From positions 1-43,423 of IMG/VR virus record IMGVR_UViG_3300021142_000061: 43,423 nt of DNA; one strand, written 5' to 3'. Numbering within the stretch: the stretch's first letter is position 1; every line of letters starts with the position of its first letter. This stretch comes from a virus. The position numbers were made by a program, and so were the translations under genes. Shown here piece after piece: positions 1 through 43,423 of this stretch. The notes below the pieces were generated by a model. That model was not told the DNA's origin. It did no database searches and worked only from the letters and a program-made list of their open reading frames with translations.

Positions 1-341
1 CCAAACTTTTTAACCAATGCTTTTTGAATAGCAGGCTTAGAAGGTTGACCAATACCGCTTTCGTCGTGGGTAAAGAAACCAAGTAAACTAATAACTTGTG
101 GATTTTGCCCTGAGATATAATAAAATAAACTTATATCTTTTGTCATGCCAGCATGTATAAGGCGTGGTTTCATCATTCCAAATGGGCCATCGCCAGCAAA
201 CGGACGATCTTTGCTACCAAATGGAGTCATAGCATTGATTTCTTTGGTTTTCTTAAAATCAATAAATGCTTTTAGAACGGCACTGCCATGTGATTTTAGA
301 GTATCATCAAATAGCCCACATGTTCTAAAAACTGTTGCCAT
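1..341 (-). CDS. RelE/YafQ-like protein, 3' end cut by the window edge
   Basis: An open frame of 113 codons runs from an ATG at 341 off the left edge, so the C-terminus is missing. The visible protein has a basic helix near residues 25-35, then HAGMTKDISLFYYI around 63-76 and FFTHDESGIGQP around 88-99. The pattern 'h..l..DisL.Y.i' followed by a short beta strand resembles RelE/YafQ-type ribonuclease toxins and related phage proteins; this is a weak family-level impression. Its start overlaps the stop of the 61-aa gene upstream (TAATG), as in many antitoxin-toxin pairs. It could equally be an unrelated conserved phage protein. The coding call is firm; the function is tentative. Confidence 0.6.
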   Translation of the reverse strand, partial: MATVFRTCGLFDDTLKSHGSAVLKAFIDFKKTKEINAMTPFGSKDRPFAGDGPFGMMKPRLIHAGMTKDISLFYYISGQNPQVISLLGFFTHDESGIGQPSKPAIQKALVKKF

Positions 342-526
342 TATTGCATTCCAAGAACAGATTTCATGTGTTCAATAAGTTCATCGCCGCTTATAGGCTC
401 GCTGAAATCACTTTCCTTAACAGCAAGGATACGAGCCGTATCTTCCTGAGAAATAACAGGATCAGCAGTGGTCACAAATTGACCAGAAAAATCTTCATTT
501 GTAGGAATAACTTCCTTGATACGCAT
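341..526 (-). CDS. Small 61-aa protein, possible partner/antitoxin of the RelE-like gene
   Basis: I chose the ATG at 526 because GGAG lies six bases upstream; the longer GTG start at 538 would place the ribosome site inside the gene. The protein begins MRIKEVIPTNED, is acidic, and ends in a predicted helix (DELIEHMKSVLG). I recognise no family. Its stop overlaps the start of the RelE-like gene, so the two are translationally coupled and lie behind the stacked promoters at 542-581. An antitoxin role is suggested only by size, acidity and arrangement. The N-terminus also loosely resembles the MRIKEI start of the gene at 7529, so it may instead belong to the group of putative packaged proteins. 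Confidence 0.6.
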   Translation of the reverse strand: MRIKEVIPTNEDFSGQFVTTADPVISQEDTARILAVKESDFSEPISGDELIEHMKSVLGMQ

Positions 527-541
527 TGGAAACTCCACTAA

Positions 542-581
542 TATTTATACCTTATAATAGCACAAACTGCCTATCTGTCAA
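542..581 (-). promoter_or_regulatory. Stacked sigma70-like and T4-late-like promoters, minus strand
   Basis: Read on the minus strand, TTGACA (581-576) is followed after 16 bases by TATTAT (559-554), preceded by TGC, which makes an extended -10. Just downstream lies a perfect T4 late box, TATAAATA (549-542). Both would serve the gene starting at 526, giving early and late expression. Confidence 0.7.
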
Positions 582-595
582 GGGGAAAATAGAGC

Positions 596-623
596 TTGAC
601 TTATCCACAGGTTATGATACTAT
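596..623 (+). promoter_or_regulatory. Sigma70-like promoter for the nucleotidase gene
   Basis: TTGACT (596-601), a 16-base gap, then TACTAT (618-623). The start point would be near 630, upstream of AGGGA (641-645) and the ATG at 656. It lies back to back with the minus-strand promoter, with the two -35 boxes 14 bases apart. Confidence 0.5.
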
Positions 624-655
624 TAGGTATCGGAAATAATAGGGATAAATATCAT

Positions 656-1168
656 ATGGCTAATCAGAAGTTCAGAGTTTACCTTGATTTAGATGGAGTT
701 CTCGCTGACTTTTTCGGTGAATGGGCCAGGCTTGATGGCAAAGACCATTATAAAGACATTGACAATCCAGAAGCAAAGTTAGAACTTGTAAGGCAACACC
801 CTACGTTTTGGGTTGATTTGCCACTACTTCCACACGCACGTCAATTAGTCCAACACGTTATTAAAGAATTTGGCGAATACTATATTTGTTCTACGCCGCT
901 TACTGGCGATGCTCGTAGTGCGCCTGGTAAGGTTGCATGGGTTAATATGCATTTTAGCGGCATGATGCCAAAGTGGATTGAACTTACTCATAGTAAAGCA
1001 GAGTTTGCTACGCTTGGCGGCAATCCATGTATATTGGTTGATGATTATGGCAAAAATGTCAACAGTTGGCAAAGTTCTGGCGGAATTGGCATCAAATATG
1101 ATGATCAAAATTATCCTACAATTGCAAGACAGCTAACCAGTCTTGCAAAGTTGGGGAGATACGACTAA
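656..1168 (+). CDS. 5'(3')-deoxyribonucleotidase-like HAD hydrolase
   Basis: This 170-aa protein starts with the HAD motif I DLDGVLADF at residues 10-18; the two aspartates are the nucleophile and the acid/base. Motif II is ICSTPL near residue 77 and the C-terminal motif is ILVDDYGKN near residue 131. Size and motifs fit the NT5C family, which dephosphorylates deoxynucleoside 5'-monophosphates in the cytoplasm. In a phage this would adjust nucleotide pools from host DNA breakdown. I chose the ATG at 656 rather than the TTG at 596, because the TTG is the -35 hexamer of the promoter and AGGGA precedes 656. The exact substrate cannot be read from the sequence. Confidence 0.85.
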   Translation: MANQKFRVYLDLDGVLADFFGEWARLDGKDHYKDIDNPEAKLELVRQHPTFWVDLPLLPHARQLVQHVIKEFGEYYICSTPLTGDARSAPGKVAWVNMHFSGMMPKWIELTHSKAEFATLGGNPCILVDDYGKNVNSWQSSGGIGIKYDDQNYPTIARQLTSLAKLGRYD

Positions 1169-1181
1169 TGAGGAGAGTTAA

Positions 1182-1457
1182 ATGCTTGACAAAACTACAT
1201 CTCTCACCCAAGGACAATGGGATCAAATTGTTCAAGTTTGGGAAGAGTATCAAATAAACAGTAACCTACAAATTCAATCAACTAATATACGAAGTCAAGC
1301 AATACAATTCTTAACAAAGAAAAATAAAAAATTAACTCGCAGCGACTTGCGCAGATTTAATGCTAAAATAAACAAAATAAAAAATTCCCATAATCGTGAA
1401 GCAAAATTCTATGAAGATAAATTATTAAAAGAACTTCAAGCGATTATAGATGAATGA
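1182..1457 (+). CDS. Hypothetical 91-aa protein, helical and basic
   Basis: The ATG follows a good ribosome site (GAGGAGAG). The protein is rich in Lys, Gln and Asn and looks largely helical; residues 40-90 (KKNKKLTRSDLRRFNAKINK onward) could form a charged coiled coil. I do not recognise it. It lies 13 bases after the nucleotidase and overlaps the next gene by 8 bases, so it is in the same transcription unit. Confidence 0.6.
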   Translation: MLDKTTSLTQGQWDQIVQVWEEYQINSNLQIQSTNIRSQAIQFLTKKNKKLTRSDLRRFNAKINKIKNSHNREAKFYEDKLLKELQAIIDE

Positions 1458-1821
1458 ATATCGTATTCAAATAGAAATAGAACCAGAAACTTATGATTAT
1501 GACGAAGAAGATATAGTTTATAGATTATATCTAAACGAAAGCAAAATTTGTTCACTTAATAATGCACAATTAATCTCTGAAAGATCATTGCCAAAATTAA
1601 ATTTGTCACAGAAAATAATTGAAAATTTCTTATTTGTCGCCAATGATAAAAAATATTTTATATTATTGAAAAATATATCTAATAAAAAATGTGTTGTTAA
1701 AAAAACAACAATTAATGGAATAAGTCTATTGCATGATATACAAAGAGTTGAATATCAAGATAAATTTACTAAAATAATTATTGTAATAGATAATATAAAT
1801 AATCCAGGATTACAATTATGA
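1450..1821 (+). CDS. Hypothetical 123-aa protein, acidic and beta-rich
   Basis: The start overlaps the stop of the gene before it, and its stop overlaps the next start by 4 bases (ATGA), so it is translationally coupled on both sides. The N-terminus is acidic with alternating hydrophobic residues (YRIQIEIEPETYDYDEEDIV), suggesting beta strands. The DNA is markedly AT-rich. There is no recognisable domain, signal peptide or membrane segment. Confidence 0.6.
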   Translation: MNEYRIQIEIEPETYDYDEEDIVYRLYLNESKICSLNNAQLISERSLPKLNLSQKIIENFLFVANDKKYFILLKNISNKKCVVKKTTINGISLLHDIQRVEYQDKFTKIIIVIDNINNPGLQL

Positions 1822-2747
1822 CTTATGAACTTAAAGATACCAATGTTTACGGTAAAATTCTTGCCAAAGATGGTAGACCAGTAATTACAAATTACAGTGA
1901 GGCAACAAGACTTGCTGAAAATTTTAGTGGAACTATAACTAAGTCATATGATAATCGTTATATGATCAAACTTCCAGAAAGTGCAAATAGCATTGAAGAA
2001 TGTGGTTGTGAAATTGTTGGACAAGAAGGTCCAAACGGTCAGATAATGCCATCATATAATGAAGAACCTCGTGATAACGAAGTTCATATGGCACGTGCTG
2101 ATTTATATCGCACAGCAAAATTGGCAATCATGTTGCATGAAATGCTAAAGAATGTTGGCGAAGGACAGGGACTTGATGGATGGGTGCAGCGCAAACTAAC
2201 TCGTGCCGCAGATTATATTGAAAGCGTATTTGATTATCTAGATTATGAAATGCGCTATCCAGAAGAAATGCAAGAAGACATGCCACAACAAATGAGTGGC
2301 ACACAAAATCCAAATCCTACACAACAATCACAACAAACACCAGGCGGCGCTTCGCCAAAACCACCTGGCATGACGCAAACACCTGGTATGGTTAAAATGG
2401 GCAAGATTGACACAAACGGTAACGTTCAAGGTCAAGTTGTTATGGTCCCAGCAGCACAGGTTAAAGCCAAGCAACAAGCAGGATTTCACGTATTAGGTGA
2501 AAATGCAAGCGGTGGCGCAAGCAGTGCTGGTGGTATTGCTGTTGGTGCAGTTAATGGTGGCATGGGCAGTAGTAGCGTAGGTTCACTATTTGGTGGAACT
2601 TATACTCAAAAAAAGAAAAAGAAGAAAAAAACCGAAAGTGCAATGAGTGATGCAGAAAAGCATCCAAGTGGACCAAAGTTTACTGGATACTGGAAAGGCA
2701 CTGATAAAGGTGTGCCGGGCAAGAAAATGGTAGGTGGCGGTCCATGA
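1818..2747 (+). CDS. Conserved phage protein with Gly/Pro/Gln-rich linker and GYWKGTDKG tail
   Basis: 309 aa. A helical domain at about residues 92-146 (ADLYRTAKLAIMLHEMLKNV, then GLDGWVQRKLTRAADYIESV) recalls a domain common in T4-like cyanophage unknowns. It is followed by a low-complexity linker rich in Pro, Gln, Gly and Ser (150-255), a run of eight lysines near 262, and a C-terminal motif KFTGYWKGTDKGVPGKKMVG. To my knowledge that tail recurs at the ends of several unrelated aquatic phage proteins. The poly-Lys codes from an A-rich tract that could favour slippage. The gene overlaps the next by 4 bases. Function is unknown; a virion-associated role is inferred from the neighbours. Confidence 0.75.
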   Translation: MTYELKDTNVYGKILAKDGRPVITNYSEATRLAENFSGTITKSYDNRYMIKLPESANSIEECGCEIVGQEGPNGQIMPSYNEEPRDNEVHMARADLYRTAKLAIMLHEMLKNVGEGQGLDGWVQRKLTRAADYIESVFDYLDYEMRYPEEMQEDMPQQMSGTQNPNPTQQSQQTPGGASPKPPGMTQTPGMVKMGKIDTNGNVQGQVVMVPAAQVKAKQQAGFHVLGENASGGASSAGGIAVGAVNGGMGSSSVGSLFGGTYTQKKKKKKKTESAMSDAEKHPSGPKFTGYWKGTDKGVPGKKMVGGGP

Positions 2748-3442
2748 AAATAACAGATATTATCCTAGAAGCAAGCAGTCCAGCACAGCAAGCAGCAATT
2801 GCTATCAATATGAAGAAGCGTGGTAAGAAACCAAAACATGTTGAAGAAGCTGGTGAGAATTTAGAAGAACTTAATACTAAAACCCTAAAGTCATATGTTG
2901 GCAAGCGTCTTGCTCGTAACCCAAATGTGTTAGCTGCTAATCCTGCTGGCAAAACAAAAAAACAACGTGCTGGCATTGATTTAGCTATGGACAAGATGAT
3001 ACCAGGCAGTGCTATCCGCAAACCAAAAGTTACATCAACCGAAGATGTAGAAATTATTCCAGAAGCAGATGCAACTGATACAGTTAGTATGGATATTCCG
3101 CTACTACTTCGCATGATGGAATATGCTCGTGAAGATGCAAAGAGCGATGAAGATTTGCATGATGTTGCTGAAAAGATGATTGAATTGTCTAAACATCATG
3201 ATTATCTTTGCATGGACAATTATAATGAAATCGTTGGTAGTGCTGCCCATGACCACGTAGAAGAAAGTTGCCCACACTGTGGCGGACTGATGTATGAAGC
3301 AAGTCTTATGAATGAAAAGAAAGATGCTTGTTATTATAAAGTAAAGAGCCGTTATAAAGTATGGCCAAGTGCTTATGCAAGTGGTGCGCTAGTTAAGTGC
3401 CGTAAAAGTGGTGCTAAAAACTGGGGAAATAAATCCAAATGA
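2744..3442 (+). CDS. Putative packaged protein: capsid-targeting-like N-terminus, CxxC knuckle, basic C-terminal mini-domain
   Basis: 232 aa. The start MKITDIILEASS resembles the T4 capsid-targeting sequence MKTYQEFIAEA, with a possible prohead-protease site after ILE. Next come a basic stretch (MKKRGKKPKH), a helical domain at about 116-165 (MDIPLLLRMMEYAREDAKSD) seen in other aquatic phages, a CPHCGGLM knuckle near 182, and a C-terminal domain with two Cys, DACYYKVKSRYKVWPSAYAS (from about 199) ending NWGNKSK. The last domain is a recurrent tail of phage unknowns in my recollection. Packaging into the head is inferred from the N-terminus and from three neighbours sharing it. Confidence 0.7.
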   Translation: MKITDIILEASSPAQQAAIAINMKKRGKKPKHVEEAGENLEELNTKTLKSYVGKRLARNPNVLAANPAGKTKKQRAGIDLAMDKMIPGSAIRKPKVTSTEDVEIIPEADATDTVSMDIPLLLRMMEYAREDAKSDEDLHDVAEKMIELSKHHDYLCMDNYNEIVGSAAHDHVEESCPHCGGLMYEASLMNEKKDACYYKVKSRYKVWPSAYASGALVKCRKSGAKNWGNKSK

Positions 3443-4392
3443 TTATGGAAGAAATTCTTGGCGAAGCATGTTGGAAAGGTTACCACAAAGAAGGCATGAA
3501 AACTATGTTTGGAAAGAAATATCCAAATTGCGTCAAGAACGAAAGCGAAGAAATTGAAGAATTTATCGACGTAAACAAAGCGCCAGAAAATTTTGATGTG
3601 TATGCAGATAATTACGGTTCGGATTATGATTTCACCGTTAGTAAAACCAAAATTGAAGTCACATTTAAAGAATATAATGAAAATTATTATGTATTGGCAT
3701 TTGAAAATAAAACGCAGAGCAGACCTGATACCCATGCTGCAACTGGCACTGAAAGAGATACTGTTTTTAAAATATTCAATGGCGTTGCCTATTGTTTGAA
3801 TCACTTTATTGCAAGACATCCTAAAACCGAAGTAATTGTCATGGGTGCAAAATCAAACGAACCAAGCAGAATCAAGTTATATGATAGGGCAGCAAAATTC
3901 TTTGAGCAGATGGGTTTTAAGGCTGTAACTGATCCAGTCCAACAGAAAAAGATTTTTAGCGATGATGCTTCAGGTTACAAAGTATACGTATATAAGAAAA
4001 AAATCGCTATGGAAATGACCTTAGAAAGCACAGAACTTACATGTGATCCAATAACAGAGAGTGTGTTGCTTGAGCAAGTTGATTATTGCATGCACTGTGG
4101 CAATTTAATGCTACCAGAAACCAGTGGAAATCTTCACAAATGGTTTAAAGATAAGTGGGTAAACATTGGTAAAAAAGTTGGTGGTAAGCATCCACCATGC
4201 GGCACTAGCGGTAGCAAGAGTGGTTATGCTAAATGTGTACCAGCGGCAAAAGCCCGTAGTATGAGTGCATCGGAAAAGAAAAGCGCAGTTACTCGTAAAC
4301 GCAAAGCACAAAATGCCGCAGGTCGTGGTGGCAAAGATAGCGGCGGAACTGGCAAATCACCAATTCGTGTAAGCACTAAAGCAAAATCATAA
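3439..4392 (+). CDS. Multi-domain phage protein with two Cys motifs and basic C-terminus (putative packaged protein)
   Basis: 317 aa. It opens MIMEEILGEACW, with an LGE/A site like its neighbours, then has a mini-domain with two Cys (CWKGYHKEGMKTMFGKKYPN, 12-31). The middle (about 50-190) is a mixed alpha/beta domain with KTEVIVMGAKSNEPSRIKLY, loosely like a GNAT fold; no acetyl-CoA motif is certain. A CMHCGNLM knuckle near 213 parallels CPHCGGLM in the preceding protein. The C-terminus has WFKDKWVNIGKK, then paired Cys and a basic helix SASEKKSAVTRKRKAQN, likely nucleic-acid binding. It overlaps the previous gene by 4 bases. The domains recur in aquatic phages, but the function is unknown. 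Confidence 0.7.
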   Translation: MIMEEILGEACWKGYHKEGMKTMFGKKYPNCVKNESEEIEEFIDVNKAPENFDVYADNYGSDYDFTVSKTKIEVTFKEYNENYYVLAFENKTQSRPDTHAATGTERDTVFKIFNGVAYCLNHFIARHPKTEVIVMGAKSNEPSRIKLYDRAAKFFEQMGFKAVTDPVQQKKIFSDDASGYKVYVYKKKIAMEMTLESTELTCDPITESVLLEQVDYCMHCGNLMLPETSGNLHKWFKDKWVNIGKKVGGKHPPCGTSGSKSGYAKCVPAAKARSMSASEKKSAVTRKRKAQNAAGRGGKDSGGTGKSPIRVSTKAKS

Positions 4393-4399
4393 CTACTGT

Positions 4400-5638
4400 A
4401 TGACCAATTTTTGGTGGCAAAAATTTCCAATCAACACAGCAACCGCTTGTCAAAGCAAATGGGCATGGAGCACTGTATGGTTAGACTATGCCAAAACCGC
4501 TAGTTGTTTTAGAGTAGAAAAACTAGATTTAACACCAGATAACTTTGACAATTTTCACAATCTTCCGCAAAAAATCAGTGACCGTGAACGAATGTTGCAA
4601 GGCGAATGGCCTGATAATAATCGCTGTAACTATTGTAAAGAAATAGAAAATGCAGGCGGTTATAGTGATCGTATGCATTATAATAGCATAGGCGGTTATA
4701 CCCCAAAAGAACTTAAAAAAGATAAGCAGGCAACCAATGTTACTCCAAAGGTTGTTGAAGTTTATTGTACAAATGAGTGTAATCTAGCTTGCATCTATTG
4801 TAGCGATGGATGCAGCAGTAAAATAGAAGCAGAAAATGATAGGTATATTGGCAAAGATCGTCCTAAACCATATCATTCGCCATTCAAAGAAGAACTATAT
4901 CAGAAGTTTCTAGTATGGTTACGAGCAAACATTAAAGATTTGCAGCGTTTAAATTTACTTGGTGGTGAAACATTCATACAGCACAAGTTATTGAATGATA
5001 TTATTCAAATAATCAATGACAATCCTAATCCATTTTTACAATTAAACATTGTTAGCAATTTCAATGCTCCAAGAAAATACTTTTACAAGTATGTTGATAC
5101 ATTCAAAGAATTGTATGATGCTAAAAAGATTGGACGCCTTGATTTAACTTGCAGTGTAGATTGTTGGGGATCAGAACAAGAATATGTTCGCAGTGGTTTA
5201 AATCTAGAATTACTAGAAGAATACCTAAAATATGCTGCTGAGCAAGATGAGAAATGGTTGTATTTGAATATAAATTCTACTATTACATGCATGACTATTA
5301 AAACTATGCCAGAATTAATTAGAAAAATAAAAAAATATAGTGGCAATAGACAGATTCATCATTCATTTGAAATATTACAAGGACATGAATATCAAAATCC
5401 AAAGATATTTGATTATTCGCTTTGGAAAAATGATCTAGAAGATGTGATAAAATTAATGCAAGGCAATAGTGATGAATCTGCTGAATTGGTAGAAAGAATA
5501 AAGGGATTACAAAAGATGTTGGAAGCTAATTGTAAGCAAGATAATGATAAAATTGCACAACTTCATGCGTATCTTGATGAGTTAGATCGCCGTCGCAAAA
5601 CCGATTGGCGTTCACTGTTTCCATACTTAATCGTCTAA
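4400..5638 (+). CDS. Radical SAM enzyme of the phage 'twitch' type (solitary copy)
   Basis: 412 aa. The Fe4S4-binding CNLACIYC puts cysteines at 127, 131 and 134. The SAM-contact loop reads LLGGETFI near residue 189, GGET rather than the usual GGEP. Ahead of the barrel are CQSKWAWSTVW (near 16) and RCNYCKEIE (near 74), extra cysteines that could bind a second cluster. The C-terminus has DELDRRRKTDWRSLFP. All of these match the proteins at 35666-37024 and 38039-39475, so this is a distant paralogue of the array on the other strand. Radical SAM enzymes cleave S-adenosylmethionine to a deoxyadenosyl radical; the substrate is unknown. It sits among putative packaged proteins, one of which might be its target (inference). 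Confidence 0.88.
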   Translation: MTNFWWQKFPINTATACQSKWAWSTVWLDYAKTASCFRVEKLDLTPDNFDNFHNLPQKISDRERMLQGEWPDNNRCNYCKEIENAGGYSDRMHYNSIGGYTPKELKKDKQATNVTPKVVEVYCTNECNLACIYCSDGCSSKIEAENDRYIGKDRPKPYHSPFKEELYQKFLVWLRANIKDLQRLNLLGGETFIQHKLLNDIIQIINDNPNPFLQLNIVSNFNAPRKYFYKYVDTFKELYDAKKIGRLDLTCSVDCWGSEQEYVRSGLNLELLEEYLKYAAEQDEKWLYLNINSTITCMTIKTMPELIRKIKKYSGNRQIHHSFEILQGHEYQNPKIFDYSLWKNDLEDVIKLMQGNSDESAELVERIKGLQKMLEANCKQDNDKIAQLHAYLDELDRRRKTDWRSLFPYLIV

Positions 5639-5641
5639 ATA
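5634..5641 (+). promoter_or_regulatory. Possible T4-late-like promoter (TCTAAATA)
   Basis: TCTAAATA overlaps the stop of the radical SAM gene, 19 bases before the ATG at 5661. It resembles the late boxes (C/ATAAATA) of T4-like phages. An AGGA ribosome site follows at 5649-5652. Confidence 0.4.
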
Positions 5642-5660
5642 ATATGATAGGATTTATAAC

Positions 5661-6341
5661 ATGAGTGATATGCGTTCTTTAATTGAAAAACTTACAGCTA
5701 TTAGCGAAGATCGTCCAATAGTTGGCGATGGTGTTTATCTTGAATTTGGTAACATGCTAGAAGTTGATACTGAAATTATGGAAATGAGCGGCGATAGTAT
5801 TACTCTACTTGGTGATGAAAAATTATTTGCAGTTCTTGAAAGTTTAAATGAATTTGAAAATCGTTCAGTTCGTAATATTGCAGAAGGTGAAGTGGTTTCT
5901 CTACAAAACAACATGCAAACTTTAAAACGCTTGGCAAAGATGTGGTGGCACGGCGATGAAGGAAAACATGCACACGCCGTAAAGATGTTAAGCAACATGG
6001 GTTGGGATATTGCAGAAGACGATGATGATGTTGTTCTTAACAAAGGTGACAAAGAAATTCGTTTCTTTATGGATGATCTTTATGAATCAATCGTAGCGGA
6101 AGCAGAATATCATGGTCGTAAAGTTCCACTTGGCAAGCCAATGCAAGGCGATGTTAAAAAGAAAAAAGTTTACGTAAAAAATCCAAAAACAGGCAAGGTG
6201 ATTAAAGTAAATTTTGGTGACCCTAATATGCGTATTAAGAAGAACAATCCAAAACGCAGAAAATCTTTTAGAGCCAGACACAATTGTAAAACAGCAAAAG
6301 ATAGAACGACCGCAAAATATTGGTCTTGTAGGGCTTGGTAA
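5661..6341 (+). CDS. Conserved phage protein with basic Cys-bearing C-terminal domain (FRARHNC...YWSCRAW)
   Basis: 226 aa. The N-terminal part is acidic and helical. The middle (about 80-150) is a small domain with KMWWHGDEGKHAHAVKMLSN. After a possible protease site (IVAEAEYHGRK, near 152) comes a strongly basic C-terminal domain: GRKVPLGKPMQGD, VKVNFGDPNMRIKKNNP, RRKSFRARHNC and KYWSCRAW. I recognise that domain as widespread in T4-like aquatic phages, without a known function. Its two Cys and many Lys/Arg suggest nucleic-acid binding, but that is inference. The ATG at 5661 follows AGGA with 8 bases between. The next gene starts immediately after its stop. Confidence 0.78.
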   Translation: MSDMRSLIEKLTAISEDRPIVGDGVYLEFGNMLEVDTEIMEMSGDSITLLGDEKLFAVLESLNEFENRSVRNIAEGEVVSLQNNMQTLKRLAKMWWHGDEGKHAHAVKMLSNMGWDIAEDDDDVVLNKGDKEIRFFMDDLYESIVAEAEYHGRKVPLGKPMQGDVKKKKVYVKNPKTGKVIKVNFGDPNMRIKKNNPKRRKSFRARHNCKTAKDRTTAKYWSCRAW

Positions 6342-6551
6342 ATGTTATTAACTGAATTGTTTGACCTTGATGAAGCGGCTGGTGTAGGAGTTGTACCTGC
6401 CAATAAAAAGATGGCAAAAGACCCTCGCTATGCAAATGCTATGACGGTTGATATTCATCCAGGTGAAACACAAAAGCAAGCTGCTAAATTTGGAAACAAG
6501 ACTGATAAGTTAGGTCGTCCACCTATTATGAGTTCAAGTGGCAAAGTATAA
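6342..6551 (+). CDS. Small putative packaged protein (69 aa)
   Basis: The ATG abuts the previous stop (TAA then ATG), so translation is coupled. The N-terminus MLLTELFDLDEAAG has the same hydrophobic-acidic pattern and LDE/A site as the genes at 2744, 3439 and 7529. The rest contains NKKMAKDPRYANAMTVDIHP, a motif recurring in aquatic T4-like phage proteins, and a basic tail. I know of no function. The putative late promoter at 6547 overlaps its stop codon. Confidence 0.7.
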   Translation: MLLTELFDLDEAAGVGVVPANKKMAKDPRYANAMTVDIHPGETQKQAAKFGNKTDKLGRPPIMSSSGKV

Positions 6552-6554
6552 ATA
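6547..6554 (+). promoter_or_regulatory. T4-late promoter box TATAAATA
   Basis: A perfect TATAAATA lies 20 bases before the ATG at 6575, with a start point expected near 6561 and AGGA (6562-6565) as ribosome site. It would drive the DctP-like gene late in infection. Confidence 0.65.
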
Positions 6555-6574
6555 ATTAAAATAGGATTTTTTTC

Positions 6575-7525
6575 ATGCTTAATGATATAGAATTAACTTG
6601 GGTTGTTGCACATGAACCATTGGATTTATTTATTAAGTCAGCTAATACTTTTAAGAGAATTATTGAAAATGAATCAAATGGAAGAATTAAAATTAATGTA
6701 ATTACTCGTGAACAATTTCATTATGAAAATAATGATGGCAAAGACGATGGGTTTTATAGATATTTAAAAAATAATAAATTTCAAATGGCACAATTTCCTA
6801 GTGGAATTTTAGGAAGACGTTATGCAGATTTTTTTGCATTTGATTTACCTTTTTTGTTTCGTGACCATGAACATGCTCGCAAAGTGTTAGATGGAAGAAT
6901 TGGTCAGTTTTTGTTGGAAAGATTATCAGAAAAATCTGATGTCCAAGGTTTAGCATTTACCTATAGCGGAGGATTTAGAGTTATCGTAAGTGAAAAACCA
7001 GTTGAAAAATTAGAAGATATTACTGGCATGACTTTAAGTTGTGCTGAAAGTCCAGTCGTAAAAGAAACTTATGAGTTACTTGGTGCTAAAGTATTTCTAG
7101 ACGAAGATGGCTTTGATTTACATTCACATTTTGAACGTGAGCCAAATATAAAATTTGATGGCGGCGAAACAACATTAGTTCGTTATGAAAAGATTAAAAC
7201 TTTAATGCCATATATAACAAATTCTAAACATAGTTTATTTTTAACAACAATTGTTATTTCAAACCAATTTTGGGATACATTAAGTGAAGAAGATAAAGTA
7301 TTGTTTAAAACTGCTGCAAAAAAATCAGCTTTAGAAGAAAGAACTAATACAATTCAAGATACAGAAGAATTTATTAATAATTCAAAACAACATTGTAAGG
7401 GTTTTTATCAACTCGATGATGAACAATTGGAAAGAATGAAAATTCTAACTTCAAGCGTATATAAATCAGATTTTGTAAAAAATTATATTTCACCAGCATT
7501 AGTAAAAAAAATTGTAAGTACTTAA
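6575..7525 (+). CDS. DctP-like TRAP solute-binding protein fold, without signal peptide
   Basis: 316 aa. The pattern follows TRAP transporter DctP receptors: FKRIIENESNGRIKINV (27-43), the FDLPFLFRDHEHARKVLDG hinge region (from about 90), GLAFTYSGGFRVIVS (about 126-140), then KLEDITGMTLSCAESPVVKE (about 146-165) and a QFWDTLSEEDKVLFKTAAKK helix (about 230-249). DctP proteins bind carboxylates in the periplasm. This one starts MLNDIELTWVV, with no export signal. The segment that in the family reads G-L-K-I-R has Ser where the carboxylate-clamping Arg normally sits. So it is probably an intracellular or virion protein with a changed ligand, or a structural re-use of the fold. A late promoter precedes it. 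I found no TRAP membrane subunits nearby. Confidence 0.75.
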   Translation: MLNDIELTWVVAHEPLDLFIKSANTFKRIIENESNGRIKINVITREQFHYENNDGKDDGFYRYLKNNKFQMAQFPSGILGRRYADFFAFDLPFLFRDHEHARKVLDGRIGQFLLERLSEKSDVQGLAFTYSGGFRVIVSEKPVEKLEDITGMTLSCAESPVVKETYELLGAKVFLDEDGFDLHSHFEREPNIKFDGGETTLVRYEKIKTLMPYITNSKHSLFLTTIVISNQFWDTLSEEDKVLFKTAAKKSALEERTNTIQDTEEFINNSKQHCKGFYQLDDEQLERMKILTSSVYKSDFVKNYISPALVKKIVST

Positions 7526-7528
7526 AAT

Positions 7529-7882
7529 ATGCGTATTAAAGAAATCCTCGAAGCAGCAATGAGCGTAGGTATTCAAGGTCGCCAACCAGTTAGTGCTGGT
7601 GCTCGTGGTTTAATGGCTGCTCGTTGGAAATATGATAATATCATTGATAGAACAAATGATACCAATATGAGTAATGCGGTTGAAAGATTAGCAAGTCAAC
7701 TTGATGAACTAGAAAAGATTGATTATGCAGGCATTGATGATTTAATGCGTGGTATATCAGTGGATTTTCATATTGACCCAAAAGAATTACATAATGCATT
7801 TATTGCAAAATACCGCATGATTCCAGATGATTATGCAAAAAAACTTAAAAAAGATCGGGCAAATCGTCCAAAGTCTGTATAA
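7529..7882 (+). CDS. Small putative packaged protein beginning MRIKEILEA (117 aa)
   Basis: It starts 3 bases after the DctP-like gene. MRIKEILEAAMS matches the T4 capsid-targeting pattern with an ILE/A cleavage site. A basic stretch follows (ARGLMAARWKYDN), then a helical C-terminal domain IDDLMRGISVDFHIDPKELH seen in other aquatic T4-like phage unknowns. Its 3' end overlaps the convergent homing endonuclease gene by 38 bases. Confidence 0.7.
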   Translation: MRIKEILEAAMSVGIQGRQPVSAGARGLMAARWKYDNIIDRTNDTNMSNAVERLASQLDELEKIDYAGIDDLMRGISVDFHIDPKELHNAFIAKYRMIPDDYAKKLKKDRANRPKSV

Positions 7883-8471
7883 TAACTTCTCTTTTTTTGT
7901 AAGGTTTTCTTTTTACACCTATATCACTTCGTGGTTTAGTATTTGGTCCTTTATTTCGTGTTTGTTTATAATCTATATTCTTTTTATATTTCAATCCAAC
8001 ACGAGTGGTAGACCTTTTTTTCATTGCTTCTTCTGGTAATTTTTTACCTAAACAAGCAATGCGTGATTTTGCAGCATGTTCAGGGGATTGCGGTCCTAAT
8101 TTTTTTCCTTTCATTCTTTTTGAAATTGCTGCACATTGCTCTGGTGTTGCGACCCATTTATTTCCACTTACGCCCTCGCCGCCATCGCTGCGATTTATTA
8201 ATATTCCAGTATTATTATTTTTGCGACCATGCCAAGCAATCATACGACGCTCCAGTGCAAACGCACCTAATTCAGTAAGATTACTTTCTAATATGATTAT
8301 TTTGGTTTTATCTTTTGGAACAGGGACATTTTTATGTTGATTCCATGCTCTACTCTTGTATCCTTTGCCAATATAATATGGTGTTCCTGCATCGGATGTG
8401 ATAGAGTCTATACTACGAATGTATGCATATACATAATATCCACTTGGTGGATTTTGTTTGGTAAATACCAT
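7845..8471 (-). CDS. GIY-YIG homing endonuclease (Seg-like)
   Basis: 208 aa from the ATG at 8471, chosen because GGGAGG lies nine bases upstream; an extended frame to 8609 has no comparable site. The N-terminus carries the GIY-YIG core: YYVYAYI (near 11-17) and PYYIGKGYKSRAW (near 31-43), then ALERRMIAWHGRKNN with a catalytic-type Arg and Glu region, and NRSDGGEGVSGN. The C-terminal half has NUMOD-like DNA-binding repeats (SPEHAAKSRIACLGKKLPEE) and a basic tail. Free-standing enzymes of this type (T4 Seg family) cut related phage genomes and spread by repair. It is the only minus-strand gene between 656 and 29063, as expected of an intruder. Confidence 0.85.
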   Translation of the reverse strand: MVFTKQNPPSGYYVYAYIRSIDSITSDAGTPYYIGKGYKSRAWNQHKNVPVPKDKTKIIILESNLTELGAFALERRMIAWHGRKNNNTGILINRSDGGEGVSGNKWVATPEQCAAISKRMKGKKLGPQSPEHAAKSRIACLGKKLPEEAMKKRSTTRVGLKYKKNIDYKQTRNKGPNTKPRSDIGVKRKPYKKREVIIQTLDDLPDLF

Positions 8472-8496
8472 TGCTGTTGCCCTCCCAGGCGATAGA

Positions 8497-8525
8497 GTAG
8501 ATGGGACTGCGAATCCGTGATCTAC
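8497..8525 (-). promoter_or_regulatory. Hairpin in the leader of the homing endonuclease mRNA
   Basis: GTAGAT (8497-8502) pairs with ATCTAC (8520-8525), with a 17-base loop. On the minus strand it would lie at the very 5' end of a transcript from the late-like box at 8538-8531 and upstream of the ribosome site. T4 homing endonuclease genes often carry leader hairpins that delay translation; equivalence here is inference. Confidence 0.35.
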
Positions 8526-8530
8526 ACTAT

Positions 8531-8538
8531 TATTTATC
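8531..8538 (-). promoter_or_regulatory. Late-like promoter GATAAATA, minus strand
   Basis: GATAAATA read on the minus strand (8538 to 8531), seven of eight matches to the T4 late box, about 60 bases before the endonuclease ATG. Confidence 0.45.
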
Positions 8539-8582
8539 ATTTTTATATAGACAAATACCAATAATAGTAATATATTAATAAC

Positions 8583-9029
8583 ATGACCGTCAAAACCGTC
8601 CCAAATCAATCTAATACAACTTATACTATAATTGGTGCCGCTGGCTCAACTACATACACTCCTGCAATTGGTGCTATTGGTTCACCGAATTCATATCTAA
8701 TCAGTGGGGGTGGTGGCGGTGGTGGCGGCAACAATGGCAGTGCTGGATATCTATCAAATAGCGGTTCCTTGAGTTGGGCACCTACTGGAAGTCCAACAGT
8801 ATCAATGCAAATTACACCACAAGATAAAGGTGATGCAATTATTAGAACCAATCATAATGAAATAAATCTTGATAAATTATATAAAACTGTTATGATGATT
8901 GCAGATAAGATGATGATTATCGCAGATGATCCATATTTCACAGAAAAGTATCCTACGCTAAAGGATGCATATGAACAATACCAAACCCTATTAGAACTTT
9001 ACAAGCAAGGAGAAAAAAGTGGCGACTAG
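8583..9029 (+). CDS. Glycine-rich conserved phage protein, possibly structural
   Basis: 148 aa. The N-terminal half is low in charge, rich in Thr, Ser and Gly, with a run of eight glycines (residues 42-49), as in phage tail and fibre components. The C-terminal half is helical: INLDKLYKTVMMIADKMMI and YPTLKDAYEQYQTLLELYKQ. The start is the only early ATG; its ribosome site is poor. It lies divergent from the endonuclease, and its 3' end overlaps the DsbA-like gene by 11 bases. A structural role is inferred from composition only. Confidence 0.65.
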   Translation: MTVKTVPNQSNTTYTIIGAAGSTTYTPAIGAIGSPNSYLISGGGGGGGGNNGSAGYLSNSGSLSWAPTGSPTVSMQITPQDKGDAIIRTNHNEINLDKLYKTVMMIADKMMIIADDPYFTEKYPTLKDAYEQYQTLLELYKQGEKSGD

Positions 9030-9288
9030 GAATTTTAGTGCAGAGGAACGCACAAAACTTAAACAATTGATGACAGAAAGTATCTCAGTGATGACTGAGG
9101 TAGAAGTATTAACAGGTGGACTCAATGATACCATTAGTGCTATCGCAGAAGAAATGAATATTAAACCATCTATCCTTAAAAAGGCAATTAAGATGGCACA
9201 GAAGCGTGACTTTGACAAGGCTCGTGAAGACCTTGATATCATTGAAAGCATCTTGAATAGCACTAACAACTTGGATAACGAACAATAA
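9019..9288 (+). CDS. dsbA: DsbA-like double-stranded DNA-binding protein (T4 late transcription accessory)
   Basis: 89 aa from a GTG preceded by AGGAG six bases upstream. The length equals that of T4 DsbA. The layout fits: an N-terminal helix, then AIAEEMNIKPSILKKAIKMA, which resembles the helix-turn-helix-like part of cyanophage DsbA proteins, and a basic/acidic C-terminal helix. T4 DsbA binds DNA near late promoters. Its position just before the polymerase and the presence of late boxes agree with this role. The similarity is read by eye and is moderate. Confidence 0.55.
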   Translation: MATRNFSAEERTKLKQLMTESISVMTEVEVLTGGLNDTISAIAEEMNIKPSILKKAIKMAQKRDFDKAREDLDIIESILNSTNNLDNEQ

Positions 9289-11948
9289 TGGCATATGTAG
9301 ATGCACTACTTGACCGAAAGAACGAAAAAGTATTCGTTGTAGAACGAGTAGATGGTAAACGCATCTATAAAGACTATCCGATAAATTATGTATTCTATTA
9401 TGCAGACGAGAACGGGAGTTTCAAGAGTATCTATGATACTCCTGTTCGTCGTGTAAGTTGCCGCAGTAGTCGTGATTTTCGTAAAGAACTTTCAATACAT
9501 AGTGGCAAACAATTATTTGAGGCAGATGTAAACCAAACATTTCGTTGTTTGGCAGAAAATTATCTAGGCAAAGATTCGCCACAGCTACAAACAGCCTTTT
9601 TCGATATTGAGACGGACTTTGATAGTGTCCGTGGATACAGCACCCCCGATGATCCATTCACCAAGATTACTGCTATTACAGTATATCTTGACTGGTTAGA
9701 CCAGTTAATAACGCTTGCATTGCCGCCAAAGACCATGACAATGGATGAGGCAAATGCAGTTGCAGCCAAATTTGAAAATACTTTTATCTTTGAAAAGGAA
9801 AGTGATTTACTTCTTACATTCTTAGAACTAATCGATGATGCTGATGTGTTAAGTGGATGGAACAGCGAAGGTTTTGATATTCCCTATACTGTTAACCGTG
9901 TTGCTCGTGTATTGAGCAAAGACGACACTCGTCGTTTTTGTTTATGGGATCAATATCCTAAAGAACGAGAATATGAAAAGTATGGCAAAACTAGCCACAC
10001 TTATGATTTAGTTGGTCGTGTCCATCTAGATTATATGTTGCTGTATCAAAAATATACCTATGAAGAACGTCATTCATATAGCTTAGATGCTATTGGCGAA
10101 TATGAATTGAATGAGCGTAAAACGGCATATGAAGGCAGTCTTGACCAGTTATATAATCGTGATTATGAAACATTTATTCAATATTCTCGTCAGGACGTTG
10201 CGCTTCTTAATAAACTAGATAAGAAACTACGTTTTCTTGATTTGGCAAACGAAATTGCTCATGATAACACCGTGTTGTTGCAAACTACAATGGGTGCAGT
10301 TGCAGTAACAGATCAGGCAATTATTAATGAAGCACATCGTCGTGGTTTAGTAGTTCCTAATCGTCGTCCACGCAGTGATGAAATCAATACACAAGTTGCA
10401 GGTGCTTATGTTGCATATCCTAAAAAAGGTTTGCATGATTGGATTGGCGCAATCGATATTAACTCACTATATCCATCGGTTATTCGTGCTCTTAACATGG
10501 GGCCAGAAACAGTTGTAGGGCAATTGCGTCCTGTTATGACTGACAATTATATTAAAGAAAAAATGGATGATGGTAAGTCATTTGCTGCTGCATGGGAAGG
10601 ATTGTTTGCTTCCCTAGAATACGAAGCAGTTATGCGCCGAGATATTGGCACTGAAATTACCATTGACTGGACGAATGGCAAAAGTGAAGTTTACAGTGCT
10701 GCAGAAATATTTGATATGATTTTTGACAACTATGCTCCATGGGCATTAAGTGCGAATGGAACTATCTTTAACCTTGAACATCAGGGCGTAATTCCAAGTT
10801 TGCTAGAGCGTTGGTATGCTGAGCGTAAAGAATTACAAGCTAAAAAGAAAGAAGCCAAAGACCCAAAAGAAATTGCGTTTTGGGATAAGCGTCAGTTGGT
10901 TAAGAAGATTAACTTGAACTCACTATATGGCGCTATTCTTAACGCAGGTTGTCGCTTCTTTGACCAACGTATTGGACAAAGCACCACATTATGTGGTCGC
11001 ACGATTGCAAAGCATATGGATGCCACAGTTAATCAGTTGATTATGGGAACATACGACCATGTTGGCGAAAGCATTATCTATGGCGATACTGATTCTGTTT
11101 ACTTTTCTGCGTGGCCAGCCATTAAAGGCGAGGTTGCCGCAGGTCGCATGGAATGGAACAAGGAAATCTGCGTTCAATTATATGACAGTATTGGCGAACA
11201 GGTTAATATGACCTTTCCAAAGTTTATGTATGAAGCATTTCATACTACGCCAGAACTTGGTGCTATCATCAAGGGCGGTCGTGAACTTGTAGCATCTCGT
11301 GGATTGTTTATTACTAAAAAACGTTATGCTGTTCTTATCTATGATCTTGAAAACAAACGACTTGATATTGAAGGCAAGACAGGCAAAGTTAAAGCAATGG
11401 GTCTTGACCTGAAACGCAGCGATACTCCAAAACTTGTTCAAGACTTTTTATCTGATATTTTAAAGAAAGTTCTTGATGGTGCCGAACGTGAACAAATCAT
11501 CGAAGAAGTTCGTGAATTCAAATATACTTTTAAAAACCTACCTAGTTGGGAAAAGGGAACGCCAAAACGAGTTAATAAGCTAACTTATTATGGTGCGTTA
11601 GAAAAGAAACAAGGAAAGGCTAATATGCCAGGCCATGTTCGTGCGGCAATTAACTGGAATAATCTTCGTAGAATGCACAGTGATTCTCGCAGTATTGAGA
11701 TTACAGATGGTATGAAAACAATTGTTTGTAAGTTGCGAGATAATCCACTTGGATTAACCAGTATTGGCTATCCAACTGATGAATCTCGTATTCCACAGTG
11801 GTTTAAAGATTTGCCATTTGCTCAGCAAGAAATGGAAGATACTATTGTAACACAAAAGGTAGAAAACTTATTAGATGTGTTAGATTGGGATATCACTAAT
11901 GCAACTAATATAACTAACACTTTTACAAGTTTATTTGAGATTGAATAA
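9288..11948 (+). CDS. 43: DNA polymerase, family B, gp43 type
   Basis: 886 aa, close to the 898 of T4 gp43. The 3'-5' exonuclease motifs are intact: DIETDF near 106, GWNSEGFDIPY near 190 and YSRQDVALL near 299. The polymerase motifs are DINSLYPS near 389, KKINLNSLYGA near 539 and YGDTDSVYF near 597, with both catalytic Asp pairs present. The C-terminus ends FTSLFEIE, which resembles the clamp-binding tail of T4-type polymerases. There is no intron, intein or split. It overlaps its neighbours by 1 base (TAATG) on both sides. It is the replicative enzyme and works with the clamp encoded at 12827. Confidence 0.97.
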   Translation: MAYVDALLDRKNEKVFVVERVDGKRIYKDYPINYVFYYADENGSFKSIYDTPVRRVSCRSSRDFRKELSIHSGKQLFEADVNQTFRCLAENYLGKDSPQLQTAFFDIETDFDSVRGYSTPDDPFTKITAITVYLDWLDQLITLALPPKTMTMDEANAVAAKFENTFIFEKESDLLLTFLELIDDADVLSGWNSEGFDIPYTVNRVARVLSKDDTRRFCLWDQYPKEREYEKYGKTSHTYDLVGRVHLDYMLLYQKYTYEERHSYSLDAIGEYELNERKTAYEGSLDQLYNRDYETFIQYSRQDVALLNKLDKKLRFLDLANEIAHDNTVLLQTTMGAVAVTDQAIINEAHRRGLVVPNRRPRSDEINTQVAGAYVAYPKKGLHDWIGAIDINSLYPSVIRALNMGPETVVGQLRPVMTDNYIKEKMDDGKSFAAAWEGLFASLEYEAVMRRDIGTEITIDWTNGKSEVYSAAEIFDMIFDNYAPWALSANGTIFNLEHQGVIPSLLERWYAERKELQAKKKEAKDPKEIAFWDKRQLVKKINLNSLYGAILNAGCRFFDQRIGQSTTLCGRTIAKHMDATVNQLIMGTYDHVGESIIYGDTDSVYFSAWPAIKGEVAAGRMEWNKEICVQLYDSIGEQVNMTFPKFMYEAFHTTPELGAIIKGGRELVASRGLFITKKRYAVLIYDLENKRLDIEGKTGKVKAMGLDLKRSDTPKLVQDFLSDILKKVLDGAEREQIIEEVREFKYTFKNLPSWEKGTPKRVNKLTYYGALEKKQGKANMPGHVRAAINWNNLRRMHSDSRSIEITDGMKTIVCKLRDNPLGLTSIGYPTDESRIPQWFKDLPFAQQEMEDTIVTQKVENLLDVLDWDITNATNITNTFTSLFEIE

Positions 11949-12787
11949 TGGATATATTTGAGACCCAGTTTCATCTTAACAATTTGAAACTTGCCGAAAG
12001 AAGATTTCGTGAACAAGCCGATGTTTTTACAGAAGCAGTCGATTGTTATGATAAACTTGTTAAAAATTTAGAAAGTCAACTAGATCAACAACGAACTGTT
12101 TTCAAAGATTTAAACAGTGTTAGAATGTTGAAATTAAAAAATCAAACCTTAGAAACAAGAAAAGAATTTGTTAAAGCAAATTTTTTTAATGAATATGATA
12201 TTGAGAAATTATCTGGTATCCTTGCGCCTTATATTGGCAATAATATACCAGTATTAGAATTATTTCCAGGCACAGGACAATTTTTGCCATATGTAGTTGC
12301 ATCAGAGCCACTTTATATTGCTGACCGATATATGGATATCTGCATAGATGCATCTGCTTCGCTTAATAATGAATTTTATGCAACACGCAGATTAAGAAAA
12401 TATGAGATAGCAGATAACAATGTTATCGATTTACCGCATGATAGCTTTGGTTTAGTTTATTGTTTTAATGAATTTTTCTCATCAAATGAAGATTATATTA
12501 TTGAAATTGCCAAGAAAAACTATCATCTTCTTTATGATGGGGGTAAATTTGTTTTTAACTTTATGCCATATGATCAGCCATGGGCACAGCTTGCAGCAAT
12601 AAATTATCAATATAGTTGTTTAGATTATCACTTTTTAATCACTGAATTAGAAAAACTTGGGTTTGTATTGGTAAATTACAGCTTACAACCTGTGCGAAGC
12701 AGTTATATTGTGATGCAAAAAGGCAACAATCCACCAAAACCACGTAATAAAATTAGCGGTGCTTGGGCAGAAATTATTGACACCTAA
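11948..12787 (+). CDS. Class I SAM-dependent methyltransferase with N-terminal coiled coil
   Basis: 279 aa. Residues 1-75 form a charged helix, probably a coiled coil. Then VLELFPGTGQF (101-111) gives the glycine-rich SAM motif I, IADRY (near 124) the acidic end of strand 2, and LVYCFNEFFSS (near 166) motif IV. The target-recognition part is not recognisable. It does not carry DPPY or PC motifs, so a DNA methylase is not supported; a small-molecule, protein or sugar methyltransferase is more likely. It sits between polymerase and clamp, with the clamp promoter overlapping its last codons. Confidence 0.7.
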   Translation: MDIFETQFHLNNLKLAERRFREQADVFTEAVDCYDKLVKNLESQLDQQRTVFKDLNSVRMLKLKNQTLETRKEFVKANFFNEYDIEKLSGILAPYIGNNIPVLELFPGTGQFLPYVVASEPLYIADRYMDICIDASASLNNEFYATRRLRKYEIADNNVIDLPHDSFGLVYCFNEFFSSNEDYIIEIAKKNYHLLYDGGKFVFNFMPYDQPWAQLAAINYQYSCLDYHFLITELEKLGFVLVNYSLQPVRSSYIVMQKGNNPPKPRNKISGAWAEIIDT

Positions 12788-12805
12788 TCTAAAATTTGAT
12801 ATTAT
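12777..12805 (+). promoter_or_regulatory. Sigma70 promoter for the sliding clamp
   Basis: TTGACA (12777-12782), 17-base gap, TATTAT (12800-12805) preceded by TGA (extended -10). The -35 box lies in the last codons of the methyltransferase gene. The clamp ATG at 12827 has AAGGA as ribosome site. Confidence 0.65.
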
Positions 12806-12826
12806 AATCAACAAAGGAAAAATTTA

Positions 12827-13555
12827 ATGAAAGACTTTTTAACGGATATTATTCATCATACTCTTGCAACTGGTGCTATTGATATTATCAAGATTACTGG
12901 TGATGACAATGAAACTAAGATTGAAAGCGTAAGTGAAGACCGTAAACTTATCTTAAATGCCAAGTTCAACGAAGTAAATCCAGATTTTGCTGGCGTATTT
13001 GGTATGCCAAATTTGAGTAAGTTGAATACTATTCTCAACATTCCAGAATATGCAAAGGATGCAACCATTGAAATCAAGCGTGAACAACGCAATGGCGTCA
13101 ATACACCTGCTAGTATTCATTTTGAAAATGCAGGTGGCGACTTTAAGAATGATTATCGTTTTATGACTACCGAAGTTATTAACGAGAAATTGAAGACTGT
13201 TAAGTTTCGTGGCGCAAATTGGAATATTACAATGGAACCAAGTGTCGCCAACATTCAGCGATTGAAGTTCCAAGCACAAGCAAATAGTGAAGAAAAGTCA
13301 TTCGTTGCCAAGACAGAAGGAACAAACTTAAAGTTCTTCTTTGGCGATGTTTCAACTCATGCTGGCAACTTTGTATTCCAAAGTGAAGTAACAGGAACCT
13401 TGACCAAAGGATGGTCATGGCCAGTTGGTTTGTTTATCAGCATCCTTAATTTACAAGGTGACAAGAACATTCAGTTCAGCGATGATGGTGTAGCTAAGAT
13501 TACAGTGGATAGTGGATTGATTAAGTATGAATACTTAATTCCAGCAAATTCATAA
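12827..13555 (+). CDS. 45: Sliding clamp, gp45 type
   Basis: 242 aa, against 228 in T4. Recognisable segments are FGMPNLSKLNTILNIPEYAK (from about 63), TVKFRGANWNITMEPSVANI (from about 124), SFVAKTEGTNLKFFFGDVS and LFISILNL (about 206-213). The gp45 trimer encircles DNA, tethers the polymerase, and in T4 also activates late transcription, which fits the late boxes in this window. It has its own sigma70 promoter, allowing separate high expression. No clamp loader is present in the window. Confidence 0.9.
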   Translation: MKDFLTDIIHHTLATGAIDIIKITGDDNETKIESVSEDRKLILNAKFNEVNPDFAGVFGMPNLSKLNTILNIPEYAKDATIEIKREQRNGVNTPASIHFENAGGDFKNDYRFMTTEVINEKLKTVKFRGANWNITMEPSVANIQRLKFQAQANSEEKSFVAKTEGTNLKFFFGDVSTHAGNFVFQSEVTGTLTKGWSWPVGLFISILNLQGDKNIQFSDDGVAKITVDSGLIKYEYLIPANS

Positions 13556-13566
13556 AAGGCAAAATA

Positions 13567-13890
13567 ATGAGCAATGTTGAGGATATAACAGTAAAGCACG
13601 ATGACCTTAAGGTATTTCTCTCTTGCGAATGTAGCAGTGCTGAGCATACCATTGTTGTCCAAGTTTTTGATTGGGGCAATGATATGCCTTATACACCAGA
13701 CTTTATTGTTAATATACAGGCTGTAAATTACCGTCCATTTCGCAAACGAGTATGGGCTGCATTAAAGTATATTTTTGGTGCAGATTTGGTTTGGGATGAT
13801 GTGATCGTAGATAAAAAAGATATCCCTAAATTACAAGCCGCAATTGACCATTATAACAAATTACTTGACAATAACAAAAAAGTAGACTAA
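13567..13890 (+). CDS. Conserved phage hypothetical, 107 aa
   Basis: The protein has two close cysteines (LSCECSSAEHTI, 18-29) and a basic helix FRKRVWAALKYIFGADLVWD (58-77), followed by a helical tail. This layout recurs in small T4-like aquatic phage proteins in my recollection. It starts 11 bases after the clamp gene. The promoter at 13865-13893 lies over its last codons. Function unknown. Confidence 0.65.
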   Translation: MSNVEDITVKHDDLKVFLSCECSSAEHTIVVQVFDWGNDMPYTPDFIVNIQAVNYRPFRKRVWAALKYIFGADLVWDDVIVDKKDIPKLQAAIDHYNKLLDNNKKVD

Positions 13891-13893
13891 TAT
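13865..13893 (+). promoter_or_regulatory. Sigma70-like promoter upstream of the 73-aa gene
   Basis: TTGACA (13865-13870), 17-base gap, TAATAT (13888-13893). The expected start point near 13900 puts one arm of the inverted repeat at 13902 at the 5' end of the mRNA. Confidence 0.55.
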
Positions 13894-13901
13894 AAAGACT
13901 A

Positions 13902-13912
13902 TGGCACTGGCA
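13902..13912 (+). repeat. Left arm of an 11-bp perfect inverted repeat
   Basis: TGGCACTGGCA is the exact reverse complement of 14188-14198; pairing extends by five more bases (AGTCC with GGACT) after a two-base bulge. The arms flank exactly one gene. Confidence 0.7.
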
Positions 13913-13953
13913 AGTCCATATTAATATTAACCTCTAATATAACGGAAATAATA

Positions 13954-14175
13954 ATGATTAAGAACCAAAACGTAAATCGTGTTTTTAACGACCTTGAAAA
14001 TTTCAAGGCTTTTTGTGTAGAATATGGCTTTGCCTTTAATGAGGCAGACCTTTATAAGCGTAGCACTCATGCATACTCGCAATTTGAACGAGTTCGGCGT
14101 GGTGAAAAAATCCCTAATAATTGGGATATTGATGAACGACTTTTTGTTGAAAAGTCTTATGGAACCGCTCACTAA
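13954..14175 (+). CDS. Hypothetical 73-aa protein flanked by an inverted repeat
   Basis: The protein is charged, mostly helical and rich in aromatics (AFCVEYGFAFNEADLYKRS), with no recognised domain. The ATG follows an ACGGAAAT stretch. It has a roughly 54-base leader after the promoter at 13865 and is bracketed by the inverted repeat arms at 13902 and 14188. Confidence 0.55.
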   Translation: MIKNQNVNRVFNDLENFKAFCVEYGFAFNEADLYKRSTHAYSQFERVRRGEKIPNNWDIDERLFVEKSYGTAH

Positions 14176-14187
14176 TTAACGGACTAT

Positions 14188-14198
14188 TGCCAGTGCCA
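14188..14198 (-). repeat. Right arm of the inverted repeat, over a gene start
   Basis: TGCCAGTGCCA pairs with 13902-13912 and covers the GTG start codon at 14193 of the next gene. Confidence 0.7.
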
Positions 14199-14471
14199 AA
14201 CCTAGATGTTTCATTTTACAATAAAGATGAAAATAAAATTGCAAGATTTCCTCTTGCAAAATTAAAAGGTGCGGCTAGATATAATTTGTGGAATAAACGA
14301 AATATAGCAATGCAACAATTAAAAGATATTTTTAATCGTTATGGATTGCGAAATGGACAAGATTATGTTTTTCTTCAATTAGATAATGGACAAGAATTGC
14401 CTGTTATGTTTGCAGACGAAGAAAATGTAAGTTTTTTTATGTTGGCGTATGTATGTCAAAAAAACCCTTAA
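14193..14471 (+). CDS. Hypothetical 92-aa protein
   Basis: I chose the GTG at 14193 because GGAC lies eight bases upstream; a TTG at 14187 is the alternative. The protein has LKGAARYNLWNKRNIAMQQL and a beta-rich C-terminus, and no recognised family. Its start codon lies within the inverted repeat, so its translation may be sensitive to mRNA folding. It overlaps the next gene by 19 bases. Confidence 0.5.
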   Translation: MPNLDVSFYNKDENKIARFPLAKLKGAARYNLWNKRNIAMQQLKDIFNRYGLRNGQDYVFLQLDNGQELPVMFADEENVSFFMLAYVCQKNP

Positions 14472-14758
14472 TACTTGAATTTCCAAGCAAAGCACTGACT
14501 CAACGACAACCATCAAACAGTTATATGATTGATCCAGGTGATTATTTAGAAGGCGGTGCACTCAACGCCAACTATCAGGATGTAGAGGCTGCTTGTATTA
14601 TCTGCAATGCGATGGGCGAGGCAGGTTATAGATATAATGTAGATTTTACATTTTTAACTTGCGGTTTAGACAAGGTTCATATACAATTTAATAATAATGA
14701 AGCAGCGGCATTTGCTGCAATGAAACTACCTATGCAAAGAGAAAAGTATAATGATTAA
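14453..14758 (+). CDS. Hypothetical 101-aa protein
   Basis: The protein has YMIDPGDYLEGGALNANYQD and a C-terminal alpha/beta part (VHIQFNNNEAAAFAAMKLPM). I do not recognise it. It overlaps both neighbours (19 and 8 bases), so it is translationally coupled in a chain running from 14193 to 16509. Confidence 0.55.
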   Translation: MSKKPLILEFPSKALTQRQPSNSYMIDPGDYLEGGALNANYQDVEAACIICNAMGEAGYRYNVDFTFLTCGLDKVHIQFNNNEAAAFAAMKLPMQREKYND

Positions 14759-15377
14759 TGAAGATTTAAATATATTTCATTATGGCGGTTGCGGTGGAAT
14801 GTATTTCTTACACCAACTTCTAATAACTAAAAAATTTATTTGCATCTTTAAAAGAGGAACAAAAAAATCATCTTTTCAAGAAATAAGAAACTATATTTTT
14901 GATATAAACAACCCAGATCGCTGGAAAGAAACAGAAATTCATATAGATAACGATTTTACATTGAAATATAAAAAATTTAATAATAAAATTTTTTATAACG
15001 TTAATACATTAGATTGTTGGTTTAGTTTGCCAGGTAAAAAAATTTTAGTTTACACTGATCTTCGTTCACAAATTAAATTATCTTGGTATAAGAAATCTTT
15101 TTGGTTTTATAATAAAGAAATTTCATATAAATTTTTCTTTTCAAAAGTAAAACAAGTACTATCAGACAACAAAGATTTATATTATAATGATGTAAAAAAT
15201 TCTATGAAATATGCTGATGAAATTGTAAAATTTCAAGATTTATTGACGCCAGAAGGTTTAGAAATAGTATTAAAAAAATTTGGTTGTGATATTACGCAAG
15301 ATAATATAGATTTTTTAAATCATTATCTAAGTTTACATCCACCAAAATTATTAAAAAAATTAGGAATAGAAACATGA
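14751..15377 (+). CDS. Sulfotransferase-like P-loop protein (tentative)
   Basis: 208 aa, very AT-rich. The N-terminus IFHYGGCGGMYFLHQLL (8-24) looks like the phosphosulfate-binding loop of sulfotransferase-family phage proteins, with Gly-Gly-Cys-Gly-Gly in place of the usual P-R-S-G-T/S. Near the end FQDLLTPEGLEIVLKKFG and INFL-like NHYLSLHPPKLLKKLG match the helical C-terminal part I associate with these proteins. If active, it would transfer a sulfuryl group from PAPS. The basic residue normally ahead of the loop is not clear, so this is tentative. It is followed by a cupin gene with a 4-base overlap. Confidence 0.45.
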   Translation: MINEDLNIFHYGGCGGMYFLHQLLITKKFICIFKRGTKKSSFQEIRNYIFDINNPDRWKETEIHIDNDFTLKYKKFNNKIFYNVNTLDCWFSLPGKKILVYTDLRSQIKLSWYKKSFWFYNKEISYKFFFSKVKQVLSDNKDLYYNDVKNSMKYADEIVKFQDLLTPEGLEIVLKKFGCDITQDNIDFLNHYLSLHPPKLLKKLGIET

Positions 15378-15727
15378 ATGAAAATATTGAAGAACGTATC
15401 TGGGGGTATTTTACAGTGCTATATGATACTGAAAATGTAAAAGTAAAAGAACTTGTTGTAAAGCCAAGTCATTGCTTAAGTTATCAAAAACATAGTAAAC
15501 GCAGTGAATTTTGGGTAGTTCAAAGTGGTGTTGCCAGAGTTGTAAAAAATTATAATGGTGCCGTAGACAATGATCACACTAAAATCTTACAGGTAGGCGA
15601 AACTGTTTCAATTCCTGTTGGTAATTGGCACCAAGTTGTAAACATTGGTAAGGAACCACTAGTTATTATTGAAACACAATATGGCGAGGCATGTGATGAA
15701 GATGATATTGAAAGGAAATTCCAATGA
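15374..15727 (+). CDS. Cupin of the mannose-6-phosphate isomerase type II family
   Basis: 117 aa. IWGYFTVLYDTENVKVKELV (9-28), LSYQKHSKRSEFWVVQSGVA (35-54), then GETVSIPVGNWHQVVNIG (about 77-94) and IIETQYGEACDEDDIERKF. The His, Glu and second His of the cupin metal site are present (HSKRSEFW and NWH). The motif order is that of the C-terminal isomerase domain of bifunctional mannose-1-phosphate guanylyltransferase/isomerases, here stand-alone. It would interconvert mannose-6-phosphate and fructose-6-phosphate or a related sugar phosphate. It may supply precursors to the sugar genes at 26272-29083, though it is transcribed separately. Confidence 0.75.
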   Translation: MNENIEERIWGYFTVLYDTENVKVKELVVKPSHCLSYQKHSKRSEFWVVQSGVARVVKNYNGAVDNDHTKILQVGETVSIPVGNWHQVVNIGKEPLVIIETQYGEACDEDDIERKFQ

Positions 15728-16029
15728 TGCGCTGGTTTGATAAATGGTTTCAAAAGCAAGCAAAGAAGGCTTGGGAAGCAGAACAAAAAGCACAGCACAA
15801 CTTGATTTATACTGATTCTAATCCAAGATCATTAAGTTCAAGCAAAATTGATGCCAATGGTATCAATATGAAACTACATATTGCTAATGGTGGATATATT
15901 GTAGAGTTTCATCGTTATGATGATCATAAAGATCGTGCTTTCAATGAACTGCATGTTATCAATGATGGTGAAGATTTAGGTGAGCGTTTAAGTGAAATCA
16001 TCGTTCAGTACATTATAAGTAATAGGTAA
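15724..16029 (+). CDS. Conserved phage hypothetical, 101 aa
   Basis: A basic amphipathic N-terminus (WFDKWFQKQAKKAWEAEQ) is followed by a beta domain with IANGGYIVEFHRYDDHKDRA and a terminal helix LGERLSEIIVQYI. This is a recurrent small protein of T4-like aquatic phages in my recollection, with no known function. Its start overlaps the cupin stop by 4 bases. Confidence 0.65.
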   Translation: MMRWFDKWFQKQAKKAWEAEQKAQHNLIYTDSNPRSLSSSKIDANGINMKLHIANGGYIVEFHRYDDHKDRAFNELHVINDGEDLGERLSEIIVQYIISNR

Positions 16030-16292
16030 TGGACGAAGATTTTGAATACGATACAGGTCGTGTAATTCCTCGTGATAGTGCTGGTTGGCGAGAGTTTGAA
16101 TTTAACCGTGTCAAAAAAATAAAAGATTTTTTGACGATGGGAAATATTGATCCCGATGATGCATTTTTTAGGGTTCCGTGGCGTGATCAGGTAAAACTCC
16201 AACAGCAGCATCCAGCACTTGCAGAAGCTTGGAACCATTATATAGTTCTGCTATCAATGATTTACGAGGAACAAAATGGAACTAGACCTTGA
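16029..16292 (+). CDS. Hypothetical 87-aa protein
   Basis: The start overlaps the previous stop by one base. The protein is charged, with WREFEFNRVKKIKDFLTMGN and a helical C-terminus ALAEAWNHYIVLLSMIYEEQ. It has no recognised domain. It overlaps the next gene by 17 bases. Confidence 0.55.
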   Translation: MDEDFEYDTGRVIPRDSAGWREFEFNRVKKIKDFLTMGNIDPDDAFFRVPWRDQVKLQQQHPALAEAWNHYIVLLSMIYEEQNGTRP

Positions 16293-16509
16293 ATTAACTG
16301 ATGAAGAAGTTGAATATCTAATCTTAAAATATATTAGGGATCAAACCCTAATGGGTAGGACAGAAATCCCAGTCTCTGAAATATATGAATATTTGGACGC
16401 CGAAGTGCCAGTTGACGAGGATATGCACGATGGAGTCGCCGTTTTGACCACAGATGCGCTGCAATATATCGCAGAATATGAAGAAAAATACCGAAAAAGA
16501 TTAAATTAA
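16276..16509 (+). CDS. Hypothetical acidic 77-aa protein
   Basis: The ATG is preceded by GAGGAACAAA. The protein is strongly acidic (ELDLELTDEEVEYLILKYIR, then VDEDMHDGVAVL), mostly helical, and has no recognised family. It is the last gene of the overlapping chain; a new sigma70 promoter starts 3 bases after its stop. Confidence 0.55.
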   Translation: MELDLELTDEEVEYLILKYIRDQTLMGRTEIPVSEIYEYLDAEVPVDEDMHDGVAVLTTDALQYIAEYEEKYRKRLN

Positions 16510-16512
16510 CCA

Positions 16513-16540
16513 TTGACAAACCCGATAAATATGTTATATT
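16513..16540 (+). promoter_or_regulatory. Extended -10 sigma70 promoter (same module as 20755 and 21053)
   Basis: TTGACA (16513-16518), 16-base gap, TATATT (16535-16540) preceded by TGT. GTCAA at 16548-16552 is the inverse of the TTGAC in the -35 box. The segment TGTTATATT..GTTATAGTCAA is shared with the promoters at 20755 and 21053. Confidence 0.75.
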
Positions 16541-16565
16541 GGTTATAGTCAATTGGAGAACCACC

Positions 16566-16865
16566 ATGCGTAAGACCCTAGCTATCCTACTCGCAGCCAC
16601 TACATTAGTTACCGCAACGGCAGCAAACGCTCAATGGCGTGATCGTCGTGACCATGGTCCACGTCCTGGCTATAATGGTGGCGGAAATTGGGTTGCTCCA
16701 CTAGTTGGTGGATTAATCGTTGGCGGTATTTTGGGCAGTATGGCTGAACAAAATCAATATCAGCAACCACAATATTATCAGCCACAGACGTTTTGTCGCA
16801 TGGTTCCTGTGTATGACGCATGGGGCAATTATGTAGGTCGCCAACGTCAGTGCTGGCAACAATAA
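16566..16865 (+). CDS. Small exported protein with glycine-zipper-like segment
   Basis: 99 aa from the ATG at 16566, preceded by GGAG. Residues 1-22 are a signal peptide: MRK, a hydrophobic core LAILLAATTLVTATA, and a signal-peptidase site ANA before Q. The mature part has RDRRDHGPRPGYNGGG, then LVGGLIVGGILG (about 50-61), a glycine-zipper type segment, a Gln/Tyr-rich linker, and a C-terminal region with Cys near 78 and 96 that could form a disulfide. Bacterial periplasmic proteins often look like this, so the gene may be host-derived. Export suggests action on the host envelope, such as exclusion or surface change; that is inference. Confidence 0.75.
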   Translation: MRKTLAILLAATTLVTATAANAQWRDRRDHGPRPGYNGGGNWVAPLVGGLIVGGILGSMAEQNQYQQPQYYQPQTFCRMVPVYDAWGNYVGRQRQCWQQ

Positions 16866-16873
16866 GGTGATAC

Positions 16874-17329
16874 ATGGGATTTCTCGACAAACTATTTGGT
16901 AAATCAACAAAGATTAATGACGCTGACGCCTCTACTGTGCAAACAGAAAGCGCACCACCAGCCTCTACTCAAACTAACAGTGAACCAAAACCTAAAAAAC
17001 CTCGTAAACCACGGGTAAAAAAGGTTGTTGAAGAACCTAAACCAGAAGAAAAAAAATCACAAGAACCTCGTGTATCTGTTCTTGGTTTTGATTTTGATCC
17101 AAAAAACCCAAGCATGGGTAGCATGGAATTAGATTGGAATGCAGAATTTATCACAATGTTGCGAGAACATGGTTATCGTGGTGTAAATCCAGAAGACCTT
17201 GTAGATGCTTGGCTCAATGATGTAGCCCGCAATATTATTAATTCCAATGCGCAAAATCCACCCAATTTGGATAATACACGCTATGTAACCAGAACCGATT
17301 TAGGCGATGGTCGCAGCGAATTTAAATAA
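16874..17329 (+). CDS. Conserved phage hypothetical with Lys/Pro-rich linker
   Basis: 151 aa. The N-terminus MGFLDKLFGKS is amphipathic. Residues 20-70 are disordered and rich in Pro, Lys and Glu (PKPKKPRKPRVKKVV). The C-terminal domain has SVLGFDFDPKNPSMGSMELD (about 73-92) and VDAWLNDVARNI, a block I recognise from T4-like cyanophage unknowns. Its ribosome site is AAGGTG. It shares the transcript from the promoter at 16513. Function unknown. Confidence 0.7.
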   Translation: MGFLDKLFGKSTKINDADASTVQTESAPPASTQTNSEPKPKKPRKPRVKKVVEEPKPEEKKSQEPRVSVLGFDFDPKNPSMGSMELDWNAEFITMLREHGYRGVNPEDLVDAWLNDVARNIINSNAQNPPNLDNTRYVTRTDLGDGRSEFK

Positions 17330-17333
17330 ACTC

Positions 17334-17362
17334 TTGACAAATCCCCAATAAGAGATTATATT
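17334..17362 (+). promoter_or_regulatory. Sigma70 promoter placing the RNase H start codon at the transcript end
   Basis: TTGACA (17334-17339), 17-base gap, TATATT (17357-17362). The ATG at 17369 follows the -10 box after exactly 6 bases, so the mRNA would be leaderless or nearly so. No good ribosome site lies upstream. Confidence 0.7.
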
Positions 17363-17368
17363 AATATT

Positions 17369-18370
17369 ATGAAATATCTTCTTGTAGACACAGCAAATCT
17401 GTTTGCACGTGCTCGCCATAGCACACCACGTGGCGCTGACACTTGGCAAAAGATTGGATTGGCATTGCATATTATGTTCAATTCAATTATGAAGATGCAA
17501 CGTCAGTATAAGCCAGATCATGTTATCTTTGCCCTTGAAAGTCGTTCATGGCGCAAGGATCATACTGGTTCGTATAAAGCAAACCGTGCTGATATTAAAG
17601 CCAAAATGAGTGTTCGTGAAGCAGAAGAAGATGCAGAGTTTTGGGCAGTATACGAAGAGTTTACTAACTGGATTAATGAACGCTCTAACTGCAGTGTAAT
17701 TAAGGTTGCACGAGCAGAAGCTGATGATATTATTGCTCGGTGGACTGCATTGCATCCCAATGATGAACATATTATCCTATCTAATGATAGTGACTTTCAT
17801 CAGTTGCTTAGCGATAAAGTAACCATTTACAATGGTTTAAGCAATCATTATATTACAACTACTGGTTTTTATGATGATAATGGTAAACCAGTTAAAGATA
17901 AAAAAACCAATGAACACAAAACCGTAGGTGATCCCAAGTTTGTACTTTTTGAAAAGTGCATGCGTGGCGACCCTACTGACCATATTATGACTGCATATCC
18001 AGGTGTTCGCACCAAGGGCAGCACCAAGAAGGTTGGTCTCGTTGAGGCTTATGCTGACCGTGATAAACGTGGTTGGGCATGGAATAATATGATGTTACAA
18101 CGTTGGGTTGACCATAATAACGTAGAGCATCGTGTGCTTGATCGTTATGAAGAAAACCGTGTTTTGGTCGATTTGACTGCTCAGCCAGAAGATATTCGTA
18201 ATGCAATTGATGAGGCATTGCTTGCAATTGAACCTAAATCTAAGTCACAGATTGGTACACATCTTATGAAGTTCTGTGGCAAATATGAATTAGTTCGTCT
18301 TAGTGAAAATGTACAACCACTTGCCGAAGTTCTTGGCAAACCACTTGTAAAGGAAACAGAACATGCGTAA
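17369..18370 (+). CDS. rnh: T4 RNase H-type 5'-3' nuclease (FEN family)
   Basis: 333 aa, against 305 in T4. The acidic metal-binding residues are in place: VDTANLF (6-12), the arch region with SRSWRKDHTGSYKANR (near 58-73), AEADDIIARW (116-125), SNDSDFHQLL (138-147) and MRGDPTDHI near 198. This enzyme removes RNA primers and adjacent DNA from lagging-strand fragments. It is probably translated from a leaderless mRNA (see promoter at 17334). It overlaps the next gene by 8 bases. Confidence 0.93.
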   Translation: MKYLLVDTANLFARARHSTPRGADTWQKIGLALHIMFNSIMKMQRQYKPDHVIFALESRSWRKDHTGSYKANRADIKAKMSVREAEEDAEFWAVYEEFTNWINERSNCSVIKVARAEADDIIARWTALHPNDEHIILSNDSDFHQLLSDKVTIYNGLSNHYITTTGFYDDNGKPVKDKKTNEHKTVGDPKFVLFEKCMRGDPTDHIMTAYPGVRTKGSTKKVGLVEAYADRDKRGWAWNNMMLQRWVDHNNVEHRVLDRYEENRVLVDLTAQPEDIRNAIDEALLAIEPKSKSQIGTHLMKFCGKYELVRLSENVQPLAEVLGKPLVKETEHA

Positions 18371-18572
18371 TTTTTTTGTAAAATACTTTCCATGGGCAAT
18401 TTTAATTGTTTTTGGCTTAGAGATTTATCAATATTGGAATATTGATAATGATCGTGTTTTGATGGGTATTGTTGCTGCTATCGGATGGGCATCATTCATT
18501 GAAGTTCGTGCTGAATATAATTCATTGTTTGACATGATTGAAGGAAAGAGTAAAGATGACACTCAAGGCTAA
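18363..18572 (+). CDS. Small membrane protein, two predicted segments
   Basis: 69 aa. Hydrophobic segments at about 8-25 (YFPWAILIVFGLEIYQYW) and 32-48 (VLMGIVAAIGWASFIEV) are separated by a short polar turn, so both ends lie on the same side of the membrane. The tail is charged (EGKSKDDTQG). The start overlaps the RNase H gene by 8 bases, suggesting coupled translation. No family recognised. Confidence 0.65.
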   Translation: MRNFFVKYFPWAILIVFGLEIYQYWNIDNDRVLMGIVAAIGWASFIEVRAEYNSLFDMIEGKSKDDTQG

Positions 18573-19032
18573 AAATATTGTAGAAAATCGTTTTTGGATT
18601 ATTGAAAACGATAAGGGTGAGCGTATTGGAAACATTGCGCAAACTACTAGCGGAGTTCGTTGCACCGTTGATGATAACGTAGAAGTATTTCCAGATATGC
18701 AGCAAATGGTTGCCGAGAAGGGAATTACATTTATTCGTCGCTCTCGTGAAGCAAAACCTGCTGTTGAAAGTATGGTTTATGATTTTCCTACTAATCATAC
18801 ACCGCATAATATTCTGTGGAATGTAAAACTTAAACTTCCAATTTATACCAAGAATAATAAAAGTAGTTCATATTACTGTGCTGGATATTATATTATAAAA
18901 TATAACAAAACATTTGTGCCAGAATTTACGCCAAAGTTAATCACATTACAACGCTATGAATATGAAGGTCCGTTTAAGACAAAATTAGAACAGCAAGAAC
19001 GATTAAGGATCATGAATAATGAGACCGCCTAA
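18556..19032 (+). CDS. Conserved phage hypothetical, 158 aa
   Basis: I chose the ATG at 18556, preceded by AAGGAAAGAG, rather than an upstream TTG. The N-terminal half is beta-rich (FWIIENDKGERIGNIAQTTS). The C-terminal half has LWNVKLKLPIYTKNNKSSSY, CAGYYIIKY and FTPKLITLQRYEYEGPFKT, a set of motifs conserved in T4-like aquatic phages in my recollection. Function unknown. It overlaps both neighbours. Confidence 0.7.
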   Translation: MTLKAKNIVENRFWIIENDKGERIGNIAQTTSGVRCTVDDNVEVFPDMQQMVAEKGITFIRRSREAKPAVESMVYDFPTNHTPHNILWNVKLKLPIYTKNNKSSSYYCAGYYIIKYNKTFVPEFTPKLITLQRYEYEGPFKTKLEQQERLRIMNNETA

Positions 19033-19243
19033 TACTCATAATATTAGAGAATTTATTAATCGTGGGCAAAATATTGTCGGTAATGGATTAATGTTTGATA
19101 AAGAAACTATCTCAAACGTTACCAAAGAACTTACTGATGTTCTTGCTTATATTTTACAGCTTGAAAATAAACTTGGAGAAGTAGAAGAACAGTTAAAAAA
19201 TGTTGACATAATCCAAGTTCAAATGGTAGGAGATAATTTTTAA
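19019..19243 (+). CDS. Conserved phage hypothetical, 74 aa, coiled coil
   Basis: The protein has FINRGQNIVGNGLMFDKETI and then a long helix LTDVLAYILQLENKLGEVEE, likely a coiled coil for dimerisation. It resembles short cyanophage unknowns of similar length. It overlaps the preceding gene by 14 bases. Confidence 0.6.
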   Translation: MRPPNTHNIREFINRGQNIVGNGLMFDKETISNVTKELTDVLAYILQLENKLGEVEEQLKNVDIIQVQMVGDNF

Positions 19244-19258
19244 GCCCGTTTTTAACAG

Positions 19259-19266
19259 GCTAAATA
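19259..19266 (+). promoter_or_regulatory. Possible late-like promoter GCTAAATA
   Basis: GCTAAATA lies 18 bases before the ATG at 19285, which has no clear ribosome site. It directly follows a short inverted repeat AGCC/GGCT (19243-19261) that lacks a T-run. Confidence 0.35.
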
Positions 19267-19284
19267 ATTAAGCAAATATCAATT

Positions 19285-19578
19285 ATGTCAAGACCGAAGC
19301 CTCAAATATTATTAGAAATTACTAATAAACAAACATATAAGTCAGAACAAGTTTTGGCTAGCGAAGGTATTTGGGCAATTTTCTTGGATAACAAACCTGT
19401 AAATCTTAAAACTACTAGTATGCTAGCACAATATGCAGGTCCAAAATATAAGAAATCAAGTTTCAGTAATCCAGGTCACGCAATCAATCTTTGTAAAAAA
19501 CTCAATAACCAATTTAAAACAAACCGCTTTAGTGTTGTGTTGTTAAACAGTGGCGCAGCAGTTTATCCAACAAAATGA
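19285..19578 (+). CDS. Conserved phage hypothetical, 97 aa
   Basis: The protein has ILLEITNKQTYKSEQVLASE, GIWAIFLDNKPVNLKT, AGPKYKKSSFSNPGHAINLC and KTNRFSVVLLNSG. I recognise the whole layout as a conserved family of T4-like aquatic phages, without known function. It is small, basic and probably a single alpha/beta domain. It overlaps the next gene by 4 bases. Confidence 0.7.
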   Translation: MSRPKPQILLEITNKQTYKSEQVLASEGIWAIFLDNKPVNLKTTSMLAQYAGPKYKKSSFSNPGHAINLCKKLNNQFKTNRFSVVLLNSGAAVYPTK

Positions 19579-19955
19579 GTACAAGGTCTAAAACCGAATG
19601 GACCCATGAATTATATCATTTGGCAAATGGTGAAGACGCACTTATTCCACATATAAATCAAAAAAATATCTATATTCTTTATTGGTATAATAATAACAAA
19701 AATTTTGGATTTAGACTTAATAATACCGCATTTGGAATAATGCAAGCGGCTGGATATAAGTTTTATGAACACCATATTGACAAAAGAAAATATCAAGTAA
19801 ATGGCAAGGAATTAGTCCTAATGGATCGTTATCATGCCTATCCTTGGTTTTATCAAATGAGTAAGGGGCAATTATTCCTAATGGATGGGGAATTATCCAC
19901 ATTATTGGCAATTTGTGATGGAAATTTGCGCCAAGCCATTGAAACTTTAGGTTGA
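19575..19955 (+). CDS. Hypothetical 126-aa protein
   Basis: The protein is rich in Tyr, His and Asn (LYHLANGEDALIPHINQKNI and RYHAYPWFYQMSKGQLFLMD) and has no recognised domain. It ends LG-stop, and the stop TGA lies inside the -35 box of the next promoter (TTGACA at 19952). A perfect TTATCCACA occurs at 19893-19901, probably by chance. Confidence 0.55.
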   Translation: MSTRSKTEWTHELYHLANGEDALIPHINQKNIYILYWYNNNKNFGFRLNNTAFGIMQAAGYKFYEHHIDKRKYQVNGKELVLMDRYHAYPWFYQMSKGQLFLMDGELSTLLAICDGNLRQAIETLG

Positions 19956-19979
19956 CAAATCCCAAAAATATGCTAAATT
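19952..19979 (+). promoter_or_regulatory. Extended -10 sigma70 promoter for the ArfA-like gene
   Basis: TTGACA (19952-19957), 16-base gap, TAAATT (19974-19979) preceded by TGC. The leader carries TGGAGAAC, and the start codon is at 20004. Confidence 0.65.
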
Positions 19980-20003
19980 AGCATTATAGATGGAGAACTA
20001 GCG

Positions 20004-20120
20004 ATGCGTAGCCTTATTGCAAAGTCCCTAGCGGACCCCAAATACCGTCAAAAAATTGTCACTGCCCGTAAGGGCAAGGGAAGTTATGCCCGTAACCCAA
20101 AACACAAAGGTGCAAAATGA
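20004..20120 (+). CDS. arfA: ArfA-like ribosome-rescue mini-protein, 38 aa
   Basis: ATG at 20004, TGGAGAAC ribosome site eight bases upstream, TGA at 20118-20120 overlapping the next ATG. The peptide contains SLADPKYRQKIVTARKGKGS followed by YARNPKHKGAK. E. coli ArfA has a closely matching block (DPLFRQRVEKNKKGKGSY then MRKGKH), the part that enters the empty mRNA channel and recruits RF2 to ribosomes stalled without a stop codon. The rest of ArfA is missing: this protein ends about where functional, truncated ArfA would. Related short basic phage peptides exist, to my recollection. A role in rescuing ribosomes stalled on degraded host mRNA is inference. Confidence 0.7.
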   Translation: MRSLIAKSLADPKYRQKIVTARKGKGSYARNPKHKGAK

Positions 20121-20758
20121 CCACTATCGTCTTAAAAGATGCTATGTCTGCCGCTTGTGCGGCACAACGAACAAACGGTCGTTATATCAAACGGTATGAT
20201 GCCAAGGAAGGCGAGTTGAGCAATGGCGCACTTATGCGTGAATTTCTCAATCCAGAGAAAAACTTTAACGTTTTGCCGCAAGATATTGAACTTGCTGAAC
20301 AAATTTGTGACTATCTTGACAGCAAGATGATCGAACTTATTGCTGGTACATTACACGATTATTGGAAAAATTTGGTCCTACTGACGGAACAAAAAGAGAT
20401 TGATGCCAATGATTTCAAGGTGTTAGCACTGGTTGCCAGCGTCCCTAGTTCCTATAATAATGCTATTGGGCGTGAAAAAGCCAAGGACGAATTGCGTATT
20501 ATTGCCGAAAATAGCCGCCATATTGGACAGGTTGGTGACAATATTGAAACAGAAGTTACCATTAAATCAGCGGTTTACAGTGCCAATTATAACAAATGGT
20601 ATCATACCGCCCTTACAAATGACCAAAATTTGGTCTGTTTTCCACTTTCGGTAAAGTTAGAACGTGGCACTGTCATTATTTTGACAGCCCGTGTCCACAA
20701 GCATGATGACAATAATCAAACCCGTCTGCACTATGTGCGGATTAAAAAAAGTGCTTGA
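20117..20758 (+). CDS. Conserved phage hypothetical, 213 aa, possible OB-like C-terminus
   Basis: Residues 1-130 are helical (LPQDIELAEQICDYLDSKMI and MIELIAGTLHDYWKNLVLL). From about 135 comes HIGQVGDNIETEVTIKSAVY and a beta-rich domain with VIILTARVHKHDDNNQTRLH, suggesting an OB-like barrel; this arrangement recurs in phages. A nucleic-acid role would fit but is not shown. It overlaps the ArfA-like gene by 4 bases and ends KSA-stop, with the stop inside the next -35 box. Confidence 0.65.
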   Translation: MTTIVLKDAMSAACAAQRTNGRYIKRYDAKEGELSNGALMREFLNPEKNFNVLPQDIELAEQICDYLDSKMIELIAGTLHDYWKNLVLLTEQKEIDANDFKVLALVASVPSSYNNAIGREKAKDELRIIAENSRHIGQVGDNIETEVTIKSAVYSANYNKWYHTALTNDQNLVCFPLSVKLERGTVIILTARVHKHDDNNQTRLHYVRIKKSA

Positions 20759-20805
20759 CAACCCTTAAATCCGTGTTATATTAAGTTATAGTCAATTGAT
20801 GGAGA
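20745..20805 (+). repeat. Promoter cassette copy 1 (61 bp direct repeat)
   Basis: This 61-base segment matches 21043-21103 at 55 positions by my count. It includes the last codons of the upstream gene (AAAAGTGC then stop), the whole sigma70 promoter, the leader and the ribosome site. Confidence 0.8.
20755..20782 (+). promoter_or_regulatory. Extended -10 sigma70 promoter, cassette copy 1
   Basis: TTGACA (20755-20760), 16-base gap, TATATT (20777-20782) preceded by TGT; GTCAA at 20791-20795. The stop codon of the preceding gene lies inside the -35 box. Confidence 0.75.
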
Positions 20806-20810
20806 GCGAC

Positions 20811-21056
20811 ATGACTGACACCGATTTTGCCACCTTTGGTATGTCCCAAGCCGATATCCGTGACCAATATATCAACGGAATTACCGCTAAATTAGTTGGT
20901 CAGGAAATGGTTGTTATGGGCATTTTGAGCGATTGTCAGGAAATGATTGCTATGAAAAATCCAACAATTCCTGCCCCAAATACCGACGAACGCATCCGTA
21001 AACAGATGAATATTGCCAAGTTTATTCTTGGTGAAATGATGCAAAAAAGTGCTTGA
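20811..21056 (+). CDS. Hypothetical 81-aa protein behind a duplicated promoter
   Basis: I chose the ATG at 20811, six bases after GGAG; an earlier TTG would overlap the ribosome site. The protein is helical and neutral to acidic (MTDTDFATFGMSQADIRDQY, then MNIAKFILGEMMQKSA). No family recognised. It ends KSA-stop like its upstream neighbour, because both ends belong to the repeated cassette. Confidence 0.6.
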   Translation: MTDTDFATFGMSQADIRDQYINGITAKLVGQEMVVMGILSDCQEMIAMKNPTIPAPNTDERIRKQMNIAKFILGEMMQKSA

Positions 21057-21103
21057 CAATCCCTAATTCTATGTTATATTAAGTTATAGTCAACTGATGG
21101 AGA
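21043..21103 (+). repeat. Promoter cassette copy 2 (61 bp direct repeat)
   Basis: The second copy of the 20745-20805 segment, in the same orientation 298 bases downstream, placed identically relative to the ends of the flanking genes. Confidence 0.8.
21053..21080 (+). promoter_or_regulatory. Extended -10 sigma70 promoter for the MoxR ATPase, cassette copy 2
   Basis: TTGACA (21053-21058), 16-base gap, TATATT (21075-21080) preceded by TGT; GTCAA at 21089-21093. The ribosome site GGAG precedes the ATG at 21110. Confidence 0.75.
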
Positions 21104-21109
21104 AACAAA

Positions 21110-22237
21110 ATGGCTAAACCGAATGAAGCACTTTCCGAAGTGCGTACTGTTACCCTTGCTGCTGCAAAGCGTGAAGTTATGGTTTGCGCTCGTCGCAAGC
21201 GTCCTGTGTTCCTTTGGGGTGCACCTGGCATCGGCAAGTCCGAACTGGTTGCAGACCTTTGCGAAAGCATGGGTGGTAAGTTGTATGACTTGCGTCTTGC
21301 ACTCATGGACCCGTCCGATTTGAAGGGCGTTCTCTACTACAATCCTACCGTTGGTAATGCAATGTGGAATGCTCCGCCTGATCTGCCGTCTGCAGAAGAA
21401 GCTGCAAAGTATCCCGTTGTATTCTTGTTCCTTGACGAAATGAACTCTGCCGCACCTGCAACACAGGCTGCTGCTTATCAGTTGGTTCTTAATCGTCGTG
21501 TTGGCACCTATGAGTTGCCTGAGAATGTTGTTATCGTTGCCGCTGGTAACCGTGACACTGACCGTGGTGTGGTGTATCGTATGCCATCGCCACTTGCTAA
21601 CCGTTTTGTTCACTTGAACTTGCGTGTTGATTTTGAGTCGTGGAATGATTGGGCATTGAACCATGCTATCAATCCTGACGTGGTTGCTTATGTCACTTGT
21701 AACAAGAATGATTTGTTCAACTTCGATCCTCGCTCAAGCGGTGCATCGTTTGCTACGCCTCGTTCATGGTCATTTGTATCAGAACTTCTGCAAGAAGACC
21801 TTAACGATACCGAACTCAACGATCTGGTATCGGGTACGGTTGGTGAAGGTGTTGCACTTAAGTTTGCTGCTCATCGCAAGGTTGCTTCGCAAATGCCTAA
21901 TCCTTCTGACATCCTGTCTGGTAAGGTTAAGGAACTCAAGGCAAAAGATATCGGTGCAAAGTATTCGCTCACGGTTTCTGTCTGCTATGAGTTGAAGGAC
22001 AGCTATGATCGCCGCGGCGGTGATAAGATGAAGGATAGCGACAACACTGCATGGCATGGTGAACTTGACAACGTGTTCCGTTTCTATCTTGACAACATGG
22101 ACACTGAATTGCAAGTTATGATGCTTGCTACTATCCTTCGTAACTATAAGTTGCCAATGAAGACGAGCAAGATGGAAAACTACAAGGCATACCATGCAAA
22201 GAATGGCGATTATATTCTCGCCGCCGTGCGTGACTAA
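21110..22237 (+). CDS. MoxR-family AAA+ ATPase
   Basis: 375 aa. Walker A is GAPGIGKSELV (about 37-47), Walker B VVFLFLDEMNSA (about 103-114), sensor 1 VIVAAGNRD (about 141-149), with an arginine finger candidate in SPLANRFVHL. This is the MoxR layout: ATPases that act as chaperone-like partners of VWA-domain proteins. The partner is the next gene. The base composition is richer in G+C than its surroundings: 28 and 30 of 60 bases in 21121-21180 and 21241-21300. That suggests recent acquisition or strong expression. It has its own promoter and a strong terminator after it, so the pair is not one simple operon. Confidence 0.9.
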   Translation: MAKPNEALSEVRTVTLAAAKREVMVCARRKRPVFLWGAPGIGKSELVADLCESMGGKLYDLRLALMDPSDLKGVLYYNPTVGNAMWNAPPDLPSAEEAAKYPVVFLFLDEMNSAAPATQAAAYQLVLNRRVGTYELPENVVIVAAGNRDTDRGVVYRMPSPLANRFVHLNLRVDFESWNDWALNHAINPDVVAYVTCNKNDLFNFDPRSSGASFATPRSWSFVSELLQEDLNDTELNDLVSGTVGEGVALKFAAHRKVASQMPNPSDILSGKVKELKAKDIGAKYSLTVSVCYELKDSYDRRGGDKMKDSDNTAWHGELDNVFRFYLDNMDTELQVMMLATILRNYKLPMKTSKMENYKAYHAKNGDYILAAVRD

Positions 22238-22239
22238 TT

Positions 22240-22272
22240 CTCGCCCCATCGTTCTCCATCAGTGAGGGCGAG
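22240..22272 (+). other. Hairpin after the MoxR gene
   Basis: CTCGCCC (22240-22246) pairs perfectly with GGGCGAG (22266-22272). It lies just upstream of the terminator and could protect the mRNA 3' end from exonucleases. Confidence 0.55.
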
Positions 22273-22274
22273 TT

Positions 22275-22309
22275 ATAGGGGGGGTGTTCGCAGCACTCCC
22301 CCTATTTTT
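22275..22309 (+). terminator. Rho-independent terminator after the MoxR gene
   Basis: A 12-bp stem, 22275-22286 pairing with 22294-22305, has one G-T pair, a core of five G-C pairs and a 7-base loop, followed by a T-run (22305-22309). It is immediately followed by the promoter of the next gene. Confidence 0.9.
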
Positions 22310-22312
22310 CTC

Positions 22313-22340
22313 TTGACAACCTATATAATTGTGGTATTAT
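22313..22340 (+). promoter_or_regulatory. Extended -10 sigma70 promoter for the VWA/HExxH gene
   Basis: TTGACA (22313-22318), 16-base gap, TATTAT (22335-22340) preceded by TGG. The leader AAGTTATA is shared with the other cassette promoters. Confidence 0.75.
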
Positions 22341-22367
22341 AAGTTATAAACATTGGAGAACATGATT

Positions 22368-23633
22368 ATGGCTAAGATGAAACAAGGTGCTGGTGAACTC
22401 AGCGATACCATTGACGAGAAGAAAGACTATGATGCTCGTCAAACAATTCTCAAGGCTCGTATTGCCCTCGTGCTTAAGCAGCCCTTCTTTGGCAATCTGG
22501 CCATGCGTCTTACCCTTAAGAACGCTGACAGTTGGTTGACTACTGCCGCTACCGATGGTCGTCATTTCTACTATAACAGCGACTTTATCATCAAGCTGCC
22601 TACCAACCAAATGATGTTCTTGTTCTGCCATGAGTTGCTTCATTGCGCTTATGACCACATGAGCCGTGGTATCGGCAAGCAGAAAGACCTTGCAAATATT
22701 GCAATGGACTATGTGGTTAATGCTGATTGCATCAAGTATAATCTTGGTCAAAAAATTACGGTTGTGCCTGTTTTGTATGATCGCAAATATGATGACTGGA
22801 ACTTTGAACAAGTTTATGATGACCTGATCAAGAACGCACAGAAAATCAATATCGAAGATTTGCTTGACCAGTTGCTTGATGACCACCTTGATCCTGAAAA
22901 AGATGGCAAGGGCAGTGGCGATGGCGAAGGCAAAGATGGTGACAAGGATGGCAAGGGTCGTCCAGTGCTGTCCAATGAAGAGCGTCAAAAAATCAAGGAC
23001 GAGTTCAAGGAAGCAATGCTTGCTGCTGCACAATCGGCGGGTGCTGGCAATACTCCTGGCAATATCAAGCGCATGATCAATGAACTAACACAACCTAAAA
23101 TCAACTGGCGTGAACTCATTACACAGCAAATTCAATCCACTATCAAGAATGATTATACGTGGACTATTCCTAACAAGAAGATGTTCTCGCAAGGGTTTGT
23201 TCTGCCTAACATGCGCAAGGATCAGGCGATTGATGTTTGCGTGGCTATTGATACCAGTGGTTCTATTGGTCAAGAACAATTGACTGCGTTTTTCAGTGAA
23301 ATCAATGGCATTATGCAATCGTATGATGACTACAAGATTAAGATTTGGTGCTTTGATACACAAATTCATAATCCACAAGAATATACAACTGCTGATGGCG
23401 ATGATCTTGTAAACTATGAACCTAAAGGTTTTGGTGGCACTGACTTTGATGTAAACTGGAAGTGGATGAAGAATGAGGATGTAAATCCAAAACTCTTTAT
23501 CGTGTTTACTGACGGCGAACCATTTGGTTCATGGGGTGACGAAAACTATTGTGACACGGTGTGGATTATCCATAACAAGTATAACAAAACCATCGAACCA
23601 CCATTTGGTATTCACGCTTATTATGAAGATTAA
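22368..23633 (+). CDS. VWA-domain protein with HExxH metallopeptidase-like N-terminus (MoxR partner)
   Basis: 421 aa from the ATG at 22368, nine bases after GGAG; an ATG at 22362 is too close. The N-terminal domain has CHELLHCAYDHMSRG with HELLH at about 88-92, the zinc-binding HExxH of the DUF2201-like metallopeptidase fold. A Gly/Asp/Lys-rich linker follows (about 180-205). The C-terminal VWA domain has the MIDAS residues DTSGS (about 294-298), a Thr in GFGGTDFDV and FTDGEP (about 379-384). MoxR/VWA pairs remodel or activate target proteins, as RavA-ViaA does in bacteria. The target here is unknown. A terminator follows. Confidence 0.88.
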   Translation: MAKMKQGAGELSDTIDEKKDYDARQTILKARIALVLKQPFFGNLAMRLTLKNADSWLTTAATDGRHFYYNSDFIIKLPTNQMMFLFCHELLHCAYDHMSRGIGKQKDLANIAMDYVVNADCIKYNLGQKITVVPVLYDRKYDDWNFEQVYDDLIKNAQKINIEDLLDQLLDDHLDPEKDGKGSGDGEGKDGDKDGKGRPVLSNEERQKIKDEFKEAMLAAAQSAGAGNTPGNIKRMINELTQPKINWRELITQQIQSTIKNDYTWTIPNKKMFSQGFVLPNMRKDQAIDVCVAIDTSGSIGQEQLTAFFSEINGIMQSYDDYKIKIWCFDTQIHNPQEYTTADGDDLVNYEPKGFGGTDFDVNWKWMKNEDVNPKLFIVFTDGEPFGSWGDENYCDTVWIIHNKYNKTIEPPFGIHAYYED

Positions 23634-23649
23634 TAATCTTTAAAAGAAT

Positions 23650-23681
23650 AGGCTCTGGAAAATTTTTCAGAGCCTTTTTTT
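23650..23681 (+). terminator. Rho-independent terminator after the VWA gene
   Basis: AGGCTCTG (23650-23657) pairs with CAGAGCCT (23668-23675), followed by a run of seven Ts. It closes the MoxR/VWA unit. Confidence 0.92.
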
Positions 23682-23684
23682 ATG

Positions 23685-23692
23685 CTTAAATA
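23685..23692 (+). promoter_or_regulatory. Possible late-like promoter CTTAAATA
   Basis: CTTAAATA lies 19 bases before the ATG at 23712 and after the terminator, so some promoter is needed here. GGAG (23702-23705) is the ribosome site. Confidence 0.4.
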
Positions 23693-23711
23693 ATATAAAT
23701 TGGAGATTATT

Positions 23712-23933
23712 ATGACAGATGAAACCACCGAAGTTGCTGCAACACCGCCAAGCATTACCATTAATGATATTGCTTTCTTGGTTCAAATTGTGGAAACAGT
23801 CGCACAGCGTGGAGCATTTCGTGCAGATGAGTTATCAAGCGTAGGTGCGGTTTATGATAAAGTAAAAGCATTTATTGTTGCCAATAATCCACAACCAGCA
23901 CCAGAACAAACAACAGAGGAAGAAAGTCAATGA
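23712..23933 (+). CDS. Conserved phage hypothetical, 73 aa
   Basis: The ATG at 23712 has GGAG six bases upstream. The core SITINDIAFLVQIVETVAQRG, AFRADELSSVGAVYDKVKAF is a short helical family recurring in T4-like phages in my recollection. The tail is disordered and acidic. It overlaps the next gene by 4 bases. Function unknown. Confidence 0.7.
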   Translation: MTDETTEVAATPPSITINDIAFLVQIVETVAQRGAFRADELSSVGAVYDKVKAFIVANNPQPAPEQTTEEESQ

Positions 23934-24604
23934 GTTTTTTTAAACACGTAGGAAGTGTCAATAATAAAAAGGTTATTATTGTACAGCGTCAATTAAGCGG
24001 CGAAGAAAATCACATGGCAGTTGTCATTTATAGTGATATCATGCCAAGCAAGTATCATGATGATGTCATGAAGGTTCTTGAAAGTGATGAAGGACAGCAA
24101 GCATATGAGTTCCGTGATATCCTAGAACGCCGTATGATGGCAGATGGCATGAATATGCTACAAGCATTAAGTGCTGAGAATTACCTAAAGCGTGTGCCAG
24201 CAGCTAATGTTATGGTTACACCAAATAGCAAGAGCAGCATCCGTCTTGACGAACTTACCAAGCTTCTTAATCAGGTTGGCAAGGGTCCAGAAGCAGTTTC
24301 ACGTCTTGAACGCATGGAAAATCAGCAAGGATTTGCCGATCCTGCAAAGACAGCATCTACTGATGCAATGGTAAGCGAAAGTGTAAGCGCCGCTGATCTC
24401 GGTATCGCTGCAGCACCAGTTGCCGCGCCAGCACCAACAGCAGCCGCTGCACCAGATATGACAGCAGTCATGATGCAAATGATGCAGACCATGCAGAACA
24501 TGCAACAGCAGCTTAACGAACTTAAGGGCGATAAGCCAGTAGTCGTAAAGGCAGTTGCAAAGAAGACGCCAGTGAAGACTGCTAAGACGAAGACCAGTGT
24601 CTGA
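23930..24604 (+). CDS. Conserved phage hypothetical, 224 aa, Ala/Pro linker and basic tail
   Basis: The N-terminal domain (1-125) has FFKHVGSVNNKKVIIVQRQL, MPSKYHDDVMKVLESDEGQQ and NMLQALSAENYLKRVPAANV, a set I associate with a conserved T4-like aquatic phage family. It is followed by an Ala/Pro linker (about 155-178), a Met/Gln-rich helix (MMQMMQTMQNMQQQLNELKG) that is a likely coiled coil, and a Lys-rich tail. Function unknown; oligomerisation is inferred. Confidence 0.7.
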   Translation: MSFFKHVGSVNNKKVIIVQRQLSGEENHMAVVIYSDIMPSKYHDDVMKVLESDEGQQAYEFRDILERRMMADGMNMLQALSAENYLKRVPAANVMVTPNSKSSIRLDELTKLLNQVGKGPEAVSRLERMENQQGFADPAKTASTDAMVSESVSAADLGIAAAPVAAPAPTAAAAPDMTAVMMQMMQTMQNMQQQLNELKGDKPVVVKAVAKKTPVKTAKTKTSV

Positions 24605-24902
24605 TAATAGCTTTAGCACTGAATTTTTTGAACGGTGGGAACATCTAATTTCTTCGGTAGAAATTTCAGATGTCCCACTCCGTTTTATTAAGTCTATTAA
24701 TGCAACATTTAAAGATGGGCAATCTCATGTTTTTGAAATTGCTGCTATCCTTGAAAGAGGAAAAGATTTTCCTGAAATAGAAGCAATGATAGAAAACTAT
24801 CTTGAAGTTTTTGACGAAGAGATTGACTGTGTTGACTTTCATCTTAATGTCTCTGCAATTGCCGAAGAAGTTGAAGGCAAAACTAATAAACTGTTAGACT
24901 AA
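24597..24902 (+). CDS. Conserved phage hypothetical, 101 aa, acidic
   Basis: It starts at a GTG at 24597, overlapping the previous gene by 8 bases. FFERWEHLISSVEISDVPLR, GKDFPEIEAMIENYLEVFDE and IDCVDFHLNVSAIAEEVEGK follow a pattern conserved in T4-like cyanophages to my recollection. It overlaps the folA start by one base (TAATG), so it is coupled to the nucleotide genes. Function unknown. Confidence 0.7.
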   Translation: MSDNSFSTEFFERWEHLISSVEISDVPLRFIKSINATFKDGQSHVFEIAAILERGKDFPEIEAMIENYLEVFDEEIDCVDFHLNVSAIAEEVEGKTNKLLD

Positions 24903-25399
24903 TGATAAAAGCCATCTTTGCTGTAGACTTAGCTGGCGGCATGGGTAAAGATAACACTTTACCATGGCCGCACGATAAACAAGATATGCAATGGTTCTCT
25001 ACCAATACACGTGGGCATATCGTCATAATGGGAAGTAACACTTGGTTAGACCCAAAGATGCCAAAACCACTTCCCGATAGATTATGTTGCGTAGTAACAA
25101 ATCAATCTACTGAGAATTTTAAAGATACTCACTATGTTATTCATGGTAATTTTATTGAACAAAGTTTAGCTGTATTAAAAGCTAATAATCCTGATAGAGA
25201 TATATGGATTATTGGTGGTGCAAAACTTATCAACAGTACAAAACACCTATTTGAACAAATATATCTAACTGTTTTTGATGATAATTATAATTGCGATGTA
25301 AGCGTAGATGTGGTAGAATTACTACAGAATTTCCAAATGGATTGGGAAACTTACGGCAAAGATAAAGTATTTCAGGTGTGGAAACGTGCAAAATTATAA
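24902..25399 (+). CDS. folA: Dihydrofolate reductase
   Basis: 165 aa. The fold's signatures are present: AIFAVDLAGGMGKDNTLPWP (4-23), including the Met20-type loop and the substrate-binding region around DKQDMQWFSTNT, then GHIVIMGSNTWLD and IWIIGGAKLIN (NADPH-binding glycine pair). It makes tetrahydrofolate, regenerating the cofactor consumed by the thymidylate synthase encoded next, with a 14-base overlap. The same pairing occurs in T4 (frd and td). Confidence 0.92.
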   Translation: MIKAIFAVDLAGGMGKDNTLPWPHDKQDMQWFSTNTRGHIVIMGSNTWLDPKMPKPLPDRLCCVVTNQSTENFKDTHYVIHGNFIEQSLAVLKANNPDRDIWIIGGAKLINSTKHLFEQIYLTVFDDNYNCDVSVDVVELLQNFQMDWETYGKDKVFQVWKRAKL

Positions 25400-26270
25400 T
25401 CATCTATGTTCAAAAATAATTCTTAATGGCATTGAAAGCAAGGATAGAACTGGCGTTGGTACGCTAAGTATGTTTGGCGAGCAGTTGCGGTTCAACCTCG
25501 CTGATGGTTTCCCAGCAGTAACCACCAAAAAATTAGCATGGAAATCCATGGTAAGTGAATTGCTATGGTTTATTGAAGGTAGCGGTGATGAACGACGATT
25601 GGCAGAAATACAGTATGGCACACGAGATAATGCAAAGAAAACCATCTGGACTGCAAACGCTCGTGCAAGCTATTGGCTTCCAAAGTCTGCTTATAATGGC
25701 GATTTGGGCCGTGTATATGGTGTTCAGTGGCGTCATTGGCGCTATGTAACCCAAGAGGATCAGGTATATAAACCAGGTCTTAACAGAATAAATTATCAAG
25801 AAATTGATCAGTTAAAAGAACTTATTGATGGATTGCAGCGTGATCCTACAGGTCGTCGCCATATCTTAACAGCATGGAATCCTGCTGAATTAAATCAAAT
25901 GGCGCTACCACCTTGCCATATGTTTGCGCAGTTTTATATTCGCAATAATATATTATCTTGCCAGATGTATCAACGCAGTGCTGATATTTTTCTTGGTGTT
26001 CCATTCAACATTGCAAGCTATGCTCTGCTTACACACCTTATTGCCAAAGAAATTGGTGCAGAAATTGGCGAACTTATCCTTACATTTGGCGATGTTCATA
26101 TCTATAATAATCATATAGAACAAGTTAAAGAACAAATTTCTCGTAAACCATATGATCTTCCTCATCTTGATATCAGTGAGGTGGAAAGTATTTTTACGGC
26201 AACTCTTGATCAATGTAAGTTGGTAGGATATCAACATCATCCAGCAATCACAGCAGAAATGGCGGTCTAA
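25386..26270 (+). CDS. thyA: Thymidylate synthase ThyA
   Basis: 294 aa, against 286 in T4. DRTGVGTLSMFGEQLRFNL (from about 16), the catalytic Cys at about 177 in MALPPCHMFAQFYI, SCQMYQRSADIFLGVPFNIA and TFGDVHIYNNHIEQ are all intact. It methylates dUMP to dTMP. The start is a GTG inside folA. Unlike T4 td there is no intron. It provides dTMP for the AT-rich genome. Confidence 0.95.
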   Translation: MQNYNHLCSKIILNGIESKDRTGVGTLSMFGEQLRFNLADGFPAVTTKKLAWKSMVSELLWFIEGSGDERRLAEIQYGTRDNAKKTIWTANARASYWLPKSAYNGDLGRVYGVQWRHWRYVTQEDQVYKPGLNRINYQEIDQLKELIDGLQRDPTGRRHILTAWNPAELNQMALPPCHMFAQFYIRNNILSCQMYQRSADIFLGVPFNIASYALLTHLIAKEIGAEIGELILTFGDVHIYNNHIEQVKEQISRKPYDLPHLDISEVESIFTATLDQCKLVGYQHHPAITAEMAV

Positions 26271-26271
26271 C

Positions 26272-27147
26272 ATGCATATATTAGTTACAGGTGGCTTTGG
26301 TTTTATCGGGCATCATGTTGTAAAGCGTCTTAAAGATAGTGGTCATCGGGTCACTATCATTGATGATCTTCGTTTTATTAACACTGACTTGTATCTTGCT
26401 CGTGGTCGTCATATGGAATTTGCATATGATGAATGGATCAATGCAGATTGTAGTAGCACAATCATTCAAGACGTAGACGTGATTGTTCATCTTGCTGGCG
26501 AACCAAATCAAGCTACATTTAGCAAGGACAATCTTGCTGCTTGGCGCAATACTGTTCAAAGTACAATTCATCTATTAACCACTTATCCTAATGCCAAGAT
26601 GGTTTATATAAGCAGCAGCATGGTCTACGGCGATTGGAGTGGAGAAATTGTAGAAGATGCGCCACTTAAACCTATCAACGATTATGGTAGGGCTAAAAAA
26701 ATGTGCGAAGAATTGGTTAGAATTATCGCACAGAAATGGGTAATCATTCGTCCTACTGCTGTATATGGAAACCGAGATGATGGCAATCGTGTTATCTCTA
26801 AATGGATAGATGCTGCACTTAACCAACAAACAATTCACGTAGATGATCCTCAAGCCACTTTGGACTTCACATATGTCGAGGACACGGCACAGGCTATCGC
26901 AAATGCTGCAATGTTTGACACTCACAATTTTATTGCTAATGTAAGTTATGGTCAGGCAAGAACACTGCAAGATGCTATTGAAATTATCAAAGGTTGGACA
27001 AATACGCAAAGCAAAATCCTATATGGTGATGGCATACCATTTGATATGCCCAAGCGTGGTTCTTTAAACATACGCAATGCTGTTCAATATCTTGGATATA
27101 CTCCTAAATTTAATTTAGAAGATGGCATACAGAAACTTATCAAATGA
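26272..27147 (+). CDS. NAD-dependent sugar-nucleotide epimerase/dehydratase (extended SDR)
   Basis: 291 aa. The Rossmann motif is TGGFGFIGHH (6-15), followed by VIVHLAGEP, the Ser in YISSSMVYG and the catalytic Tyr138 and Lys142 of YGRAKK. IIRPTAVYGN and FTYVEDTAQAI complete the family pattern. It acts on an NDP-sugar, by epimerisation or dehydration; the substrate is not certain. It starts one base after thyA and overlaps the aminotransferase gene by 4, forming a three-gene sugar cassette. Confidence 0.88.
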   Translation: MHILVTGGFGFIGHHVVKRLKDSGHRVTIIDDLRFINTDLYLARGRHMEFAYDEWINADCSSTIIQDVDVIVHLAGEPNQATFSKDNLAAWRNTVQSTIHLLTTYPNAKMVYISSSMVYGDWSGEIVEDAPLKPINDYGRAKKMCEELVRIIAQKWVIIRPTAVYGNRDDGNRVISKWIDAALNQQTIHVDDPQATLDFTYVEDTAQAIANAAMFDTHNFIANVSYGQARTLQDAIEIIKGWTNTQSKILYGDGIPFDMPKRGSLNIRNAVQYLGYTPKFNLEDGIQKLIK

Positions 27148-28211
27148 AAATTCCATTTACAGATTTACAATCACAATATGCAGAGGCAAAGAGTAGCATT
27201 GATGCGGCGATTGCTCATACGATTGCTACCAATAGCTTTATCACTGGTCCCGATGTTATCAAGTTTGAAACTACCCTAGCCGATTACCTCGGTGTGCCAG
27301 CCGCTGCTAGCACTGGTAGCTGCACAACAGCCCTACAAGTTGCATTAAAGGCATGTGATGTTAGACCAGGCGATGATGTAATTACTACTAGCCACACGTT
27401 TGTAAGCACGGTTGAAGCTATTATAAATGTTGGTGCTGCACCCATAATGGTAGATACAGATGAATATTATCAACTTGATGCTGATGCTGTTGAAGAAGCT
27501 ATTACTCCACGCACAACTGCTATTCTTGCTATGGATGCATATGGACAAAGTTGCAATATTCATAAACTGCGTGAGATTGCAGATCGCAATGGATTAAAGT
27601 TAATCAATGATAGCGCACATAGTTTTGGCAGTGCGCTCATGAATGTAGCTGATCTTAATTGTTTTTCATTTAATCCTATTAAGAACTTTGGTGCAATGGG
27701 CGATGCAGGTGCTGTCGTAGGACGTGCTGATCTTATTGAACGTTGTAGAATGTTTCGTGATCACGGACGCAATACTAAGTTTGTATTTGAAGAAGTTGGT
27801 TATAATGCTCGCATTGATAATTTACAAGCCAACATTCTTCTTGCTAAACTTCCTTACTTAAAAGATTGGAATGAAGGTCGCAAGCGTGTTGCTGCTCGTT
27901 ATGATACTGCACTGGGTAATGTTGTTAAGATTCCAAAGAAATCTGGTTACAGTGATCATGTTTATTATGTATATGTCATTGAAGTTGAAGAACGTGATAA
28001 TCTTGCAGCATACTTAAAAGACTGTGGCATTGCAACTAATATTCATTATCCTATTCCATGTCATTTGCAACCAGCATTTCGCAAGTATCATGATTCATTG
28101 CCAAACTGCGAACGAGCAAGTAAGCGTATATTAAGTTTGCCTTGCTATCATACGCTAACAGAACAGCAACAAGATTATATCATCGACAAGATTTGGGAAT
28201 GGCGAGTATGA
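27144..28211 (+). CDS. DegT/DnrJ/EryC1/StrS-family sugar aminotransferase
   Basis: 355 aa. The N-terminus IPFTDLQSQYAEAKSSIDAA is typical. GSCTTALQVALKA binds the cofactor phosphate, and FNPIKNFGAMGDAG has the PLP lysine at about 180. NARIDNLQANILLAKL and NIHYPIPCHLQPAF are family blocks. These enzymes transaminate keto-sugars on nucleotide carriers, giving amino sugars for surface glycans. With the neighbouring epimerase and oxidoreductase it would build an amino sugar; the exact one is unknown. Confidence 0.92.
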   Translation: MKIPFTDLQSQYAEAKSSIDAAIAHTIATNSFITGPDVIKFETTLADYLGVPAAASTGSCTTALQVALKACDVRPGDDVITTSHTFVSTVEAIINVGAAPIMVDTDEYYQLDADAVEEAITPRTTAILAMDAYGQSCNIHKLREIADRNGLKLINDSAHSFGSALMNVADLNCFSFNPIKNFGAMGDAGAVVGRADLIERCRMFRDHGRNTKFVFEEVGYNARIDNLQANILLAKLPYLKDWNEGRKRVAARYDTALGNVVKIPKKSGYSDHVYYVYVIEVEERDNLAAYLKDCGIATNIHYPIPCHLQPAFRKYHDSLPNCERASKRILSLPCYHTLTEQQQDYIIDKIWEWRV

Positions 28212-29083
28212 AAATTTGGCTAGTAGGGTCGGGCTATTGGGGCAGCAAGATTGCAACTAAATTAGAAAATCTTCAAATAGATTATTCTATCATTGATATT
28301 AAAAATGGTCAAACGATTAGTGATATTGATACGCTTGATCCTGTTATGTTGGCAACGCCACTATGGGATCATTATGAACAAGCCCTAGAACTTATTCATC
28401 GTGGCAACGATCTTTATATTGAAAAACCAGCCGCTGAAAACTATGATCAGATTGTTAATTTAATCAAAGCAACCAAAGATAATATTGTGATGGTTGGTCA
28501 CATTTATATGTATAATCCAATCTTACATAAACTTAAAAATTTTATTGATGAAGGCAGATTTGGCGAAATTCAATTTGTTAACAGTGTTCGCACCAATCTT
28601 GGCATCTATCAAACCAAAACAACTCCACTGTTAAGTTTAGCACCACATGATTTTACAATTGTGGAATATCTCTTAGGTGATTTGCATATTCGTAACGCAC
28701 AAGGATTCAAATATAGTCCGCATAGTCCATATCCTGATCGTATATTAGTTAATGGAGTAAACTGGCATATCGATGTTAGCTGGCTTCATCCAGAACGCAA
28801 GCGTGAAGTTACTGTTATCGGTGACAAGGCACAAGCTATTTGGAATGATGATGCAAAAACGCTGCGTGTATATGAAAACAATATTGTAGGTGCCAAGCTT
28901 CACTTAAATGATCCAGATGAATGTTGGGATTATAGTGATCTTATAGACCCATTGGAAAATGAATTGCTGCACTTTATCAACTGCGTTGAAACTCGCACAA
29001 CACCAGATAGCGATCTAGCATATGCTAGAAAGATTGCAGACTATATTGATATTGCCCACTTCTTATTGGACATCACCATATAA
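28208..29083 (+). CDS. Gfo/Idh/MocA-family oxidoreductase
   Basis: 291 aa from the ATG at 28208, overlapping the aminotransferase stop by 4 bases; an earlier in-frame start lies deep in that gene. VGSGYWGSKIA (6-16) is the NAD site, LYIEKPAAEN (about 69-78) carries the EKP motif, and LAPHDFTIVEYLLGD has the conserved HD of the active site. In DegT clusters such enzymes oxidise the sugar C3 before transamination. Its last 21 bases overlap the end of the convergent glycosyltransferase-like gene. Confidence 0.88.
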   Translation: MKIWLVGSGYWGSKIATKLENLQIDYSIIDIKNGQTISDIDTLDPVMLATPLWDHYEQALELIHRGNDLYIEKPAAENYDQIVNLIKATKDNIVMVGHIYMYNPILHKLKNFIDEGRFGEIQFVNSVRTNLGIYQTKTTPLLSLAPHDFTIVEYLLGDLHIRNAQGFKYSPHSPYPDRILVNGVNWHIDVSWLHPERKREVTVIGDKAQAIWNDDAKTLRVYENNIVGAKLHLNDPDECWDYSDLIDPLENELLHFINCVETRTTPDSDLAYARKIADYIDIAHFLLDITI

Positions 29084-30817
29084 TTCAATAAAGTGATTGC
29101 GCAGCCATTCCCAACGGAATGTATTGCGGCGAAGTTCAGGCGTATCTATATTATCTTCATAATATTTTACGCCATCATTTGCGCCCTTTAATGCCCATTC
29201 AGCATAGTTGCCATTAGCTACCGTGCGCCAGATATGCAGTCGGTATTGGGTTTCAACATTTGGCATTGTATCGGTAAACTCTCGCAGCTTATGTGCCTCA
29301 CGAAATGCGGTGCGCCAAGTATGATATGGTGAAGCATCAAATGATCCATAGCAAGATACAATCGGCACAACTTCATGAGCAAAGCTTAGCGTATAATCTG
29401 TTCCAAACTCACCAAAGGGCGGAGCATTAATAACCATATCACGATTATACAACACAATTCCCATATGTCCATAACGCAAACCATTGACCGTGTTTTCGCT
29501 ATAAAAAATATAATGCTTTGGCTTCTGCCAATAATCAGAACCGATATCAAAATTAAATGTAGGATGAATTATGGTTTTGGCAAACACTGCATAAAAGTAT
29601 GGTGTTTCAGATGCAGTAGCCGCTGCTTTAAGAGCGTTCTCCATACCACTTACGCCATGCACTCGCTTAGCATGAGGAAACTTGTTTACTAGTTTATTCC
29701 AGTTTGCATCTGCTTCTGGCTCATCATATGATATAAAGATAATATCATTTAGTGCATCAAATCCATAATCTGGATAGCGCAACAAATGAGGATATTCATA
29801 TAATTCATCCTTTACAATGCAATCACGAGGAACAAGCGTGGTGCTATTATTCTTATTAATGCTTACTGCTGGTCGTTTATCCCATAAACAAACATCTGGA
29901 TAATCTGCAAATCCTGTATGCGAATACACTGTATAGATTGAACTTAATCTAGGCGTAGCATTAAGTTCTTGTGCCAAACTATCATGCGTTATCTTTTGTG
30001 ATGGCCATAGTTTTCTCTTTACAGGTTCGTGATTAAAGTTATAGGATGGATTCCAATCACCAAGATAACTTGGAACATGAATTAAAAATGTATCGCCTTT
30101 TTCACAAGTGCCACTTGGCCAGCAATGTATCTGGCGTTCTTCGCCTTCTTCTGGCAACCAATCAAAATCAAATTCATCATAGTTACATGTATCACTAACT
30201 ATCCATAACCATGGTTTGGTTGCTCGTTTAATAGCAGACTTTACCGCTTCTTCCATTGTCGTAACCAATCGAACTTTATAATCATGTTTAGGCAATGTAT
30301 GCGTGTTAGTGTCAATGCAGCAAATATCATAATAAGTGCCGCTATAAGTTAGATTAGCTGCATGATATTTTATGTTATTGCTGCCTCTGTCCAGTGTGGT
30401 ATAGCTTAGTCGTTCTTTACCAAGCATTGTAAATTCATGATTAAGTTGCCAGTCCCATACACTTGGAAACCAATTAAAATTAAAATTTGAATAATCTATA
30501 AGTGGGTCTTTTTTCCATTCCCACTTGCCAATAGCAGGATAAAGTATTGGCAATATATCCTTATGAAATAAGGTGTCGCCGTTATTTTCTATGGAAATCA
30601 ACCAAGTTGTAAAGCAATCTGGGTTATCATGACTAGCCCAAGCATGCATCATTTTGGCTTGATGGCGGTTAGGAAGATACCGCAAATTAAATTGAGAATA
30701 ATCTACTGCCAGATGACATAACCAAATATAATCAGTGCGACTAGTAGCAATAGCTTTGGCTATTAGTTCTTTAATATCATCGCAATCATCATAGTCATAC
30801 CAATAGATATCAAACAT
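29063..30817 (-). CDS. Large repeat protein, glycosyltransferase-like (last gene of the radical SAM operon)
   Basis: 584 aa. At least three related blocks start near residues 15, 186 and 390, with the pattern 'A.K.A...T...W.W.v' followed by F[ND][FL]..[LF]P and a downstream His-aromatic pair: FNLRYLPN, FNFNWFPS, FDFDWLPEE and a weaker FNFDIG. The third block starts IIFISYDEPEADANWNKLVN, closely like the glycosyltransferase-like protein at 39441 (IFLSYKEPNADANF). So it looks like a tandem array of one GT-A-like fold, some copies degenerate: the third lacks the acidic DxD, reading YAVFAKT. Such repeats occur in aquatic phage unknowns. Activity is not shown. Confidence 0.65.
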   Translation of the reverse strand: MFDIYWYDYDDCDDIKELIAKAIATSRTDYIWLCHLAVDYSQFNLRYLPNRHQAKMMHAWASHDNPDCFTTWLISIENNGDTLFHKDILPILYPAIGKWEWKKDPLIDYSNFNFNWFPSVWDWQLNHEFTMLGKERLSYTTLDRGSNNIKYHAANLTYSGTYYDICCIDTNTHTLPKHDYKVRLVTTMEEAVKSAIKRATKPWLWIVSDTCNYDEFDFDWLPEEGEERQIHCWPSGTCEKGDTFLIHVPSYLGDWNPSYNFNHEPVKRKLWPSQKITHDSLAQELNATPRLSSIYTVYSHTGFADYPDVCLWDKRPAVSINKNNSTTLVPRDCIVKDELYEYPHLLRYPDYGFDALNDIIFISYDEPEADANWNKLVNKFPHAKRVHGVSGMENALKAAATASETPYFYAVFAKTIIHPTFNFDIGSDYWQKPKHYIFYSENTVNGLRYGHMGIVLYNRDMVINAPPFGEFGTDYTLSFAHEVVPIVSCYGSFDASPYHTWRTAFREAHKLREFTDTMPNVETQYRLHIWRTVANGNYAEWALKGANDGVKYYEDNIDTPELRRNTFRWEWLRNHFIELYGDVQ

Positions 30818-31934
30818 TGTGGCTGTTGTAACCTGGCATCAAATAATTAATTTGGCGTTGTTCATAATCTTCATCTGCCCAACTATAATCATAAACTGCC
30901 TTAACGCCATCTATCTCAATGCTATAAATGTCTAGCTTGTCGCTCATCATATCCCAAATTTTATAAGGATCATGAGTTCCAAAACTACTTTCTAAATCAA
31001 CATGACCTAATTCAAGATATCCTAAACTTAAATTTACATTACTTGGATCATATCCTTCACGGCGTAACCAAGCGGTAAACGCATCTTGGTCTTTTGTATG
31101 CCAACTATGTTTGCCATAGATAACATCTCGCCCCCATTCAACATCAAATTCTCCACTATAATATTGAAGATGAGTAATAGCATCGCATGTTGCTTGGTCA
31201 AGTTGTGGAGCGCCTTCGTCACGAAATACTTCTATAAGTGTTTTGCCAATTTGTGTCCAATGCATATAAACGTGCGCAAACCTGCGGTCATATCCATTGA
31301 TAGCAAAACCCTCACGGTGTTCATTTTTTAAATTATAACGCCGTGCATTTAAAAATGTTGTAATTTGACTTGGACGAACCCAATCAGGAGCATAATGTTC
31401 TTTTCTAATGCTCAAGCACAATGTTTCAATCTCGTGACAAAGATTATTAATTTGCCTAATACTATATTTTACTTCTGGCGTAGCGAGTTTATAATATGGA
31501 CTAAGATTTTCGACAGTTCCTTGCAGATGTTCAAAATAATTATGAACAATATTCATAACATCATGATTTGGTCCACCGCCTCGCTTGCCATCTTCGTCTA
31601 TGCCAGTGATTGGAATCATAATATCATCAATTGTATAATTTGTTCGAATATCAAATGGTTCTAATCCAAATGATTGCCATACGCCTAATTCATTAAATGC
31701 CCAAATTCGAGAAGCATGCTTAGATAATTCCGATGCAAGATAATCAAGATTGCGTTGTGTCTTTGGCCAACCATGCCAACAATAATTTTTTTCCAGTTCG
31801 CTGTTCTTTTGTAATTCAATTTTAAGAGCAGCAACCCAATCACGTGCTAATTGATTGTCATTTGGTTTAATGTAATAGGTAAGCATATCACCTTTGCTTA
31901 CTGGATTTCTTAATGTTACTGCTATTTTACTCAT
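30810..31934 (-). CDS. Conserved hypothetical in the radical SAM operon, 374 aa
   Basis: No family recognised with confidence. Visible blocks are PNHDVMNIVHNYFEHLQG (about 120-137), INNLCHEIETLCLSIRKEH (about 163-181), NGYDRRFAHVYMHWTQIGKT and YLELGHVDLESSFGTHDPYK. Many His, Asp and Glu residues in conserved-looking helices could bind a metal, as in ferritin-like or Fe-dependent oxygenase folds, but I cannot confirm this. It has no signal peptide or membrane segment. It overlaps the radical SAM gene before it by 4 bases and the repeat protein after it by 8. Confidence 0.7.
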   Translation of the reverse strand: MSKIAVTLRNPVSKGDMLTYYIKPNDNQLARDWVAALKIELQKNSELEKNYCWHGWPKTQRNLDYLASELSKHASRIWAFNELGVWQSFGLEPFDIRTNYTIDDIMIPITGIDEDGKRGGGPNHDVMNIVHNYFEHLQGTVENLSPYYKLATPEVKYSIRQINNLCHEIETLCLSIRKEHYAPDWVRPSQITTFLNARRYNLKNEHREGFAINGYDRRFAHVYMHWTQIGKTLIEVFRDEGAPQLDQATCDAITHLQYYSGEFDVEWGRDVIYGKHSWHTKDQDAFTAWLRREGYDPSNVNLSLGYLELGHVDLESSFGTHDPYKIWDMMSDKLDIYSIEIDGVKAVYDYSWADEDYEQRQINYLMPGYNSHNV

Positions 31935-33223
31935 ATGTTATTCCACCAATCTAAGACATCGCCAGTCAAGATATCTTCCATTTTTATTTTAGCATCTTTG
32001 CGGATAGATTCCAATTTTAAAAGATGCGCCTTGCCACGAATTGCTTCACGCTTATAGGTTTGGGGAAACTGTTCTTCAAAAGTAGGACGAGTTTTAAGAT
32101 GTTCTAGCGTGTCCCATAAACTTTGTGTGCGACGAGTGATGAGTGGCTTGATGCGCTCCTGTATGCCCTCTAAAAGCGGTTCTAGCACCGTTCTAGGCAG
32201 CGCCAATGGACTGAGTAATATATCAGAAGAGAAGGCAAATACAACTTTACTCAACAGTTCTACATTTAGTTCATCGGATAAATTGATAATGCTCTCAAGG
32301 TCGAAAAGACCAGGTAAAGTAAGAGTAAAATCAATACGCATCTGTCTAGGGTGTTTTGAAGATTCAATCCCCCGTCGAAAGCTATTATACCACTCGCTAT
32401 AATTAAGGCCAGTCCTAACATATTCGCCTATTGCTCCTGTTCCATCTAAACTTGCACATATTTCCCAATGTGGAAAATGTTCAAGAAGTTCCCATAGGGT
32501 TCCTTCTTTATCCTGACAATAACTCAAGTTTGTATTATATCTTACACGAACTTGGTCTGCATAGTCAAGTTCTATTATACGGCGCATGAATGTCCAATGT
32601 TCGTCATAGAGTAACGGTTCGCCGCCTACCCAGTAAATTTCACGGACACTTTTATTTTCAATGGCTTGCTTGAACTCAGGTATAACTACATCACGTGTAA
32701 AATCACGAATAGCATGACGGTTTTTAGGTTGCATCCAATGATTTTTTGGGTTAGACAAATCAACCATATTGTTTTTACGAACTTCAACTTCCCATGCACT
32801 GCTTAACATATCGCCACACATACGACATTTGAAGTTGCATACATTGCTATAACGATAATCCCACGATATAGGTTCTAGGGTTGTGTAGCCATCGCTATCT
32901 GTATTAGCCACCGCAGCATCTCGTAAATGACCAAAAAGATGTCCAAAGTAATCACGATATACAGAAGTGTTAAGTAACTTTTTATCGCAGACCTCACATG
33001 CTGATGGAACCGTACCAGCCAACCATTGCTTTCTAATTTCTCTAATATGTTCGCCATTCCACCAATCCTTTAATGTGAGCGGCGTAAATTGTCCATCACC
33101 ACCAGCCGTGTCGATATACTGTTGAAAATTTTGGGCAGGTTCACGAGAAGCACAGCATAGGCGTCTTTCACCGACAGGAGAAATAAATGTGTGCGTAAAT
33201 GGAGCCAAGCAAAAATCATTCAT
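31931..33223 (-). CDS. Radical SAM enzyme 6 of the array (short 'CxxPF' type)
   Basis: 430 aa. The N-terminus has FCLAPFTHTF and RRLCCASRE (5-28), then VPSACEVCDKKLL (near 72), cysteine motifs that recall twitch/SPASM auxiliary-cluster domains moved to the front. The core motif CNFKCRMC has cysteines at 129, 133 and 136, and YWVGGEPLLYDEHW (near 195) is the SAM-binding GGEP segment. NTNLSYC and ASLDGTGAIGEYVR give the later strands. It is the same subfamily as the two genes upstream of it in the operon. The substrate is unknown. The overlap with its neighbours is 4 and 8 bases. Confidence 0.9.
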   Translation of the reverse strand: MNDFCLAPFTHTFISPVGERRLCCASREPAQNFQQYIDTAGGDGQFTPLTLKDWWNGEHIREIRKQWLAGTVPSACEVCDKKLLNTSVYRDYFGHLFGHLRDAAVANTDSDGYTTLEPISWDYRYSNVCNFKCRMCGDMLSSAWEVEVRKNNMVDLSNPKNHWMQPKNRHAIRDFTRDVVIPEFKQAIENKSVREIYWVGGEPLLYDEHWTFMRRIIELDYADQVRVRYNTNLSYCQDKEGTLWELLEHFPHWEICASLDGTGAIGEYVRTGLNYSEWYNSFRRGIESSKHPRQMRIDFTLTLPGLFDLESIINLSDELNVELLSKVVFAFSSDILLSPLALPRTVLEPLLEGIQERIKPLITRRTQSLWDTLEHLKTRPTFEEQFPQTYKREAIRGKAHLLKLESIRKDAKIKMEDILTGDVLDWWNNI

Positions 33224-34379
33224 AACCTATTGCCGCCGCTATCTCACTATGATGGTCACTGAACTTTTGATTACGTTGTAGGTCACTATTTTTTAATACT
33301 TGCACAAGTTTACTGCAATCGCTGCCTTCTCCTTGCATCATAAATTGTAATAGGTTTGCAACTTCATGCGCATATGGACCGCTATATTTTTCTAATTTGT
33401 CATAGATAAGTTTCTTTGCCGCATCATTCAAACGAGCAATACTAAAATGCCAAGCATCATGTAGCACATTAAAGTATACATAATCAAAACGTTGCTGTGC
33501 AATCCACTGGCACATTTCATCAATATAATAAAAATTTTGCACATTCGAAGTCATGCACAATTGTAATTTAATATTACGATTAGTATCTCGTAAATCATAA
33601 AAACGTTGTAGATTATCTATTGTTTTATTCCAGTTAGCGCCATAACGTTGATACTCAAATCGTGGACCAATATCATCTATTGATAACGCAATCTCAACCA
33701 ACTTAAAGTGTGGCCATAATTCTAAACCACGTTTTGGAAATGTAGTAAGATTTGTATTGTAATGAATTTCAATATCGCTTGCATATCCCATTTCAACTGC
33801 AATTTCTAACAGCGTAAAGTGTTCGTCAATTAAAAAAGGTTCGCCACCAGTAAATTCAAAATATTTTGTACTTGATAATAATTGGGTCAAATCTTCCCAG
33901 AATTTTTTTGACTCACGAGGCCACCGACCATTAACAAGATTATCTCTTGCACTTTGATTATTAGGATAGATATCAATTTCTTCTTGTGCCCACTTTGAAC
34001 TGCTAAAGCTGCCACAAATACGACATTTTAAATTACAAATGTTTCCAAGTTTTAAATCAAGAAACGTAAGACTTCCATCGCTGCTACTGGTAAATTTTTG
34101 GTCACCTATAATTTGTCGCAACCTAGCTATACTATGCATGCGTTTGCTAGTACGTCCACTATCTTCTTCTGCCCAACAACGATTACAGTTAGCAGGTTTT
34201 TCACCATTAAGAAAACTTTGGCGAAGATTATTCATATAAGAACTGTTAAATGCTTCGGTCAACGTATTTGTTTTTAAATCAATGTCAGGTATGGTTTCAT
34301 AACTTAAACAGCATACTTTGCATTTTCCCATTGGGTCTGCTTCAATGCTTACAAATGGCAATACACAAAAGTTATCCAT
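33216..34379 (-). CDS. Radical SAM enzyme 5 of the array (short 'CxxPF' type)
   Basis: 387 aa. FCVLPFVSIEADP and CKVCCLSYE lie in the first 26 residues, and CNRCWAEEDSGRTSKR near 60. The radical SAM cysteines are at 115, 119 and 122 (CNLKCRIC). FEFTGGEPFLIDEHF near 172 and YNTNLTTFPKRG follow, with LSIDDIGPRFEYQRYG as the next strand. The motifs align with enzymes 4 and 6, so the three are paralogues, but the sequences between motifs differ widely, so they probably have distinct targets. Its ends overlap both neighbours by 8 bases. Confidence 0.9.
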   Translation of the reverse strand: MDNFCVLPFVSIEADPMGKCKVCCLSYETIPDIDLKTNTLTEAFNSSYMNNLRQSFLNGEKPANCNRCWAEEDSGRTSKRMHSIARLRQIIGDQKFTSSSDGSLTFLDLKLGNICNLKCRICGSFSSSKWAQEEIDIYPNNQSARDNLVNGRWPRESKKFWEDLTQLLSSTKYFEFTGGEPFLIDEHFTLLEIAVEMGYASDIEIHYNTNLTTFPKRGLELWPHFKLVEIALSIDDIGPRFEYQRYGANWNKTIDNLQRFYDLRDTNRNIKLQLCMTSNVQNFYYIDEMCQWIAQQRFDYVYFNVLHDAWHFSIARLNDAAKKLIYDKLEKYSGPYAHEVANLLQFMMQGEGSDCSKLVQVLKNSDLQRNQKFSDHHSEIAAAIGYE

Positions 34380-35676
34380 GTAACATTCCTAATTCAGGAA
34401 CAATATCAAGCAATTTTTCACCACGAATTGTATCCATTTTATTTGTGCGATCCCAAAACTGTGGTATAAGATGTGACTTATCATCTGCCATCATAAAATT
34501 AATAGCACTTTCAAAACCAGTAGTTGCTCTTTTTAAACTATCTAATGGCGTTAGCCATTTGATATGCTCAAGATACATTTCTTGAATATCTACTTTGTAT
34601 TGAAATGGTAGAATATCAATTCTAAAAAATGGTGGGTCTTGTAAAATATTAACGTTCAAATCTTGTGGTTTTAAAAAACCTTTAGCAACCCAGTCACGAT
34701 GAAAACTTGGTAGTTGTAGTGCATTCATTACGCTTAATGTTGGACTGATATAAAAATCAACCTGTGGACATATACGCAGCATTTCTTCACGATTGCGCTC
34801 AGTTTGCGCCCAATCTGTTCCTTTGCGTACTAATTCTGCAAGTGGTCCCATCGCATCAAGACTTGCTCCTACACAAACATTTGTAAATTCATTCCAAAGT
34901 TCTAATACGTTTTGCTTTTTATAACGAAGTTCACTGAAATTAGTATTATATATAAGTCTTACATTATTCTTGCCTTTTTTTAGAAGAGCATTAAGAATAC
35001 GATAGTGTTCTTCCATAATGAGCGGCTCGCCGCCCGCAAAGTAGATATGTTCAACATAATCAAGATGCGGTTCAAGTTGCTCCCACACATCTAATTGAGT
35101 GCGACCAGCATACTCAACTCGTGCATTTCTTTTCTTAAATTGTTCAGAATTACCGCCATTTAATTTAATAAGTTTTAATTGATCATCATACCAATTTGAA
35201 CTAAAGATATGACCACAACTGCGGCAACGAAAGTTGCAGAGGTTTGAAAAGCGAATATCCCAATAAGATAAGGTAAGTTCTTCAAGATGACCGTTGGATT
35301 CAGTATTATCTACTCGACCAATGTGATGTCCAAATCGTTTATTGCTGCTATTGCGCATGCTAAAAAACCCAGCTTCTTCTTGCTCATAACATTTTTTACA
35401 AGCACCACATGGTTTTTCAGTTAGCATGTTTGTTCTAGTCTGACGCATAGCATCACTATTCCAAACTTCTTTAATTGTAGATTCTCGCAGATTACCTATT
35501 GAATGATCCATCTCAGCAGCACAACAAATATATGCTGGTCCTGTTGGAAATGCGTGTAAATGAGTCCAAGGCAACATACAAAATGTTTTGCTTTCCATCA
35601 GCAAAAACTTCTGTTGTTCATTAAGGTCTTCTAGTTTAATAAACTCAGGAGTACGCTCGTTATAATTATAACTCAT
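34372..35676 (-). CDS. Radical SAM enzyme 4 of the array (short 'CxxPW' type)
   Basis: 434 aa. A 30-residue extension precedes FCMLPWTHLHAFPTG (about 32-46) and YICCAAEMD. CGACKKCYEQEEAGF lies near 93. The radical SAM cysteines are at 147, 151 and 154 (CNFRCRSC), then IYFAGGEPLIMEEHY near 215, YNTNFSELRYKK and ASLDAMGPLAELVRKG. It has the same architecture as enzymes 5 and 6. I recognise the type as the 'twitch' radical SAM proteins of aquatic phages, whose reactions are not known to me. Confidence 0.9.
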   Translation of the reverse strand: MSYNYNERTPEFIKLEDLNEQQKFLLMESKTFCMLPWTHLHAFPTGPAYICCAAEMDHSIGNLRESTIKEVWNSDAMRQTRTNMLTEKPCGACKKCYEQEEAGFFSMRNSSNKRFGHHIGRVDNTESNGHLEELTLSYWDIRFSNLCNFRCRSCGHIFSSNWYDDQLKLIKLNGGNSEQFKKRNARVEYAGRTQLDVWEQLEPHLDYVEHIYFAGGEPLIMEEHYRILNALLKKGKNNVRLIYNTNFSELRYKKQNVLELWNEFTNVCVGASLDAMGPLAELVRKGTDWAQTERNREEMLRICPQVDFYISPTLSVMNALQLPSFHRDWVAKGFLKPQDLNVNILQDPPFFRIDILPFQYKVDIQEMYLEHIKWLTPLDSLKRATTGFESAINFMMADDKSHLIPQFWDRTNKMDTIRGEKLLDIVPELGMLHG

Positions 35677-37024
35677 TATACCATTCTACCAATTCTGGAA
35701 AAGTTTTACGAAAATCTTTATTGCGACGTTGATCATATTGTTCATAAAAAGTTTTAAAATCTTTTTGCAAAACATCCATTGAACTAGCGCCCGCATGAGG
35801 AGATTCAACACTATTTAAGTATTCAATCAAACGCTTAATATGTTCTATCTCCATTTGGTGAAGCCAGTTGCTCTCACCCCAACGTTCAAGAAACTGCTGT
35901 AAACGTTGCCTACAACTTTGCTTAATGCTATCTGGCATAACCAATGGACTTTGAAAACTTGGAAAACGTAAGATGTTTAACGTAACAGTTAAACTATCAC
36001 GTCCATAGGCTTGTTTAAAATCAATCATATGTTCTAAGAAATCAGGAAGTTTAGGCAAGCAAACTCCATTAATTGTTGCCATAACATGCAGTTGGTTAAC
36101 TGCGCCACTTTTGTATAATTTAACCATATTATCAAACCATTGATAATAATTTAAACCATCACGAATATATTCTGCTTGACCATTCATGCTTTCGCAACTA
36201 GTATAGAGTTCAACATCCAAGCCTTTAACTGCGTCGATAAACTCATCAAGTTTTTTTGATTCTAAACCAAGATTAGAATTGATTGCTAGTTTTGTTTGGC
36301 TCTTGCCTACATTTTCTTTAAACCAATCTAATAATTTCCATGTATGACCACTCATAAGTGGTTCACCGCCAGTAATGCGAAGTTCCCGAAGAGTTTTATG
36401 TAAATCGGTTTCCCACCATTTAAAGAAAGCATCTACATATGGATTTGTATCGGTATAACCGTAGAGTTGGCTGCTGTCGTGAGCATGTGTAAAATGATTG
36501 CGCCCATCGCTATCCAACCCGCTATACGAGCCATTAGACTTAATATCTCGAACCCAAGTTGTGCTAAAAGCAGGATTACAATAAGAACAGGCAAAATTAC
36601 AAGTGCGGTCAAAGGCTATCTCCAATGTGCGAAGATTTACATCGCTATCCGATGGAAGAACAAAAGCATCATGCAATTCTTCTTCACTGTATATCATACT
36701 TTTATATGGACGATCACTTATAGCAGTTGAACTACTATCTTCAATTCGCCAACAATATTCACAACCAGTGGGTCTTTCACCACGTTGCATTTGCGCACGC
36801 TGTTCTTTTTTTTGCGGTGTATTGTGCAATGCCGATGGATTAGCTAATACTTGTTCCACAGTTACTTGATGTGGAAGTGGATGGTGGCAACTTGTTGTTT
36901 GGCCGCTACCTAACCAAATAGTTGCATTATACCACTTTGCACCACAGAATGATGCACTTTTGGTATCCAGAACACGTTTTTTATATTTTAAAAATGATTC
37001 ATCTGGTTGTTTGCTTGTTACCAC
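35666..37024 (-). CDS. Radical SAM enzyme 3 of the array (long 'CxAKW' type)
   Basis: 452 aa. The N-terminus has FCGAKWYNATIWL and TTSCHHPLPHQ (about 26-51), then GCEYCWRIEDSS near 98. The radical SAM cysteines are at 142, 146 and 149 (CNFACSYC), followed by NPAFSTTWVRDIK. LRITGGEPLMSGHTW lies near 217. The C-terminus ends YDQRRNKDFRKTFPELVEWY. All these blocks recur in enzyme 1 (38039) and in the solitary plus-strand enzyme at 4400, so this subfamily is duplicated across the genome. The conserved DxRR...FP end may be a docking element (inference). Confidence 0.9.
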   Translation of the reverse strand: MVTSKQPDESFLKYKKRVLDTKSASFCGAKWYNATIWLGSGQTTSCHHPLPHQVTVEQVLANPSALHNTPQKKEQRAQMQRGERPTGCEYCWRIEDSSSTAISDRPYKSMIYSEEELHDAFVLPSDSDVNLRTLEIAFDRTCNFACSYCNPAFSTTWVRDIKSNGSYSGLDSDGRNHFTHAHDSSQLYGYTDTNPYVDAFFKWWETDLHKTLRELRITGGEPLMSGHTWKLLDWFKENVGKSQTKLAINSNLGLESKKLDEFIDAVKGLDVELYTSCESMNGQAEYIRDGLNYYQWFDNMVKLYKSGAVNQLHVMATINGVCLPKLPDFLEHMIDFKQAYGRDSLTVTLNILRFPSFQSPLVMPDSIKQSCRQRLQQFLERWGESNWLHQMEIEHIKRLIEYLNSVESPHAGASSMDVLQKDFKTFYEQYDQRRNKDFRKTFPELVEWYNEL

Positions 37025-38046
37025 GATGTTGCGTATCCTTTATTAAAATTTTGTGAACAGCATTTATTTTTACATTCATCGTAATTGTTTAAACTATTAA
37101 AAAAATCGTCCCACATTTCATCTTTTAATATATCACCAATATTTCTTGTATTCAAATTATATTGTGGTTGTCGAAACTCTTGCCAACGAGTGTGATTATA
37201 CCTATTTGCCATCCAACAACAAGGATAGAAATAGCCGTCACTGCTTATATAAAGACCCTTGTTACCAATTTTACATAATGGAATAATATCGCTGTCACGA
37301 TTAATATTAGTATATAAATCTGTATTAATTAAATTTTTACCGTTATCTAATAATTTTCTATTAGTGAGATTTATTATTTGACGTTCAAAACGATGTCCTT
37401 TTGCAATATATTGTTGAGCGGGTTCTAAATCATCACTGCCTTCAATATTATAATTAGAGTATTTGCTACCAAATTTAGTGCTGTATGTAATTTGAAATAT
37501 ATCAAAATTCCATTTAGTAGCTAAATCCTTCATCGTCATAATATCATATTGATTATATTTAAAAACAATAGCAGCCCAAGTGAGGATAACATTACTATTT
37601 TCTCTGACAGTTTTAACGGCAGTTTTAATACTATCCCAGTTACTATTGATGCGATATTTTTCATTGCTTTGTTGATCCCATCCATCTAAACTAAAATGGA
37701 TTTCATCATATTGATTTAAATTTGCTGCAAGTTTTTTCCACCATGCTTCGTTACGATAACTGCCGTTTGTAATAATACGAAGACTTAAATTAGGTTTAGT
37801 AATTTTAAGATATTCAATTATTTCTAAAAATTCTTTACCGTAAATTGGATCACCATCATCGCCACAGAAACTAATTTGCCAAACCTCTTGCAAAAAGCCA
37901 GGGTTAAAATTTTTTTTAAAAAAATCTAAACTTAGACTTGTTTGGACTAAAGTATCGGGTATTTCCACACGTGGACAGCGTGGGCATCGCAAACTACATA
38001 TACTGCTATTTTCAATATGCCAATGCCAAATAGGAAATTTATACAT
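37018..38046 (-). CDS. Radical SAM enzyme 2 of the array, SPASM-like C-terminus and altered GGEP motif
   Basis: 342 aa from the ATG at 38046, which overlaps the upstream gene by 8 bases like the other junctions. It differs from its neighbours. The radical SAM motif is at the very N-terminus (CSLRCPRC, cysteines 17, 21, 24). The SAM segment reads SFCGDDGDPIYGKEF near 57, with GDDGDP in place of GGEP. The extra cysteines are C-terminal: PLCKIGNKGLYISSDGYFYP followed by CCW near 279, and NYDECKNKCCSQNF near 322, a SPASM/twitch-like arrangement. This is the layout of peptide-modifying enzymes such as sactisynthases and anSMEs. The protein lacks the N-terminal cysteine domain of the others. Confidence 0.9.
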   Translation of the reverse strand: MYKFPIWHWHIENSSICSLRCPRCPRVEIPDTLVQTSLSLDFFKKNFNPGFLQEVWQISFCGDDGDPIYGKEFLEIIEYLKITKPNLSLRIITNGSYRNEAWWKKLAANLNQYDEIHFSLDGWDQQSNEKYRINSNWDSIKTAVKTVRENSNVILTWAAIVFKYNQYDIMTMKDLATKWNFDIFQITYSTKFGSKYSNYNIEGSDDLEPAQQYIAKGHRFERQIINLTNRKLLDNGKNLINTDLYTNINRDSDIIPLCKIGNKGLYISSDGYFYPCCWMANRYNHTRWQEFRQPQYNLNTRNIGDILKDEMWDDFFNSLNNYDECKNKCCSQNFNKGYATSW

Positions 38047-39475
38047 TATCAGCCCACCATTTACATTCATTATACCATTCAATCATTTCTGGATATGTTT
38101 CGATAAAGTTAGTTTTACGACGAGCATCATGTTCATTAAAGAAACGATAGAAATCTGCCATTGTTTTAGTATCTTCACGACGATGTTCGTGCATCCAATC
38201 TACTACACGCTGTAGTTTTACAACTTCATAATCTTTGAATCCATTAAATCGTGTATCTAGTGTTTCAGTTTTTGGTTGCATCCAGTGCACGACATTTTGT
38301 AAAAACCATGCATAACTTTCAGGTAGTATATCAATACATTGCCAAGCTGGTTCACGCAAGATAGGTGTATCAAACCAAACACGCTGATATGTTGTGCTAT
38401 ATTTTGCACGAAGTTCAAGTATCCATTGCATCAATTCTTTGAGGCTTGTTATATTGAGAACATTCATTGTAATAATAAATGTAACGCTATTGCGACTAGG
38501 AACTTCAGTTAAAAACCGTTCTACATTCCTTTTCATGAGTTCAAAATCTAAACCATGACGACCATATTCACCACGCTCACCGTAACCATCAATACTAACA
38601 AATTGCATAAAGTGTTCTAATACACCATTTCCACACATGTGTTTTACATAAGTCAAATACTTGTCAAACACATATTCATCTTGGCTAAAGTTGCTTGTGA
38701 CGTTAAGATGCAAATCTTTTTTAGGATTATCCAAAACATAATCAAATACACGATAGGTATTTTTATCTAATAGCGGTTCTCCGCCTGTCATGCGAAAATG
38801 TTTTAGGTTTGGGTAGAGTTCGGGCCACCATCGCCAGAACGCATCAACATAAGGATTATCTTCCCGATTCGGTATAGGTTTACGATCACCCCCAAAATAA
38901 GAAGGACTATTATGGCTATTAGAAGTAGGATAAGCACCGTATTCATTAATTTCCTTTTGCCAGGCACTGCTAAACTGCGGTGAACAATAGCTGCACTGTA
39001 GATTGCATACATTGCTAAAATTTACTTCTACATAAGCAGGATTAACATTCCAAGTAGTAGGGTCGCAAGCAATAATTGTATCGTAATGCTCGGCAGCCCA
39101 TGCTTCACCACTTCGGTAGTGGCGGTCACTAAGGTTTCCTGTTGCTTCAACTCGCCAGCAATAACTGCATTCTTCTGGACGTTCGCCGCGTAGCATCTTC
39201 TGCCTTTGCGCCTTTTTGTATTCAGTGTTGTGTAGCGCACTGGGGTTATCGGTGAGATCATCGGCATTAATCCTGTGTAGTGGTGGGTGATAGCAACTAT
39301 TTGTATGACCAGTTGTTAAATGTAAACTGGTTTGCTGCCACTTTGCAAGGCAAAGAGCATGTCCAAGTTTCTGTTGCATTTGCTCAGCAGCCGATAAAAA
39401 ATCACTTTTAAGAGTTTTATCACTGTTTACTGTGGCAACATCACCAGAGTTGTCTAGCCGCGCTTCTAATGACAT
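38039..39475 (-). CDS. Radical SAM enzyme 1 of the array (long 'CxAKW' type)
   Basis: 478 aa. After an N-terminal extension come ALCLAKWQQTSLHLTTG and NSCYHPPLHR (about 40-69) and ECSYCWRVEATG near 116. The radical SAM cysteines are at 157, 161 and 164 (CNLQCSYC), followed by SPQFSSAWQKEIN. FRMTGGEPLLDKNTY lies near 232. The end has HDARRKTNFIETYPEMIEWY. It pairs with enzyme 3 and the 4400 enzyme. Its first 35 bases overlap the end of the glycosyltransferase-like gene at 39441, the longest overlap next to a radical SAM gene. Confidence 0.9.
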   Translation of the reverse strand: MSLEARLDNSGDVATVNSDKTLKSDFLSAAEQMQQKLGHALCLAKWQQTSLHLTTGHTNSCYHPPLHRINADDLTDNPSALHNTEYKKAQRQKMLRGERPEECSYCWRVEATGNLSDRHYRSGEAWAAEHYDTIIACDPTTWNVNPAYVEVNFSNVCNLQCSYCSPQFSSAWQKEINEYGAYPTSNSHNSPSYFGGDRKPIPNREDNPYVDAFWRWWPELYPNLKHFRMTGGEPLLDKNTYRVFDYVLDNPKKDLHLNVTSNFSQDEYVFDKYLTYVKHMCGNGVLEHFMQFVSIDGYGERGEYGRHGLDFELMKRNVERFLTEVPSRNSVTFIITMNVLNITSLKELMQWILELRAKYSTTYQRVWFDTPILREPAWQCIDILPESYAWFLQNVVHWMQPKTETLDTRFNGFKDYEVVKLQRVVDWMHEHRREDTKTMADFYRFFNEHDARRKTNFIETYPEMIEWYNECKWWADNV

Positions 39476-40379
39476 TTCCTACATCTCTTTCTGGTAGCAT
39501 GATATCAATGTTTTGGTATGCTCTTTGATGCTTTTTATACCAAGAACTTTGTTCAGGCGACATGCTAATTATATCAAGATTTAGACGTTTACGCAATATA
39601 TTTGCATAATTTTCGCTTCTTTGTAATCCATCATCCGTTGTATATTGCCACAAATTATCAAGTTTTTTAAAATCACGAACTTCACGATAATCCCAATCAT
39701 CAACAAACATAGTCATATGCGCACCTTGTCTAGCACCCATTATTGCCCATTTGCCAAACTCAACATCCGCACCAACTGTTGCCCAAATAACAAGGTTTGC
39801 ACGATTGCCGTGCCAAGTAGCAGATTCAAATTCTTCTGGTGATGGGCGGCGACCACGATCAAGGCATAATTTAACACCTTCACGAAATCCAGCTTGCCAT
39901 GCTTGTTGCGGCGATGAATTAGGCAGCGTAGTGCTCCATACATCATGCATTGCCCAATAATTATTGTCAAAGCAAAATTCAACAGCAGTATGATCGCTGC
40001 CATCAGTTGCTTCATGAGTTCGCATATTGTTAGCAAAAGTTTTAGTCCAACTACTAATTCCGCCATTGCCATAGCAAAGACCATTAATGATATTACGTGC
40101 TCTCCAACGAAATACACAACTATCATTAAGATGATTAATGCGAAGCTGTTGATTAAAAAACTCTGGATCGGGTTGGTTATCAGCATCTATAAGAATAAAA
40201 CGTTCTGTTTCACTAGCAGCAGCCGCTGCTTTGTGTGCAGCATCACTGCCCTCTATACCATCAACACGCTTTGCCCAAGGTGCAAACGAACGCAAATATG
40301 CAAAGTTAGCATCTGCATTTGGTTCTTTGTAACTTAAAAAGATACAATCCAGTTCACTAATATCAATTAACTCAGGCAT
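39441..40379 (-). CDS. Glycosyltransferase-like protein with DADN motif
   Basis: 312 aa from the ATG at 40379, chosen because AAGGA lies upstream and the overlap with the previous gene becomes 8 bases. DCIFLSYKEPNADANFAYLR (from about 10) is followed by AHKAAAAASETERFILIDADNQPDPEFF, where DADN has the DxD form that binds a metal and NDP-sugar in GT-A enzymes. Later blocks are NGLCYGNGGISSWTK and EFCFDNNYWAMH. It is related to the last gene of the operon (29063). It may glycosylate a virion or surface target; acceptor and sugar are unknown. Confidence 0.72.
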   Translation of the reverse strand: MPELIDISELDCIFLSYKEPNADANFAYLRSFAPWAKRVDGIEGSDAAHKAAAAASETERFILIDADNQPDPEFFNQQLRINHLNDSCVFRWRARNIINGLCYGNGGISSWTKTFANNMRTHEATDGSDHTAVEFCFDNNYWAMHDVWSTTLPNSSPQQAWQAGFREGVKLCLDRGRRPSPEEFESATWHGNRANLVIWATVGADVEFGKWAIMGARQGAHMTMFVDDWDYREVRDFKKLDNLWQYTTDDGLQRSENYANILRKRLNLDIISMSPEQSSWYKKHQRAYQNIDIMLPERDVGNVIRSAARQLW

Positions 40380-40608
40380 ATTTCCATCCTTGCACATTTG
40401 GATAACCAGTTTTTACAGGGAACTGATAATCATCATGCAGCGTATAATAATCTGTGCCGCCTTTTACCAATATATTTTGTGTTGGTATTTTAGGTTGGAG
40501 CATAATTGGTTTTGGAGGTGGATTAGGATCGTTTGGCTTAACTTGTTTGGCAAGTTCTCGTTCAAACTCAGCCCACCAATCCTTGATTTTTTCTTCTTCG
40601 GTATTCAT
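40372..40608 (-). CDS. Small protein of the radical SAM operon, possible modification substrate (78 aa)
   Basis: I chose the ATG at 40608 because MNTEEEKIKDWWAEFERELA at the start matches the beginning of the first operon gene (42170: MNTEELRDAARVAYDRELA). A Pro-rich middle (NDPNPPPKPIMLQP) follows, then ILVKGG and a Tyr/aromatic-rich tail of 29 residues (TDYYTLHDDYQFPVKTGY and onward to KYA). A helical leader, a GG and a short aromatic tail is the outline of a ribosomal peptide precursor, but this could also be an ordinary conserved small protein. It is the smallest gene in the operon and overlaps both neighbours (41 and 8 bases). Confidence 0.6.
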   Translation of the reverse strand: MNTEEEKIKDWWAEFERELAKQVKPNDPNPPPKPIMLQPKIPTQNILVKGGTDYYTLHDDYQFPVKTGYPNVQGWKYA

Positions 40609-41425
40609 GTGAGTATCTATCCAATAATTCATCTGTTGCGAAGGTTTTCTCTACATAATGCAGCGGTCTTGTTTGTTTGTAATGTCCAATCGTTGGGATA
40701 AAATCAGGTTGAATATCCCAATGCAATTGTTCTTGCCAAGGTTGTTTGCTTGGACAATGTTGCAATTCAGATTTCATATGCACGAATCCAAATCCAGTAT
40801 CACGTGGTTTTTTATCTAATATCTTTAATGCAAGGGCATATACTTCATCGGTGCGTGGTTCATCATAACGGCAATTGACGAGATAATTGTCACGATAATA
40901 ATCCCAATCATCTATGATAAAACGCATGATATCATATATTTCTTTACATGCGGTATCATATGTAAAGTAAGTCCATGCACTATAAATGTTTGGCATTAAA
41001 TTTTCATCAAATTGCTGACGATATTTGCGATTATCAATTGCATGTCCATCATAGGTATAAACACTTTGTGTAAAACTATATGTAAATGGAGCATATGTAT
41101 TCCATAACCAACTTAAATCTGTTGTGAATAACATATCACATTCTGTTTTAATTGTGCTTTTATATGGGCTATACGCAAATACTTGACATTCATTTTGCAT
41201 CTTAATCTTGCTGTTTTGTGCAAGGTCATGTTTTAGCACGATAACTTTATCAAATACAGCACGATGTGCATCAGTTACACATTCAGCGGTTTCTTTATCT
41301 ACAATAACACTGAAATTATTATCCAAGATTTGCGTAAGTTTGCAACTTAGTGCTTGAAGATATGCCATTTTAAGATAATCTATATCACCGCTATTCTGTG
41401 CAATACAAAGATAACCGCTGCTCAT
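40568..41425 (-). CDS. Glycosyltransferase-like protein (GT-A type, phage family)
   Basis: 285 aa. YLCIAQNSGDIDYLKMAYLQ at the N-terminus, a Rossmann-like strand FSVIVDKETAE, then FAYSPYKSTIKTECDMLFTT (about 83-102) with ECDM as the DxD-like segment. TYFTYDTACKEIYDIM and a late His near FGFVHMKSELQH follow. The order matches phage proteins I know as putative glycosyltransferases of the GT8/GT32 type. It shares one base with the upstream gene (TAATG). The acceptor is unknown. Confidence 0.72.
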   Translation of the reverse strand: MSSGYLCIAQNSGDIDYLKMAYLQALSCKLTQILDNNFSVIVDKETAECVTDAHRAVFDKVIVLKHDLAQNSKIKMQNECQVFAYSPYKSTIKTECDMLFTTDLSWLWNTYAPFTYSFTQSVYTYDGHAIDNRKYRQQFDENLMPNIYSAWTYFTYDTACKEIYDIMRFIIDDWDYYRDNYLVNCRYDEPRTDEVYALALKILDKKPRDTGFGFVHMKSELQHCPSKQPWQEQLHWDIQPDFIPTIGHYKQTRPLHYVEKTFATDELLDRYSHEYRRRKNQGLVG

Positions 41426-42186
41426 TAAAATTGATCCTTATTCATAAGATGCAAATCTATATTTTTAATACTATTTGCATAAACTTTATCGGTTATATAA
41501 CGATATACAAGTTTATCATCTTCAAATCTATCATAATCTATTTTAGAATCGCAATTGACAAGTGGATAATTCTTAAAACTATAATCCTTCATACCATATC
41601 CACCCATAAGATGAAGTGCTACTGAGAATATAAAATCATTGCGGATTGGAACACGTCGATATTCATAGAGTATGCTATAATATTCATAATGTTCTTGAAC
41701 ATGTTTAGCCATTTCAAATATACGATGGCTTTCGTTGCATTTATTAAAAATGCAAACCGTTGCCCAATACATGTCAATCCTTGTATTGCCAAGTTTAAAT
41801 GATTCTAGCTTATGATTAGTTAAATTATAAACTTGCTTGGTCATTATAAAATCAACATTGCTGTTTAAGTGTGGCAAGAGATTAGAGGTGCAGATAAAAT
41901 AATCACCATCTATGATTAAAGTTCTATCATATGGACTCAAGTCATATAGTTTTGTGCGGATAAGATTGCGCCAAGTGGTATCATCACTTCGCCAGTTATT
42001 GCCAGGTTTTTCAACAACAATTCGTTTATGCGGTCCAATATTACCATCCGTTCTATCAGTTACGATAGTAACAGGGATGTTCAAGTGTTTAGCAACACGG
42101 TCAGCCGCTATCATTGCCATATCAAAATAGATATAGTTCTCATTATCAAATGCAGCAATAAGGCAACCTTTAGAGTTGTTTTGCAT
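41425..42186 (-). CDS. Glycosyltransferase-like protein with DGD motif
   Basis: 253 aa from the ATG at 42186; an upstream TTG lies inside the previous gene. KGCLIAAFDNENYIYFDMAM, then IPVTIVTDRTDG, WRNLIRTKLYDLSPYDRTLI and IDGDYFICTSNLL (about 100-112), in which DGD is the likely metal/NDP-sugar motif. The family resemblance is to the 41425-upstream GT-A type of phage glycosyltransferases, parallel to the next gene. Probably cytoplasmic. Confidence 0.72.
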   Translation of the reverse strand: MQNNSKGCLIAAFDNENYIYFDMAMIAADRVAKHLNIPVTIVTDRTDGNIGPHKRIVVEKPGNNWRSDDTTWRNLIRTKLYDLSPYDRTLIIDGDYFICTSNLLPHLNSNVDFIMTKQVYNLTNHKLESFKLGNTRIDMYWATVCIFNKCNESHRIFEMAKHVQEHYEYYSILYEYRRVPIRNDFIFSVALHLMGGYGMKDYSFKNYPLVNCDSKIDYDRFEDDKLVYRYITDKVYANSIKNIDLHLMNKDQF

Positions 42187-42511
42187 TACGAATTTTTGTA
42201 AACTCTTCGTATTCTGCGGCAAACTCGTTCATGACTTCCCACCAACGGCGCTGACAAATATATAACAGTTCATGCGGAATAACCTTAACTGGAACATCAT
42301 AGGCATCCATCATATAGATTACACCATCCCAATCTTTCCAATTTGGTCCAAACCATGAATGTAAAAAAGCAATAAGTTCTTGGGTTACAATAAACATACC
42401 GCCACCATAATTCACGGTCATTCGTGATTCAATGGCAGTGTTGATGTTTTGTTTTGCCAGTTCACGGTCATACGCTACTCTGGCTGCATCACGCAATTCT
42501 TCTGTATTCAT
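42170..42511 (-). CDS. Hypothetical 113-aa protein, first gene of the radical SAM operon
   Basis: The ATG at 42511 lies 6 bases after the -10 box, so the transcript is probably leaderless. The protein has MNTEELRDAARVAYDRELAK at the start, VNYGGGMFIVTQELIAFLHS (about 34-53), then VIYMMDAYDVPVKVIPHELL and WWEVMNEFAAEYEEFTKIRN. To my recollection this family often accompanies glycosyltransferase-like genes in aquatic phages, but its function is unknown. Its N-terminal block recurs in the 40372 gene. Confidence 0.72.
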   Translation of the reverse strand: MNTEELRDAARVAYDRELAKQNINTAIESRMTVNYGGGMFIVTQELIAFLHSWFGPNWKDWDGVIYMMDAYDVPVKVIPHELLYICQRRWWEVMNEFAAEYEEFTKIRNAKQL

Positions 42512-42517
42512 AAGAGA

Positions 42518-42546
42518 ATTATAACAGATTAGTTAATTGTTGTCAA
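42518..42546 (-). promoter_or_regulatory. Consensus sigma70 promoter of the 13-gene radical SAM operon
   Basis: Read on the minus strand: TTGACA (42546-42541), 17-base gap, TATAAT (42523-42518) preceded by TGT. It is a perfect match to both hexamers. The ATG follows after 6 bases with no ribosome site. The -35 box is 2 bases from the stop of the tail gene. Confidence 0.88.
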
Positions 42547-42547
42547 A

Positions 42548-43423
42548 TTATGCTTGGCTGTTTACTGTATTTGTTATAGTTGGAGTTCCCCAACTATTAG
42601 ATAGATAAGTGGTTTCTGGATAATAGGGCAATATATAAGCAACGGTGGTGCCAGTATTGGTATAACCAAAAGCATTACTATCATTGTCAGTTAATGTTAG
42701 AGTTACTGTAATTGTTCCACTGCCATTATAACTTAATTTAAGATCAACAGAATTGGCATTGTAATTACTATTGCCAGTGCCAGTTTCTGTCATTGTTAAA
42801 AATGATGTTGGAGTAGATGTGAGATTAAAGAATCCACTACCAGTTGCATAAGTTCCACGGGTATATGTCCCTACTGTTCCATAATGAGCAAAAGAGGTTG
42901 CATACAAACCAGTATAAGCATAACCAGTATTAACAAAACTATTCCAAGTTGTAGGAGTTATACTATTACCATTTGATACAAATTGTATTGTGCCACCAGC
43001 ATTAAAGAAATAACGTGCGTTATTATCACTAGCAAAAGCAATAGTCCAAGTTTTAACACTACTTGTATGCCATGTAGTGCCGTTAGATGTACTTGCCTGT
43101 GCTCCACCGCTTGGAGTAGTATAAGATGAGAAACGGTTATTCTGCAAACTTGTAATTTCAGTAGAAATTTGGCTCAAATAAGTTATAATACCACCGCTAC
43201 TTGGTTGCGCAGGAACACCAGTTGTATTATTAAACTGATGCTGTTGCATAGTGCTCATGCGAGAAATCATAGTTGCCCAATCACTTGCTGCAACCACGCC
43301 CGTAATAGAAGTGTTTAGAGTTCCGCTTTGACCATAACCATAGTTACCGCTACCAGTTCCCCATAATTGGTTAACACTGGTTGCAAAACCGTTATAATCA
43401 CTGCCTTGGATTAATCCACCACT
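42548..43423 (-). CDS. C-terminal part of a large virion/tail structural protein, 5' end outside the window
   Basis: The frame is open to the right edge, giving 291 visible residues. It starts with DYNGFATSVNQLWGTGSGNY and GYGQSGTLNTSI, then AASDWATMISRMSTMQQHQF (about 51-70), a block I recognise from large structural proteins of T4-like cyanophages. RYFFNAGGTIQFVSNGNSIT follows and then a Thr/Ser/Gly/Asn-rich beta-structured tail, typical of fibre or baseplate-attached proteins. It has few charged residues and no cysteine. It is a plausible substrate for the modification operon that starts directly after it, on position alone. Confidence 0.78.
   Translation of the reverse strand, partial: SGGLIQGSDYNGFATSVNQLWGTGSGNYGYGQSGTLNTSITGVVAASDWATMISRMSTMQQHQFNNTTGVPAQPSSGGIITYLSQISTEITSLQNNRFSSYTTPSGGAQASTSNGTTWHTSSVKTWTIAFASDNNARYFFNAGGTIQFVSNGNSITPTTWNSFVNTGYAYTGLYATSFAHYGTVGTYTRGTYATGSGFFNLTSTPTSFLTMTETGTGNSNYNANSVDLKLSYNGSGTITVTLTLTDNDSNAFGYTNTGTTVAYILPYYPETTYLSNSWGTPTITNTVNSQA

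Follow-up and report, generated by a model that had tools for sequence, protein, structure and literature searches.

A near-fixed cassette of N-twitch radical SAM and glycosyltransferase-like genes beside viral fibre genes, with a possible role in glycan tailoring

Five N-twitch radical SAM (rSAM) genes are the constant set of a near-fixed cassette that also encodes glycosyltransferase (GT)-like partners and lies next to fibre genes; a sixth rSAM gene, rS2, is optional. The window, by which we mean the whole stretch of 43,423 nt analysed, covers positions 1 to 43,423 of IMGVR_UViG_3300021142_000061, a virus record of IMG/VR. The reading we favour, with a rough probability of 0.45, is a soluble pathway for building a glycan and tailoring it by radical chemistry, the most likely acceptor being a tail-fibre protein.

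The cassette consists of 13 minus-strand genes (29063-42511), each overlapping the next by 1-65 nt, behind a consensus sigma-70 promoter, as had been recognised in an earlier sequence-only reading of the window. Also recovered were its six adjacent rSAM genes (31931-39475, minus strand), all with an intact CxxxCxxC motif, their grouping into CxxPF/W (rS4-rS6), CxAKW (rS1, rS3) and SPASM-like (rS2) proteins, and its four GT-like proteins. The features are:

4400-5638, plus strand: seventh NF033640 member in the window (204 bits)
26272-29083, plus strand: NAD-epimerase, DegT aminotransferase and Gfo/Idh/MocA genes, convergent to the cassette (Pfam)
29063-30817, minus strand: g1, GT-A-like protein
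30810-31934, minus strand: g2, possible cyclophilin-like barrel with a large helical insert (alignment, AF2, VIA)
31931-33223, minus strand: rS6, N-twitch rSAM, CxxPF (NF033640, 268 bits)
33216-34379, minus strand: rS5, N-twitch rSAM, CxxPF (NF033640, 340 bits)
34372-35676, minus strand: rS4, N-twitch rSAM, CxxPW (NF033640, 390 bits)
35666-37024, minus strand: rS3, N-twitch rSAM, CxAKW subfamily (NF033640, 302 bits)
37018-38082, minus strand: rS2, rSAM/SPASM, optional insertion (Pfam Radical_SAM and SPASM)
38039-39475, minus strand: rS1, N-twitch rSAM, CxAKW subfamily (NF033640, 346 bits)
39441-40397, minus strand: g10, GT-A-fold enzyme with invariant D71xD73 (alignment, AF2, Foldseek, VIA)
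40372-40632, minus strand: gX, small fast-evolving protein between g11 and g10 (constant position)
40568-41425, minus strand: g11, putative GT8-like glycosyltransferase (weak profile match to glycogenin)
41425-42222, minus strand: g12, putative GT8-like glycosyltransferase with invariant D105xD107 (homology to g11)
42170-42511, minus strand: g13, first cassette gene, usually 101-113 aa (conserved position)
42518-42546, minus strand: sigma-70 promoter TTGACA-17-TATAAT (12/12 consensus match)
42548-43423, minus strand: c7, fibre-like structural protein, rich in S/T and truncated at the edge of the window (constant neighbour)

The -10 element of the cassette promoter ends 6 nt ahead of the g13 ATG, and the transcript is predicted to be leaderless, starting at that ATG. 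The promoter is conserved upstream of g13 in relatives, where the predicted start often coincides with the g13 ATG; it is of host type and separate from the fibre genes. An exonuclease gene at 17369 is preceded by the same promoter architecture. A T4-type late promoter (TATAAATA) was rejected as the signal of the window, not being enriched (3 found versus 6 expected), and Rfam and tRNA scans returned no match.

All six rSAM proteins match Pfam Radical_SAM (E 2.5e-5 to 3e-9) and contain CxxxCxxC in single copy; in one alignment this motif and GGEP are invariant. Scores of rS1, rS3, rS4, rS5 and rS6 against NF033640 (N_Twi_rSAM) range from 268 to 390 bits, above the curated cut-off of 170 bits. 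The remaining protein, rS2, whose true start is probably internal, does not match this entry and has a C-terminal SPASM domain instead. The four N-terminal cysteines of the N-twitch (N-terminal twitch) proteins are conserved and align with the auxiliary domain of BtrN (E 3e-4), and a putative auxiliary [4Fe-4S] cluster is assigned to this twitch domain from sequence. Key cysteines are conserved across 34-35 relatives, at 100% in rS1 (C42, C61, C103, C106, C157, C161, C164 and C471), rS4, rS5 and rS6 and at 97% in rS3. SkfB, viperin and Tes also match the N-twitch profile, and a literature search found no characterised enzyme of the family. The dN/dS values of the rSAM genes (0.07-0.18) indicate purifying selection and, with the conserved cysteines, rule out chance or decayed genes. 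A recent tandem duplication as the origin of the six genes was likewise rejected, because pairwise identities are about 30% or less and bacterial sequences are interspersed among the five old clades to which five of the genes belong.

Occurrence was compared in 34 relatives, 80 g2 loci and 80 g10 loci, all on uncultivated viral contigs. Those bearing the cassette reach 343 kb; contig stretches with g2 or g10 number at least 550. The order is near-fixed, running from tail fibre and fibre-like protein through g13, two GT8-like genes, gX and the GT-A gene to rS1, rS3, rS4, rS5, rS6 and g2, usually followed by a carbamoyltransferase or another GT; in one locus (L034) rS4 and rS5 are fused. Partners are kept in 34/34 loci, 80/80 g2 loci and 76/80 g10 loci. 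The five N-twitch paralogues form five clades inherited along with these partners, with distance correlations of 0.34-0.89 that were equalled in none of 300 permutations. The joint pathway proposed in the sequence-only reading, against which unconserved cysteines or scattered genes without shared partners would have counted, is thus supported, the cysteines being 97-100% conserved and the partners fixed. Its claim of six retained copies stands for the five constant N-twitch genes and fails for rS2, present in 6 of the 34 loci.

The five clades are shared in part with Bdellovibrionota, in which they occur with no g10, g11, g12 or g2 homologue nearby; bacterial neighbourhoods are scattered, the commonest non-rSAM family being GT2, in only 5 of 147. 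The cassette was not found in 50,697 phage records, among which Vibrio phages K566/K567 showed no more than distant rSAM genes.

Upstream, the cassette is preceded by a tail fibre, a fibre-like protein and a giant virion structural protein. The fibre-like protein, c7, occupies this position in 30/34 loci and 78/80 g10 loci and is a candidate acceptor. Serine plus threonine make up 28% across the c7 family and 22% in the other fibre, against about 11%, and cysteine is scarce (0.4% in c7, 0.2% in c11). The profile of c12 matched no solved structure.

The GT-like proteins fall into two homologous pairs. The g11 profile weakly matches the GT8 protein glycogenin (E 9e-4), and g12 is homologous to g11 (hhalign 99.5%); a direct Pfam or PDB match is absent for g12, its GT8 likeness coming via g11 alone. 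The predicted structure of g10 (AF2 pLDDT 88.6) has Foldseek and VIA matches among glycosyl- and nucleotidyltransferases; since the GT-A fold occurs also in the latter, its glycosyltransferase activity is a prediction. The C-terminal part of g1 shares 31.6% identity with g10 over 225 aa (E 6e-21). Extra genes of the cassette in relatives encode a carbamoyltransferase (20/34 loci; Pfam 5e-48), an AGAT/SxtG/StrB1-like amidinotransferase (11/34) and an esterase-like protein. An aminotransferase and an epimerase adjoin the cassette in 14-15/34 loci, and the convergent genes likely serve in sugar-precursor supply.

Three other proteins are recurrent. The protein g2, adjoining rS6 in 76/80 loci, has invariant H131, E135, N163, C166, H167, E168, E170, E235 and D239, and neither sequence searches nor Foldseek found a known relative. 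Its predicted structure (AF2 pLDDT 91.7) may have a cyclophilin-like fold, cyclophilins ranking above the next folds in VIA (Z 7-8.7 over 132-149 residues). The small gX (25 of 34 loci, 71/80 g10 loci) is possibly an acceptor or accessory protein, and g13 occurs in 28/34 loci and 77/80 g10 loci. A leader-core pattern of a precursor peptide is not evident in either, gX is undetected in some loci, and no homologues of gX, c7 or g13 were found in cultured phages.

These partners, and the alignment of the N-terminal auxiliary domain with BtrN, suggest a sugar substrate no less than a peptide one. In the pathway we envisage, in which the cassette would act as one functional unit, the epimerase, DegT aminotransferase and oxidoreductase would supply an amino or modified sugar, and the g12/g11 pair and g10 (and g1) would transfer sugars. 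The five non-redundant rSAMs, each with a SAM cluster and one putative N-terminal auxiliary (twitch) cluster, would perform successive C-H activation (dehydrogenation, epimerisation or deoxygenation) on them. A carbamoyltransferase, amidinotransferase or esterase-like protein would finish the product in many relatives, and transcription would proceed from the cassette's own host-type promoter, apart from the fibre genes. Clear transmembrane segments are missing from all cassette proteins, so that a cytosolic acceptor fits and a flippase/polymerase route is absent. The twitch-domain match BtrN, a sugar-alcohol (aminocyclitol) dehydrogenase, also favours sugar. The fibre and giant virion protein genes that precede the cassette, and the Ser/Thr richness of the fibres, speak for a fibre acceptor. 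The product could well be an unusual glycan carried by a soluble acceptor, at odds a little short of even; the sugar substrate, the fibre acceptor and the order of steps are what we infer. Against it, twitch and SPASM enzymes act on peptides too, cyclophilins, which g2 maybe resembles, bind peptides, the five clades occur in Bdellovibrionota without g10, g11, g12 or g2 homologues nearby, GT2 is infrequent among the bacterial neighbours, and the separate, host-type promoter makes co-expression with late virion proteins uncertain.

A possible but rather unlikely alternative is that the rSAMs modify residues of the fibres (c11, c7) or of gX/g13 directly and the GTs decorate the same protein. The residue changes would be cross-links, epimers or oxidations. 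SkfB, a twitch/SPASM peptide maturase, matches the rSAM profile, g2 may be cyclophilin-like, and two small genes, gX and g13, recur as constant parts of the unit. Yet these two have the shortcomings as precursors noted above, and RiPP loci do not typically carry the carbamoyl-, amidino- and aminotransferases that are frequent here. The near-absence of cysteine from c7 and c11 rules out thioether formation there but leaves room for other changes. The host-type promoter, shared in architecture with the exonuclease gene, would suit early remodelling of the host surface (LPS or capsule), for instance to exclude other phages, and host O-chain modification has been proposed for GTs of the pelagimyophage host recognition cluster (PMC7029224). 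This we consider unlikely, as the unit contains no membrane protein, recognised flippase or polymerase and its linkage to virion fibre genes is near-constant.

Given the same linkage, and with no transporter or resistance gene seen in the unit, it is improbable that the cassette makes a diffusible small molecule (aminoglycoside-like or a modified nucleoside) directed at the host or at competing phages, even if the mix of rSAM, GT, amidino-, amino- and carbamoyltransferase resembles aminocyclitol antibiotic clusters. Phages are also known to glycosylate and hypermodify pyrimidines, and the window encodes a thymidylate synthase homologue (Pfam). Hypermodification of phage DNA bases is nevertheless disfavoured as very improbable: this homologue keeps the dUMP-type PFN motif, and in three cassette relatives of 320-343 kb, possibly incomplete records, no gene of the thymidylate synthase family was detected. 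A search run without a positive control returned neither the ADDT nor the HMUDK_hel family.

Five oxygen-sensitive rSAMs are costly for a virus, yet their order and purifying selection are maintained across many contigs. If a glycan is indeed tailored on the fibre, the cassette would be a radical-chemistry route to shaping the receptor-binding surface, bearing on adsorption and recognition, and virion decoration by radicals would be a system unknown in viruses. That hundreds of uncultivated jumbo phages share a conserved five-step radical pathway placing a novel glycan (or residue modification) on fibres is a tentative and somewhat doubtful generalisation. With its constant gene set, the cassette is a well-delimited object for expression and mass spectrometry, from which the N-twitch family could gain its first assigned function.

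Several known systems resemble the cassette in part. BtrN, of butirosin biosynthesis, is a twitch rSAM dehydrogenase with a single auxiliary-cluster domain and cysteines aligned with those of the N-twitch rSAMs, but its twitch domain is C-terminal and theirs N-terminal. The NF033640 entry names single proteins, whereas here five clades form a fixed set co-inherited with GTs and g2. By DNA polymerase (44-48%) and by giant virion protein, the nearest cultured relatives are Rak2/PBECO4/Atu_ph07-type jumbo phages, in which no cassette was found. In Vibrio phage K566 a GT8 gene lies amid the rSAM genes, a further pointer to a sugar. The view that no phage pathway of this layout had been described went too far. 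In Campylobacter phages CP220/CPt10 an exchangeable cluster combines five rSAM genes with an amidinotransferase gene (PMC2853527), and 12 rSAM genes are present in a T4-like marine genome (PMC5332604). CP220 also has two nucleotide-diphospho-sugar transferase-like genes beside its rSAM genes; rS2 alone matches CP220 (28% identity), with no match for rS1, rS3 or rS4. According to their description, the CP220 and CPt10 clusters can replace each other and have little in common at the sequence level, in contrast to the fixed order of the cassette. Pelagimyophages and Pelagibacter phage Mosig likewise have rSAM, GT, aminotransferase, carbamoyltransferase and epimerase genes among tail fibres, but the pelagimyophage host recognition cluster is described as non-syntenic and hypervariable (PMC7029224), whereas the cassette is syntenic across the many contigs examined. 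Multi-rSAM phage modules are therefore already known, and what is new here is a fixed and very widespread set.

The six adjacent radical SAM (rSAM) open reading frames claimed by the sequence-only reading at 31931-39475 were confirmed in coordinates and strand, each having exactly one intact CxxxCxxC motif and a Pfam Radical_SAM match. Five of them belong to NF033640, an NCBIfam family of twitch-domain radical SAM proteins in which membership is set by a curated cut-off, and are referred to here as N-twitch rSAMs for their N-terminal twitch domain:

38039-39475, (-), rS1, NF033640 member by curated cut-off
37018-38082, (-), rS2, rSAM/SPASM protein of a group other than NF033640
35666-37024, (-), rS3, NF033640 member by curated cut-off
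34372-35676, (-), rS4, NF033640 member by curated cut-off
33216-34379, (-), rS5, NF033640 member by curated cut-off
31931-33223, (-), rS6, NF033640 member by curated cut-off

The 13-gene overlapping minus-strand operon (overlaps of 1-65 nt) and the consensus sigma-70 promoter ahead of it were borne out as well. A seventh N-twitch (NF033640) gene occurs alone at 4400-5638 (+), far from the cassette.

A search with rS4 recovered 46 related loci (first set), 34 of them non-redundant, in which the order is c11 (tail fibre), c7 (fibre-like, Ser/Thr-rich), g13, g12, g11, gX, g10, rS1, rS3, rS4, rS5, rS6 and g2, followed by the carbamoyltransferase gene c10 (20/34 loci) or by g1. In a few loci rS5 and rS6, or g2 and rS6, are exchanged, and extra genes, additional rSAMs among them, are sometimes inserted. 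Retention of six copies, as had been proposed, is not supported, rS2 being present in only 6 of the 34 non-redundant loci. Searches anchored on g2 and g10 gave at least 554 and at least 589 confirmed stretches, respectively; some contigs in the best 80 loci of each overlap the first set. N-twitch rSAM genes are found in 80/80 of the best g2 loci (of at least 554), with rS6 as the immediate upstream neighbour of g2 in 76. All of the best 80 g10 loci (of at least 589) carry g11 and g12, and g13, c7 and an N-twitch rSAM gene occur in 77, 78 and 76, respectively. In one locus (L001, 282-833 (+)) a GIY-YIG homing-endonuclease-like ORF, named by motif, occupies the place of gX between g11 and g10. 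Whole or partial phage cassettes also occur on contigs (L054-L058) filed under Betaproteobacteria, Verrucomicrobia, Pelagibacter, Flavobacterium and Rickettsiales MAGs, which look misbinned.

The three SAM-cluster and four N-terminal cysteines are 97-100% conserved within each of the five N-twitch groups, and the rSAM genes, compared with close relatives, have dN/dS values of 0.07-0.18. In profile alignments the N-terminal region aligns with the auxiliary domain of BtrN, the twitch rSAM dehydrogenase of butirosin biosynthesis; this domain is C-terminal in BtrN, whereas its counterpart is N-terminal in the cassette enzymes, suggesting that the twitch domain shifted from one terminus to the other. 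The N-twitch tree resolves five groups, excepting the divergent locus L044 and some extra copies, with Bdellovibrionota relatives placed near each. One Bacteriovoracaceae UBA6144 contig has members near all five, adjoining obgE, rpmA and rplU (named from their sequences). Also, across nine cassette families the pairwise distances are correlated (0.34-0.89), a level equalled in 0 of 300 permutations. Together these results make the five distinct enzymes of long standing rather than products of recent duplication. Elsewhere, rS4 and rS5 are fused in a single 857-aa reading frame (L034, 9941-12514), and Elusimicrobia bin-0981 (L069 and others within L064-L086) has many contigs with tandem close N-twitch paralogues, up to 6 per contig.

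Among the partner proteins, g10 has an invariant DxD and an AlphaFold model (pLDDT 88.6) with a GT-A fold, while g11 is homologous to g12 and weakly matches glycogenin. The g2 model (pLDDT 91.7) had no match by Foldseek; in VIA, cyclophilins occupy most of the first 22 rows at Z 7-8.7, values that the tool warns are possible without kinship. Most invariant residues of g2 lie in a large helical insert. Optional neighbours encode a carbamoyltransferase, amidinotransferase, DegT aminotransferase, epimerase and Gfo/Idh/MocA oxidoreductase; sulfotransferase-like (L019) and SGNH-hydrolase-like (c16) genes were named by motif only, Pfam giving no confirmation. Hydropathy scanning revealed no clear membrane segment in any core cassette protein.

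The g13 promoter architecture recurs twice in the window:

42518-42546, (-), sigma-70 promoter of g13, 12/12 match, -10 box exactly 6 nt before ATG
17369, (+), TTGACA-17-TATATT-6-ATG, ahead of exonuclease gene
8583, (+), TAGACA-17-TATATT-6-ATG, ahead of gene without assigned product

In the first set, 21 of 27 g13 genes are preceded by a sigma-70 match scoring 9/12 or better whose -10 box lies exactly 6 nt ahead of an in-frame ATG; the other large gene families at these loci all lack this arrangement. In the g10-anchored set 55/71 match at 9 or more, 41 at spacing 5-7 with a second mode at 22-27 nt, versus 100/892 control genes, only 5 of these at spacing 5-7. At spacing 6 transcription is predicted to start at the A of the ATG, which would make g13 transcripts leaderless across divergent phages; the promoters at 17369 and 8583 perhaps extend this to a phage-wide class. 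About a dozen loci also have a strong terminator-type hairpin between c7 and the g13 promoter. Taken with the promoter data, this makes the cassette look as though it is transcribed as a separate unit from a host-type promoter, yet it remains linked to the fibre genes.

The DNA polymerase of this 43,423-base virus record shares 99% identity with its counterpart on contig G012 and 68-85% with the polymerases of four 320-343 kb contigs; the nearest cultured relatives are the jumbo phages Phosso, Atu_ph07 and PBECO4 (44-48%). In the three of these four contigs that were read upstream of the cassette, a giant protein comes first (in G001 it is homologous to structural virion proteins known from Rak2/Atu_ph07-like phages), followed by a conserved protein of 200 aa and by tail-fibre genes. 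Three of these four relatives have 12-19 N-twitch members each. The window also encodes a co-chaperone-like pair at 21110-23633 (+), a MoxR-like AAA ATPase adjoining a DUF2201 metallopeptidase/VWA protein.

The constant glycosyltransferase-like genes, frequent sugar-tailoring genes, lack of membrane proteins, BtrN-like auxiliary domain and linkage to Ser/Thr-rich fibres lead us to favour, tentatively (probability about 0.45), a putative soluble pathway in which a glycan is assembled on the fibre and tailored by radical chemistry. Its main rival, direct modification of residues in the fibre or in gX/g13, is appreciably less probable. Remodelling of the host surface would agree with the host-type promoter, but the membrane steps are missing from the cassette and we consider it unlikely. 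A diffusible small molecule as product is more doubtful still, and DNA hypermodification the least probable of all.

The initial impression that no phage pathway of this layout had been described goes too far. Multi-rSAM phage clusters have been reported: CP220/CPt10 carry an exchangeable block of five rSAM genes and an amidinotransferase, with 11-12 rSAM genes in all (PMC2853527), one T4-like marine genome has 12 (PMC5332604), and pelagimyophages have rSAM cassettes within a host-recognition cluster (PMC7029224); none of the three papers assigns these genes an experimental function. No copy of the cassette was found in 50,697 GenBank phage records searched with rS1, rS3, rS4, g10, g2, gX, c7 and g13, the only distant rSAM matches being in Vibrio phages K566/K567; in the same records rS2 has remote matches among Campylobacter and Pelagibacter phages. 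The nearest counterpart in any named phage is a K566 cluster (L053, 13506-20502) of three rSAM genes with a GT8 and a GT4-like gene. Measured against the literature examined, the novelty lies in a gene complement that is constant in both membership and arrangement, in five N-twitch clades that are old and inherited together, in how widely uncultivated jumbo phages carry the cassette, in its g2 and g10 partners, and in a promoter that has been conserved.
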